NCBI GenBank assembly: GCA_029964075.1
Contig: CM057144.1
Location: 12,919,281-12,983,280 of the forward strand
Direction: 5' to 3'
Length of the DNA: 64,000 bases
From: Patiria pectinifera
Lineage: Eukaryota; Echinodermata; Asteroidea; Valvatida; Asterinidae
Shown here: positions 1 through 64,000 of the stretch, piece after piece
How the letters are laid out: every line of letters starts with the position of its first letter
Position numbering within the stretch: position 1 is the stretch's first letter
The notes under the pieces: model-generated
Seen by the model: only the letters and a program-made list of their open reading frames with translations
Database searches by the model: none
What the model was told of the DNA's origin: nothing
Position numbers and translations under genes: made by a program

Positions 1-689
1 GTACCCATTTATATATATAAAATAATGTTCGATTCAAGAAAGCATGTTGAGCACTGTATCGGATCGAAATTCAACTTCATCAGGAATTTGAGTAATGCTC
101 TTTCGTCTACATTCACACACCGCGTCTCGATAGTTGGAATCATATGGTTTTCCTTATTTGTTGTACATGTAGAATAATCTTCGAACTCTATAATACTCAT
201 TCGGCGCTAATCCCCACGATCGATTTGTCCATCGATCCATGACGTCGCTGCGCCACAGACACGCCTCGTTTTATGATCCTCGTCGGGGTTACCGATATGA
301 TCCTCGATGAGGATCATGATCCTCCTCCAGAAAACGAGGTCAAATACGCAGTATACACTACTACCGTGGCTCGGGCATGGACAATTCGGCCCTAATTTGT
401 CAGGAAAATTGTTCGTTATTTTGAGGTCCCGGTTTCCGGTCCAAATGAAATCGGCAAATTTATCCTTTAATTCTGATGTCGAATTTGGCAAATGATGTTG
501 AGTTTTATAGGTTCTAATGAATTACGAAATCTAAGGAATCATTAACAGACTGAAGGCGTTTTTGTTTTCGATTTTTTTTTTTACTGGGCTATGAATCGAG
601 GTTGGTAATGAGTAAAAAGAAAATTAGCCATAAAAGCTTTGAATTGGCACACGATACAAGATAACAAAAAAAGACAGTCATGAACTCAC
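1..689. other. Left edge, no supportable gene part
   Basis: This stretch would hold the next exons of the minus-strand gene whose first exon is at 690-860. Two open frames on the minus strand exist (about 9-200 and 207-491), but neither shows a recognisable domain or a convincing splice acceptor in the right phase. A local near-palindrome built of ATGATCCTC repeats lies at about 296-330. Confidence 0.4.
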
Positions 690-860
690 CTGCTCATTGC
701 TGGTGCCACGATACAAGAGCGTATATAAAACTAGTCCGTTTATCAGTATCGCCCACAACAGCCACGACCGTCGGCACGCTTTGCCGATAGGCGAGGCCGT
801 ATTTCGAGCGTAAGTTTTCGATCCATTGAGGTTGTTGTTGGAGGTCTTATTTGATGCCAT
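690..860 (-). CDS. First coding exon of a single-pass membrane protein (partial gene)
   Basis: The exon encodes 57 residues starting at ATG 858-860 and ends in GAGCAG followed by a consensus donor gtgagt, so the reading stops at an exon edge in phase 0 and continues to the left of the window. The peptide has a short polar, Asn/Ser/Thr-rich N-terminus, a basic patch (KACRR) at about residues 27-31, then one hydrophobic segment (about residues 32-50, SWLLWAILINGLVLYTLLY). Basic residues before a single membrane span are typical of type II (N-in) proteins such as Golgi enzymes, but nothing here identifies the family. The membrane topology is inferred; the donor site and reading frame are seen directly. 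Confidence 0.6.
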
Positions 861-1060
861 TATTTCTCAGTCGCGTATTCACACAAATTGGGTCGAAATG
901 CAGAACGCGGTTTCCAAAAAGTTCGTCGGAGAATTATGTCAGGTTTGAAACACTGCGCATCACTTTGTACGATTCTGCTCTCCGTTGTGGGATGGAATTT
1001 TATGTATATAAGTGCACGTACTTAAGCTCAACTGAGGGCGCTGTTGTAAAAACCGCAACC

Positions 1061-1578
1061 CTCCGAACCACTGATCTCTATATAAAGACTGGATAGCGGA
1101 TTTGCATACAACATTCACACAGAAGACTTTGCATATTGACCAATTCGCCCCGGTCTCACGAAGATGGCCGCTTATAATACGAACGTTAAAAGATATATAT
1201 CTATGCGTTCTACGCGTAAATACGCGCGCGTTGTATCAACAGTTGACGCGCATTTTGGTCACGTACACATATTATGATGTTCTAAAAGGGACACATTTCC
1301 GTAGTGATTATCATTGCAAAACGCCGAAAAAGTGATATTTGCGGTATTTTAGTAACCACGACGTTAAAAAAAATTGTAGTTAACCTTGGTCAGTGGTGGT
1401 TGTCAAAATATAAGTCAAGTGAACCGCGACGTTACAAAAGAAATCATGCTGTCTATAAAAACGGCAACTTGTCCTTTGTAGATCACCAGCCGGTCTCACC
1501 AATATGGAGTCAAATTCGTACATTGTGCGGCTCTTTATTAGCTATCCAGTCTTTATAATAGAGATCAGTGCTCCGAAC
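1061..1578. mobile_element. MITE with 8-bp target duplication, hAT-like
   Basis: A 502-bp element (1069-1570) has terminal inverted repeats of about 29 bp: the left end begins CACTGATCTCTAT and the right end finishes with its complement, both continuing into AAAGACTGGATAGC. It is flanked by the direct repeat CTCCGAAC at 1061-1068 and 1571-1578. An 8-bp duplication fits the hAT superfamily. There is no transposase, so it is a non-autonomous copy. Confidence 0.7.
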
Positions 1579-2025
1579 CCTCCATAAACGTAAACATCAG
1601 CTGATAAAAGTGGTTTTATTTCAACCTCGTTCCCATGTTTACGTTTACATCACGGCCAGGGGTTAGTGAAGGAACGCGCACGCGCCCATGGAGTCGGGGC
1701 TGCTTTTAGTTGCATTTTGGTTGAAAACGGTGTTTTTGTTTTTTTGTGTTTTTTTTTTTACGGCGCGGGCCAACCTCGTGCCCCGTGGGTACGATCTTGC
1801 AGTTTCCCATCATGCCTTGCGCGATAGTAACCCCTGGAATTGTGTAATTTAAATATACCAAAATACGGTACATTATAATTAGGGCTGCAGTTTATCCGTT
1901 TTACGTGCCGACGCCATCTTTAAAATGTTAAAAGTTGTGGTTTTGAAGAATCAATCCTTTCAAACACAACGTTAGGACGTTCATTACAAACAGTTCAGTC
2001 GCATCTTCCATAGACGACCTTTGAG
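1579..2025. other. Intergenic, no gene seen
   Basis: AT-rich intergenic sequence with poly-T runs (about 1735-1760). I see no exon or further repeat structure here. Confidence 0.4.
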
Positions 2026-2793
2026 ATGGGATTACAGTATGCTGATGACATCACTTGGGCAAGTAACAATATCCACCCGATAGCAACTGTGGAGAGGAAG
2101 GCACCTGAGCTACTAAAAGAGCGAAACCTCACAGTAAACACGTCTAAGACAGAGAAACTACTCATCAGTAGAAACGGAAGCAACACCAGTTGGAAGAAAT
2201 GCAAATACCTGGGATCTTTTCTCGACACTGAGCAAGATATTACCAGGAGGAAAATACTTTCGATGGTATCTTTCAACAAATTCAGGAATGTCTTCAACAG
2301 TGATGCAATCTCAAACAACACGAAACTCAAAACATTCCGTGCCTTCATAGCATCTGTATTTCTATACAACAGCGAACTATGGACATTGACTAAGTCACTA
2401 GAAAAGAACATTGATGCATTTCACAGAAGACTCTTGCGTTCAATCCTTAATATAAAATGGCCCAAGAAGATCACCAATATAGAACTGTACAGGAGAACCA
2501 ACGAGATCCCTTGGAGTACTGCCATTACCCGAAGACGTCTTAGGTGGACAGGCCATCTCCTGAGACTACCCGAGGAAGCTCCTGCCAAGCAAGCACTTCT
2601 AGAGGCAATCCGCAAGAACAAGCTACCAAGAGGGGGACAACGAACCACGTGGCTGAAGAGAGTAAACAAGGACCTGACAACCACGGGGGTCAACATCAAG
2701 GATCGATGTACCTGGCACGTGGCATCAGACAGAGAACAGTGGAGAACACTTACAGAGTGCGCGATGTCAGATCAACTTGACGCAAGCGCCTAG
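2026..2793 (+). pseudogene. 5'-truncated non-LTR retrotransposon, reverse transcriptase C-terminal half
   Basis: A 255-codon frame opens directly at the reverse transcriptase active-site motif YADDI and continues through the thumb and C-terminal region, with the motifs WTGHLLRLP and CTWHVASDREQWR-like ending often seen in LINE polymerases. The endonuclease and fingers regions that should precede it are missing, as expected for a copy truncated at the 5' end during target-primed reverse transcription. The frame itself has no stop, so the insertion may be fairly recent. I cannot assign the clade with certainty. No function for the host is implied. Confidence 0.8.
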
Positions 2794-3990
2794 ATGATGA
2801 TGCATATCGCATACGTCCTTACAGTACATAACGCGCGCCCTCATGCGGAACCTATACGGGGAGGGGGGAAAAAGTGTTTTAAAGGTATCAACAAGGGTTT
2901 TTCCGTAACGGATGCTCCCAAATCGTAAGGGAGCAGTAGGCTATCAGCCGATTACAACAATTGCTAGTTGAAAAGGGGGAGGGGGGATTTTTAGCTTAAA
3001 AGTAGCTGAAACTCAATTTATTGTCGCTGGGGGCGCTCTACAGCTTAGCAGGGGCCAAAAAAGTCACTATTTTCGGGCCTAATATCGACCTCGGATAATT
3101 TTTTTCTTTCAATTTTTTTAGCAGTTACAATAGCAGTTACCTGCTATTATAGGATGCACACCGGTAAATAGGTCAAAATCCATCCGCCGAGCTCCTGAAT
3201 AAAAGTTATACCCTCAAAATATTCTATATTTGAGAGTTCTGAGCGCATAAATTAAAGCGCTGGGAATTAAAGGGATATGGTAATGATTCTCTGGCCCGGA
3301 CTTGGGGCTTCCAATTCTGAGCATTTTGGATGCTTTTGGGCTCGAAAGTGGCGCTATTTTGCCATGTTGTGGAGGGATCGTTTTTCAAGATGGCTACTTT
3401 TCCGCTTTGGGGAAAATAGGGGTCGTCTTCAGTCTTTCGGTGAGAATATCTCGAAAAGTCAATGGTCAACCCACAAAAAAATGAAAAGAAAACGAAAGAT
3501 GACACGTTGATCATCATTTTTCTGTGCAGCTTGAATACCTGTGAGAGTTCTGAGTATTTTTAAAAGAATTTTGAAGTATGGGCATTTAGCACTAGTGTCT
3601 ATGGGAATTTATTTGCAGGGTTGCATCCATACGCTTTATGGGGAAGAGTATCCGTGCTTGAATCAAGTCTAGGGCATACGTATACACTTTTTCTAACAGC
3701 AGAGGGCGGTGTTTAACTGAACTAGCAACTGGGTTCATCTCTGTGGAAGAATCTCAGAATCTCAGATTCTGAGGAAGTTTTTCAGTTAGATTTATTCTAT
3801 GTCCAGATATGTACTCTATTTCTCAGACTTATGCAAGCGTTCAGTTGTTCTCTTTAAGGGGAATGAAAAGGGACGTGAGAACTTGAGGGGCGGTGAGTAG
3901 TTATTTTAAACGCGTTCACCTGTCCATCATGTGTCGTATACGTACACTGCAGCTATTTCGTGATAAAGCTTAAACTGTTAGTGTTTAGCT
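2794..3990. other. Intergenic, no gene seen
   Basis: No exon, RNA gene or clear transposon end is recognisable. Short open frames at 3224-3517 overlap on both strands and show no domain. Confidence 0.4.
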
Positions 3991-3994
3991 AGAC

Positions 3995-5275
3995 CCATAA
4001 ATGTGGCCAATTTACTGGACTACCTCGTAAACATAGGCCACACATCCACATGTACACTTGTTATGCTCGCCTTCTTAATTTAAAGGCAGCACTTTCTGAT
4101 TAGCCTATAAAGAGGGTGAGTATGCTTCTAAGTTCTAAAGCAAAAATAAGATTTAGGAGGTAATCTTTTGCCGGAGGTAATGACGGCAAACTAACGATTA
4201 CTAAAGGTTTGCCGGCGGCAATCCATATCAACAGAGGGCGCTGTACTCTTTAAAATAGGGCTGAATTATAACATGTATTAAATTCCCACCAAAAGTTGTG
4301 TAGTACGTTTGGTGTAATGGTTAAGCAAAGGCTCTAGTAAGCGGGATGACTCGCGTTCGATTCCGACCGCACCACATTTTAAAGTTTTTTTTTCTCATCC
4401 CCAAATAAATAAGAATATTCTTCTTTTATTATTTTAACATGTCTCAAACATTTTTTGCAGAGTATTACATTTTCTTTTTCAGATTTGTGACTCTGGGGGA
4501 TTTTTTTTAAAAGGGAAATAAAGTCTGAAATTATAAAATGGTCTGAATCCCATCTTGTGTATAGGAGGTAACAACGATAATTTTGGCATGGAGCCAGACT
4601 AAAACTTGTCACCGGAAAATGTTAAAGTACAAAAAAAAACAGTAACTGCGCATGTTCAGTGCATATCCGGCAAACTAACGTTTACTAAAGGTTTGCCGTC
4701 TCAGGCAAAATATACACTGCCCAAAAATAAACTACAAACTAAGCCTAAATGTGAAAATCGAAATTTGACAAAGTTCTATATGTTTTTGTACATGGTGGAA
4801 GTGTGGCCTTTATTTATGGAGGTAGTCCAGTAAATTGGCCACATTTATGGGGCTATATATCATTGAGTATAGTGAAGTTTAGCCCTAGTTTATGGCCCGC
4901 ACTGGAGTAAACTCTATATGCTGGCATGCAAAGTCTACTCCAGTGGAACTGGAAGCCATAGATTAGGGCTAAGTGCAGTTTAAAGGAGTACTAGAGTAGT
5001 CCCATATGTGCAAATGAAACTGGAAATTACACGAAAAATAGACGTCTGAGAAAGGAGGGACTTCTTTTGCATCGCTTTAAAGAAGGCGAGCATAACAAGT
5101 GTGCTTCTATTTTCTAATCTAAAGCGTAAATAAACCAGACTACAAAATAGTCTAAAATGTGTGAAAATCAAAATTTGACAAAGTGCTACATTTTCGGGTA
5201 CATGTTCCAAGTGTGGCCTTTTCTTGCGGATGTAGTCCAGTAAAGTGGCCACATTGATGGGATAAGGCTGGCGCA
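3995..5275. repeat. Cluster of copies of a dispersed repeat (GTGGCCAATTTACTGGACTA family)
   Basis: The motif GTGGCCAATTTACTGG and its complement recur at about 4012-4030, 4815-4840 and 5235-5255, each near the phrases TAGCCTATAAA or AAAATCAAAATTTGACAAAG. The family reappears at 40562-40760 in the first MAO intron. Copies lie in both orientations. I see no coding capacity. Confidence 0.6.
4306..4373 (+). repeat. tRNA-like sequence (SINE head or tRNA relic)
   Basis: A polymerase III A-box-like GGTGTAATGG followed about 35 bp later by a B box (GTTCGATTCC) and ending ACCGCACCA resembles a tRNA head. I could not fold a convincing cloverleaf with a clean anticodon stem, so I do not call it a tRNA gene. 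Confidence 0.45.
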
Positions 5276-5448
5276 CTCATAAATTAGCATGCATTGTACG
5301 CAGCAGTCTCACCGCACACGGATGTGTTGGTACATTGTGTAAGTGTGATTTGTTCAAACAAATTCTATCTAATTCTAACATTAATCTTCGACTTCTTTCA
5401 TTCCATGAAAGCAGCCCTGCCTGCAGATGTGTGCCTTTTATAGTCATC

Positions 5449-5536
5449 ATGGGAGTCCAAGGATTATGGAAACTGCTCGAGTCCACAGGGAGGCCAGTGT
5501 CACTGGAATCGTTAGAAGGCAAAGTGCTTGCTGTCG
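5449..5536 (+). CDS. ERCC5: ERCC5 exon 1
   Basis: The start codon is fixed by the invariant XPG/FEN1 beginning [10 protein letters not shown], in which the N-terminus itself contacts DNA and so must be Met-Gly. The exon ends in phase 1 at the donor gtatcc, splitting the Asp codon of the metal-binding AVD motif. Upstream of the ATG is presumably 5' untranslated sequence; I see no TATA element. Confidence 0.9.
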
Positions 5537-8500
5537 GTATCCTTTAAACTAGAACAGATATGTCTAGACGATGTGGTGGTGATGAAATATAAAAAACAAT
5601 TTAAAACTTGAACAAAGACATTGACTGGATCGGGGCTTGAACCTATGCCCCCCGGATAACCGTTCCGGTGCTCTTACCAACTTAGCTATCCAGCCCTATG
5701 TTGGCAATTCCCTATTTTGTCTTTGTTCAAGGGGCGCTAGTCAGAAGCCATAAACCAGTGTGCCATACAGCCAGGGATCACGCCCACAAGTCATGATGCA
5801 GACTTTAGGAAATAGCAAACGGGGATCACTCGGAGAGGATACGGGGCGCTGTGGTCCAATGGTTACGGTGTTCGACTCGTGTGCCGTGGCATACGGGTTC
5901 GAATCCTGACCGGGGGAACATGGTGCTTGTGCTCTTGAGCAAGGCACTTTACCATTATTGCTTCGTCCTTCGGATGGGACGTTAAACCGTAGGTCCCGTG
6001 TGTTGTGTAATGCACGTTAAAGAACCCAGTAACACTTGTCGATAAGAGAAGGGGTTTGCCCCGGTGTTTCTGGCAGTGGCAGCAATTATGCGCCGCAGCA
6101 CCTAGCAAAAAGGTGCTACATAATGGGTCTCATATATACTTCATTTACCTGGCTTTGGTTGCATTCTCCCCCAGCGCTTTGTATCCTCTGGCAAAAAGCG
6201 CTATATAAATACAATTATTATTATTATAATTATTTATAACAAATTTTCAACAACAAAAAACAAACAATCGAACCATGACAGGATTAGGACGAATAAAATA
6301 TTTAAATAAAAGTAAAATGAAAGTCAATATTATTTTTATGTGCAGTATATTTTGCAAATCTGTGTATAAATTAAAGGTAGAGTACATGTATATCATTTGT
6401 CATTTGTTCATTTGAAGCAAGAAAAGCACTCAAAACCTAATAAAGGGTGCTTAGCAACTAAGGCAAAAAAAAAATAGTCTCCGGTTTCTGGTATGGAGCT
6501 TGGCCCAAAAGCTCAGAGAGGCCACATAAAGCTTATTCTCGATCATAACCCCATCTAAAAACACGTTAAAACTGTGCAGCAGCAGGATTCCAGTCAAACC
6601 AGTGAGTTTGGCCGTTTTGAGACATCATCTTACGTTGAAAAAAACTATCTTTAATTTTGCCGTTGCGCACGGCTACGGCGATGCGAATCTTTTTAATTTT
6701 GCCAATGCGCATGGTTACGGCGGCGCGCGCGCATACCAGAAACCGGAGACTTTTTTTGTTGCCTAAATTGTGCGTCGTGCCAACACTTGCGTGCACCCAT
6801 TTACAGCTTTGCCAAATTAAAAAACAAACTACTAATGGGTAAAGGAAACTTCCAAAAATGCGTCTTTAGACGCATCCTTGGAAATGTCTCTTTTATTGTT
6901 TTCTTCAAAATGACAGCATGCCAGAAAGAATTAATTCACAGGGAGTTTAATGCCAATTGTTGTCTTTAAACCAAGTAAGCTTTTCAGCAATAATTTGGTT
7001 AGTTACTTTTTGGATGGCTGCAAATGATGTTCTCTACCTTTAAAAAAAAATAATAAGGGTGGCCGGGAAAAAAGGAAGCGAGCGGGGACAAGAAACTAGT
7101 TTACATTTGTACTTGGCCTTATGAGTGTGACCAGCTAACCTTAGTTTAAAAACCTAAGTGTAATCAGGTGACCACTCTACTAGTCTTTCCTCAAGGGCTG
7201 AATTCGGTTTGCTATAATACTTTATAGCAAACAACCAGGTTTGGAACGGCCATGTGTAGTCATGGAATTCTCAATACTGTGTATGAGAGTCCCAAAACTT
7301 GAGGTATTGAAAACATACAAAACTAGAAAGCACTCAGAGAGCGCAAACCTCTGCAAAGACTAAACAATTCCCCGCTATATTGTCAGTACAAATGAAAAGA
7401 AATACTCGCAAAAATGGTGAAGCATTCCTCCTGGATCCAGACCCAGATCCGGATCACTTCCAAAGTATGATCGATTTGTACTTGTACCAAGGACCATCCT
7501 TAAACATTTTTTTTTTTTCATGCAAATCCGTCCATAATTTTTTTAAGTTATCATGTTAACAGACAAACCAACCAACAAACTAAACCAAATCCAGTGAAAA
7601 CATAACCTCCTTGGCGGAGGTAACAAGAAAATAGACTGGCCCATGAAACAACCAGTCTAACATCAGTCAGCTGTGTCAAAAGAAACATCTTGTACCTGTC
7701 TCAACATCTAAACATTCTAAACATCTCTCCATAGTCTGCCATCAGACTGCTGAAGGGGTCAAACAGCTGGACATGTGGCAGTCTAGTCTCAGGCTTGAAA
7801 TTGAAATCACTTGGCTTCACTCTCAGCCTAGTCTGAGGTGCTAACATACCCTAACCGCCCTGAAACCTTCAAATTCCTCTTTGCCAAAGTGGAGGAATTT
7901 GGAGGATTGAGGTTACCCGATACTTGGCAAAAGTCTGTTACTGATTTCGTGGGATGCACTTTGTCAACCTCTTGGGCTGGACCTTGTGTTGTTTTTGCTC
8001 AGCCATGCATAGATATAGGCCTGGATAATGCTTGAAATCCTCCGTACTGCTCCAGGATGTCACTGGCCAAGCCTCAACAAATTGACAGTCACTGCCGCAG
8101 GATTTTGCAGGATTCAGGCAGTGATCACCCCTCCACAGACCATATTCAAGAAATACTGGAGGAATTTGCAGGATTGAGGCTATAATGCTATTTTTCCATG
8201 AGGGCAATTGGAGGATTTTGCAGAATTCAGGCAGTGGTCACCCCTCAACTTACCATATTCAAGAAGTAATGGAGGAATTTGCAGGATTGAGGCTATATGC
8301 TATTTTTCCATGAGGGCAATTGGAGGATTTTGCAGGATTCAGGCAGTGGTCACCCCTCCACGGACCATATTCAAGAAGTAATGGAGGAATTTGCAGGATT
8401 GAGGCTATATGCTATTTTTCCATGAGGCCAGTTGGAGGATTTTGCAGGATTTAGGCTACATCCTAGCAAAAAGGCCTAGGGAGTTAGGGTTTTAAAGTCT

Positions 8501-11500
8501 CCTTTAAAAATTGAATTGATACCTCAAATGATGACAATTGACATACAGAAGACATTGTCTTTACCTAACAAATTGTTTGGAGAATTTTGTCGGCCAAAGA
8601 GTGAGTAAAAGTTGGCCTGAATTAATTTTGCACGTTTTTCTGCACTCAAGGTCCAGTCTGGGCCATGTGTGATGCATTTTCCTTAAATAAGTGATGTCTT
8701 GAGATGTGAGTTTATGGTTGCATCAAGCGATGCGGGGCATGAGGGATGATGGAGGAAACGTCGCCACCAACGCTCATTTGCACGTCCTCTTCAATCGCAT
8801 CTGCAAACTTCTCTTCTACCGTATCAAACCGATATTTGTCTTCGACGGCAGCGTTCCAGAAATCAAGAGACAGACAACGGTAAGTAATGGGGTTAATGTA
8901 GCAGATTCAGGCGCGGTTCTAGAACCAATATTTTGGGGGGGCTAGCACGGTGGATCCAGATTTTTTTTCAGGGAGGCGTGCTGAAATGTAGACCGGTTAT
9001 TTTTTTCCAGACACTTAGGCCTCCGAAAATCAATAGGTGGGGAGGGGGGGGGGGCTCATGCCATATTTTCAATGGGGAGCGCCAATAAAATCCTAAAATC
9101 ATTCACACTATATTAACTACAAATGCACCCTTGTCACGACTATTTCTTTAGGGGGAGACCGTTCGCATGTACATCACAATCCTTCTTTTTCCTAATGCAA
9201 TTTTTTTTTTTTACGGAATTTATTTTTTGGGGGGGCTAGACAAAATTCCCCCCCCCCCACGTAGAACCGCGCCTGAGCAGATTATCCTACCGCTTAAGTT
9301 AATAATAATGGAGTCTTATATAGTGCACGTATCTACCAACAATTAGGTACTCAAGGCGCTGGAAATTATGTCAATTATTTAAAGAAAGGTAAATAAAGTT
9401 TATGAGAAATATGAGACCCATTATGCAGCACCTTGTAATGGGTTACAAGATGCTGCGGCGCATATCGCAGCCACTGCCAGAAACACCGGGGCAAACCCCT
9501 TCTCTTTTAGCGATAAGTGTTACTGGGTTCTTTAATGTGCATTTCACAACACACGGGACCTACGGCTTCACGTCCCATCCGAAGGACAAAGCAATAATGG
9601 TAAAGTGCCTTGCTCAAGAGCACAAGCACCATGTTCCCACGGTCAGGATTCGAACCCATGTACCACGGCACATGAGTCGAACACCGTAACCATTGGACCA
9701 CAGCACCCCACAACTTGTTGGAAAAACTTGTCCGTGGATTTTGTCACTGAATTTTCATGACGGTTAATTCACTTTTTGTAGCATAGTCCTCCTTGCATCT
9801 AACTTTTACAGTCCAAGTTGCTTGATTTTCCCCCCAGTTTCTTAGTAAAAACTAATTTAGTTTGTGGTTGGTGATTTTTGGAAATAGTTGGACATACGGC
9901 CTTCAAATTCAGGAATTCAGAAGACGATCACACAGTTAAAGGGATTCTGTGTCGTGGAATGAGCGCAATTGGGCTACAGAACGGGCTTTGATTGAAATGC
10001 TGTTAATCGGAAAGAACATTTAAAAGTAAGATATAAACATCCACACAACTATCCTTTAAAACTGCGCGTTTTTGTTTTATGCTTGTTTTATGCTTGCGAG
10101 AACGACTTTCGGGGTCCACTTCAGTGTTGTAGTCGAGTACTTTTTTTTTCCGAGTACTACCGAGTACTTAGGTTGCCGAGTACGAGTACGAGCACTAGTA
10201 CCTCCGAGTACTCGAACAGGTCTCCGAGTACGAGTACTTATACGTACGAGTACGAGTACTGTACTTCCGAGTACGAGTACTTGTATTCCGAATACGGCCA
10301 TACGGCAATGGTTCATTGTGCGTAATTGGCCCAGGCCCAGTCAGACCGATGTACAGACCCACTCACGGCTAGCTGTTAAATGTGTTTGTCTGGACGTGCA
10401 CAGAGGAAAATCAGGAAACTTCAATTTCTCCACAAGCCAATCAACCATTTCAAACTGAAAGTATCGATAAAATAAGGCCATGGTGTATGAAGTCAAGCTA
10501 TAGCATTTTCCCCCGAGTACTGCTTTTCGAGTACGAGTACTTTGATGATCGAGTACAATTTCGACATGTCGAATACGAGCACTTTGCTGCCCGAGTACGA
10601 GTACCGTGATTTCGAGTACGAGTACCTTGACATTCGAGTACGAGTACGAGTACTCCACAAAAAGTACTCGAGTAGTACTCGAGTAGTACACGAGTACCGA
10701 GTACGAGTACTACGACACTGGTCCACTTTTGCGACCCAAAAAAGTCGGGCTGTTCATGCTAGTTGTGATTCCAGCCATAAAGTGTTTGCCTTTTGCGGAC
10801 GTGTATTATAAGACACCACATTTGTGCGTTGGTGCTGTGTGTAATTTTATGCGACATACCGGTATTCAACCTGTATCGTACATTGACTGAAACAACAGGA
10901 AAAACGTATGCGTACTCCGTCATGTCCGATGTAAACAACCAGGTTTTTTTCCCTCTTTTCTCGGGAACGGTAAGACATTAGGTTGGTTTCCTTTCAACCA
11001 GATGTTTGAAATAGGATAAGTAAACAATCCAAAACATGAACATTTGGTGGATTTCAGGACGCAGTACCCCTTTAATCGAACGGAGGGGAAAATCGTACAT
11101 GTACTCCTATGTCCCTGGACAAAAAGGAGGGTGGAATATAGGGGTGTGCAAAAAAGTGTGCAAACAATTTTCACCTACATGAACATGTACATGTACTTGT
11201 TGAGCATATTTCAAATATTCAATTTAATGGCATTAGAATATTGATCTTTAAACAAAAGTGACCCAAAAAATTGATTGGAAATGCATATTTTGTGTCTGAG
11301 GTATGGTAGTTTAAAAATTTTGTGTGTCAAACCTCTCTGTCCACGGACGGCTTCATTCCATCTGCTTGACTGAGCTCCGGAGCTTGATTTGAAAAAAAAA
11401 AAACACTTTCACTAGACTTACACATGGACAACAGTGATTTTGGTGACTTGTATTCAAATAAGCATAATAACACTATTCTTGCGATTTGTTCAAAGATTTT

Positions 11501-14500
11501 TTTACCGCGTATGAATGAAAAGCTATACTTCACTGTATGTAAAAAAAAAAAAAAATAAGTAAGAAATTCCTGTAAAAAGTGCATGGATTTCCTTCTTTTT
11601 GCACCTCCCTGTATATCTCCCCCTCCCCTCCCCAACCCCCCAAGGTATTTGCACCCCTTCTCCCACCCCGATGTAAAAGTCATTGAAGGTCATTCCTCCT
11701 CTTTAGGCCATCTCAAAAAAGCCTGTTCAGAATTTTACACAGTGTAGGAGTGATTAACCAAAATGATTAAGCCATTAGTCGATGCCTAATAATGCATGCA
11801 TGATTAGAAGCATAATGACGCAGAAACAAAAGCCCATTCTTAACCATAATTTACTCAATTTTTCAGTAATTTCCCCACCCCCCTTTTAAGCTGCATATAA
11901 AGCTTGCTTTAACGATAATGGCTTTACTTAGCCATGCTACGTGTTAGTAAGTAGTGCCATACCACTCCATTCGGTCTAAAGTACCTGGCGTCTGTTGAGC
12001 CACCAATATTTTCCTGCTTATAATCATCCATGTAGCTTCGTGACTGAACAATTTTGAGTTAGAGTTTCAAAGAACAAGCGGTTGTGTTCTTTCTTTGTTG
12101 CGTCTTAAACCCTGAATCCCAGGGTGGTAAACAAAAGTTGGGAACCACTGAACAATTCACGGCTGTAATAACTTGATCTGCTTTTAGCAAAGAACTTGTC
12201 ACTACAAGCGTTTGAGAACTGGACAAATTGGTGGCACCAGTAGCGGAGTAACCATTGCGTAGCGTACTACATTAACACTGAAATAGTCCATTATGCCGGC
12301 CGTCGTTGGATTCAGCGTTGGAGTGCGGCTGTCACTGTTGAGCGCTGTAGCGTTCCAGGTCCTTCTTGCCACCTGTCCTACTGGATGGGTGTCTTGGCGT
12401 GACTCGTGTTACATCTTTTTGCCAGAGATGATGAGTTGGCACCAGGCTGTCACGGCTTGTGACCGAGCGTCAGTTGGTCATCTCGCGGTGCCCAACACCC
12501 CCGAAGAACTCGACGTCCTGTTAGACATGGATAGACATCGGGGACCCGGCCTTTGGATTGGCTGCAAATTGGACTCCTCCTACCTTGATTCGAGCCAGGC
12601 GGCATGTGTCGATGACGGGCGATTACTGGCGCCCATTAAAGTGAGCCTGTGGGGGAACGATCCCAGAATTGACTGCGTCAAATTGAGAACGGGGCGGGAT
12701 GATGTTGTTCAAGCAAGCAGAGGGTTCTGCGACAAGAACAAGACAGCCATTTGCGAGATGCCTGACCCCGCTCGCAGGTTCTGCATGTCGTCTGATAGGA
12801 GTGGGCGCTTCACTCCCCAGTGTCTGCTCGACCATGGCTTCAAGAACCTGACGACTATGGGCCTCATCGACTGCGGGGAGGCGTGCTGGGCGGAGCCTCG
12901 ATGCCACTCCTTCAATCTCTGGCAGCGGAGTGGTCCACGGAAGACGTGTCAACTGAACCAGGCGACCAGGCCGGGGGCTGTCTTCAAGCAGATTCAGCAT
13001 TGTTCCTTCTTTGCACTGTGAAACAATAAATCAATTATATTATGTGAGATTGTTGCATATATCTCAGACACTATGAACGATGAATCTCCAGACGTCCCAG
13101 TCCTCCGGAGACCGTTGCCAGGATTTCGGTGTGCTCTTCACACCCTGTCTGCTCAGAAACACTGCGCGGGCAGTGCATTCATTGATCACAGCACATAACT
13201 ATTTGCACCATTTCATTCAAGTCGTAACTTTCAAACTCATTTGAACTTGACTTGGTAGTTCAGTATAATTTTCTGGATCTTTTAAGCTGCATATTATTTG
13301 ACATAATGTAGTTCTTTTTTGTGAGTAGATTCAAGCAACCGTAATTTTGATTCAGAAAAATGATGACGGTAATGGCTCTGTGGTCTTCTACTGTATTTAT
13401 TTTGTATTTTTAGTATAAAGTGTAATCACTATATACATTCAAAAACAGCAAAAGTGTGGGCTTACAGCCTATTTTTGAGTCAAAATTTCATGTAAATAAA
13501 TATAATACCAAATTTATAGGACCTCAAGAACAAGTGCAGGAAAATAGAGTCAAGTTCTTGGCTCTAATCAAGTCGAAGAATGAGGTTTGGATTCAAGTTT
13601 GATCACTATTATTGTTTTTTATCCATTGGACTCTGACCCAGACTGGACTTGATTAAACTACATTTTTCGTGAACGACACTCACACTCATTTGGCAAGGTT
13701 GTACTTTCTTTTATATTAGAATTAAAGCAAAACATAGTCAAACTTGATGTCACTAGTTTTGGTCAATAAGGTGCAACCCTGATTAGTAAGCTGCAGAACT
13801 TACAAAACACGAAAGTGCTTGAAACTGATCTTTCCAACAATAGACTTATGAGTTCATCTTACAGATGTGGCAATAGTTTACCATCAGTTTGTTCAACAGT
13901 GTATCCATTCCTATTGGTCGAGAGCCTGTCACATGGCCAGTCCTAAACAGTTGATCAAACACCGGCTGGCTGGGTTTCAACACTTTTCCGGTGTCACATT
14001 GAATTTGGACTCCTGTGAAATCTAATCCCTTTTACCCTTTTATTGGTTGAACGTCACAATCCTCACTTAGGCATGTGCAGTTTAGTCCATATTTCGAGAG
14101 TCCTGAAGTCACACTACACCTGAACCGCTGCGTTCTGCGCCACATCGCGCAGTGCACACCACGCAGTGCACACCACACGCCCGCCAATCTTCATATGAGG
14201 AGTTGTTTACGACTTCTCGCGAAAGGCATATGCATAGCTAGAGGGGCGTTTCGAAACACAGTAAAATTGTTGCACAAAATCGTCGGAAAGTTGTCATGTG
14301 AGACTTGCTTGGACTTTTTGACCGAAAAAGGTATTTATGAATTGGAATAAATACGTGCTTGGCCGGTATTAAACAAGTCCGTTTAAGACCGGCTTGGGGC
14401 CTGGTCGTCGATAATGACTGAGACGAATATCAGCGTCCATTCCACGAACCTGTCGTAACGGACTTGTGTAACCAGTTTGCGCCGGGATTATTTTGACATT

Positions 14501-17500
14501 GACCGGACCCAGGCACGGGATGGTTTTCACCAACCTCGATGCCAGACACGGGGTTTAGGCCGTCATGTGCGGGTAGCACACCCTGATATTTCCGGCCTTG
14601 CTTGTTGCGTGTTTATACGTCATCCATTCCGAATACCACTAAACCTTTGCGTGTATGCACGTCATCTGACGTGAACTGGTTAAAACTAGCCAAATATCCC
14701 CTTATCGAAAGACCATTGATCTGGTGTCCAGCACGCTAACACTGTGCACTCATAGAAACCCTTTTCAATGGTAAAAACAACGTCGCTATTGTAGAAAGCA
14801 ACTGATCAACCTCGGTGAGTGGACAGTGATGGCATGTTGGGATTGGTCTATGCTGGATACATTTAACGGTTTGCCAGGCAACCAACAGGTTATAATCGCC
14901 CATATACATTAAAAATCTCAAGGTTTGCTGAGATACAGCTGGGTGACTTTGTACAAAAAGCATTCACAATCAGCCAGTTAATGACTCAAGCTTCTCTTTA
15001 TTTATTTACATCACTTTACTACTTAAGGGAAACAGTTAACAATCCAGGCTTATTATAAATAAATAAGAGAAACAGTTGCGTAGCTATGGTATCAGAGACT
15101 TCTTGTAGATAGCTTTGTTTACATCGCGGTAGTGTTTAACTTCATCTTTATCCTTAGGTTGCCAGGAGACAGAAACGTGAGACCACTTATAGAAAGCTAT
15201 GTTTACATCGCGGTAGTGTTTAACTTCAACTTTATCCTTAGGTTGCCAGGAGACAGAAACGGGAGATTGCCGCTGGAAAATCAAAGAGGACATCAGAGAA
15301 GATCATTAAGACGTATCTTCAGAGCCACGCCCTTCAGGCCGTCATGGGCGAGGCGAGGTAATATGTTTTGCATCTTTTCCTTTATAATATAGAATCGAAG
15401 ATCTCGTAGAATTTCTGCAAAGCCACGCCTTTATTGTTGTCACGAGAGACATGTACATTTACACCTGTCACAATGACAACCTGTATGACAACCTGTTACT
15501 ATGACAACCTGGAACCTGCATGATAGGTGATGGGTTGGTTACATATGGAGATAAAGGGGGCCTCTACATGTGCACTTTTAATAGGCTTGATCTATTTAAT
15601 ATCTATTCATAATTACCTCAGACAGTTTAGCCATTCCTATTGGTCGAGAGCCCGTCGCGTGGCCGGTCTTAAACGGATGATAAAGACATGGCTAGCTGGT
15701 CTTAAACACTTTTCCAGTGTCACATAAAATGTGGACTCCTAAAAATCCAGTGCCTCTTATCGTTTCATTGGTTGAACGTTCACAATCCTCACGTAGGCAT
15801 GCGCAACACTACCAGTGAGTCAGAATTTTATAGTTCTAAATTCAAAACGCAACGCCCCAGGTGCGTTCTGTGCGACATCGCGCAGAACGTGCTACGCGCG
15901 CGTCAATCTCCATAAAAGGGTTGTTTACATCTTACTCGCCAGCTGAACACTCCATTATTTTGCTAGAGGGGTGTTTCAAAAAGCTGGAGTGAACTTGTCG
16001 ATGAAAATCTGGGTTTTTTTTTAACGAATTCCTTGATTTTTTTTTACTGAAAAGGTATTTATGAATGGGAATAAATATGTGCTCGGTCGGTATTAATCAC
16101 TCTGTTTAAGACTGCTTAGAGTCTGGGTGCTGATAATTACCCTCGCCTCCGGCTCGGGTAATTATCAGCACCCAGACTCTAAGCAGTCTTAAAGAGAGTG
16201 ATTAAAACCTCTCGAGCACACATTTATTCCCTTAATAAGGCTATTATGAGTCATTCTATAAGTTTATTGTCCAAAGTGTGACATATCTCCTGTCCCTGTT
16301 ACCTTGGTACTTTTTAATATGCCATTCAAGTATCACTAAAAGGTACAGAAGATCATTTTTGGCTATCAAAAAAAAAACCTTACGAAATTATTGTTGAAAA
16401 GCTTACTTGGTTTAAAGACTGATGGCAATAAACTCCCTGTGAAATTATTCTTTCTGGCATGCTGTCATTTTGAAGAAAACAAAAAAAGACGGCGCTTTCC
16501 AAAATGACGCATTTTTGGAAAATTCCTTTGGGATCTGGTTGGCAATTCAGCGAATCTGTGAATAGGTGCGCGCACAGGGTTGCTATCATTCGCCAGTTCA
16601 GTGACATCGCGTAGCTACAATCGGCTGAACGAGATCGTGTCCCGGATGCTGATTTCGGACGCAATTCAAAACATTACTCGACAACTCTTGACTTCAAACG
16701 ATTTTGATATTAATCATCCTCCATCACTGTTGGAGGATGACTTCATTAAGGAGTGCATTAGAATTATAAAATCATAGATGTCAGAGACGGGAAAAGAGTG
16801 GACCCCAAATTTATAAAATGACACTGCACTCACATACACAGGGCCATAGCCAGCCTGGTTGAATGGGGGTCGTTTTATTAAACACGAAGAGGACCTTTTC
16901 ATATCTAATAAACAGCAACCTCGTCCCCAGTGCTTACTTTATTTCAAGCCGTGTTTCCAATAGTAAGCCCTGGATAGGAAACTTTCTTCCTGTATCCTGA
17001 TTCGATATCGCAATTGGCTAGTAATGGATTTGTATCGTGTACTTGGTGGTGTTATTCACAACGTGCAGTACGTGTTTTCACTATTATTCGTCCGTGCCTT
17101 CTCAAATATATTCCTGTCCTTTCCAGTTTGTTCATATTAATATGAAATGTGATACTGCATGTTGTCTCGTAAAAAGATCGTCACAGTTTAATCAAATAAA
17201 TCCCGTTTTCGTAACTCACGCTGTGCTCATGCTGCGACGAATTGACTCTGTTTTTACCCCAGACACCGCATACAAAAACGAACGATAACGTAACGCACAT
17301 GCAGGCACCAGACTATTCCTCATTTGTATACGTGTTCAAAAATCTTGCACATGCAAATGATCCAATACCAGGGTGAGAGAGCTGATAGTGATGGGCGCGT
17401 ACTGCTCGACACCCTGGGGTCGAGGCTGAATAAACAGTTGATTATGCATGGAAATGCACATTTGAGTAAAACTCACTGTCATTTTGGACCTTCGGCCGAT

Positions 17501-20500
17501 TTTGGGGGAGGAAGAGCCGATTCCGATTTCCCACCCCCACCCTCCCCAACCCCACCTACAGGCTTGCATACATGTATATATTGACCCGTTTGTTTTGTTC
17601 TGTATCAAGTGGTTCTCAGGACAACGCAGCGCCAAAACTGAAGAAGTTACCGACCGAGCCAGACATGTTTGAGCTTCCTCCAGTCCCTTCTGCCTTGTTG
17701 CAAGACTCATGGAGGTAAGGAGGTGTCATCTCTCAGATGGATCAAGTACTTCACAAGTACTTCACAAGTCCATTCACAAGTCCATTCACTATCATAGTCA
17801 CGAGAGACCAGTGTCTTGTGGGGGGGAGGAAGGGGGAGGGGCAGCAAGCAGACTTTCAGGTCAGCCAACCATTGCAATCAAAGGAAAGGGCTGAGGCTGG
17901 ACAACACCTGTCTTTTCGAAGCGCTGTTCAAAACAGACGAAAGACAAGATTTAATTTTGAAAGACATAGGGAATTCAAGCGATTCACAATGCAGTAGAGT
18001 TTGCCACGAAGAGTTCATTTTTCCCAGTGCATTGTGGGAGATGGTCTACAAATTGGCAGTGCGGAACATTTAAAATTGTTCATTTTGCTGGTCCGTAGTT
18101 ACATGATGCGAGTATCTGTTTGCTCTTTTCTTTTTATCAATATGGTGTTTTTGTTTAATAGGCGGCAGAATGGACCAATCTATAAGAAATAAGTTCAAGT
18201 TGTCTACTGATACTCGTTCAAATTGGCCATGATTTGTTGACCGTAAACTTGAAAAATGGACTCTCCGTGGCAAACTCTTGGTGGCGCACTGCATTGCGAA
18301 TCACCCAAATTGAACAATAACAAAGGAATCCGCTCCATTCACAAGTACCCCCCTCACCGGCAAAGAGAGTACAGTTGGGGGTGACCGACCGACGCCATCT
18401 TGCCTGACTGCAATTCATTTGCTGCGAAGCGCGGCCACTGCGTGTACATAGTACAAATCCCCTGGTGTACGTGCGTCACACACAAGGAACAGTGCGCGTC
18501 AACCAGCGAAATGTCCCGCCCATGGGACGTCGTTGCTAGGTCAAAGGGCGCCCTCTTTCGTCGGCGCACGGAGCCCACACCCTGGTCACAGTTCATTTGA
18601 ATGGCAAGTGATTTGACTTGAGACTTGATGACATGATGAATACGACACACGCTGTAAATTATTTCAAATTGTTTTGTCGTGTGCTTGGATACTGTAATTT
18701 CACTGGTCTAGGATGGCGATGTGCCTTGACAATAAAACTGCATGTCACACAGAGAGGGTAACGTCACACTTCATCTATTGCGCAAGTTGCGCGTGCGTGG
18801 GGAACCTGCAGACACGCTATAGCTTTAGCTTTGCGCAATGAAAACTGCGATGTCCAATGCTTAAGTCTCGTGTCCGGCAGGACATCAAAACCTTCAGTTA
18901 TTTTTCACACAGTACGCTACGACATATTTTTTGAGTTTCTGGCGCGATATAACAAAACAATTGTTGACTGCTGCCAAGCGGGTTCCAGTCATATCCCACA
19001 TCACAGCAGTCAACAATTGTGAAATATTAACTGCATCCCGTGTCCATTTTTTTTACAGTGATTCTGATTCGGATGATGATACTGCTCTGAGAGTCGACCA
19101 TTTTGACCGTTTTCAGAATCTGGATGATGTCGACATTGACTCGGAAAGCTTTCAGGCCCTGCCTCCCGAGATGCAGCATGAGATAATCACAGAGATGAAG
19201 GAGAACAAGAAGAGGAATTCCTGGAAGACAATGGATCAACTTCCCAAGGTAAGGAAGATGGGAAGGTTCGAAGCCTGTCGGGGGATATCTTAAGGTAAGG
19301 AGATGATCATTGAGATGAAAGAAAACAAGAAGAGGAATTCCTGGAAGACAATGGATCAACTTCCCAAGGTAAGGGAACATAAGGACGGTGGGTGGGTTCA
19401 TAGCCTGGCAGGAGATCTTAAGGTAATGAGAAATCATTGAGATGAAAGAAAACAAGAAGAGGAACGCATTGGAGACAAAGAATCAACTTCCCAAGATAAG
19501 GAAGATGGGAGGGTTTGAAGCCTGTCAGGAGATCTTGTGACAATAAGACAAGTTGCATTTTTTATCGATTTCAAAGAATAAAGTTTTTTGTTATCTGTTT
19601 TATAAAACAACTAGTACAGAGAGTACACATATTTCATTCTACTGCAAAACCTAAAAAATAACTTTACATATCATAAAGTGGTCAAGAACATGTTACATTC
19701 TAACAGGCAACCCCCAAACACCAATTAAACACAACTAATTCTTTCTCACTTTTTACACAGAAACATAATGAATAACGGTTAATAACATAATGAATAATGG
19801 TTGCATAGTAAGTAAGCAAACTTTACAAACAAAAGGGCCCTCATATTTGTAACAATTTTGAAGAAGTTTGTAATGTCTTTAATAATATGAAATGCAATCT
19901 GAGGATCTTTTCCCCACAAAGTCTGATTTTTAAAATAAAATTTCAACCAATTTGATGAAAACGGCACAGCGACATCTGTATTACAAGCACAATTTTAATC
20001 AGTTCTTATCAATTTTAATCTGTCCGTTCACAGATTGTATGGTACATACATGTGTAAGCCTGGACTGGAGTAGTTTAAGGCCGGAAATAAGTTTGAGCAT
20101 TAAAATATGACATACCGGTAGCTACATACAGAGCTTCAAGGCCGTTGCACATGTTGCGTGATTTTCACACAAGTGATTTTTACCTCTGAACTTTTGTGCC
20201 AGGTCGGTAATCACAAAATGGTGAGTGTAATGTACGGTAAGTTTTCTGTGAGATGGGTTAGTAGATCTACGACAATTAGTCCTGATAGATCTTAACCGAG
20301 TAGCAGTCAGCCACTGCCAGCCTCCCATCTGAAGTAAACGTGATTGCTTCTGGGAAGAATAGACCCTGAGCCAGACAATCAAGAAAAGTGCCGCCCAGGC
20401 TGTAGCGGTGAACATGACCAGTGCCTGTGTCACAGAGTAATATATTACTTGCGCCATCATAACCAAGCCGAACGTTAGACATCGCAACGTAGACGCCGGA

Positions 20501-23500
20501 GTCATCACAAAACACACCAGCGCAAACCTGCACTGGCTCACCATTGATGGTTGGTTTAATGGTGTTTAGTGTGGTACCATTGCTCAGTGCAATGTCCACT
20601 TTCCGATCTCCGCTGACCACAACTCTATCGGTGGCATTGTTGATGGCCAGGTGATAAGGCGGAGTCTGCACTGGTATGGTGTCTAGGAGCTCACCATCAG
20701 TGAGCTTATGCTCAGTCCACACCATCCTCTTCACATCGCCGACTAATATCGTTCCATCCTTCTTGACAGCTACGCTTTGGAGATCCACCTCTGTGTTTTC
20801 TACCTCGCTCTGAGGCACCGTTGGGAAGTGGAAGGCCGGCTTGTTGTCCTTGTCAAATACTTTGACATACTTGGTGCTGTCTACAACTATCAGCTGATCA
20901 TCAGGAGTAGCCTCAATGGCGCGTGGCTCTGGGGAAGAAAACAAAATTACTAGTCCAATAAAACCTACTCAAAAAGATACTGTGCATATATACATAGTCA
21001 TAGAAATATCTAGGCAATCTGTTTGTGGTATCTGTAACCACAGACTGAATTTTTTTGGTGGTGTGGCCTCGTGGTTAGGGCATTGGATTTGTGGTCTGCG
21101 GGTAAAGCTGCAGGTTTTGGGTTCGAGTCCAGCCTGGGGTCTTGGTGCGTTTGCCCTTGGGAAAGGCACTTTGTCACTCATTGCTTCTTTCCACCCAGGA
21201 GTAAATGGGTACCTGTGAGGGCAGAGGTGGTTATTGTGATTGAGCCTCCTTGCGCCTAACAGGCAGCATCAAGCTGTATACTCCCCAGGGAGCCGAGATG
21301 GTATTTGGAATGTTTCATGGGCCCAGTGAGCAGGGGTAATAATGATGTAGCGCCTTGAGCACCAGTCCTGGTGGATACATGCGCTTTATTAATACCCACT
21401 ATTATTATTTTTATTATTATTCTGAGTGCTAAATATTTTATTTATATTTCAAACATGCACAAAATTATAAAAATGTTAGAAATTTACTCTTTTGAAGTGG
21501 AATCTCTTTCTTATGGTGTCCTTCAGTACTGCAGATGACCACTCGCTTGTTCCTGTTGTCCGCTACAGCAATCTCACCAGGTTGAGTAGCAGTAATGCTC
21601 CAAGCTGCATCAAACTCTCCTGGGCCACTTCCCTCTTTTCCAAACTCACCAGACATCTCCCACTTGCTCACTTGATGATCCTCCAGCTTGCCCAGGTTGA
21701 TGTCACCAATCCTCTGACCTGGGCTGAAATTCAGATGTGAAAGCGTGGGGTCAAACTGGGGAGGATCTTGACCCTTCAGTGAATTCAAGTCTTTGCAGAT
21801 GATTGGACAGAGGGAAAGAAAATCACTGTCTGAGGCTGTGTTGGTAACTTCTTTTGAAATCTGCAGTGAATGTCGCTTTCCTTTGAGCAGCATGTTCACT
21901 GTTTTGTCATGCTCATCATATACATTATTACGGACCTCTTGAATTTGTTTGATTTCATCACTGATCTTTTTTTCTTGACGTTTTACATGCTCAATGATCT
22001 CAGCTGCCCTGTTCTGTACCGCTTTCAAAGAAGTTGTGATGTTCTTTGCCAGCTTATGTTTAGCTTGAGATGAAGCAACTAAACGTTGTTGAAGTCCTTC
22101 GATGTCTTTTTCGAAATTGGTAAACACGTCCTTCAGTGTCTCTTTGTATTTCTGAGAGGCCCCTCCTGAGTCAATGTAGTGATGCGCGGGTTTACAGTGG
22201 TCCACAACGGTGCAATCGCGGCAGATTAACTCTTCGCATGTCTCACAGAAGAACCGCGTAGCTTCACCCTTGTGTTTGTTGCATTTAGACTCATCCTCTT
22301 CTGGTGCTCTTTTCACAGTTACTTTCCCTTGACGAATATCTTCAAAAGTGGCCACGGTGTGGTTTGACGTAGCAGAAAATCGCATGTGTGTCGTGTGACA
22401 CTTTGAGCAGATGTTCTGTGCGCAGTCCAGACAGCGATGCATTGCCTCGTTTTTCTCATCACATATCTCACAGATAACCTTTGTGTTTTCCGAACAAGCC
22501 ACCTTTTCCTGTAAGGAGACCTCCTCAACTATTCCCATCAAATGAAAATTTGTTTTCAGGCCTTGAATGCTCGTCTCTGGAAGTACCGTCTCTCTTCGGC
22601 ATACAGGGCAAGGCATCTTCGGTTCACCCCCATACCTGCCAGTGTAGTATTTCTCCAGACAGTTCTGACAAAAACTGTGCTGGCAATCTAGTATCTTGGG
22701 CTGTTTGTATCTGTCCGCACAGATATCACATTCAAGATGGCAGCTGATTTTCTCCAGAACTTTGGCCATTTTTATCTGTTGAAACAAAAACAGTGTAATG
22801 AAAAAAGTACATTTTATTGCATAAAAACATCACTGATGATCTAAAATTTTCAAATGAGTAAAGAAAAATTTATATAGGTTGAAAATTTCATTTTTTTCAT
22901 AACTTTTGTAAACTTTCAATTTCATATTTCATGTTTTTGTCACCTCAAATCTATAAGGTCGTTATGGTAATTTGGCAATTATTTCACATTTGTATTCTTT
23001 TTATTAGGTGGCTTATTGGCAACATTACGGTAAAAAGCATGATAATGACCAAAGAGTTATCGACAAAAGGCCACTAACGGATAACAACCTTTTGTTTCAT
23101 ACAGCACCTAAAGTATCTCCATAATGCATTATTGGCAATCATCATACCACACCTGTGGTACATGTGATCTCCATAATGCGTTATTGACAAAAGGTCACTA
23201 ATGGATAACGACCTTTTGTTTCATCATACCACACCTGTGGTACAACGCATTATTGACAAAAGGTCACTAATGGATAACGACCTTTTGTTTCATCATACCA
23301 CACCTGTGGTACATGTATCTCCATAACGCGTTATTGACAAAAGGTCACTAATGGATAACGACCTTTTGTTTCATCATACCACACCTGTGGTACATGTATC
23401 TCCATAACGCGTTATTGACAAAAGGTCACTAATGATAACGACCTTTTGTTTCATCATACCACACCTGTATGTATCTCCATAACGCGTTATTGACAAAAGG

Positions 23501-26500
23501 TCACTAACGGATAACGACCTTTTGTTGCACACAACACCTTAAGGCTTGGACTACAATAACTGTGTTTTCTCAGAAAATAACAAATTGAAACAAAAAAAAC
23601 CCATTCATTTTATTGAAATAAATCTTCCCAACTAACATATTCAGCGTGGTTGACAGATTGCTTTTATAATTTTCCTTGCTGCACCAAAACTTCAAACTGT
23701 ATTTTCTCAAATTCACAAAAACCCGCTAACGACCTTATACAGGGTGAGTAAAAAAAAGCAGAACCCAAACCCCCAAAAATATATTTCATATTTAAAAAAA
23801 TATGTGGCACCAAAACTAATTATGACTGGAAAGCCAATTTCATAAGCTACTTTTAGATGAAAAAAATATTGAAATTGCTCAATCCATTCAAAGAATATCA
23901 CCAGTTAAACGCAATGACCCTAAAACCTGTCTCGTCCAAAAAAAAAAAATTATTGTGTGTTTTGACTGTTTGGAAAAAAACCGAAAATGATACAGAATAC
24001 TTGTTTCAACAACTGTCACCAACTGTAATACACAATACCTTTATTAACAACCCTGTTTAGGCAAACAATTATGATTTATAAAATCTACTTTTTTTAAAAG
24101 ACGGGCCTTCAAAAGGACTTTGATGAATATTTTTTTAACGTTTAAACTGAGATTTTATCGCTGATGATGTTTGAAGGCAATTGTGACGACGATTCTTGAA
24201 ATTGCATTTTTTTGGACGAGCCAGGTTTTAGGGTCATTGTGTTGAAAAGGTGATATTCTGTGAACGTATTGACCAATTTCAGTAATTTTTTTTATCTAAA
24301 AGTAGCTTATGAAATTGGCTTTCAGTCACTATTATTTTTGGTGCTACATATTTGTATAAATATGAAATATACTTTTTGGGGTTTGGGTTCCGTTTTTTTA
24401 CCCTGTAGCACTGAGGCGAAGTTTTTTGCTGTCTGTAAATTCATTGTGTAGCCGAGGGAATAGTTATTAAAAGTTTGGTGGGGCGACTCCTCATGTGGCC
24501 GAAGGCTACTTTTTAAGTTAATGAGAATGTGGAACAAGTGGACTCTGAGATATGGTTATAGCTTCTGCAACGATGATAATTTATTTCCATATGGACTACG
24601 CAGAATGTAGTTCACTCGAAAAATATATACAAGAAAAACGACAGTCAATTTGGCATAAGTCACCTAGGCTGACCAATGGTCATGCCTCAACCAACCGAAG
24701 GGGAAATTGTCTCCACTAAATGTAGTTGAACGGTAATCAGAGCACTCTAAATTATAGGTGTGGTCTGATCGAACGCAAGTGGATGAGTGGCTCTAGCAAT
24801 GCCTTGCCATTACACGAAACTTTTGCTTTGCAGCACATAATGCAGCTCAGAAAAATCTGAACAATATTTTGGAATTCGAGGTATGTTGGAATGTTCCTGA
24901 TCAATGCAGCTAGCTAAGCTAGAATGTGATTGCAGGAAAGTTAAGGAACCAAGCGAGGGCATTGCAATAAAATGTGTCTAACTACAGAGGGTGCTAATTA
25001 TGTTATCAAAATAATGGCTCATCCAATTGTACAGCCTATGTTCTATGCATCTTATGATTATATAATATATGTTACTGAGCCCTGTCTGTTGCAAAACATG
25101 ACTGGTCACAATGGTCATTATTCTATCAACTTCAGAAATCAACCAACAAAAGTCAAACTGAAAATGATTTAAATACATGTGCATATAAATCAAAACTACT
25201 TCTCAAATTGTTCTGAATTGTATCATCATTGATCACCTAAATACCAACACATTCTTTCTTTAAATAATTTACCTTTATATTCCGCTGAGTGAAACTTTTG
25301 AGTCTGTGCAAGCAAATTCACTTCATACAGTGAGAAGAGAACAATAAATTTACTCCAAACTTGTTTCAGCAAATGTTGCAAGCAAGTCCAACTTGCAGGC
25401 GTGATTCTGTCCAAATGGCACTGGTCAGCAAAGTTTCCTAGTATTGGGCAAGGTTTAAAAATAGATCTGGGTTTTTCCCCTGCTTTCTATACAGTCTATT
25501 GGTGTGTAAATGAGGTCAGGTTGTCGCATATTCAAGCTGTACAATGCACAAGGCTGCCTGTTATTGTGTCTGTTGAACCGAAGAAGTTTACACACTGCAT
25601 GACAATGTCTGTAGTAGTCACTGGATACAAGCTCGACCACTGAGTAGTGACGTTACCAATGGCGTCTCTCACACTCATGTACTAGGAATATGTGTGGATA
25701 AAGGCAGTGCTGTTTTATTTAAAGGGAATATACATCATTTGCTTTTGCTGTAATTTTCAGAAATGGATGGAATTGGGGGGTTGGAAATATAAAGCAAATA
25801 TAGTTACACTGACTTTTTTGAGGTTTTGGGTTCGAAAATGCTATAAAAACCAAGAAAAACAATCATTTTTCCTGTTCTGGTTCTGGTTCCTCATTTCCAA
25901 GAAAGAAGAAACAGAGCATATTATAATATTGGGAGGTCAGGGAACAGTTCAAGCTGGCTCGGCCCCATTCATAGGTCATAGGTGATGCAAACAGTGGCGG
26001 CGCGATGGTCAACTGGGGCCAGTATTTGAGGGGAAAAAAACAGTATTTTCCAACGCTGATCTCGGCCGATCAGCGTTGGGAATTGATACAAAAATAGCAC
26101 TTTTCTTGAAAATGACAGTATACCAGGTGCCATGATTTTACAGGATGCTTTTCACTGTCATTCGCTAACAGTCCAGCAAGGTATTTCAAAATGATTGGAT
26201 AGTTTTATTTTTTGATGTTTGCAAATGTTGTATATTCCCTTTAAGTTTTAGGTTTATTTGAGATTTTTTTTTTTTTTTATAATTTAGTAAAGGGCAAAGT
26301 TGCAGTGTTAAGAGGTCATTTTGATCAGAAAGAGGACTCATTTATTTATTTATTTATTTCAATGTTTACAACTTTATTTTCAAGCCATGTAATGACAAAA
26401 CAAAATCCACAGCACATGTATAAAAAAACTTTGTCAGAAACAGACCCCAATGAAACAAGATGAAAAGTTTGAGTTTCACAAGTTAATGTTCATAAATGTA

Positions 26501-29500
26501 ATACAGTGAAACACCGCTATACCGAACATTCGGCTATACCGAACATCATCCTTGGCTCTCGGTTTTTATGTACAAAACGTACGGAACATTCTTGTTGAAA
26601 AAAGGCCAACAGATTTAACAAAAACGGTTTTATTAAATGCTATTTTGGCCACTTTTAATTCCCGAACATCGAACCACCCATGGTTAGGCCTACATCATGT
26701 TTGAATGTTAAAGAGTGATAGATGGCTATTATTTCCCCAAGGAATAAAAGGAAAAACCACCCGTTGCTAAAGTTTCGTGACGACTCCTCATGCAGCCGCG
26801 GGATGTGAGAAATGCCTGTTCACTTTTGGTCAAAAGAGGGTACCGGCGATTCAAAATTGCTATCTCGAACGATCGTTATTACGAAAACTTTATGTGGATT
26901 CCGCAACGTTCTTTATAGCGGCGTACGTAGTGGTGAAAAGTTAGGGAAAGAGGTAAAAAATAATTTTTGCAAATTGGAAGAAGTTTACAAGAATAAATCC
27001 TAGTGCATCTGTCCCATGCTAAGTTAACTAAAATTTAGAACATCATAACCCTGGATTGAATTATAATTGCAAATGACTTACAACATTTTTGCTTTCATTT
27101 GTTTGTAGAAATCCAATGATTTCTCCAACTACCAAGTGATGAAACTCCTTCAAAAGGGCAAGATGACAAAACGGATCGACGTCCTGCAGAAAGAGATGAG
27201 CGAACGCAACGTCGGTGCCATCGCATCCATGATGGATGTCGAGAGCGGTAGATCCCATGCGGTAGAGGGAGGTTGTATCATGTCCGAAGACTCTCACCAT
27301 TATTTGTTGGTGAAACGAAACCCTTCCAAGATGGACGCAGACTCCTCCAAGATGGAGGCAGATGAGACTCAAGAAATCGCGGAAGACGCCAGTCACCAAG
27401 ACAAGAATGCCGACTCCCAGGGCTCCAAACTCACTTGTGAAATTGAACAAGACGGTCAGATGGCGAATGATGTCAAAGTTCAAAGTTCATCCCATTTGCC
27501 ATGGGAAACTGATGTGATCATCATTGATGATACAGAACTGGATGTTGATTCCAAACAGGGAGCAGAAATTGCGCACGTTGTCAAAAACTTGTCAAATAGT
27601 GGAACGAGTTTGATTTTATCTGACTCGTCGGACAAAATGTCCGCCATACCTAAAGTGGAATCATCAAATGTGATTGAGAAAATTGGCCTGAAAGGTCAGA
27701 GGTCAGACAGTGATGATGGCATTCTTAAAGTAGACTCACACTCACAGGGCAGTATCAAGACTGGTTTATTGGAGAACAGGACTGAGTTGGGACAAGACAA
27801 AGAAACAATCGTCTTAATTGATGATGATCTGAAAGATTCCGCATCGCTTCCTCTTAAAGCAAAAGAGATGTCTTCCATGGTGCAAGCTGACCAGAGAGTT
27901 GAAAATGAAGCAACCCGCAAATCAAAACAAACCCATCAAAAGGAAGAACGAGCCTCTGAGGTAGCTGAAACGGCCAAAGACCTTTCCGAGGAATCGGTGC
28001 CAACAGCATCTCCTGATGTCATCTCTGTTGACGCGGATGATGAGAATCTTGCTGTCATAGCAACAAGTAGGCAGGAGATGAAGAAGGCATCGGACACAGC
28101 TGAGATGGATAGCTCAGTCAAGGAGGCAGCCAAGGAAGGAGTGATTGATGCAGATGATGCATCGTCCAGTGATGGTGAGTGAAAAATTGATTAACAGTGA
28201 TTCGCCAAACTTTGGGAATGTTACTTAGTCTTGCATAATGAATTGTTTGGTCACGCAGGGTAAGTAAACAAAAATAGGAAACCGTTAGTTTTTGAAAGAA
28301 GTTCTGCATTTAGCGCCTTTCAGATCATAGGATGTGAAAAACCTATTAATAAGCTTTCCTTTAGTACAAGAGTCATTCAAATCACTAATGTACTTTTTTC
28401 AGTTATGGGATTTTAAACACAAAGTCAGTTTAAACATTTTGTCCAAGGATCACATTAATGGTACGTGATATTTCAGTAAAATGAAACCCATGTTGTGGCA
28501 TGAAAATGATATCGGAATAATCCCATAAGTCTCCGAGGTAGCCAAGTAGAAGGCAGGGCTGGACTATAAACGCTTGACATTGTAGAGCATGTTGTTTTAA
28601 CGTTGGAAGCAGACAGCGTTTTGATAAAGGTCATGCTAAGAGCCAGTTATCAGGGTAATGAGAGTGTCTGGTGATTTTTTTTCTGCGTGAATTGTTTCCA
28701 TTTTGCTGAAATATCACTTAACTTTTTTTTAATCTGTGGACAAAATTTTAATACTGTAGTTGTGTTTGAAAGTCCATAACTGAAAAATTACATAAGCAAT
28801 ATGAATTATTCTTTTACTAAAAGAAAGCTTATTAATTGGGCTTTCACATGCTAGATTTGAAAAGCTCTACATGCAGAACTTCTTTTTAAAAAATAAGGGG
28901 CGCATTTTGGGTTTCCTTTTTTTTTTACTCACACTGTATGTGACTGGTTTAGTTTCTATGCATTAATCTTGTCAGCGAAATATATACAGTCGAGTCTCGT
29001 TAATACAATCTTGTTCGGACCTAGCCAAATTGTTTGTTATATCAGAATTTTGTATTAAGAGGAACATCAGTCCCATTCATTGTGTACATAAATGCACAGT
29101 CGGGACCAAGGCTTTATGTTTGTTATAACCAGAATTTTGTATTAACAGAGTTTGTACTAATGAGAGTCGACGGCATGCAACTGTAAGTTATAAAGCCTGA
29201 GTATCCAGAAGAACCAAAAACTAGAACAGAAGATGTTTTCATAATTAATATTTAACCTTGATGAAGGAGTACTAGTGGTGTTCATATACCTTCATCAATA
29301 ACTTTTTGTTGAAATTGAAAATTGCTGAGCTTTACTCTTTTCACCTTCACTATCTTCATCAGAAGAGTTTGTTGAAGTACCTGATCAGTCATCGACTCCA
29401 GCCATTGTCGAAGAACTATTTCCTGCCAGTGCATTCATACCATCTGCTGGTGTGGGTGAAGTAACAACTCTAGCCTCATCACCGAGTAACTCGGCAGATA

Positions 29501-32500
29501 TCAACGCTCGGGATTTATCAGAATCCAGGTATTGTTTGCGGAGACTGCGCACAGTTCTGTACACTAAATTTCCTTTTTAACCTTTCTGCTATTTAAATAA
29601 TCACTGAAGGTCAAAATTTCCCTCCACTTCCCCTGCTTTACTTTCAACACCGGCTAGTCACCAGCAGTCAGTTCATAATGTCAAGCAAGCACTGTCACTA
29701 GTCGAGCTCAGTCAACAAGACCATGAACAGACAAAGCAGGCAAGTTGTGGTCACAGCTGACTTATATAATTATCAATCACCCGAAGTCCACAGCATAGAT
29801 GTATCAAGTTACATAAAAAGTCCCAGCAAGTCAATCCTGCTTTATGTTGGCTGGAAATTCTTAACTGTTGAAAGCAGTCACTTGATTGATTTTGACTGAA
29901 AGGACTACTGGGCACAGAATGTATGTTTGCGTAGGAGGGTTAATGGCAATGCAGATTTGACTTTTGGTTAAGGATAATGACTGTTTAGTTAAGAATTAGA
30001 CATAGCCGTGTTTTACTTAATGGCATTTTATTTTGCGCCATTCATCCAATGTATGTGTCTAGAGCTTCTCAAGAAAGTGTTCCCATGGAAACAGAAGCCC
30101 TAGTGACAGAGATGGATGAAGGAGGGAGGACTCAAGAAGAGGTTGATCTAGAGGATGTAGAGGATGCAGAAGACATTGATGAAGAGATACGGGAGGACCT
30201 TGAAGCTGAGATGGAGAGACGTCGAGAGGAAGCTAGGAAGGAATGGCAAGCCATGAACGTGGTAAAGAATATCGAGTAAACGTCTTTTGTCCCTTGCACA
30301 GCAAGGGTCTGTGATATGGGAGCAGATTCTGCGATTAATTATGCAACTAGACTGTGTCTTGACCTCCAGATTCTGGCCATTCAGCGGGCGCCTTCTATAT
30401 CAGGTCTTCGGTTACCTGTTGTCATGTACGTCTCATGAAACCTAGACATGAGATCTACTATGCTTTTACATTTTGAATTGTCTAAGCAAAAAAAGGCTGC
30501 GTCTCACGGCCTGTAACAATATGTCACGCGATGCGCGAACCTCATGTGGCTTGAATGATCATCACATAATATTTGAAATAACACGCGTAATAAGAAGGCC
30601 CTCTTGCGCGCTCAGGTGACACCCATGATGATACCCGCAGCATTTTTAAAAGCCAATGTCGGGTTTTATTAGATCTCTATGCCCGTTGATGCATAACAAA
30701 AACATGGCATCCAAATTGACCAATCAACAGCTTAGTCCAGATTTCTGAATGAAACAACGTCATGTTGACTCCGATTGGCTGGCGCGGGGTCGCATAAATT
30801 TGCATGCTTAGATATATCAGACGTTGGACCGGAGACAGAGAGGGCTCTGTCTGGATGCAGTTGTGGAAATGAACACTTGTTTATCAGGGCAGGCTATAAA
30901 GAAAGAATTGTCTTTTTTTTCTTGAAGGAGGATGTACCACATCTTCAGGAGAATCTTGAGGCTGAGCGTCAGATGCTGCGGACAGAGAGAGGCAAGCAAG
31001 AGAGAGTGGCTGCGTCCATCACCGACCTCATGTATGCCGAGAGCAAGGTAAGAATGTCTTGGGAGAACCTTGGAAACGGGAGAAGTTAAGACGGGAATCT
31101 ATCAGAGACCAGATTTATGCTTAGAGCAACAAAGAATGTCTTGGAAGAAACTTATATGGGATAGTAAAGGGATAAAGTCAAAGTGGCAATCAGAGACCTT
31201 ACGTATGATGAGAGCGTTGTAAGAATGTCTTGTCAGTTGTTGTAGGATGAAGATGCACAATTTCCTGCTGTTTGTAGTGAAGCATGCAGCAATCATCTTT
31301 GAAATACAGGTGTGCAGGGTGGTCAAAAAAACGTTTACACCTTTTCAGATGCATATTTTTTTTGGAATCAGGGAAACATGTTCAAATAGTTTCAAGATAT
31401 TCCTAAACTATCTTTGTGGTATATGGTGAAAATGGCACTGAAAACAAAGCCTAAATTTATAAATGGCAATGGTTTGAAGAAAGATGGTCAGTTTGTCCAT
31501 ACACAAGTCTATGAGATATGATCCACACAATGGCACTGCACGGACAAAGAACTGCAATAATTGTAATTCGGTCTACTTGACTGCCATAGACGCGGACAAA
31601 CTAGTTTTTGACCATTCTTCTGTAAATGGCCGCTATTCTTAACTTGAGCTTATACTTTCAACGCTGTTTTCACCATATACGACCAAGATCTTGTAGTTCA
31701 GGAATATCTTAAAGCAATTTCAACATTTCTCTTCAATTTTGAGCAATCTGCCTCCGAAAAAGTGTAAACTCTTTTGAGGGACCACCCTTTAAATTGGTGC
31801 ATTATTCACGTTGTTAGTGAGTTGTCGCAATTTTGTTTCTGGCTCAGATTTGATCACATGTCACTTTAAGAGCAATTTTCTCCGGTAAATGATGTTTGGA
31901 TTGTCTGTAGAAATTGCTCCAACTGTTTGGCATTCCGTACGTTGTTTGTAGGAATTGCTCCAACTGTTTGGCATTCCGTACGTTGTTTGTAGGAATTGCT
32001 CCAACTGTTTGGCATTCCGTACATTGTTTGTAGGAATTGCTCCAACTGTTTGGCATTCCGTACGTTGTTTGTAGGAATTGCTCCAACTGTTTGGCATACC
32101 GTACATTATTGTTTGTAGGAATTGCTCCAACTGTTTGGCATTCCGTATGTTGTTTGTAGGAATTGCTCCAACTGTTTGGCATTCTGTACGTTGTTTGTAG
32201 GAATTGCTCCAACTGTTTGGCATTCCGTACGTTGTTTGTAGGAATTGCTCCAACTGTTTGGCATTCTGTACGTTGTTTGTAGGAATTGCTCCAACTGTTT
32301 GGCATTCCGTACGTTGTTTGTAGGAATTGCTCCAACTGTTTGGCATTCTGTACGTTGTTTGTAGGAATTGCTCCAACTGTTTGGCATCTCGTACGTTGTT
32401 TGTAGGAATTGCTCCAACTGTTTGGCATTCCGTACGTTGTTTGTAGGAATTGCTCCAACTGTTTGGCATTCCGTACGTTGTTTGTAGGAATTGCTCCAAC

Positions 32501-35500
32501 TGTTTGGCATTCCGTACGTTGTTTGTAGGAATTGCTCCAACTGTTTGGCATTCCGTACGTTGTTTGTAGGAATTGCTCCAACTGTTTGGCATTCCGTACG
32601 TTGAGAGTCCCCAAGAAGCCGAGGCGCAGTGCGCATTCTTAGACAGGACGGAGCAAACGCAAGGCACCATCACTGATGACAGTGACGTCTGGCTGTTTGG
32701 AGGACGCACCGTCTACAAAAACTTCTTCTCCAAGCGGAGGGACGTGGAATGCTTCAAGAACAACGATGTAGAGAAACAGCTTGGTAGGTTGGAGGAGGTA
32801 GTGATGGGGTTGCTTACAAGAAAAATGCTGCTGTGACGTTTTTTAAAAAAGAAAAAAATTATCCTATAAGAACTAGCTAAGATTTATAACTTAATATTGT
32901 TGCATTTAATATGTACTAAAACAAGTTGTAGCTGAATTCCACAAAACTTGGAAGGGGAAGTTTCTGGTAATAATGTGGGCCCAATTTCAGAGAGCGGATG
33001 TGTTTCATATTTGCGTTTTGTTTTTCAAGACCAGAATCATTGCAATTGGGAAGGTTCACAATGCATTGTGCCAACTAGAGTTTGTCCTGGAGAGTTCATT
33101 GGTCGACAGATTTGCGGCGCGGGCCATTTGGAATTGTACGTTCTACCAGTCAAGCAGTTTCATATAAGCCTATGATTCGAGTATCTGTTTGCCCTTTTCG
33201 TTTCTTTTTATCAGTGTGGTGTTTTTGTAAGGCGGTTGAACCAATCTATAATGAATTAGCTGAAGTTGTCTACTGAAACTCATTCAAATGGGCCATGCTT
33301 AGTCGACCGTAAACTTGAGAAAATGACTCTTCATGGTAAACTCTTGGTGGCTCCCTGCATTGTGAATCGCCCGAATTCATCCCAGGTTTTATATCTCCTT
33401 GTTCTTTGCTCTCGTGATTTTTCAGTCTTGGATCGTTGTAAGCTGATCATCCTTGCTATGCTCCTTGGCAGCGACTACACGGAGGGCATCAAGGGAATAG
33501 GCTGGGTGACTGCTATGGAGGTCCTCGCGCAGTTCCCGGGTCAAGGAGTCGACCTACTCAAAGCTCTCAAGTAAGACATTTGGACAATAAAATTCGCAGC
33601 ACTATTTTTTTTCTTTTCAGAAATGAAACCGTTGATTTCTCAAAAGACCTCAACCAGTGTTGTTCATAGGCTTGAAGAAACCTGTGGAGAGTTGGTGACT
33701 GAAAAATACACTGTTTTGTTGAAAGAAAAATTCCATTGGAAATTCATGCTTTCAATTAGGACTCGTGTCAACTTGGGTAAGATAGAACTGCTAGTAGAAC
33801 TAGAACTTGCAAATAAAGAACTTGCGTCCACAGCTCACTCTGCGACATAAGCTTCCTGGCAGACGTATATTCTGTGCAAAGTTGTCCTTTCAGTCAAAAT
33901 CAGCCAAGTGACTGTTTTTAACAGTCAAGAGCTCCCAGCCCACATAAAGCAGGATTGGCTGTGACTGTTTTAATGTCACTTGATACAGCTATGCTTTTGA
34001 CTGTAGATGCTTGATAAGCCAGCTCTGCCTACCACTTGCCTGCTTTTGTCTGTTGACTGAATTTGACTAGTCGCAGCGCTTGCTTGAAATATGATCTGAC
34101 TGTTGGTGACTAGCCTGTGTAAAAGGCATGGCAGGGGAACAGGATCGATATTTTGTACTGTCTGTGACTGTTCAGACAGCAGGAGTGTTAATTCTTTCAG
34201 TTCTGCACTCGGCATCTCTTTGGTAGCATTTAGTGTCTTCTGATATGGTGCCTGGATGTTTGTAAAGTGTGTGGAACTGAAAGGAATAATCATAAAAGTT
34301 CTCAGCTGGATCATGTCGTAAATATCTTGTGATTTAAAAAAATGACTGGAGCTGGGTTTGAACCTGCGACCCCCGGACTACTGTCCCCTTGCTCTACCAA
34401 CTGAGCTATCCAGCTCTACATTGACGGCGTCCCAATTCGTCAATATCTTTGGTTCAAACCCGTTCCATTCCATTTCTTGGTTCAACTTTCAAAACATTGT
34501 TATAATTCAGCTAGTCAGTTTCCCTTTGTGGTTCGTTCGTAAATATTTTTTTACAGATCCTGGTGGGATGCTGCCCAGGAGCAGTTGATGCCACCTGTGG
34601 AGTCGCAGGTCAAAGGGAAGCTGCGCAAGTTGACCATACCCGCATCCTTCCCCTGCCAGCATGTATTTGATGCTTACTGGTCTCCCGTCATTGACGACTC
34701 GACGGAGGAATTCAGCTGGCAGTCCCCAGATCTCGGCCTCCTTAGAGAATATCCTAGCCCAGTCTAATGTGACTTTCGCGAACCCGGGATTCCTGGGTTA
34801 GCATTCATGAGCACCCTACTGAGATAATGGCTTCTCAATCAGTTAACGAACGTAAATATGTTCGCACACACGGCGGGAGTGCATGGTTTGTCCTTGATCA
34901 AACCATGATGTAGCTCCATGATCGTACAGTCAGGCTATCCCCAATGTATGTGCCTCGTTGTCCAGAGCCACCTGCCTCCCATCAGAATTTGAGTGACGAG
35001 TGACGAACCAGTTAAGTGCTGGAGAGCTACCTACATCTAAGAAAGCCACATTAGACTGGGCTCCAGTAATGTTGGAATCAGCCCCTTGAGCATGGTTTGA
35101 CTGAAAGAGAGGATTGCCTCGGGATTTTCCTCTGGAATTGTCCCCGGATTTTTGCCACAGGATTTTTCTTGGGATATTCCGTGGGAGTTTCCGTAGGAGT
35201 TTCCTCTGGTTTTTCCTCCAGACTTTCCTCTGGATTTCTCTTCTCAGGATTTTTCCTCGGGATGTTCCTCGGGGTTTCTTCTTCAGATTTTTCTCATCAG
35301 GATTTTCCTGAGAATATTATTCTGGAGATTCCTTGGGATATTCCTCAAGATTGTCCTCAAGCTTTTCCTGGGGATTTTCCAAATGTTATTGTCCTCGGGA
35401 TTTTCCCCAGGACATTCTTCAAGATATTTCAAATGATTTTCCATAGGATTTTCTTCATGATTTTCCTAATTTCCTTAACCCGAGGATTACATTCGCCAGG

Positions 35501-36569
35501 GATAAGCTTGGCTGGACAAGGACCAAGACTGACGAGATTCTGCTCCCTGTGATGAAGAAACTGAATGAGAAAGTGGTGAGTTTTTTAAATGGTCGCAAAG
35601 ATTAGACTAGGTTGTAGCCACCTGAAAAAAATTGTTTTTAAGTGTCCTTTACTAATATCAACATTTTTTTATTTTTTATTTTAGACACAGAGTAAAATCA
35701 CCTCCTTCTTACAATCTGAGAGGGGAGATCCCCGAAAGGTGACCAGCAAGCGTCTGCAACGAGTCTTGAGACATCTCCGCAATCCTCAAGCAGCTGAACA
35801 AGAAGAGGAAACAAAAATGAAGGGGAGTAGAAAAGGAGCAAGTGGGAGGAAAGGCAAAAATGAGACAGTTGCTAAGGTGACCAAACCCAAGAAGAGGAAA
35901 AGAGATGAAGGAGATGAAGACTGTGGAGCTAGAACTATTGACTCACAGAGTGATGCGGTATCCATGGTAACCAGTGACAGTGCGGATGGGGAGGACGAGG
36001 CAGTGAAGAGGAGCAACCAAGCGACTGATGATGACGGGGAAGACACGCATTCATCAAGTGAGGAGTATGCAGCACCAAAGAAGATTAAAAGGGCGATAGA
36101 TGCTGCAGATTCTCCATCATCTAGCTTACGAAGAAGTCACAGAACTAGCGGGAAGATTACAGACTACGAGGAAGATAAACAATCTCTTCTGGCAGAGTTT
36201 CTTGAAATTGAGGAAACCATGGCTCGAAAAACAGAGGGCGTTATTCCAAGAACTCCCACAACAGATCTGAGTAAAAACGCAGGTGGCGATGAGACACTTG
36301 TCAGTAATTTGAGGACGGAATATTCAAAAGCCAGTGCAGAAGGAGCCAAACCAATTGCAGAAAGTGAGGAGCCTTCAGAAATGAAAAGTGAACTTCATGG
36401 ACTCGGGAAGCGTCTTGGTAAAAGGGGTAGAGGTCCCGGTGTGAAAGGTCGAAGGGGAAAGGGTAAAGGTCAAGTGGGAGTGAAAGGGAAAGGAAAAGCA
36501 GCTATTGGTGGTGTGAGAGGCGGAGGTCCTAAACTGTCGGAGAGTAGCAGTAGTGATTCTGATGAGTAA
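5449..36569 (+). CDS. ERCC5: DNA repair endonuclease XPG/ERCC5, 14 exons
   Basis: This is the structure-specific nuclease that cuts 3' of the lesion in nucleotide excision repair, working in the nucleus with TFIIH and PCNA. Exons: 5449-5536, 8704-8879, 15242-15357, 17610-17714, 19059-19248, 27109-28174, 29363-29528, 30063-30261, 30928-31047, 32570-32783, 33426-33570, 34557-34748, 35491-35575, 35685-36569. Phases chain without conflict to 1248 residues, close to the roughly 1190 of the human protein. The N-domain begins [10 protein letters not shown] and contains VFDG; the I-domain carries EAEAQC, DDSD and [10 protein letters not shown]; the PCNA-binding motif is QSKITSFL. The middle is the long acidic low-complexity spacer typical of XPG; the tail is basic. 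Introns harbour two nested genes, one AT-AC intron and several duplicated exon edges. Confidence 0.93.
5632..5698 (-). repeat. tRNA-like sequence in ERCC5 intron 1
   Basis: On the minus strand it reads CTGGATAGCTAAGTTGG, an A box, then an anticodon-like hairpin, a B box GGTTCAAGCCC and a closing ATCCAG that pairs with the 5' end. The D and T arms look plausible, but the location and similarity to 34345-34420 suggest a tRNA-derived repeat rather than a working tRNA gene. Confidence 0.5.
5843..6238 (+). mobile_element. tRNA-derived SINE, family A
   Basis: The element begins GGGGCGCTGTGGTCCAATGG (A box), has a B box GGGTTCGAATCC at about 5896-5907, an unrelated body that includes TTTGCCCCGGTGTTTCTGGC, and ends in an ATT microsatellite tail. 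A full copy in the opposite orientation is at 9300-9709 and a truncated one at 52313-52555. Confidence 0.85.
6370..7040. repeat. Dispersed repeat, family Z
   Basis: This segment shares its ends (TTGTTCATTTGAAGCAA on the left, TTTTGGATGGCTGCAAATGATG on the right, shown here in part) and the phrase TGCCAGAAAGAATTAATTC with copies at 41050-41560 (plus) and 16370-16545 (minus). It is probably a non-autonomous transposon. A poly-purine and GC-rich insertion in the centre (about 6660-6740) differs between copies. Confidence 0.6.
7041..8092. other. ERCC5 intron 1, no gene seen
   Basis: Intronic sequence without recognisable exon. A small block resembling the downstream tandem repeat (GGAGGAATTTGGAGGATTGAGG) lies at 7890-7912. 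Confidence 0.4.
8093..8455 (+). repeat. Tandem repeat, about 110-bp unit, three and a fraction copies
   Basis: The phrases GGAGGAATTTGCAGGATTGAGG, CTATTTTTCCATGAGGGCAA and GGCAGTGGTCACCCCTCCAC repeat in the same order about every 110 bp. The unit itself contains an internal repeat of GGATTTTGCAGGATT. It lies about 250 bp before ERCC5 exon 2. Confidence 0.8.
8704..8879 (+). CDS. ERCC5: ERCC5 exon 2
   Basis: Completes the N-domain: [11 protein letters not shown], the stretch [20 protein letters not shown] and the VFDG motif, whose Asp binds catalytic metal in XPG-family nucleases. Enters in phase 1 after TTGAG and leaves in phase 0 at gtaagt. A hAT-type MITE starts 28 bp beyond the donor. Confidence 0.9.
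8900..9283. mobile_element. hAT-type MITE with perfect 8-bp target duplication
   Basis: A 368-bp element (8908-9275) has terminal inverted repeats CAGGCGCGGTTCTA and TAGAACCGCGCCTG and is flanked by AGCAGATT on both sides (8900-8907 and 9276-9283). An 8-bp duplication and CAG-type ends are the hAT hallmark. Inside are G and C homopolymer runs facing each other near the two ends. There is no transposase. Confidence 0.88.
9300..9709 (-). mobile_element. tRNA-derived SINE, family A, minus orientation
   Basis: This is the reverse complement of the 5843-6238 element: B box complement at about 9647-9658 (GGATTCGAACCC), A-box complement near 9690-9702, and the AT-rich tail at the left end (TAATAATAATGG). 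It sits 17 bp right of the hAT-type MITE. Confidence 0.85.
10135..10712. repeat. Low-complexity CGAGTA/GAGTAC repeat in two blocks
   Basis: Blocks at 10135-10300 and 10514-10712 consist of degenerate repeats of the hexamer GAGTAC and its relatives (CGAGTA, GTACTC). Because GTAC is its own complement, both strands show the same signature and the block can fold back on itself. Overlapping open frames on both strands are a by-product of the hexamer period. Confidence 0.85.
10713..12292. other. ERCC5 intron 2, upstream region of the nested lectin gene
   Basis: No exon or strong repeat is recognisable. Poly-A and C-rich tracts lie at 11390-11650. The last few hundred bases may hold the promoter and 5' untranslated region of the gene at 12293, but I see no clear core promoter element. 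Confidence 0.4.
12293..13021 (+). CDS. Secreted C-type lectin-like protein with PAN/apple domain, intronless
   Basis: A single 242-codon frame begins with a probable signal peptide (hydrophobic residues about 8-26). A C-type lectin-like domain follows (about 28-155: [13 protein letters not shown], then WIGCKLD in place of the usual WIGL, then closing cysteines [11 protein letters not shown]). The calcium-ligand triplets EPN or QPD and the WND motif are absent, so sugar binding through calcium is unlikely. Residues of about 163-240 match the PAN/apple pattern (C-x-C spacing, ECxxxCxxxxxCxSF-like [15 protein letters not shown], then CQLNQAT). A polyadenylation signal AATAAA lies at 13025-13030, four bases after the stop. 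The gene sits in ERCC5 intron 2 on the same strand. Lack of introns suggests a retrogene or an intron-poor lectin family. Binding partner unknown. Confidence 0.8.
   Translation: MPAVVGFSVGVRLSLLSAVAFQVLLATCPTGWVSWRDSCYIFLPEMMSWHQAVTACDRASVGHLAVPNTPEELDVLLDMDRHRGPGLWIGCKLDSSYLDSSQAACVDDGRLLAPIKVSLWGNDPRIDCVKLRTGRDDVVQASRGFCDKNKTAICEMPDPARRFCMSSDRSGRFTPQCLLDHGFKNLTTMGLIDCGEACWAEPRCHSFNLWQRSGPRKTCQLNQATRPGAVFKQIQHCSFFAL
13031..13884. other. ERCC5 intron 2, no gene seen
   Basis: Sequence downstream of the nested lectin gene, without recognisable exon or repeat boundary. Confidence 0.4.
13885..14455 (+). repeat. Dispersed repeat, family X
   Basis: Shares long segments (for example CCTATTGGTCGAGAGCC, TTTTATTGGTTGAACGT, GGAGTTGTTTACGACTT and GGTATTTATGAATTGG) with 15630-16140 on the same strand and with 59375-59890 and 61550-61880 on the opposite strand. 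The short frame 14075-14350 lies inside it and is not conserved among copies. Confidence 0.7.
15117..15241 (+). repeat. Duplicated acceptor and 5' edge of ERCC5 exon 3
   Basis: The phrase TTTACATCGCGGTAGTGTTT, a pyrimidine tract TTTATCCTTAG and the exon beginning GTTGCCAGGAGACAGAAACG occur twice, 84 bp apart. The first copy (acceptor AG at 15156-15157) runs into an in-frame TAA before reaching the true exon, so only the second acceptor at 15240-15241 gives a coding transcript. Confidence 0.85.
15242..15357 (+). CDS. ERCC5: ERCC5 exon 3
   Basis: Encodes a basic helical segment (VARRQKRE, then [15 protein letters not shown]) matching the conserved KRRQRK...TTEKLLKTFLK stretch that follows the N-domain of XPG. 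Enters in phase 0 after TTATCCTTAG and leaves in phase 2 at gtaata. Too short and too frame-shifted to stand out as an open frame. Its acceptor is duplicated upstream. Confidence 0.85.
15630..16206 (+). repeat. Family X repeat ending in a large hairpin
   Basis: The left part aligns with 13885-14455. The right end (16091-16206) is an almost perfect inverted repeat: arms of about 50 bp (left arm through CTGGGTGCTGATAATTACC, right arm its complement) around an 18-bp GC-rich loop. The other family X copies show only one arm. Confidence 0.75.
16370..16545 (-). repeat. Family Z repeat fragment, minus orientation
   Basis: Complement of the right part of 6370-7040, recognised by AAACTCCCTGTGAAATTATT and TTCTGGCATGCTGTCATTTTG. 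Confidence 0.6.
16546..17609. other. ERCC5 intron 3, no assigned gene
   Basis: No ERCC5 exon is expected here because exons 3 and 4 join in phase. The frame at 16580-16777 looks somewhat coding-like (rich in charged residues and without repeats) but I recognise no domain. Confidence 0.4.
17610..17714 (+). CDS. ERCC5: ERCC5 exon 4
   Basis: Encodes [18 protein letters not shown], matching the human LTQVRRENDLYVLPPLQ region. The acceptor TCTGTATCAAG at 17608-17609 is needed for phase 2 entry from exon 3; the nearer AG at 17618-17619 would be out of phase. Leaves in phase 2 at gtaagg. Confidence 0.8.
18036..18320 (+). repeat. Dispersed repeat, family V
   Basis: Aligns with 33062-33375 in ERCC5 intron 10: shared phrases include CGAGTATCTGTTTGC, GAAGTTGTCTACTGA-like and GGTAAACTCTTGGTGG-like segments. 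No coding potential recognised. Confidence 0.65.
19059..19248 (+). CDS. ERCC5: ERCC5 exon 5
   Basis: Encodes an acidic run (DSDSDDD) then [20 protein letters not shown] and [11 protein letters not shown], which match human [30 protein letters not shown]. Phase 2 in (TTTTACAG), phase 0 out (gtaagg). Followed by two partial tandem copies of its own 3' edge. Confidence 0.92.
19249..19515 (+). repeat. Two tandem copies of ERCC5 exon 5 3' edge and donor
   Basis: The exon end (ATGAAGGAGAACAAGAAGAG to CAACTTCCCAAG) recurs ending at 19368 with an intact gtaagg, and again ending at 19495 where the donor has become ataagg. Spacing is 120 and 127 bp. Extending the exon to the second donor adds 120 bases but runs into an in-frame TAA, so the copies are decoys. 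Confidence 0.88.
19516..20275. other. ERCC5 intron 5, 3' flank of the nested TRIM gene
   Basis: AT-rich sequence with no exon. It should include the 3' untranslated region of the minus-strand TRIM gene; several AATAAA-like motifs on either strand exist but none is decisive. Confidence 0.4.
20276..22769 (-). CDS. TRIM protein: RING, two B-boxes, coiled coil, NHL-like repeats
   Basis: Two coding exons, 22769-21489 plus one base at 21488, and 20928-20276, join in phase 1 (donor gtaaat, acceptor CTTCCCCAG) to 644 residues. RING finger at about 12-65 ([17 protein letters not shown]), B-box 1 at about 98-140 (CEIC...CLDC...CSKC), B-box 2 at about 165-205 (CNKH...CETC...CRDC...H), a coiled coil to about 310, then beta-propeller NHL-like repeats to the end ([30 protein letters not shown]). 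This is the layout of TRIM2/3/32/56/71-type E3 ubiquitin ligases. The start at ATG 22769 is preferred because TTTGTTTCAACAG just upstream looks like an acceptor of a 5' untranslated intron. The gene is nested antisense in ERCC5 intron 5. Substrates unknown; similar genes are highly expanded in invertebrate deuterostomes. Confidence 0.88.
21061..21425 (+). mobile_element. tRNA-derived SINE, family B, in the TRIM intron
   Basis: Starts GTGGCCTCGTGGTTAGGGC (A-box region), has B box GGGTTCGAGTCC, a body containing AGTAAATGGGTACCTGTGAGG, and ends in an ATT tail. A truncated copy is at 57559-57745. Confidence 0.85.
23041..23535 (+). repeat. Tandem hairpin repeat, about 65-85-bp unit, six copies
   Basis: Each unit contains ACAAAAGGTC, a short spacer with GGATAAC, then GACCTTTTGT, its exact complement, followed by the near-palindrome CCACACCTGTGG. 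Copies begin at about 23061, 23186, 23251, 23335, 23416 and 23493. Upstream of the TRIM gene on its strand, within ERCC5 intron 5. Confidence 0.85.
23738..24407. mobile_element. MITE with about 200-bp terminal inverted repeats, TA target
   Basis: The left end TACAGGGTGAGTAAAAAA and right end TTTTTTACCCTGTA are complementary, and similarity between the two arms continues for about 200 bp each (for example AAGTAGCTTATGAAATTGGC on the right and its complement on the left). The element, 23740-24405, is flanked by TA, as in the Tc1/mariner group. No transposase. Confidence 0.8.
24406..27108. other. ERCC5 intron 5, repeats without recognised gene
   Basis: Includes a segment at 25790-26240 that resembles 42470-42540 and 43240-43410 (phrases TTCGAAAATG, AACCAAGAAAAAC, GTATTCCCTTTAA), and a pogo/Tigger-like terminal motif ACAGTGAAACACCGCTATACCG at 26505. 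No exon is needed here because exon 5 joins exon 6 in phase. Confidence 0.4.
27109..28174 (+). CDS. ERCC5: ERCC5 exon 6, large acidic spacer exon
   Basis: Begins [17 protein letters not shown], like human ESDDFSQYQLKGLLKK, and contains [12 protein letters not shown], like SEDTSHYILIK. The remaining 290 residues are Ser/Asp/Glu/Lys-rich and unstructured in appearance, as in the spacer of XPG that contacts TFIIH. Repeated IIDD/LIDDD motifs (about 27520 and 27820) may be SUMO-interaction-like. Phase 0 in (TTTGTAG), phase 1 out (gtgagt). Confidence 0.9.
28256..28938. mobile_element. MITE-like inverted repeat element
   Basis: Ends CAGGGTAAGTAAAC and TTTTTTACTCACACTG face each other, and inner segments such as AAGAAGTTCTGCAT (28297) and its complement near 28875 extend the inverted repeat to about 130 bp. 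Related to the element at 23740. It lies 80 bp after the exon 6 donor. Confidence 0.65.
28985..29184. mobile_element. pogo/Tigger-like MITE
   Basis: Starts TACAGTCGAGTCTCGTTAAT and ends TAATGAGAGTCGACGGCATG before CTGTA; the related family Y copies at 36866-37170 and 37764-38080 begin ACAGTT(G/T)ACACTCGTTAAT. CAGT ends flanked by TA fit the pogo group. Confidence 0.6.
29363..29528 (+). CDS. ERCC5: ERCC5 exon 7
   Basis: Encodes EEFVEVPD, matching human SFIEVQS, and an otherwise low-complexity spacer. Phase 1 in (TCTTCATCAG), phase 2 out (gtattg). Too short for a stand-alone frame but the phase chain requires it. Confidence 0.8.
29645..29885 (-). repeat. Dispersed repeat, family W, minus orientation
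   Basis: Complement of copies at 33870-34130 and 46640-46880; shared phrases include TCCTTTCAGTCAAAATCA and CATAAAGCAGGATTG. All three copies lie in introns. Confidence 0.65.
30063..30261 (+). CDS. ERCC5: ERCC5 exon 8
   Basis: Acidic region ([17 protein letters not shown]) then a charged helix ending KEWQAMN, which aligns with human HEWQDIN. Phase 2 in (TGTGTCTAG), phase 0 out (gtaaag). Confidence 0.88.
30928..31047 (+). CDS. ERCC5: ERCC5 exon 9
   Basis: Encodes a helix [20 protein letters not shown] and [16 protein letters not shown], matching human LESNLLAQQNSLKAQ and ERIAATVTGQMFLESQ just before the I-domain. Phase 0 both sides. Followed by degraded copies of its 3' edge. Confidence 0.9.
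31048..31230 (+). repeat. Degraded tandem copies of ERCC5 exon 9 3' edge and donor
   Basis: The exon end (ATCACCGACCTCATGTATGC...GAGAGC, then gtaagaatgtcttg) is echoed at about 31100-31145 as ATCAGAGACCAGATTTATGC with the donor lost, and at 31190-31229 as ATCAGAGACCTTACGTATGA with gtaagaatgtcttg intact (GT at 31219-31220). Spacing is about 85-90 bp. Confidence 0.75.
31231..31900. other. ERCC5 intron 9, unique part
   Basis: No exon recognised between exon 9 and the acceptor array; the branch site of the authentic intron may lie at its right end or within the array. Confidence 0.4.
31901..32569 (+). repeat. Minisatellite of 16 extra copies of ERCC5 exon 10 acceptor and 5' edge
   Basis: Unit of 41 bp: GAATTGCTCCAACTGTTTGG then CATTCCGTACGT then TGTTTGTAG. 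Acceptor-like TTTGTAG ends fall at 31910 (variant CTGTAG), 31951, 31992, 32033, 32074, 32118, 32159, 32200, 32241, 32282, 32323, 32364, 32405, 32446, 32487, 32528, and the true one at 32569. One unit has 3 extra bases. Each unit equals the exon's own first bases ([11 protein letters not shown]) plus its splice site. Long minus-strand frames across it are by-products of a unit length not divisible by three. Confidence 0.95.
32570..32783 (+). CDS. ERCC5: ERCC5 exon 10, catalytic I-domain
   Basis: Encodes [20 protein letters not shown], with the metal-binding Glu pair, and [20 protein letters not shown] with the catalytic Asp residues. Phase 0 in at the last of 17 identical acceptors, phase 1 out at gtaggt. 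Confidence 0.93.
33062..33375 (+). repeat. Dispersed repeat, family V, second copy
   Basis: Aligns with 18036-18320. Both copies lie in ERCC5 introns in the same orientation. Confidence 0.65.
33426..33570 (+). CDS. ERCC5: ERCC5 exon 11, helix-two-turn-helix
   Basis: Encodes [20 protein letters not shown] then [14 protein letters not shown], the conserved H2TH DNA-binding part of XPG nucleases. Phase 1 in (TTTTTCAG), phase 2 out (gtaaga). Confidence 0.93.
33870..34140 (+). repeat. Dispersed repeat, family W
   Basis: See 29645-29885 and 46640-46880; contains TTGTCCTTTCAGTCAAAATC and CACATAAAGCAGGATTGG. Confidence 0.65.
34345..34420 (-). repeat. tRNA-like sequence in ERCC5 intron 11
   Basis: On the minus strand it reads AGCTGGATAGCTCAGTTGGT (A box) and later GCAGGTTCAAACCC (B box), close to the element at 5632-5698. 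A tRNA-derived repeat is likelier than a working tRNA. Confidence 0.5.
34557..34748 (+). CDS. ERCC5: ERCC5 exon 12, ending at an AT-AC donor
   Basis: Encodes [19 protein letters not shown] and [13 protein letters not shown], matching human SEWWHEAQK, VKKKLRTLQL and FLWGKPDLDKIRE. No GT donor fits; reading through meets a stop at 34765. Splicing at GA/ATATCCTA restores the conserved REF with the next exon. Confidence 0.9.
34749..35490 (+). promoter_or_regulatory. Minor-class (U12) AT-AC intron
   Basis: The intron begins ATATCCTA, one base from the U12 donor consensus ATATCCTT, and ends TTAC. A perfect U12 branch-point motif TTCCTTAAC lies at 35471-35479, about 12 bases before the acceptor, within the narrow spacing required. 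The exon junction then reads [12 protein letters not shown], matching human IREFCQRYFGW. Confidence 0.93.
35100..35470 (+). repeat. Degenerate GGATTTTCCTC tandem repeat inside the U12 intron
   Basis: About 370 bp made of variants of GGATTTTCCTC(G/A)G at 11-15-bp spacing. It is pyrimidine-rich on the transcribed sense and contains many near matches to the U12 branch motif (TTCCTCAAG, TTCCTGAGA). Confidence 0.8.
35491..35575 (+). CDS. ERCC5: ERCC5 exon 13
   Basis: Encodes [20 protein letters not shown], aligned with human [20 protein letters not shown]. Phase 2 in after the AC acceptor, phase 0 out at gtgagt. Confidence 0.92.
35685..36569 (+). CDS. ERCC5: ERCC5 exon 14, PCNA-binding motif and basic tail
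   Basis: Opens with [10 protein letters not shown], a PCNA-interacting (PIP) motif equal to human QLRIDSFFRL, then [12 protein letters not shown]. The remaining 260 residues are Lys/Glu/Ser-rich with likely bipartite nuclear localisation signals (PKKRKRDE) and a Gly/Lys/Arg tail ([12 protein letters not shown]) ending in [10 protein letters not shown]. Stop TAA at 36567-36569. The acceptor is preceded by a strong TTTTTTATTTTAG tract. Confidence 0.92.
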   Translation, partial: TQSKITSFLQSERGDPRKVTSKRLQRVLRHLRNPQAAEQEEETKMKGSRKGASGRKGKNETVAKVTKPKKRKRDEGDEDCGARTIDSQSDAVSMVTSDSADGEDEAVKRSNQATDDDGEDTHSSSEEYAAPKKIKRAIDAADSPSSSLRRSHRTSGKITDYEEDKQSLLAEFLEIEETMARKTEGVIPRTPTTDLSKNAGGDETLVSNLRTEYSKASAEGAKPIAESEEPSEMKSELHGLGKRLGKRGRGPGVKGRRGKGKGQVGVKGKGKAAIGGVRGGGPKLSESSSSDSDE

Positions 36570-36865
36570 GGGTGTCCTTGACAATTGGGTTCAGTGGGCA
36601 TCCCTAGAGGGCGCTGTTTATTACTCGCCAGTTCTGCCGGAGTGTTTGAGTGCACTTTCTTGACCTTTCTGGTAGTGAAACAGAGATTCCCCAGAGCCTC
36701 AGAGGTGCTGTAAACGTACAAACCTGAAGAAATATGTAGAGGGAAGACGGTGACGGGAGGTTCAGTTTTAGAGGTTTTCAAGACTGAAAAGCTAATCCAC
36801 CTGTTTGCCTGGCGGGACCGAAACCCTGGTCACCCGGGGGAGGGGGGGGGGGCCTGCCCCAGTAC

Positions 36866-38085
36866 AGTTTACACTCGTTAATATAAACGTGCCTGGACCT
36901 AGCCAAAATATTGTCTATCACAATTTTGTATTAAAGTGGAATGCCAGTCTCATTTATTGTGCACATAAATGCACAGTTATAGGACCAATGCTTTGTTTGC
37001 TATAACCAGAACGAGAGTTGGTTGTATATAATATAAACAATATTTATAATGAAATATTAATAGTGACAGCAATAAATGAAGACAAACTGAGACAATCATG
37101 TTGTGTACCAAATTTAATAAATCTTGTGACTAGCTTTATTCATTATTCCTGCATTGAGATTATAAATAGTCATGGTTTAAAAGTACCCCCCAACCAAAAA
37201 AACCTGAAATTTGCTGCTTGCAAAGGACTGCGCCTCTAAAAGTATCTTTTTAGAATATTGAAACGAAGATGAGTGATTTTTGCATTTTTTACTCGATTCT
37301 AATCCCTTTGACCAAACAGCTTTATGAAATGTGAATAAATTGTTTTAAAAAAGAGCGCCCTCTAGCGTAAAAAGAGTCAAGCTCAGCCCCTCCCCTTTTT
37401 TTATTTCGAAATTTGTAGGGGGATCTGCCCTTGGTATGCCCCCCCCCCCCAACCCACTGACAAAATCCTCCTGGGCGTCGCGAAGTGGGGCAAGGGGAGC
37501 GCTTGCCCCGGAAAAGCAAAAAAAAGGAAGGAAAAAAAGAGAGAAAAAAAAAGAAAAAGAGGCGCGAAGTCATAGTGGTGTAAATTTAATGAGTTGGGGG
37601 GGGGGGGCAAAATGTACCTGCCCCCGTCTAAAACTGAGAATTTGTTCAGAGATACAAACAAAATTGGGAAAAATATGTTTTGCCCCCCTCTAGAAAAAAT
37701 CCTGGCGACGCCCATGAAAATCCTGTCTCATGCCACTGCTATCATTTATTACTATTTATCGTACAGTTGACACTCGTTAATATAAACGTGCCTGGACCTA
37801 GCCAAAATATTGTCTATCAGAATTTTGTATTAAAGTGGAATGCCAGTCCCATTCATTGTGCACATAAATGCACAGTTATAGGACCAAGGCTTTGTTTGCT
37901 ATAACCAAAACGAGAGTTGGTTGTATATAATATAAACAATATTTATAATGAAATATTAATAGTGACAGCAATAAATGAAGACAAACTGAGACAATCACGT
38001 TGTGTACCAAATGTAATAAATCTTGTGACTAGCTTTATTCATTATTCCTGCATTGAGATTATAAATATAGTCATGGTTTAAAAGT
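36866..38085 (+). repeat. Family Y repeat, two direct copies around a G-rich segment
   Basis: About 300 bp from TACACTCGTTAATATAAACG at 36870 recur at 37765 with few differences, including AACAATATTTATAATGAAAT. Between them (37375-37725) lies a segment with facing G and C runs (GCCCCCCTC, GGGGGGGGGGCAAAATG) that resembles a further inserted element. Confidence 0.75.
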
Positions 38086-39594
38086 GAAGATTAACAGAAA
38101 AAAATACGTTTATTTGATTTCAAAATTAAAGAAAAGTGTATAAAGGTACAAATTCAAGTGTATTTTTCCAGAAAAAAATAATAAAAATGATATGCAATAG
38201 ATGTTTTCACAAAATGAAGTAAACTTCCTTGGTTTTTGTTATATTATTCCAAAGGTACTACGCAAATATTTTGAATTGGTTATTTTGTAAACTTGAGGGT
38301 TTTTGGGAGCTTGTTTTTCAAATTAATTGACTGCGGTGACCTTTATCAATTGACCACAATTCCACACAGATTCCATACATGTGTAAATGAAGTAAATATC
38401 CTTTTTGTTTGAATAAAAAATAGGGCCGACACGGCATTTTTGCAGACTAGCTCGATGTATGTTCTCTCTCGGTCAACATTTTTATCTTTTTACCACTTTG
38501 TCTAAGCACGATATCTTATCGGTGAACATCGAATGACTTGTGTACTTTAGACTCTATAAAAACCTTAAACCTGAAACTGCGTATGCGAATCTTTAGCCTT
38601 TATCTGTGAAACATTCAAACCAAACAAAAATACGAAGGATTGTAATTGTTTCGAAAGGGGGTGCAAATTTCGAGGGTTGAAGTTATAAGGCCAAAAAAAA
38701 AAAGTTCGGTCTCTGGTCTGCGCGCGCGTCGATTTTAATCATGCGTGTCAATCTTTTTTTTTTCTTCAAAATGTTCCACAAAAGCTCCAACAGCGCCCTC
38801 TTTTGCCGCACCTTCTCAATTTTTTTTTACCAAAGTGCACCAAGAAATGGGAAATTGCACCAAGGCAAATGATCGAGGGCACCAAGGCAAATTATGGAGG
38901 ACACCAACATACACGAAGACACCAAAAAAGCAAAATAGTAACCCACTTTGTCTGTACAATCCAAGCTTGAAAAAAGGGGGAAAAAAGAACGCGTCGCCGC
39001 ATCAATTCCGGAACTTTGGTCTGACCAGAGACCGAATATTTTTATTTTTTTTTGGCCTAAAGAGTCTTTAAAGGTACTTTAATTTTTCATTGTATGGGCC
39101 GGGCCTACAGCAGCACTGACCAACCCAAGCACGTGATATGGATCTATTCATTGTTTTTAGTCTTTCAGTTTGTTCTGCTTTGCTACGCAAGTGACCTGTT
39201 AAGTCCTTGGGTAGCTTACTGACCTCCATAGGTGTCTTACTGACCTCCATAGGTATTTATAAGCTTAATTTAAATTCCCCTGGCCCTGACCCCTGAATTA
39301 AAAGAAATTTTATGCGCCGAAACAACACCCGGTTCATTGTATGGTCCCTGGGCCGAATTTGTGTGATACAGAGACAGACTGGTTCCGTTCTGTAAATTGT
39401 GTTCATTTGAGCGTGAGTGCGATTGGGAACCAGGCAGGTGTACGGGTACGGATTGTGGACATTTAATTTCGAGGCGGAGTTCGGTCGGTGTTTGTCCCAG
39501 TGTGGGAAAAGTTTGTTCCACAAGAATTCCTCGCCAAGGAAGAATCGACAGTTCTAGGAGACGGCTGTGAAGGGAAGAGGAGACATTTTTCATC
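38086..39594. other. Intergenic region between ERCC5 and MAO, putative MAO promoter
   Basis: No exon recognised. The last 300 bp before 39595 have fewer repeats and may hold the MAO promoter and 5' untranslated region; I see no clear TATA box. Confidence 0.4.
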
Positions 39595-39643
39595 ATGACG
39601 AGCAGCAAGAAAGATGTGATTATTATCGGGGGCGGGATCTCGG
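39595..39643 (+). CDS. MAO exon 1
   Basis: Starts [16 protein letters not shown], the FAD/NAD-binding GxGxxG motif; ends in phase 1 at gtaagt. The short N-terminus is as in human MAO-B. Confidence 0.9.
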
Positions 39644-42600
39644 GTAAGTGAAGAACGGTAGATGTTTTGTGGAAGACGATGTTGTATAAGGTCACACTAC
39701 ATGCACTACGCCACACGCATTGTGATTTGTGGACTGTGCACAAAGTCTACACTGCACTGCACTACACAGCTTATCAATATGGTCGACGAGCTTATAGTTA
39801 TACACTCCCCGGCCCACCCGGGTTGGCATGAATTTTTTTTTATTGAATTGCATAAAGCAAGGAATAGATGTTCATTGTTAGTCATTTTAGAGTTCATTCA
39901 ATATTCATATTTCTTTTAAAATTTCGGAGTAATTGCCATGATTGCAGAATACCCGCCACTCGGAAATACACCCCTAAATTCTCTGGCTACGAGTACAAGG
40001 TTGGAATCACTGGAAAAGAAACAATTCAAGTCCATGCCAGCTACGCGGATACTGAGTGGGGGTCCATTATTTGAGAACAAAGCAACACAAAAGGAATGGG
40101 AGTTGCTGAAAAAAATTCTAAGTCCAAACCAACCACCCTGTTGGCGGCTACGCGGATACGGAGTGGGAGTCCCCTTGCATATGCTTGAGAACGAAGCAAC
40201 ACAAAAGGAATGGGAGTTGCTGAAAAAATTCTAAGTCCAAACCAACCACCCTCTTGGCGGCTACGCGGATACGGAGTGGGAGTCCCCTTGAATAACGCTT
40301 GAGAACGAAGCAACACAAAAGGAATGGGAGTTGCTGAATTTTTTAAAGTCCAAACCAACTACCCTGTTGGTGGCTACGCCGTTACGAAGTGGGAGTGCAA
40401 TTGAATGTTTATTGAGGTCAACCAACCGTGACCTCGTAGCCAGCTATGAGGTGGATAGATCGAGTGGCGGGGTATTCTGCAATTGTGCCAAAATTTCAAT
40501 GAGTAAGCAACAATGTAGGCCTACTGTCATGACTGTGTACTGTAGGGTTTCTCTAGCCTCATAAATGTGGCCAATTTACTGGACTACCTCCGTAAATAAA
40601 GGCCACGCTTCCACCATGTACAAAAACATGTTGTATTTTGTCAAATTTTGATTTTCACATTTAGGCTTAGTTTGTATTTATTTTTTTTTTTGCTTTAGAA
40701 GCATACTCACCCTCCATATTTTTATAGGCTAATCAAAAAGTGCTGCCTTTTTCAGATGTCAGTTTTTCGTGAAATTTCCAGATTCGTTTGCACATGTTTG
40801 CATATCAAAAAATAAAAAGATAGATTCAATTAAAAACATGAGACTAAAGTAAAGAAAACTATTTTTATACAAAATAAAAAAATTAGAGGCAGAGCAGTGT
40901 GGTTTCAAACCAATTAACAGAAGTCGAACATGTATTAAACCCAATCGAGCTAACGAAGCATTCTTGTTGGACGGGTCGTTATAAATGAGATATAGATTCA
41001 CATGGTGATTTTGCAATATCGTAAAGATAGCGGTTTAAAATCATGTTAAAGCTATAGTCCATCATTTGTTATTAGTGCATTTTGTTCGTTTGAAGCAACA
41101 AAAGTGTTCAAAATCTAATGAAGGATACTGAACAACTTACTTGATGAAGTTTCAGCTCAGCTTCAGCTTTATATTCCGAGAAAAACAGCATTCTAGGATC
41201 TCAATTTCAAATCAAAAGTTGCTAAATCATGTTTCGAATTGTTTTGAATTGCAGCTTTACGCGATGTCGCGCACTGATTCGACGAATTATAGCAACCGTG
41301 CGCGCCTGTGCATCGTTCCAATGCTTGTGCGCGCTGCGCCGAATAACAAAACGAATTACTAATTTAAATTTTCCTATGGTGGTTCTTAAAACGCACCGTT
41401 GGAAATGCCTTCTTTCGTTGATTTCTTCAAAATGAGAGCTTGCCAGAAAGAGTAATTTCACAGGGAGTTTAGTCCCCTTACTATCTTTCAACCAGTATGT
41501 TTTTCAACAATAATTACGCCAGTTACTTTTTTGGATAGCTGCAAATGATGGACTCGGGCTTTAAGGCTGCCGTAACGATAGCCGCTACGTTTTTTAAAAC
41601 AAAGCTATGAAGCCAAAGGCCACTCCAAATTTGATACAAATTTTACAAAATGAAAGAAAAGTTGTCTTTTTACGCTAAGACCTATTGGCCACTCTGTCAC
41701 TGATCAGCTGCCCACATCAGAACAAATGTAAAATTGTTTTATAAATTAACAACATATTTAAATGCGTATTGTTTTTTTTTTTAGGAATGTCTGCAGCAAA
41801 ACTGTTGCAGGAGCAAGGCTTAGATGTGCTGGTGGTGGAAGCGCGAGACCGACTGGGAGGGCGCACTTTCACCCAAGTGGTAAGAAACCCTTCCGTCATG
41901 TCCGTCCGTCCTGTGGCCCCTGAAATAGCCTCGTTCAAAGCCCTCTGTGGATAGCTTCGCATGGCACCTGCTAGCTGGGCGGAGTCATATTACTTTGACC
42001 TCAATTTGCATGTTGACCCCAAGTGGGCGTGTTTTCGTTTTGCAGCACTAAAGGTCCCAGTCTGTATTGTACATGTATGTTGATGTTACATTTATTATAT
42101 ATGTATATATGCACAGTCCATTTTTTTACATTTTTTTTGGAAAAAAAGCTGTACATGTATGCTGTACAGCATGATATGACCATTGACACCATGTTACAAC
42201 CACACTACTTTGTAAAATAGTGATCAATGTTAATAAAGAAACAGCTGTTAGGTTCTCACAGTAGACACTGTGTATGTAAAAAAAACCACCAGACTTTGTA
42301 CCATGTGTTGATGTGTATGCCACATATATGTACAATATATTTTATGCTGCAATAAAAATACAAAGCTTGCTGTAAAAAGCTACATGTTATTATGGCGTGC
42401 ATAATTAACCAGCATGGATTGATCAGGAATTACTTACAATCCATTGTGGTGTCATAATGGAGCAATCAACCTGAAGTTTTGTGTTCGAAAATGTTGGAAA
42501 AACCAAGAAAAACTAAATCGTTGGAGTTTTCACGAAGAGAGAATTGTGGCCACGGGGCGTTGAAACATAGTTTTGAGAAAATCGACTTTAAAGTTGAACC

Positions 42601-45600
42601 TTTTTTAAACTGAAGATTTCGCCTACTTTTAGAGAACATGTTGATTATTTTTTTATACCGATAGTAAGCCTAAATCTCACACTTACACATTGTACCAATT
42701 GCGAGTCAATAGACCAATTAATTGCGGAGCAATTAACGTTCATAGTTAATTGTCTCTTTGTGAAAACTCAAAATTCCACACGCGCTTCGTTTTGCCCGCA
42801 CGCGTCGTTTTGCTTGCGCGCGCTCGAAAATTGTCTGTTCGTGAAAACTGAAAATACGACTTGGGTGAAATTTTCCCTTTATTGATTCTCATGATCTCAA
42901 TGATTTCATCTGATTTTGACAAAATAAATTCGCCAAGGTGTCCGTTGCAATACACTTAATCGATTTCGGCCCAAAAAAGAATTTCGAATATATTGATTTT
43001 TGCCAAAATTGTCTCTTCGTGAAAACTCCGACGAAATGTTCAAGCAGTCTGGTTCTCTGACTCCACTAAAGATGGAATAGATCAATATATAAAGATGCCG
43101 AAAAATTGTAAGGCAAGGGAACCAGTCTAGCCTGCCTGCACCCGCTCGTGAACATGTAACCAATAGCGAACAAAATGTGGACTGAAAAAAATGGTAAATT
43201 TGGATCAGTAGTAACTTTGGATCAAAATAGTTCGGTTTTTTCAACGGTGACCACTGTTGGAAATGTACACAAAAATATTATTTTCTTGAAAATGACTTCA
43301 CACCAGGTGCCATAATTTTACAGGATGCTTAAAATACTGTCATTTACCAACATTTCAGTAAAGTATTTCGTAAAAACTTGGTAGTTTTATTTTTCGAAAA
43401 TGTTGTGTATTCCCTTTAAACATGAAATCCATCACAAATCCATTCATGGGCAAAAATTACAAGTTCAGCCACAAGTTTGGAGAACAACAAAGGACAGGTT
43501 TTTTGTTCGCAACTCATTTTTTTAGAATAACTTGCAGTTTGCCTTTAGACTAAGATGAATATTAAATGAGTGGCCTTTGAATTTCTACATGTACATAACT
43601 CAAGGCAAAAGCATTGATTGTACATTCCCTTTAACAACAAAGTACCCTTGAATTGTGTGGTTGTGCCTTATTTGCCTTTCTGATAATCTTTCTGATTGAA
43701 CCTGTGAGTGCCAGCGAGGTCGGCCTGTACACTGGCCTTTTGACACGGAGCCCCTGGGAAAATCAGATGAGTGGAAATGGGCTGGGAATGAAAATCAATA
43801 TCAGAAATGGCCGTATTGCCGTGGCTAAGGGCTACAGACAGCTGACGGAAATAGGCAATGGCCTTGCTGTCTGCTAGCAAATAGGCAGTCCAACGGGGTC
43901 ATGTATTGAAATTGCATTCAGCTTTCGGTGACGGTCTTGCTATATTGACTAAGTTATAATTGATTAGTTATTCAGTTTCAAAAGCATGATTATACCAGAC
44001 GAAGCAGATTTACATAAAATTTAACGTGCAAGTTACCCAATGTATGTCGTTGGGTTTTTTGCTTTGCATAACGCAGATTAGTCCCTTAACCCTAACAGAA
44101 CTCAGCATGTTTTGTTGGAATCTGTCGGGATGGGTACAAGTACCCCTAAACTGACAGTCGTTTACATTGGGTTAATGGCACACCTCCAGAATTTTAAGTC
44201 AGAAATATGTGTGTGCAGTTTCCCATATGGTGTTGGAATTTGCCAGGATGGGTATGGTTCCTAGTAAATCGTGCTAGGAGTTAGGGTTAAATAATTAATA
44301 TTTTATAAACTAAATTATTTCTGTGTTGAGTGAACTCGGGTGCAGGAGCTTAGTAATTGGATTTTAAAATTCTGACCCTGACAAGTGGCACAATCGCAGT
44401 GGGTCTGAGACAAGCGCCGTTGTGTATTCTGCTTACAGCGTGTTTGCATTCGCTATATTACTGAGTAATGCACAGAAATTGTAGACTGTGAAGTCAATGT
44501 ACATGTACTTGTATATGTTCCTGATTATGAAAGCCTGAATCCTGCTCGGCTGTACATACATACACGTATTATGGTGATCGTATTATGGTGATCGCTAGCA
44601 GGGATTAACCCTTTGCAGGGGCTGTCAAGTGATCGGGGTGTTCGGTTCAAGAAGCCAGGTTTAGTGGCCCTAGGCTGAAGTCTGTTTCTGTGGGTCAAAC
44701 CAATAATCCCAGATGCATTTTTTTTTATCCGATCAGCGATCAGCGATGCTGCTGAAGCCAGTTGCTACTTGCTATGAACCATGAAATTGTCTTTTCGTAG
44801 TTTTGGGGTGAGGTCGGGGAGGCTGCTTTGGGTCAAATAGTTGTGATATTTTAATAGTTTCACAAACAAGTGGAAAGTGTGCACTAGATTCAAATATAAC
44901 AAACTACATTTGTACAGATCCGAGGTGATTCATAGTCAAATGAGGTTTTTGCCCTTTACCGACGTTTAAACACTGTATAGGCCTACTCAGTGTATATTGG
45001 GAATATGCTTTCATAAACACACTGTATACTCAGTGTGTTACCTCCCGAGTGAAAGTTGGAAAAATCACTCGGGTGGGACTCGAACCCACGACCTCCTGCT
45101 TTCTAGTGCAGATGTCTTAGCACTCGACCACCGAGCTAACGGGATCGGTTGGCCGGTTCGAATCTGATGTACATAGCAGCGGGTACCGCATAAACTATTA
45201 TAAGATGGAATTTTGCGTCTGGGTGATATAAATCAAATGAGGTTTTGCCCTTCACCGACGTTTAAACACTGTATACTCAGTGTGTTACCTCCCGAGTTAA
45301 AGTTGGAAAAATCACTCGGGTGGGACTCGAACCCACGACCTCCTGCTTTCTAGTGCAGATGTCTTAGCACTCGACCACCGAGCTAACGGGATCGGTTGGC
45401 CGGTTCGAATCTGATGTATATAGCAGCGGGTACCCCATAAACTATTATAAGATGGAATTTTGCGTCTGGGTGATATAAATCAAATTAGGTTTTGCCCTTC
45501 ACCGACGTTTAAACACTGTATACTCAGTGTGTTACCTCCCGAGTGAAAGTTGGAAAAAATCACTCGGGTGGGACTCAAACCCACGACCTCCTGCTTTCTA

Positions 45601-48600
45601 GTGCAGATGTCTTAGCACTCGACCACTGAGCTAACGGGATCGGTTGGCCGGTTTGAATCTGATGTACATAGCAGCGGGTACCGCATAAACTATTATTAGA
45701 TGGAATTTTTGCGTCGGGGTGATGTAAATCAAATGAGGTTTTGCCCTTCACCGACGTTTAACTTTAAACACTGTATTACTCAGTGTATATTGGGAATATG
45801 CTTACATAAACACACTGTATACTAAGTGTGTTACTCAGTGAGGTCGTGGGTTCGAGTCCCACCCGAGTGATTTTTTCCAACTGTAACTCGGGAGGTAACA
45901 CACTGAGCATGCAGTGTGTTTATGTAAGCATATTCCCAATAAACACTGAGTATACAGTGTTCAAACATCCGTGAAGGGCAAAACCTCATTTGATTTATAT
46001 CACCCCTACGCAAAAATTCCATCTAATAATAGTGATTCATAGTGCACAGGTGCTTTTCAATGTCTGGTAGGAAACCAATGAAGAAGCCCCCTAGCCCCTC
46101 AAGTTTATGGGGCGTGTATACCATGTGACCATAACATTAACACACATTATAATTGAAAGAAAATCATCAACAATGTTACAAATTGCTACAAACAATTTCA
46201 GGAATTGTTACAAACAATTAGTGTCAACCATTTAATGTATTTGGTTTGCTTTTGGTACCTACAGTTTTATGGGTGAGTTAAGGGGTTTTTGGTCAATTTA
46301 TTTGGGGGACCTGCCGACAGACCGACCGACACTAAAGTGACATGTACATGTAGAAGCTCTGTTGCTAGAGCTTAAAAACTTTTGCATGATATTCAAATTT
46401 GTTTGAATGAAAAGTGCATAATTTATTATTTTTCTCCCTCTAAGGATTCCACTGTTGGGTATGTGGACTTGGGCGGTTCCTACGTGGGCCCCACCCAAAA
46501 CCGTCTCTTAAGAATGGCCAAAGAACTTGGAGTGGAAAACTACAAGATCAAAGAAGTTGAACGACTGGTCTGGGTAGACAACGTAAGTAGTCACACCCTT
46601 ATAATGTCTTTTTTTAACCCCCCTATGCAGATATAATTCTCTGCCAAGTAGTCCTTTCAGTCAAAATCAAAATAAATGACTGTTTTCAACAGTTAATAAG
46701 AGCTCCCAGCCTACATAAAGCAGGATTGACTTTCTGGGACTTGATACAGCTATGCTTTGACTCCGGGTGAGTGATAAAACAGCTGTGACCACAACTTGCC
46801 TGCTTTGTCTGTTGACCCAGTTTGACTAGTCACAGTGCTTGCTTGACATGATCTGACTGCTGGTGACTAGCCTTTGTTCAAAGTATAGCAGGGGCAGTGG
46901 AAGTGAATTTGGACAGACATTTGAATATTCCATTGTTTCTTGAAAAGGATAATTAAGAATTGAATTGAATTGAATGGAACTACATGTACCTCATTCTCCA
47001 ATAACAAGATCCTTCCTTTGGGGGAAAATATACTTCATGATTTTGCGTTTCTCGAATCCCGTCAGTTTATGGCTTGCACCTTTTGATCCCATTTACAATG
47101 TTTAGTACATGTACAAATTGTGCTGTGTGTATGTACATGTATAGAAAACTTGCCCTAAAACTTTTCTTTCGCTGTACACATACATGTGTACTTATATGTG
47201 TGTACAGAAGCCATTTGAAACCAGCCACCTATGACCTCGCGCTTTCAACTTTAGACCCAACCCAGGGAGTGCTACCTAATCCTAATAACCTACGTGTGAA
47301 CCATGAATAAAGGTCACATGAGGCGAACTTTGGTTGTTAATTTAGTGCAGCAAGCAGACAGATAAGGCAATATAATGTGCAGCATGGTACAGTGGTACTG
47401 TACTGGTACATGTATGGCACAATGCATCCAGGTATAATGATCTGATACACCGTGCCCTCTGGAGACATGCACACAATAGGGAACAAAAGATTGCATACAT
47501 CTCCACAGGGCAATTTCTATAGATGAATACCTCTCCACAAGGTTTTCACGAAATAGATAGGCCTATATAGATTTTACTAAAAAAGTAGGAATTTCCAAAT
47601 GGAAGAGTTTAAGAAAAGGGAGATTAAGTCTGATTTTCAGCCAAGGAAATTAATTCTGGTTAAAATAAGAGCATTTTGAAACTACACTTTCAAACTTGAA
47701 AAGTTTACTACATGGGAACAAAGAAATGTCTCCGCAAGGATACAAATTTCAGTATGTGTGTACTGTATGTAACTACAGTATTTAACTCTGGCGTCTATTT
47801 TCTTTTACGTGTTTCATGAATTTGAAATTATTGGGCAATAATGAGACTGATTTACCACCATTTGAGATTTAAGATTGGAACCTACATTTTGTTATTGTTG
47901 TTTTTAATATTCAGGACATACCGGTACATGTATAAAGCGTGTGTGCACACACTCTTGTTTTACTATACTCTCGAGGACAATGCCTTGTGTTTTCCTTTGT
48001 CCCTGTAATATAACACTCTCCCATATAGACTAAGCACACAAACTTACAGTGGACCGTTTCCAACAAAAGACCGAACTCCTGAGGACTGAAAGGATCTGTT
48101 GTTCTCCCTTTGTGTGTTGGTTCTCGGGGGTTATGTAGAACACGTACACATGTGCATGATTTCATTTTTCGCAGTACAGTGTTAAAAAAAGTTAAAAGGA
48201 AAATGCCAAATTTAATTGAGACCATACTTGTAAATTAGAAGGTTGTTCAGGCAGCATGATTGAAGTCAACGTACAATGTACACATTGGTTGAATATTCAA
48301 AGCAGATTGAGAGGCCACCATCGTGTAGAGCTTGTAATGCAGTCAGTCATACACTGGATGTGATAGACCTTTATCATGCTGCCACCATTTCAGTCATGTT
48401 CCCTGTATCCAGTAACGGTACTGAATGATTAGTTTTTTGTGCAAAAAGGAACCAGACTATTTTTTCCTTCCAGCCTCCCTTTGGTTACGTTGATTTGAAT
48501 GGGAACAAATGAAGATGGTTTATTGCTTCAAGGGAGCTACATTTGTACATGTACGGTACACCTGCTTCCGTCAATTTTCTTAGTGCCACTTAAAAAAATG

Positions 48601-51600
48601 TCCCAGGATGCTGATCTCCGCAAACTTTATTTTCTTTTCTGTTTTCTTTCTCCACAAAAGCAAAAATGTTACCCCTTCACAGGAACTTGGCCCAGGTTCT
48701 GGAATCCTTTGGTCAACATGGACCTGAATAACGCCATCAGGGAGATTGACAGACTGGGAGACATGGTAAGTTAGTGGATTTGGGCTGTGGATGCATGTGT
48801 GGAGTGTGCAGTATGATTGGGTGTGGATGTGGATTTTGGTGATGTTGAGGATGCTGATGGTAGAACAAGTCAGCCTCTAGAGTAATTGGGAGCATTATTG
48901 GTTTTCGATGGGGATGGGGATGCAGATTGGGTTTGTGGATGGAGATTGGGTTGTTGATGAGGATGTGTGGATTCAGATGGGGTGTGGATGGGGGTTTGAG
49001 TGCAGATACATGTACATCCAGGTAAGCTTGTGGATATGGAAATGGATGTGGATGCTGGTGGGAAAGGATGAGCATGATGCAGGTGGGGTTGTTGATAGGG
49101 ATGTGGATAAGATGAAGTTGTGGTTGTGGATGCAGTTGAGGTTGAAGATAAAATGTGCATGCATATCAGGGTGATGTTAATGGGGGATTGGGATGAAGAA
49201 GGGGTGAATGCAGATGGGGTTGTGGATGCAGATGGATTTTGGATGATGGTTGTGGATTGGGATGGGGTTTTGGAAGAGGTTGTGGATGCAGATGGGGTTG
49301 TTGATGGGGAGGTGGATGCAGATTGGTTATTGATGGAGATTGGGATGGGGTTTGGAAGGGGTTGTGGATGCAGGTGGGATGGGGTTGTGGATGGGGATGT
49401 GGATGCAGATGGGATATGGAAGGGTTTGTGGATGCAGTTGGGGTTGTGGATCAGGATAGGGAGGTGGATGCAGATGGGATTCGGAAGGGTTTGTGGATGC
49501 AGATGGGGTTGTGGATCGGATGGGGAGGGGGATGCAGATGGGTTTTGGATGTGGTTGTGGATGGAGATGGGATGGGGTTGTGGAAAGGGTTGTGGATGCA
49601 GATGGGGTTGTGGATGGGGAAGTGGATGCAGATGGGTTGTGGATGGGGGAGTGGATGCAGATGGATTGTGGATTGGGATGTGGATGCAGATGGGGTTGTG
49701 GATGGGGAAGTGGATGCAGATGGGTTGTGGATGGGGGAGTGGATGCAGATGGATTGTGGATTGGGATGTGGATGCAGATGGGGTTGTGGATGGGGAAGTG
49801 GATGCAGATGGGTTGTGGATGGGGAAGTGGATGTAGATGGGTTGTGGATTGGGATGTGGATGCAAATGGGGTTGTGGATGCAGATGGGCTGTGGATAGGG
49901 AAGTGGATGGAAATGTGGTTGTGGATGGCGATATGGATTCATATATCTTCACTTCCTCAACAGATACCAGTGGATGCACCCTGGGACGCACCCAACGCTG
50001 AGGAGTTAGACAGCATGACGATGAAGGAATGGATCGACAAGACATGCTGGACAGAGTAAGTCCATTCATACCATTCAAATGCTTCCAGCGACCCTGCTAC
50101 AGCGCACAATTTTGGGAGTTGGACATCTGTCCAGAACCGCATAGTCTGAACTATATCTTTGATACATATTAATATTATTATTTTATTTCTGGTTATGATA
50201 CTAAGAAATCCTCAAAAGCGCCCTAGGCACTGTAGTGTAAGCTCACAAGCCTGCAGAAACCTGTAGAGAGAAGACGATATGAAGGAATTACAGTTATAGA
50301 GGTGGGAGGAAAAGCCCAGAAGAATATTCTGGGGAAACCCACGGAATCAGGTTGGGACTGAAAACCCAATCCACACATGTGGACCAAGGCGGGATTCGAA
50401 CCTGGGTCACAGCGGTGGAAGGCGCAACGCCAACCTCACTCCAAACCTGACCTGTTCATGTTGTCTGAAGCTGTGGACAAATATAACTGACATTTCAGGA
50501 ACTGCAGCTTTGGGTTAAAAGTATGTGTGTGTGCATGCATAGTTTATTGTTTTGGATATTCAAAGCAGCAAAAAGTCTATTTGAAAATCTGGTTGATGAT
50601 TGAATATTTGGTATATTCGGAACAGCCCCAACATGTATGTATGTGGGATCAACAGGTTTTTATCTCTCGCTGGACCTGCAGAGGGTTCGTTTAGTCTATC
50701 TACGTGAGCCGTGAAAGGACCATTCACTGTGCACAGCCAAGCAATGCACAGTCGAATCAAGAAGTTTTTAATTGTTTTCTGAAAACTGGGGGGAAAAAAA
50801 TAACAACAGACATTTGCAAAAAATGACATCAGAAATATTTCAAATTTTTAACAGTTTAGATGTAATTACGCATGAAAGGCTGTAAATTGTACACGTTTGT
50901 TGAGATTTAGATTGAAAAGTATGGACTAAAAGTTTCAGGCTAATGATTTGTTTGAGTTTTAGGTTTTTGCTTCTACAGTTACCGGTAGTGTGCTTTTTCT
51001 TTTGTTTTGGGTTTTTTTTGTTTATTGATCCAGTCCTTCTGAACCAGTCCATCTGAGGCGTGCGATTGCACCCCCACACCATCGCCCGCCTAAAAGCTTC
51101 TCGAGAAGTGTGAATAATTGTGCCTGAATCGCCCTGGACCACAGAATCACACACCTACATGTAGAAAATCACACACCTAGAAAAATCACACGCCTAGAAA
51201 AATCCATGTGTGCCTTTTTCCACACGCCTGTGATTTTCAAACCAGAAGGACTGTTGATCATTATTTTATTTTTTAAATTGACTGCAAAATTTGTAGTGCT
51301 TAAAATACATGTAGTTTGACAGCGTTACAAGCAACGTATACATTTGTTCTTTGACGAAAGCATTCATGTTCTCCACATTGCTCGTAAAGAGAGGCAGCAT
51401 GGTCTGGTGCCATCACTGTAGTACCACTGGAATCACTGCTTTGAGTCGGGGAACAGGACCAAGATGGCAGTGCTTTTTCGCCTAGCGCCCCGACTCACAC
51501 GCGATTCAATCATTGTATCATTTAGAGTAGTCCGTCGCTTCATGGACGTCTTCTGTCGACTGACAGTCTGCAGTTGCCCCCAGGAGATCTCGGTCTTGTT

Positions 51601-54600
51601 TCTCTGCTGGTATGTCCAGCAGGCGGGAAGGTTCTGGCGGAACTTTGGCCGAGAGAATGGGGGTCAGGTACCAGACCGGTGTTTTTTCTTGTTCTGTATA
51701 TGCCTTGTGACCTGTTCTGCTTTCTGTAGCCTTTAGTAAGAATAATCCATTATAGACTGTCTGTGTGCATGTAATGATGTAACGTATTTTTCTTCTTTTC
51801 AACCGGTGATGGATTGGTTCTAGAAATCTGAAGTGTCAAGGCTGAACATAAAATTAATTCAAAATTTGTTTTAAATAAGATATAATTTGATTTATCTCGA
51901 GTAGTGATGGTGGGTTTTCATTACTACCACTCACCACATCTTTTTCGTTAAATGATAACCACAAATGGAATCTGGGAACACTGCTACTAAAGTCGAGGTT
52001 TTAAAGAAATTAACGAGGGTGAGGTTTGAATGGTAACGTCAGAAATGCTGGTGTGCTACTTATTGGTGCTCTAATTTGGACCCTGCCAACACACATGTAA
52101 TACACAGTTTTGAAAGGTTTTTTTTTTCCTGCCAATTTTTTGCCAACTACTTGTGATGAGTCACCCAAATGCAAGCATGGTGCACATTAATTTGCATAAT
52201 TTCTTTTGCACACAACCTGTCACAAAATGTTTGGCTACTCTGCCCAGTGAAAGCCCCTATCATACGATGCCCCTGTCATACGATAGTTATCCCCATGTGC
52301 TTATTTTAATAAAAATAATACCAGAGTTTTATACAGTGCTCGTATCTATCAACAATTAGGTACTCAGGGTGCTCATTAATATGAATATATTTCAAAGACA
52401 GGTAAATGAAGTAATTGAAATATGAGGCCCATTTTATGTAGCACCTTATAAGGGTTAACAAGGTGCTGCGGCGCATTAATAAGCCACTGCCAGAAACACC
52501 GGCGCAAACCCCTTCTCTAAGCCTGAATGTGACGGGGTTCCTTTACGTGCAGAAGTTATTTATCCACAAGTGTTTTTGTGTGTGTGTGACATTCTCTAAG
52601 TTTGTCTCTAAGATATTGCAGCAAGGCATCCCGGGGCCTAACCTAAGTCTGTTAGGATAAAGTCTGACACCTATTACTCCAGAAAGAGGCCTTCATTATC
52701 ACTTTCATCTGTCAACGATGAAGCAGACTGCCGAAGGATTCCTCCAACTGAGTTCCTCCTGGGCTGCCTTTCAGATCTTTTAGATTCCCCCTGAAATGAG
52801 CTGCTGGGTTGATCAGACTGCAGGCAATTTTCTGATGACAACGGCATTTTTTGGTTTCCACCTGTGTTTATTTTCCTGACTGCAGAACCAGTCGGCGATA
52901 TATGCGATACGTGGTGAAAGTTATCTGGTGCGTGGAGCCCTGGGAAGTGTCGGTATTGTCGTTTGGCTGGTATCTGGGGTCGGCCGGTGGTATCCGCGGA
53001 GAGATTGCTGCCCAGGTTGGTTGTTGTTGTCACATGGATGCGTTGTAGTTTCAGCTACGTCACATCACAAGACGGGCAGATTGTATCTTTGTTTCGTATG
53101 TCCAGTGTTCCAACATTTTCATCCTGTACCCTTTCAGACATCCACTATGCACCAAGCCTCCTGGTGCCAACAAAATCTAACAAACAACGGTGTCTTAACT
53201 TCCCTGTTACTGCCTCACCAACAAGATCAAACAGCAAAAGGCCAGTTTGGTATCTCGCTGTGGAAGTCCAGGTCAAAGGTCATTTGGGATGAAATCGCTG
53301 ACGTGATGCTACGTGATGTTACGTTAATTACTGCTCGTACCGTAATTAACACGCGAGCGTAGTGCGCCCGTGTCCCTGCACGATCATGCGCCTTCGATGA
53401 GCGTTCGATTATTTGAATGACCGTGACCCATATCATTGTGCGCATGCGCAGTTGAAATACCGAACTAGCTTACTGCTTGTTGTTGGATCTTGTTTGATGC
53501 AGCACGGTTATGTAGGCAACAATCTTGCACAACTCCATTCTTAACAACTATTCAAATGCTAACTTGAGATGCTGTTTGTTGTGGTAAGGTGTCTTCAATA
53601 GTGAGGTCAGAGGTTCGAGTCCCACCTAAGCAATCTTGTTGCATTTTTACCACAAGTTCAAGGAAAGCACTGATCATACAACACCAACATGTACATGTAT
53701 TGTACCCATTCAATTGTTTTTTTTCAACTCTTCATCCAATTCATATCAATCTCTTTCCTCAACTAACAGATTAACTATTCTCTACATAAAATTGTAATGG
53801 ATGTTGTGGTTCATAAAATCAAAACCAGAGTGGAATCTGTTGTTAAAAGTTAATGAGTTTAAAAAGAGATATGCATTACTACCAGTGTGGTATTTCTAAG
53901 TGGTTGGTTTTGTAGCATTTGCTTTTAACTTTATGCCGCACCCTGAACTCTGGTTTGAATTAACGATAATAGAGATATGGCTTGAGTATGGAACCCATGC
54001 ACCATATCTCTTTCAAAGCGATTGGGCCAGACTCGAGTCCATGAAATGCTGCTGTGGAGGGATCGCCACACCTCCTCCACAGCGAGTCTGTTACCTTCCC
54101 AGCATTGAATAATCCCGGTACCCATTTAACACCTGGGTTGAGAGGAGTAATTGAGGTAAAGCGCCTTACTCAAGGGCACAACACGCATGGCCACGACAGG
54201 GCTCGAACCCACAATCTCACGATCATGAATTCCATGCTCTACCGTTAGACCGCACGTGCTCCCACATGACTGTAGTGGAATGAATGGGAGCTTCCTGTAA
54301 AATCGGATAACCGTTATTCGGTTTGAAAAAGTTCGGATAACCGGAGTTAGACTTCTCCCACCACTAATCTCAACGAAGAGAGTAAATGGATTTGATATGT
54401 CCATTTCTGAACACAGAACCAGTCGACGTTTCGTCAGGTATCTCACAAGTGTGGTTTGGTGCGTGGAGCCCTGGGAAATATCGGTCTTAGCGTTCTGCTG
54501 GTATTTGAAATCGGCCGGAAACATCAGGACAGAAAATGCTGCGCAGGTTGGTGCTTCACCAAACTATGCACTTTTACATCTACCAGCTACATGTACATGT

Positions 54601-57600
54601 CAGCTATGCAACATGTATAATTGTCCCAAACCGTTTCGCATAACAAGGCAAACTTGTCAAGTCATACATATGTCGGCTTTTACGTGCTTCGTTTGTTCTT
54701 TTTTTGCTGGCACATGCTTTAAGTTGATCAATAATTTATGTTTGTTCTGCATTTTTTGTGAATTCTGTTCTTGAACAGCTTACGTTTGTAAGTAATTGTG
54801 CTGATTTTCTTTTTTTTCTGCTTAGGCCAAATATAAAAGAAAATCATGTTTAGCGTCCTGCCTTTTTGAAAAAAAGGAGGAGGAGGCCCTCCTTTTTTTT
54901 TTTTTCCCAAAATTGCTGCTTGATCTTTTTACCAAAACGACCAGCCGGGCCATTTTTCAAGATGGCCGCCAGTTGTTTTTGAATGGCCGCCACTTGGACT
55001 CAGGAAATGACATTCCAGCTTTATATGGGCTAGATGCAACAGACAAAGAGGCCAAAATGATGTCACTGTTTAACATTTATCATTTTTTCATTTTTTATTT
55101 TTTTTATAAAAAACAAACAAAAAATAGGAGGCAGCCTCCAAAAAGGAAGCGGATGGGGATGCTAAACATTTTTTTTTATCTGGCCTTACTTGTTCTTTTT
55201 TTGTATTTTATTTTGGTTATTGTTTCAGAGAATGTATTATAATGTGCATAATGATAATTGATAATGTAGTATCAGTAAATAATACATCTACGTGTAGATT
55301 TAGTTCAATTCAGATTACACCTATCATCAGGTGTCATCACAAAAGAGCGTTGTATTCGTAACTATTTAAGATGGTGGCTGTGAAGAGGGTTGAAAAGTGG
55401 AATATTTATGACATCGTCACAACTACAAGCATCACAATTTCAAATGTGACATCAAATGAAAGGGGACAACAAGACCTTTTATTTGAGTGGTGCGCCAGTA
55501 AGATAGATTTTCTTGCAGGTGTATTAGAGTCGTACAGTTCATCACAACGCGGTCACGAGTCAACATATTAGTCAGCAACTTATTACAGTGTGGTAACCAT
55601 GCCATCAGGTTGCAATGCAATGCCCTCAGATCTAAGCACCAGTCTGTTTATAATGTTCCTTTTATTCCCCCCACAGAAGCACTCGTCGTTTTCTAACGAT
55701 GTGCTGCAGTTTTATGCTGGCAGCGGAACCTGCCGAGTTGTCCTGTCTGTTCTATTGTTTTCACGCTAAGAAATCGGCCGTACACGTATTGCATCATCAG
55801 GGTCCTGCGGAGGATGGTGCCGAGGTGTGTGGGATGATGGGATTGATTCTGTGCCTTGCAAGCAGAGAAGAGAGTAGAAAAGCAATCTGCGTGTATGCTA
55901 TGACCATAGATATAGAATAAAAAGACTAGATCGGCAGCGCGTCCACACGCGCATGCCTTGCATGGAGGGTCACGTGCTGGAGGAAAGATACAAATTGCGC
56001 GCTAGACGTGACGAACGCAATGCCGTTGACGCGCACAATACAGGTTTATGGCAGACCTTCAATTCTAATTAAAAACACAAGAGCATAGATCAGATAACAC
56101 CGTTCCCATAATGTTGAAACGCCAGTCTACTCTTGTTGTTTATTTCAATCAGTATCTCTTGAATATGAATGCTTATGATTATGACTAGGGCCTACTTAGC
56201 TTTGGTTGTCTTAAAACAGGTTTATTTTACAGAAAATAAACTGGCTATCCCATAGCCGAAATGAAAAGCGGCAAACCAACGTGTAAGCGTTCGTGTACGC
56301 ATCGCGTAAACACTCGGTGCGCATTTCTAGCTTTGCGCGCGTTGAGCTTGGTCACGTGCTGGAGGAAAGATACATTACTTTACGTTGATTTGTTGCGCGT
56401 CCACGAGAGACAACAAAAATGGCGGAGACTTATCGCACAGTGAATTGGCGCGTGTGAACGCGCTGCCGATCTAGTCATTACCTATATCTATGGCTATGAC
56501 AAGCTGCATTATAAATAAAGTACTTCCAACTCGAAAGTGATGTTACTGGCCTAAGCACCATCGATAATAGAACTTCCAATAATCGATATATTGGAAATCC
56601 AATATCGTGAATTATTGATATATCGACTATCCCTTGTAAAAGTTCAAGAACATAAAGATGAGATTTTGACTTTAAAAAAAAATTTACTACCAATTTTCCA
56701 TGGCTTTCTCTGGAGCATGTATTGCTCAAACTTTTTATCACAAATTTCAGCACTGAGAGTTTGTTCAGAACGGGTGGTTTGTTTTGAGGTTTTACATTGA
56801 GGAGACCGCAAATTCCAGCAAATGCGGAGCACGAAGTGAGTCAAATGACGCCATTTGGCATTTCACTATTTTTTAAATTTTTGTTGGCATCACAAGCACA
56901 AGTTGCCGCCGACTTTTGATTCATTAGGCATCAAACATTAATCGCAGAGTAAAAGCGCAAACGGGAGATTCATTTCGACGACTTATGTCAGCGATATTTT
57001 CAATATGATTCCTCAATATCGAAAAATTTCGATATCTGGGTATGATTAACAAATTGCTATCGGCGATATCGATAGCAAAATAATATCAAATAATCAAGTA
57101 ATATTGATATTTTGACAGTGCTTAGACCGGCCTGTTCATTTGTCCGAATGTGGGGGAACATTGCAAGTGCATGCACTTGTCCTTTCAAAGCCAGCTTCTC
57201 CAAATCTGCTTCGAAAATCCAAGCAATGTTTGCCTCTGCAATGTCTGCTGAATACCCGGTTGAAAAGCATGTCATTTGGGCCTCATTTAAGTCTCTAATA
57301 CAAAGGTATCAGTAAGTTGATGGGCATGTCTGGTTTTCTTAATTTTTTTAATTTAGCTAATGTAAATCATCACCTTTTACTTTGATATCAATGTAAAGTG
57401 TATTATTCGGATAAAGTTGGTTTCTAAACTGGCTGCATGTCCTAAAGGCTGCACGCATGACTAATTGAGGGCGCTCTGCGGACTACTAAACAAAAACCAA
57501 GTCTAACAAACTTTTATTGCTGGTACCCCATGCCAAAGTCTTCGACATTCTAATAAACGTGGCCTCGTGGTTAAGGGCACTGGATTTGTGGTCTGTGGGT

Positions 57601-60600
57601 AAAGCTGCGGGTTGTGGGTTCGAGTCCAGCCGGGGTCATGGTGCGTGTGCCCTTGAGCAAGGTACTTTTTCACTCATTGCTTCTCTGCACCCAGGAGTAA
57701 ATGGGTACCTGTGAGGGCATGCAGAGATGGTTATTGTGACCCATGCAATCAGATTGCAATGTACATGTAACAGGGCTGCCAACTTTGAGTGAGAGGTGAG
57801 ATTGAGAATTTGGCGACGGAGAGCGCGAAGCATGAAGCCCTAACGGCGTGGCGAGCCCCGAAAAAAAATTGGATTCTAGATGCTCTGTGGTGCGATCTGA
57901 GGCAATTTCTGACCACTGTAATCATTATTTTTGGGAGCAAAAAAATCATCACTATCTGGGAGTCCAGATATTATAGGAATATGAAATCGCTCGGAAAATA
58001 TGTGGGTTTCCATTTTGCGATGACACCGTCGACGCTGCTGCGTATATTGCGTGCTGAGGGATTTTCCCCGATGAGAAATCATTTTGTGTGTTGAGCGCGG
58101 TGAGAAATTTGCACATTGTATGCTGCCAATGCGATGACAGCCAATGCAATCGTTCATCGTGCGACCATAAAGTTGCAAGATTCTTAAATACTTAATTGTT
58201 TTATTTTTTATTTTTATATATTTTTTTTTTAGCATGAGAAATCCTGTGTGGGCTTGAGAGCGTGAGAATAACCCGAAATGCGTGACTGTCACGCTCAATG
58301 CATGAGAGTTGGCAGCCCTGATGTAATGCGCTCAGATCTAAGCACCCGTCTGCTTCTGTTCCTTTTTATTCCCCCACAGAAGCACTCGTCGTTTTCTAAC
58401 TATGTGCTGCAGACTCAAATTGACAATGGATCCGGCTGAAATGTCTTGTCTGCACTTTTGTCGGCACGCTAAGGAGCAGGGCGGCTTGCGTCGGCGCGAG
58501 GTCACAGAGAGTGGCGCCGAGGTGTGTGGGATGATGGGATTGATTTGCGCGATGGACCGATTCTGTGCCTTGCAACCAGAGTAGAATCAGTTAAAGTCAG
58601 AGTCCATCGTTTGCAGCTATCCATAAAAAAACTAGCGTATTTATTGTTGAAAAACATACTTGGTTGAAAGATAGTGAATACCTGGTTGCAAGGCGTGTTG
58701 CTTGGGCTGCATTTATGTCTCTAATACTGAGGGACCAAGTCTGTTGACGGGCATGTCTGGTTTTCTGCGTTTTTCCTTTTACTATTGTAACTCATTACCT
58801 TTTACCTTTGATTTCAACAAGTAGAGCATTATTCGGGTATAGTAGGTTTCTCAACTGGCGACATGTTGTTGACGCTGCATCTATGATTAATTGAATAACA
58901 AAAACCATGTATAACAAGCTTTTATTGCTGATACCCCATGCCAAAGTCACCGACGGTCTAAAGAAGATTTTACCAGTTTTAATGAATGTAAATGAAACTA
59001 CAGTGCATAATGCACACATAAATGTTTTCTCAAAAAGTACCACAGTCCAGTGTGAGGGCATGTAAAAATTTGATCTTACAAGACCGAGATCATTTTCAAC
59101 ACATAGTACAAAGTAACTCATTTGCAGCTTTGATTTCTTTTCATTGCTTTTAACAATACACCGCTTCCACCTGTCACTTCCCAGTTCTTTCCCAATGCAC
59201 CTGCTTCCTCTAGATTGATTGCACCTGGCATGTTCATGCAGTTGTGTGTTTTACTTTGTCTGTTGTTATTAAAATTCATTAGAATGTAATCAAATGACAA
59301 AAAAAGGGTTGTAGTGCTCGTTCTCGTGGCTTGTTCGTCCATCACAGGTGATGAAGACCACTTTAGTCATCCAGTTGACAAGATTAAGAGCCGAAGCGTC
59401 CAGACTCCAAACCGGTCGTAAACATAGCGTTTAAAACTGGCCAAGTACACGTATTTATTCCCTTTCATAAACACCTTGTCGGTCAAAAAGTCAAAACAAG
59501 TCAAAAATTGTAAATTTCCAATGATGTTGTTCACCAACTTTACTTCATGTTTTTTTTAAACACTCCTCTCGTGAGTAGTCGTAAACAACTCCTTATATAT
59601 AGAGATTGGTGCGTGCTGCGTGATGTGGTGCGTGCTGCGTGATGTGGCGCAGAGCGCAGCTGTGCCGGTGAAGTGTGAATTTAGGACTATGAGATATTGA
59701 CTCGTTGGCAGTATTACTCATGCCTTAGGCTTGTGAACGTTCAACCAACAAAAGGGTAAAAGGGACCGGATTTCATAGGAGTCTAAATTTCACGTGACAC
59801 TTGGAAAATTTTCAAGACCAGCCAGCTGGTATTTTATCATCCGTTTGAGACCGGCCACGTGACAAGCTTTTGACCAATAGTAATGAGTAAACTGTCTTCG
59901 GTATTTATGAATGTAGGTTTAAGGTTTATCCTAGTAACAGATGATCATTACTACTGCCGACATGATAGTCCAATATATTTTCTGCTCCAAGATACGCCTA
60001 GAAGGTCGTAGACGTACGTTGGTCAGGGTTAGGTGTGCAGCAACTAAATTCTTGATTGGATTCTAGAAGTTTAGTCTTGGATGTTGATGTTGTCCAGAGC
60101 CGGCTTGAAAGTCTTAATGTCAGGAGCAGAGCGGATGGGTGCATTGAGAAACGAAAGGCTGTCCTTATTTGTGGTGATGACTGAGAAAGTTCATGTGGGT
60201 GAAAGTACATTTAGGTGACTGGTATTTCATTTTTTTTATTTCGAATTTCCAGCAGAGTGACGACACAGGATTATTAACCCTACCGGTAACTCCCTAGGCC
60301 TTTTTGCCAGGATGTAGCCTCAAATCCTGCAAAAGGGAACCACAAAGCATTGTCCTCAGTAGTGTAGTAAAACACGACTGGGTGTTTATAATGTGTTTCA
60401 TGTAATTCTGGGTGATTTAGCACATTTTTGTTAGATCTAGCAACATTTGGAAATGCAGCTGGCGGAATTTACCTTCTTCTTTTTTTCTAGTCACTCTGCT
60501 GTCCATGTTCTTCGTTTTCCACAGAAGCACCCGGCGCTTCATGACCTCTTGGTGTAGGTGTATCCTATGCATGGACCCAATGGAAGTCTCGCGACTGTGC

Positions 60601-63600
60601 TTTTGTTGGTATGTTAAGACGTGCGATGGATCGTTTTGGCGAGTCGGCGATTGTGATTCGGATACTCAGGTGTGTGGTGGATGATGGGATTGATGGACAA
60701 TGGACCGATCCCGCTGTGACAACCAGTGAAACGCGTAGCCTCCTTTGTGAGATTCCATTCACGCAGACAAAAACCAATGCTTCCAAATTTTGCTAGAATT
60801 GCAGACATGTAATTAATGCTTTCTGTTGTGAAAATGCACCCCGAATATTTTGGACAAATTTTGGCAACAAGTATCAAAGTAAAATTGGCAATTCCACCAA
60901 AAACAATTAGAAGAAATGTTAATAAGTGCAGACAGCACAAGGTATGCAAAAAGAAATAGCTTTAGAAAGGCACCTTCAAACCTCTTGAATATGCTAATGA
61001 GGATAAATGATCTTAAGATCGCATTGGCTGTCAAGAATGGTATGAGCTTGTTGCCAGGCACACGACTCGTGTCATCAGGCCTCGTTTTTCATTGGTCAGC
61101 TGAAGGATCGGTCTGTTGGAAGCGTGTCATTTTCTTGGGTGCGTGGTGATTTCAAGCGACTTTTTTTCCGGTGGGTTTCTTGTCTTGGCAAACCTGCTTG
61201 TGCTCGTTAACCATGCTGTAGATTCAGGAACATACATGTAGCTCTAGAAGCCATCATGCATGCAGCACGACCATCGAAAAGCTTTGATGTTCTTACTTCA
61301 GCCACATCTGGACACTCGTCGCAAAACCAACAGCAGCTAACCTACCGGGTACTAACAAAGCAGTTGGCATGGTGCCATATTGCTTGAGGCCAGTGGCTTA
61401 TGGTGCAGAACATTGCTGATTATGTTGGGGGGGGGAGGGGTGGGCAAGCATGTTCTCTTCGCTGCCTGGATTTTTTTTCCGGTCAGCCGGCCATTGCGAA
61501 ATCAAAAAGTTGTGGGTGGGGGAAACGGACACAATCTGATGGTGTGTGTCTCTCGTGAATAGTCATAAAAAAACTCCTTATATGGAGATTTGCGCGTGGT
61601 GTGCGATGTGGCGCAGAGCGCAGCTGTGCCGGTGAAGTGTGAATTTTGGACAATGAAATACTGACTCATTAGTAGTAATTGCTCATGCCTATTAGTGAGG
61701 ATTGTGAACGTTCAACCAATAAAAGGGTAAAAGGAACCAGATTTCACAGGAGTCCAAATTTCATGGGACACCAGAAAAGTGTTTGAAACCAGCCAGCCAT
61801 GTCTTTATCATCCATTTAAGACCGGCCAAGTGACAGGCTCTTGACCAATGGGAATGGGTAAACTGACATAGTAGTCCAATACATTTTCTGCTTCAAACAC
61901 CTAGAAGGTTGTGGACGTACGTTGATGGTCAGGCGCACAGCAACCAAATTCTTAGCTCGGTGGTCGTGTGGTAAGACATCTGCACTAGAAAGCAGGAGGT
62001 TGTGGGTTCGAGTCCCACCCGAGTGATTTTACCAACTTTCACTCGGGAGGTAACACACTGAGTATTCAGTGTTTATACATCGGTGAAGGGCGAAACCTAA
62101 TTTGATTTACATCACCCCGATGCAAAATTCCATCTTATGAATAGTTAATGCGGTACTCGCTGCTATGTACATCAGATTCGAACCAGCCAACCGATCCCAT
62201 TAGCTCGATGGTCAAGTGGTAAGACATCTGCACTAGAAAGCTGGAGGTCATCAGTTCGAGTCCCACCCGAGTGATTTTTCCAACTTTCACTTGGGAGGTA
62301 ACACACTGAGTATACAGTGTTTATATGTCGGTGAAGGGCAAAACCTTATTTGATTTACATCACCCCGATGCAAAAAAAATCCATCTTATGAATAACTAAA
62401 CTCTTAATTGGACTCCAGAAGTAAGTCGTGGATGTTGATGTTGTCCAGCGCCAGTTTGAAAATCTAAATGTCGGAAGCAGAGTGGATGTCAGGTTGAAGT
62501 TGATTCCATTCAAGGATGGTCTTTTGGGTACATTGAGAAACGAAAGCAGTCCTTATTGACCTTTGCCAGGAGGTATGTGTTTTCATCGGGGTTGGTTAGT
62601 TTGTCTGTGAACAGGATAACTCGAAAAGTTGTGGACGGAAATTCATGAAATTTGTTTTAGGGGTGGTCCTTGGTAAAAGTACGAAGCGATTAGATTTTGG
62701 ACGTAATCTGGATGCAGGATTTATTTTAAGGATTTTTCATCATTTTTTATGTACAAATATCCCATAGACCATGAAACCGGGGCACCCCTCCCCCCCCAAA
62801 AAAACCACAACAATGGGCCCGTCCATTTCTGGGCCATATACCTTGCACACGGTGCAAGTGACAGGCCGTGAATGTTAAAATCATTATACACTAGGAAACT
62901 GGTCCCTCTAGAGTTAAGTACAGACCAATTAAGCGGCTAGTTGCAAGCCCCTGTTTTACAGTGTATGACCCTCAATTTAAACAGTGATCTTATGGAATAG
63001 TGCTGCAGCCGAACCGCCAAACCGGACTAAAATAGCCGAACATGGCCTTCCGAACCAAACCGAACCGCACCGAAATGGTCGGTCCGGAAGTTCGGCATTT
63101 TTTTTTTGATAGCGCTAGAAATGCTAATAATGCTTGCAATGAAAGGGCAAAATTTTAGCATATGGATGATTGAACTTGCCGTGTTATTAACAAGTCATTG
63201 CATTCATCTTCATTGTTTGGTGGGCGAAGATCCACGATTGTCCGTCTTCGGCGTGCATAATCCGTACAACCATGGAGCTAGTAAAGAACATGTACAATGT
63301 ACGTTAGGTATGGAAGCCAGGCATGTAAGACACGCGAAAAAAAATTCTAGGAAATTTTATACTTTTTTCTTTAAAGAAAATTTTATAACATGTGCATGTG
63401 AGTGTAAGTGTGCATGTACGGTACTACATAACCCCCTAGGACCGACACTCAAAGGGAGAACAACAGATCCTTCCAGTCCTCGGGCGTTGCGTCTTTTGTT
63501 TAAACGGTCCTCTATCATACGGTTATGTGCTTAGTATAGGGGAGAGTGTTATATTACAGGGACAAAGGGAAACACAAGGCATTGTCCTCAGTAGTATAGT

Positions 63601-64000
63601 AAATACGACTGGGTGGGTAGGCATTACATTCACTGTGTGGACTTCCGAACTAAAGAGGTCCACATAAACCAGGTAGAGGAGACGTTGTGTGGACTTGCCC
63701 AAGTCCACACACTTGGGCAAGTCCACACACTTAGCAAGTCCACACACTGTGTGGACTTGGGCAAGTCCACACAGTGTTTCTCCATTTCTGGAAAACAGGT
63801 TTAGAGGCATTTTTTGGGTTAGGTTTATCAGTGGCAAAATAAAGAGAAACACTAAAGGGAATCTTAGAAAAAAAATTGGCTTGAAAGAGTTTTCACAGTT
63901 TGAGAAAAAAGAGTTTTTTCACTGTTTTTTCTTAACTGCACGAAAGCAATAGAATGTCCACACTTGGTATGTAACGTAAACATGGGTGTTTATAATGTGT
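39595..64000 (+). CDS. Monoamine oxidase-like flavin amine oxidase, partial, with tandem alternative exon 6 array
   Basis: MAO oxidatively deaminates amines with covalently bound FAD at the mitochondrial outer membrane. Constitutive exons 39595-39643, 41785-41879, 46445-46582, 48661-48765 and 49964-50055 chain in phase and match human MAO-A/B from the N-terminus to about residue 159 (IIIGGGISG dinucleotide motif, [35 protein letters not shown]). Then six versions of the next exon follow at 51526-51667, 52886-53015, 54417-54546, 55677-55824, 58380-58521 and 60525-60669. The rest (ERKFVGGSGQ onward, the FAD-linking Cys and the membrane anchor) is not in the window. Orthology to MAO is clear in family terms; whether it deaminates the classical monoamines is unknown. 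Confidence 0.9.
40039..40400 (+). repeat. Tandem repeat, about 111-bp unit, three and a fraction copies
   Basis: The phrases GGCTACGCGGATACGGAGTG and CACAAAAGGAATGGGAGTTG recur at about 40039, 40148, 40258 and, in part, 40369. Located in MAO intron 1. Confidence 0.85.
41050..41560 (+). repeat. Family Z repeat
   Basis: Copy of 6370-7040 with a different centre; ends in TTTTTGGATAGCTGCAAATG. Confidence 0.65.
41785..41879 (+). CDS. MAO exon 2
   Basis: Encodes [20 protein letters not shown] then [12 protein letters not shown], the rest of the Rossmann fold; the Glu of VVEARDR binds the ribose of FAD in this family. Phase 1 in (TTTTTTTAG), phase 0 out (gtaaga). Confidence 0.93.
41880..44990. other. 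MAO intron 2, no gene seen
   Basis: Contains a segment at 42715-43030 with repeated TTGTCTCTTCGTGAAAACTC-like phrases and an open frame at 43653-43877 without recognised domain. The part at 43240-43410 resembles 26090-26240. Confidence 0.4.
44990..46030. mobile_element. tRNA-SINE tandem array, family D: three minus copies and one facing plus copy
   Basis: The tRNA-like head (complement of GTTAGCTCGGTGGTCGAGTG, B box GGGTTCGAGTCCC) recurs at about 45065-45150, 45312-45397 and 45560-45645 in minus orientation, 247-248 bp apart. A partial plus-oriented copy at 45838-46010 faces them. A second tandem pair with the same 248-bp period is at 61950-62395. Confidence 0.85.
46445..46582 (+). CDS. MAO exon 3
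   Basis: Encodes [20 protein letters not shown] and [18 protein letters not shown]. The Tyr of [10 protein letters not shown] corresponds to MAO-B Tyr60 of the cavity and is kept. Phase 0 on both sides; donor gtaagt. Confidence 0.95.
46640..46880 (+). repeat. Dispersed repeat, family W
   Basis: Third copy of the element at 29645-29885 and 33870-34140. Confidence 0.65.
46900..48660. other. MAO intron 3, no gene seen
   Basis: A repeat at about 47990-48175 is the complement of 63410-63600 (phrases GAGAACAACAGATCCTT and TATTACAGGGACAAAGGAAA-like). Otherwise no feature recognised. Confidence 0.4.
48661..48765 (+). CDS. MAO exon 4
   Basis: Encodes [20 protein letters not shown] and [12 protein letters not shown]. 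By gap-free alignment with MAO-B, Pro102 is Thr, Phe103 is Trp, Pro104 is kept, and Trp119 is Ile, so the cavity entrance differs from vertebrate MAO. Phase 0 both sides; donor gtaagt. Confidence 0.93.
48775..49955 (+). repeat. G-rich minisatellite, GGATGTGGATGCAGATGGGG type, filling MAO intron 4
   Basis: About 1.2 kb of 6-, 12- and 18-bp periods (GGATGT, GGATGCAGATGGGGTTGT) with a higher-order 84-bp unit near 49600-49830. G is almost confined to the sense strand, where T rather than C fills the gaps. Long open frames on both strands (a His/Pro-rich one on the minus strand, Gly/Trp/Asp-rich ones on the plus strand) come from the periodicity. Confidence 0.9.
49964..50055 (+). CDS. MAO exon 5, last constitutive exon before the array
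   Basis: Encodes [20 protein letters not shown] then [11 protein letters not shown], near identical in layout to MAO-B [31 protein letters not shown]. Ends in GA, phase 2, at gtaagt; every array copy starts with A and so completes the Glu codon. Confidence 0.95.
50056..51525. other. MAO intron before the array
   Basis: No further exon copy seen. This is where a shared docking site for mutually exclusive splicing would be expected; I could not identify one by eye. Confidence 0.4.
51526..51667 (+). CDS. MAO alternative exon 6a
   Basis: 142 bases; 47 residues from [10 protein letters not shown] to ENGGQ, the same length as the human segment with no gap. It keeps the MAO ending NGGQ and has Phe at the gate position (MAO-B Ile199, MAO-A Phe208). 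Acceptor ATCATTTAG, donor gtacca. The most MAO-like copy. Confidence 0.88.
52313..52555 (-). mobile_element. Truncated family A SINE
   Basis: Contains TCAACAATTAGGTACTCAGG and GCCAGAAACACCGGCGCAAA, as in 9300-9709, but lacks the tRNA head. Confidence 0.8.
52886..53015 (+). CDS. MAO alternative exon 6b
   Basis: 130 bases; 43 residues from [10 protein letters not shown] to IAAQ. Four residues shorter than 6a, with the gap at the gate loop. Acceptor with a good pyrimidine tract (TTTATTTTCCTGACTGCAG), donor gttggt. Confidence 0.87.
54115..54262 (-). mobile_element. tRNA-like SINE fragment
   Basis: On the minus strand: GTGCGGTCTAACGGTAGAGC (A box) and GTGGGTTCGAGCCC (B box), then a body ending ACCGGGATT. 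Different from families A, B and D. Confidence 0.6.
54417..54546 (+). CDS. MAO alternative exon 6c
   Basis: 130 bases; 43 residues from [10 protein letters not shown] to NAAQ; closest to 6b, with the same four-residue gap. Acceptor TCTGAACACAG, donor gttggt. Confidence 0.87.
55677..55824 (+). CDS. MAO alternative exon 6d
   Basis: 148 bases; 49 residues from [10 protein letters not shown] to EDGAE, two longer than 6a. The conserved WY at positions 28-29 is FH. Acceptor TTTTATTCCCCCCACAG, donor gtgtgt. Closest to 6e. Confidence 0.82.
55900..56500. mobile_element. Inverted-repeat element between exons 6d and 6e
   Basis: Left end (TATGACCATAGATATAG, then GACTAGATCGGCAGCGCGT) and right end are complementary over about 55 bp. 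GGTCACGTGCTGGAGGAAAG occurs twice inside. No transposase. Confidence 0.7.
57559..57745 (+). mobile_element. Truncated family B SINE
   Basis: Matches the first half of 21061-21425, including the B box GGGTTCGAGTCC. Confidence 0.8.
57765..58326. mobile_element. DNA transposon relic with inverted ends and 6-bp target duplication
   Basis: The element 57771-58320 begins CAGGGCTGCCAACT and ends AGTTGGCAGCCCTG, flanked by ATGTAA on both sides. It interrupts the duplicated intron segment that precedes exon 6e and that is continuous before 6d. Confidence 0.85.
58380..58521 (+). CDS. MAO alternative exon 6e
   Basis: 142 bases; 47 residues from [10 protein letters not shown] to ESGAE, no stop. The WY pair is RH, and Lys occupies a position that is Cys172 in MAO-B, so this copy may be the least functional. 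Acceptor TTTATTCCCCCACAG, donor gtgtgt. Confidence 0.8.
59375..59890 (-). repeat. Family X repeat, minus orientation
   Basis: Complement of 13885-14455 (AACGTTCAACCAACAAAAGG, GACCGGCCACGTGACA). Confidence 0.7.
60525..60669 (+). CDS. MAO alternative exon 6f
   Basis: 145 bases; 48 residues from [10 protein letters not shown] to DSDTQ. Retains CWYV as in 6a. Acceptor TTCGTTTTCCACAG, donor gtgtgt. The last copy seen in the window; the array may continue to the right. Confidence 0.85.
60670..61549. other. MAO intron, no further exon seen
   Basis: No seventh copy and no constitutive exon 7 (ERKFVGGSGQ-like) is recognisable here. Confidence 0.4.
61550..61880 (-). repeat. Family X repeat, minus orientation, second copy
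   Basis: Shares GATGTGGCGCAGAGCGCAGC and AACGTTCAACCAATAAAAGG with 59375-59890. Confidence 0.7.
61950..62395 (+). mobile_element. tRNA-SINE tandem pair, family D
   Basis: Two plus-oriented copies with B boxes GGGTTCGAGTCCC and CAGTTCGAGTCCC start 248 bp apart (61954 and 62202), the same period as the minus array at 44990-46030. Confidence 0.85.
62396..63640. other. MAO intron or downstream region, no gene seen
   Basis: The part at 63410-63600 repeats 47990-48175 in the opposite orientation and is echoed at 60340-60400. A frame at 63106-63534 spans it and is not supported. Confidence 0.4.
63640..63785. repeat. Nested palindrome of GTGTGGACTTGCCCAAGTCC units
   Basis: Four alternating units of CAAGTCCACAC and GTGTGGACTTG with the palindromic core CTTGGGCAAG or TTGCCCAA lie within 110 bp, so several alternative hairpins can form. 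Confidence 0.85.

Follow-up and report, generated by a model that had tools for sequence, protein, structure and literature searches.

A monoamine oxidase gene with a tandemly repeated exon

The 64-kb window (the whole 64,000-nucleotide stretch of Patiria pectinifera DNA that was analysed), together with the sequence past its end, contains a single complete flavin monoamine oxidase (MAO) gene of 15 exons, in which exon 6 is repeated in tandem. All coordinates are given on the scale of the window, and positions above 64000 extend the same scale beyond its end. The exons that precede the repeated one are:

39595..39643, + strand, MAO exon 1, which holds the flavin-binding motif
41785..41879, + strand, MAO exon 2
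46445..46582, + strand, MAO exon 3
48661..48765, + strand, MAO exon 4
49964..50055, + strand, MAO exon 5, with a phase 2 end (..ACA GA before gtaagt)

Exon 6 follows as 11 tandem coding copies, six within the window and five past its end:

51526..51667, + strand, exon 6 copy 1, 142 nt
52886..53015, + strand, exon 6 copy 2, 130 nt, without four gate-loop residues (197-200 of human MAO-B, by alignment)
54417..54546, + strand, exon 6 copy 3, 130 nt, pairing with copy 2 (dN 0.24, dS 1.49)
55677..55824, + strand, exon 6 copy 4, 148 nt, with His replacing human Tyr188 and Glu replacing Gln206
58380..58521, + strand, exon 6 copy 5, 142 nt, pairing with copy 4
60525..60669, + strand, exon 6 copy 6, 145 nt
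64132-64276, extended window coordinates, exon 6 copy 7
66128-66269, extended window coordinates, exon 6 copy 8
67758-67899, extended window coordinates, exon 6 copy 9
68040-68181, extended window coordinates, exon 6 copy 10
68332-68473, extended window coordinates, exon 6 copy 11

The original prediction described an array of six. Its intervals are exact, each with AG before it, GT after it and an open frame in continuation of exon 5, and all six copies are real, but the count was too low because the window ends before five more. Copies 9-11 are nearly identical and lie only 140-150 nt apart, so the count for this group may be off. Beyond the 11 copies, the extended window has a single set of downstream exons. 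Over 81.7 kb, exons 1-5, 7 and 8 each occur once, apart from short chance matches, and between exons 5 and 7 exon 6 is the only one present more than once.

The assembled protein contains GGGISG, SGGCYTATYGPG, THWAGYMEGG, GSVIKCMVYY and LARTAIASTAAGLLIAWRLKNK, the motifs that we take to mark MAO-A/B-type enzymes (a Rossmann GxGxxG, the covalent-FAD Cys region SGGCY, an aromatic cage Tyr pair, a catalytic Lys and a C-terminal membrane tail), and PF01593 scores above its cut-off at three places in the gene. By motifs and domain, the predicted product is a flavin monoamine oxidase of MAO-A/B type. The catalytic motifs sit in constitutive exons. Compared with the human MAO-B sequence, the isoform with copy 9 is 55.7% identical over 517 aligned residues. 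When the protein is divided into three parts, exon 6, taken from copy 9, shows the lowest identity (42.6%; exons 1-5, 62.7%; exons 7-15, 54.2%).

The copies recognize one another in tblastn with E values down to 3e-19, and exon 5 plus copy 1 aligns with human MAO-A over all 78 residues (E 1.4e-21, exon 5 supplying much of the score). Support from human MAO is uneven. Human MAO-B searched against the window matched copy 1 (E 6e-4), copy 6 (0.012) and copy 2 (1.6), with copies 3-5 absent from the matches at E up to 10; among three single copies tried against PDB, copy 6 matched MAO-A at E 0.0045, copy 2 reached E 0.22 and copy 4 had no match up to E 10; and none of the six window copies, each taken alone, matched Pfam. 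The homology of copies 2-5 therefore rests on likeness to the rest of the array, on position and on phase. A profile built from all 11 copies, applied to 81,720 nt in six frames over stop-free pieces of >= 12 aa, recovered every one at E <= 3e-20, as expected of its own members, with the next best match (E 0.017) outside the array; it found no decayed exon 6 copies in the array, and was sensitive enough to pick up the diverged stretches of the paralogues (E 1e-6 to 4e-4). The residues first named as invariant (RR at 3-4, E20, S22 and L24) are so in the six window copies, where Pro18 is invariant too, but across all 11 the first R is replaced in copies 8 (by N) and 11 (by S). The residues at human positions 177, 179, 181 and 183 (P, E, S and L) are the same in all 11 copies, and the NGGQ end of human MAO is retained in copies 1 and 9-11.

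Elsewhere in the genome, three MAO paralogues that we examined, all on other contigs, have one exon-6-like stretch each and no exon 6 array; the more distant pair on C18 has one such stretch each; further MAO/amine oxidase matches exist besides these. A genome search with a copy-9-like query returned array copies only (8 rows), and a search for retrocopies recording a splice junction gave no match above 73% identity outside C16. Downstream of exon 9 of the array gene lie five 75-nt partial copies of that exon on a 151-bp unit. A second functional array at this site was considered and rejected; the partial copies retain just the 3' portion of that exon, and on our reading of the phases they could not replace it in frame after exon 8, though they could be added in frame after exon 9. 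We judge them to be a young minisatellite.

Reading frame, splice signals and divergence

Every one of the 11 copies is preceded by AG and followed by GT, is free of stops, starts with A and has a length of 1 mod 3, so that all are entered in phase 2 and left in phase 0. The last bases of exon 5 (...ACA GA) and the copy-initial A form GAA, Glu, in each case; the corresponding human residue is Lys in MAO-A and Glu in MAO-B. Spliced in silico, each copy singly yields an open MAO of 516-522 residues with one terminal stop (11/11; 517-523 codons including the stop). Skipping exon 6 brings a stop after 170 residues, and joining two copies leaves 0 of 55 ordered pairs open, with stops after 211-252 residues. 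Frameshift upon double inclusion or skipping is one among several exclusion routes described in PMC3228551 and PMC5740500, and we infer that at this locus frameshift and nonsense-mediated decay would, at the least, be what keeps the copies mutually exclusive. Under neutral simulation with substitutions but no indels, a copy at 0.5 substitutions per site kept its frame, its Glu codon and its two splice dinucleotides with a mean P of 0.025.

The splice signals of the copies resemble those of the constitutive exons, with donor consensus matches of 6.7 versus 6.5 of 9 (P 0.79) and upstream pyrimidine contents of 0.73 versus 0.72 (means of listed values). Weak donors as a mark of regulated exons were rejected because the two groups score similarly. 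In exon 6 of Dscam1, exclusion is enforced by docking/selector RNA pairing, and such sites are usually found through conservation across species. At the MAO array, 40-nt windows of intron 5 and of the last intron were compared for pairing, within this one species, with as much as 300 nt of sequence flanking each copy, and no convincing excess over shuffles emerged. Upstream, the best real window reached -29.0 and the best shuffled one -29.8 kcal/mol; downstream the values were -29.0 and -27.8, and the best real window was a G-run.

Synonymous divergence exceeds nonsynonymous divergence (pS>pN) in 54 of 55 copy pairs, the exception being 10/11, and eight of ten pairs examined by one-sided Fisher tests gave P < 0.05. 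The lowest value, 5e-6, belongs to copies 2/3 (21/32 synonymous versus 20/97 nonsynonymous) and 5/6. Constraint is weaker between copies 4 and 5 (P 0.038) and is not significant for 6/7 (dN/dS 0.73, P 0.28) or 6/8 (P 0.08); copies 9-11 are too similar for it to be judged. These comparisons indicate that the amino acids of the exon 6 copies are under constraint. Synonymous sites are near saturation; in 26 of the 55 pairs synonymous divergence is too great to be corrected, so the array is old. One feature of the introns bears on its growth:

59630..60371, + strand, intron blocks 5' of copy 6, which recur at 61594-63603 5' of copy 7 (repeat families D2, D5, D7, D8)

These blocks are a trace of the segmental tandem duplication behind copies 6 and 7.

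A genome test for mutually exclusive exon clusters let lengths differ by 20 aa (PMC3228551). The copies, at 43-49 codons in all 11, are of similar length in the sense of that work and of PMC5740500, and they have the other properties by which these sources recognize clusters, namely homology, compatible splice sites and frame, and position as internal exons of one gene. The prediction of a mutually exclusive array is thus partly supported, at the level of DNA, by one gene with a repeated internal exon, by splice sites and phase, by the frameshift and by constraint.

The substrate pocket and competing interpretations

The list of MAO-B entrance cavity residues in PMC12223828 has ten entries, five of which fall in exon 6 by alignment, including the gate residue Ile199; so do two of the three main pocket differences between MAO-A and MAO-B given there, Cys172/Asn181 and Ile199/Phe208. 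At most entrance-cavity positions of exon 6 the copies differ strongly. From copy 1 to copy 9 the residues are F,-,-,G,E,G,G,T,L at human position 199, TIVMKITDI at 172 and FVLCCWWNC at 168. A test for greater variability in the pocket was modest in outcome, with P 0.057 when the five entrance residues from the literature were used and P 0.027 for eight pocket residues, and reached P 0.0001 only when positions 164 and 206 were left out, an omission chosen post hoc; some non-pocket positions (191, 200 and 201) are just as variable. Isoforms with copies 2-5 may fold or work differently because the gate loop is deleted in copies 2 and 3 and both Tyr188 and Gln206 are changed in copies 4 and 5.

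We propose, with a probability of about 0.7, that a mutually exclusive array of 11 exon 6 versions swaps the pocket walls of this MAO. A single version per transcript would be placed between exons 5 and 7, each giving a different wall and gate to the substrate channel toward the flavin, while exons 1-5 and 7-15 would supply a constant flavin-binding and catalytic core. Because a swappable exon 6 lies in a constant core, up to 11 pocket variants per cell could come from one locus. Different copies would then be used in transcripts, and the variants would be expected to differ in substrate preference. We see odds slightly above even for the broader view of a Dscam-like array in an enzyme active site, providing some 11 MAO enzymes with differing substrate gates that have been kept for a very long time and cover, by splice choice at a single locus, a wide range of amines.

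It is also possible, but unlikely, that transcripts include just the canonical copies closest to exon 7 (9-11, with copy 1 perhaps added), copies 2-8 being relics of duplication that have dropped out of splicing. Copies 9-11 are the closest to exon 7 and, with copy 1, have the human-type NGGQ end, copies 2-5 alter or delete residues common to both human enzymes, and the dN/dS ratio of copies 6/7 is 0.73. Against this, copies 1-8 all retain frame, phase, splice sites and the Glu codon despite high synonymous divergence, constraint is strong for copies 2/3 and weaker for 4/5, and half-decayed copies are not found in the array. Rather less probable still is that the copies are alternatively spliced but that the variants act other than through substrate choice, some of them being inactive or serving as decoys, or else modulating stability or the partners in the membrane. 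The His and Glu substitutions of copies 4 and 5 and the missing gate loop of copies 2 and 3 would fit such roles, whereas the variability of most pocket and gate positions around the invariant P, E, S and L, and the location of the catalytic motifs in constitutive exons, speak against this reading.

Two further explanations concern the locus itself. The first would distribute the copies over several MAO genes, or over a locus with trans-splicing or multiple promoters, so that a single transcript would not choose among them. It deserves mention since other MAO genes exist in the genome and a published predictor lists as its false positives terminal exons, tandem gene duplicates and trans-spliced loci (PMC3228551). 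We regard it as very improbable: separate genes with their own exons 1-5, which the original prediction had named as a counter-case, are unlikely because the constant exons are single around one repeated internal exon, no copies of exons 1-5, 7 or 8 lie in the array, exon 6 is internal with a phase 2 start, and the MAO paralogues examined are on other contigs. The near-identity and close spacing of copies 9-11 might suggest that the assembler had stacked copies from haplotypes or repeats, but for the array as a whole this is scarcely credible, as copies 1-8 differ from one another and from 9-11 beyond the level expected of alleles (pS 0.23 to 0.90).

Relation to known systems

Mutually exclusive exons that alter an enzyme have precedents. 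In coq-2 of nematodes and other rhodoquinone makers, the mutually exclusive exons 6a and 6e, of 134 nt, switch the substrate of the enzyme; the authors of that study describe a change of active site by alternative splicing as rare, know of few other instances and give CYP4F3 as the other notable case (PMC7434440). As described there, coq-2 resembles the MAO array in having internal exclusive exons, of a length that is not a multiple of 3, that swap part of an enzyme core. It differs in having two alternatives and not eleven, in being another enzyme, and in that RNA and function were demonstrated for coq-2 while the MAO array is read from DNA. Drosophila pip, a sulfotransferase gene with eight repeated clusters of tandem homologous, mutually exclusive exons (PMC9013439), offers a comparable number of alternatives in an enzyme gene, but by that account its clusters are terminal and produce alternative 3' ends, whereas the MAO alternatives are single internal exons between constant parts. 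Arthropod Dscam1, as presented in PMC1397879 and PMC6071210, shares the large tandem sets of homologous internal exons used one per transcript, and is unlike MAO in that it serves recognition at the cell surface and has several clusters. Exon swapping in enzymes is already documented for coq-2 and fly pip; what would be new is an internal array of 11 copies on a catalytic pocket.

The mammalian UGT1A locus also makes several enzymes through a swapped substrate-binding exon. Its variable exons are first exons with their own promoters, in contrast to the internal exon of the MAO array, which stands behind constant exons 1-5. Human MAO-A and MAO-B (PDB 2z5x and 1gos) share family and pocket region with the array gene. 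Vertebrates have two pocket types from two genes, whereas the array gene may make many from one. We know of no larger internal-exon array on an enzyme pocket, and a literature search gave none either.

If the proposal is correct, the 11-fold array on the MAO gate and channel would exceed every other internal-exon case known to us in an enzyme pocket. It would also provide a natural set of pocket variants in one constant scaffold, in a heavily studied drug target, and would open the direct question of whether amine specificity in this animal is set through splice choice, by tissue or by diet.

The MAO gene and its exon 6 copies

Our examination of the six tandem MAO exon 6 copies of the original prediction showed that all six intervals are exact, with AG before, GT after and an open frame from exon 5. 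Their first base is always A, so that a GAA codon forms with the exon 5 end (..ACA GA), and their lengths are all 1 mod 3. The count of six holds for the window and not for the array. Repeats that precede copy 6 reappear close to the end of the window (C16:12919281-12983280), so that a further copy beyond was suspected, and five more (copies 7-11) lie past that end in added flanking DNA (C16:12983001-13001000, on contig CM057144.1; 81,720 nt altogether).

Exons of the MAO locus. Exons 1-5 were placed with a human MAO-B sequence; entries from copy 7 onward lie past the window end, in extended numbering (add 12919280 for the C16 coordinate).
39595-39643, exon 1
41785-41879, exon 2
46445-46582, exon 3
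48661-48765, exon 4
49964-50055, exon 5
51526-51667, exon 6 copy 1
52886-53015, copy 2
54417-54546, copy 3
55677-55824, copy 4
58380-58521, copy 5
60525-60669, copy 6
64132-64276, copy 7
66128-66269, copy 8
67758-67899, copy 9
68040-68181, copy 10
68332-68473, copy 11
72863-73015, exon 7 (e7)
74472-74631, e8
74818-74914, e9
76056-76109, e10
76279-76339, e11
76982-77079, e12
77197-77308, e13
78017-78079, e14, GC donor
78300-78443, e15, contains stop

A single set of exons e7-e15 follows copy 11, which makes the gene complete; the assembled protein carries the MAO motifs GGGISG, SGGCYTATYGPG and THWAGYMEGG and has a hydrophobic tail at its C terminus. Exon 5 joined to copy 1 matches human MAO-A over the full 78 residues (E 1.4e-21). 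Copies 3-5 are absent among the window's matches to human MAO-B (E up to 10); against PDB, copy 2 reaches E 0.22 and copy 4 has no match. Some copies thus have weak or no support from human MAO by itself; the case for their homology comes from their position, their phase and their similarity to the other copies.

By blastn, exons 1-5, 7 and 8 are each single in 81.7 kb, besides five 12-17 nt matches (E 0.36-0.81). Searching by tblastn with the whole copy-9 isoform (the protein spliced in silico with copy 9; E up to 10) found nothing between exons 5 and 7 except exon 6 copies, save one match at E 7.8. The 81,720 nt were translated in six frames, cut at stop codons and, for pieces of at least 12 aa, searched with a profile built from the 11 copies, which returns those same 11 at E <= 3e-20; the next match (E 0.017) is downstream of the array. 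Since this profile reaches diverged exon 6 stretches in paralogues, decayed copies, had any existed, probably would have shown up. The genome comprises 613,548,705 bases in 1020 contigs, and a sea star relaxin-like hormone matches it with 77% in one of its two parts and 92% in the other, which argues for a sea star as the source. Run on paralogous MAO genes, the profile finds one such stretch in each of C14, C13a and C13b (E 9.7e-7, 1.2e-6 and 4.3e-4); a more distant pair on C18 has two (E 4.5e-6 and 0.0057), and no exon 6 array was seen in any of these paralogues. At C14:11182039-11182239, C13:7216853-7217053 and C13:7246740-7246946, a single open stretch contains what corresponds to human exon 5 together with most of exon 6, and the array-holding intron is therefore absent in these three MAO paralogues.

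Other repeats are present. Exon 9, which contains the human Tyr326 region, is directly followed by five tandem 75-nt partial copies (151-bp unit; extended 74991-75670, C16:12994271-12994950), each preceded by AG, followed by GTCAGT and 0 mod 3 long; judged by phase, they cannot replace exon 9, but their inclusion behind it would keep the frame. A long imperfect GTGGATGCAGATGGGATT-like minisatellite (49204-49896) occupies the intron right before exon 5. Repeats of ~247 bp units resembling tRNA (45019-45761 and 61952-62375), one pair of them within the array between copies 6 and 7, probably represent a tRNA-derived interspersed element. In an XPG/ERCC5-like gene, ~17 tandem copies of a 41-bp unit (31901-32603), comprising the 3′ splice site and first part of the XPG I-region exon, lie directly upstream of the real exon, forming a row of decoy acceptors.

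Other features of the window
21468-22829, minus strand, RING and B-box gene
12287-13018, plus strand, C-type lectin-like gene
2014-2790, plus strand, reverse transcriptase fragment (weak match, below Pfam cut-off)

Selection on the copies and their age

By Nei-Gojobori counting, pS exceeds pN in 54/55 copy pairs, the exception being 10/11. One-sided Fisher tests were applied to 10 pairs, which share copies, so the P values are not independent. For copies 2/3, 21/32 synonymous and 20/97 nonsynonymous sites differ (P 5e-6); the other pairs gave 5e-6 (5/6), 2e-4 (8/9), 0.007 (1/6), 0.014 (1/9), 0.022 (7/8), 0.038 (4/5) and 0.044 (1/3), with 6/8 (0.08) and 6/7 (0.28) not significant. Synonymous distance is past the correction limit in 26/55 pairs (~32 synonymous sites per pair), which argues that the older copies have been open since long ago. 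In a neutral simulation of copies 1-9 with substitutions only, the mean probability per copy that the Glu codon, the splice dinucleotides on both sides and the reading frame all survive was 0.24 at 0.15 substitutions per site and 0.025 at 0.5.

Nearest relatives tend to be neighbours (2/3, 4/5, 6/7, 9-11) in a tree built on ~47 residues, whose support is weak in places (0.36 for 6/7), a pattern as expected under repeated tandem duplication, and intron blocks are duplicated next to copies 4/5 and 6/7. Copies 9-11 are nearly identical (pS 0.06), and copy number among them could be a matter of assembly.

Variation in the substrate pocket

Exon 6 corresponds to human MAO-B residues 160-206, a numbering consistent with residue names in the papers cited here. 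Excerpts of the review PMC12223828 list as the MAO-B entrance cavity Phe103, Pro104, Trp119, Leu164, Leu167, Phe168, Leu171, Ile199, Ile316 and Tyr326, of which exon 6 holds 5/10, and as the main MAO-A/B pocket differences Asn181/Cys172, Phe208/Ile199 and Ile335/Tyr326, of which it holds 2/3; Ile199 is described as the gate of MAO-B (excerpts of PMC12223828 and PMC11510145).

Copies 1-9 were compared, 10 and 11 being dropped as near duplicates of 9. They read VYYMMSSFT at human 167, FVLCCWWNC at 168, LVVFLCGGL at 171 and TIVMKITDI at 172, and, with loop alignment uncertain in copies 2-4, N,-,-,Q,R,V,V,I,N at 198 and F,-,-,G,E,G,G,T,L at 199. Position 164 is F/Y throughout, 206 is Q except for E in copies 4 and 5, and 163, 177, 179, 181 and 183 are invariant. 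Column entropy at the pocket positions exceeds that of random sets: the five listed entrance residues give P 0.057, their extension by 172, 198 and 206 gives 0.027, and 172 and 199 alone give 0.028; P falls to 0.0001 if 164 and 206 are left out of the pocket set, a selection made with the data already in view. Positions 191, 200 and 201, not listed as pocket, are equally variable. The most divergent copies (2-5) could yield altered or inactive proteins.

Probable mutually exclusive use of the copies

All 11 copies share the features by which mutually exclusive exons are predicted in excerpts of PMC3228551, namely homology, comparable length, and conservation of splice sites and reading frame; there, 0.56% (90/16,180) of non-mutually-exclusive exons on the fly X chromosome share them too, so these features constitute a good prior, short of proof. 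The clearest enzyme precedent that we encountered is coq-2, with two 134-nt exons, whose authors call enzyme cases rare (PMC7434440, excerpts). Among the matches listed from open-licence literature, titles and abstract beginnings report no such array for MAO or amine oxidases with mutually exclusive or tandem exons, echinoderms included.

Exon 6 is entered in phase 2 and left in phase 0. In silico, inclusion of one copy leaves only the terminal stop in 11/11 cases (517-523 codons including stop), skipping exon 6 brings a stop after 170 residues, and joining two copies does so after 211-252 residues in 55/55 ordered pairs. Frameshift leading to NMD is one recognised means of keeping such exons exclusive (PMC5740500, excerpts).

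A search for docking-site pairing in intron 5 and the last intron found none convincing against shuffled windows: the best real and shuffled values were -29.0 and -29.8 upstream of copies, and -29.0 (in a G-run) and -27.8 downstream. In their donors and pyrimidine tracts the copies resemble constitutive exons, so they are splice-competent on paper and the choice among them must lie in a factor not visible here. The likeliest mechanism is splicing of a single copy per transcript between exons 5 and 7, with exclusion enforced at least by frame, and the products would be MAO proteins that share one core and differ in their channel walls.
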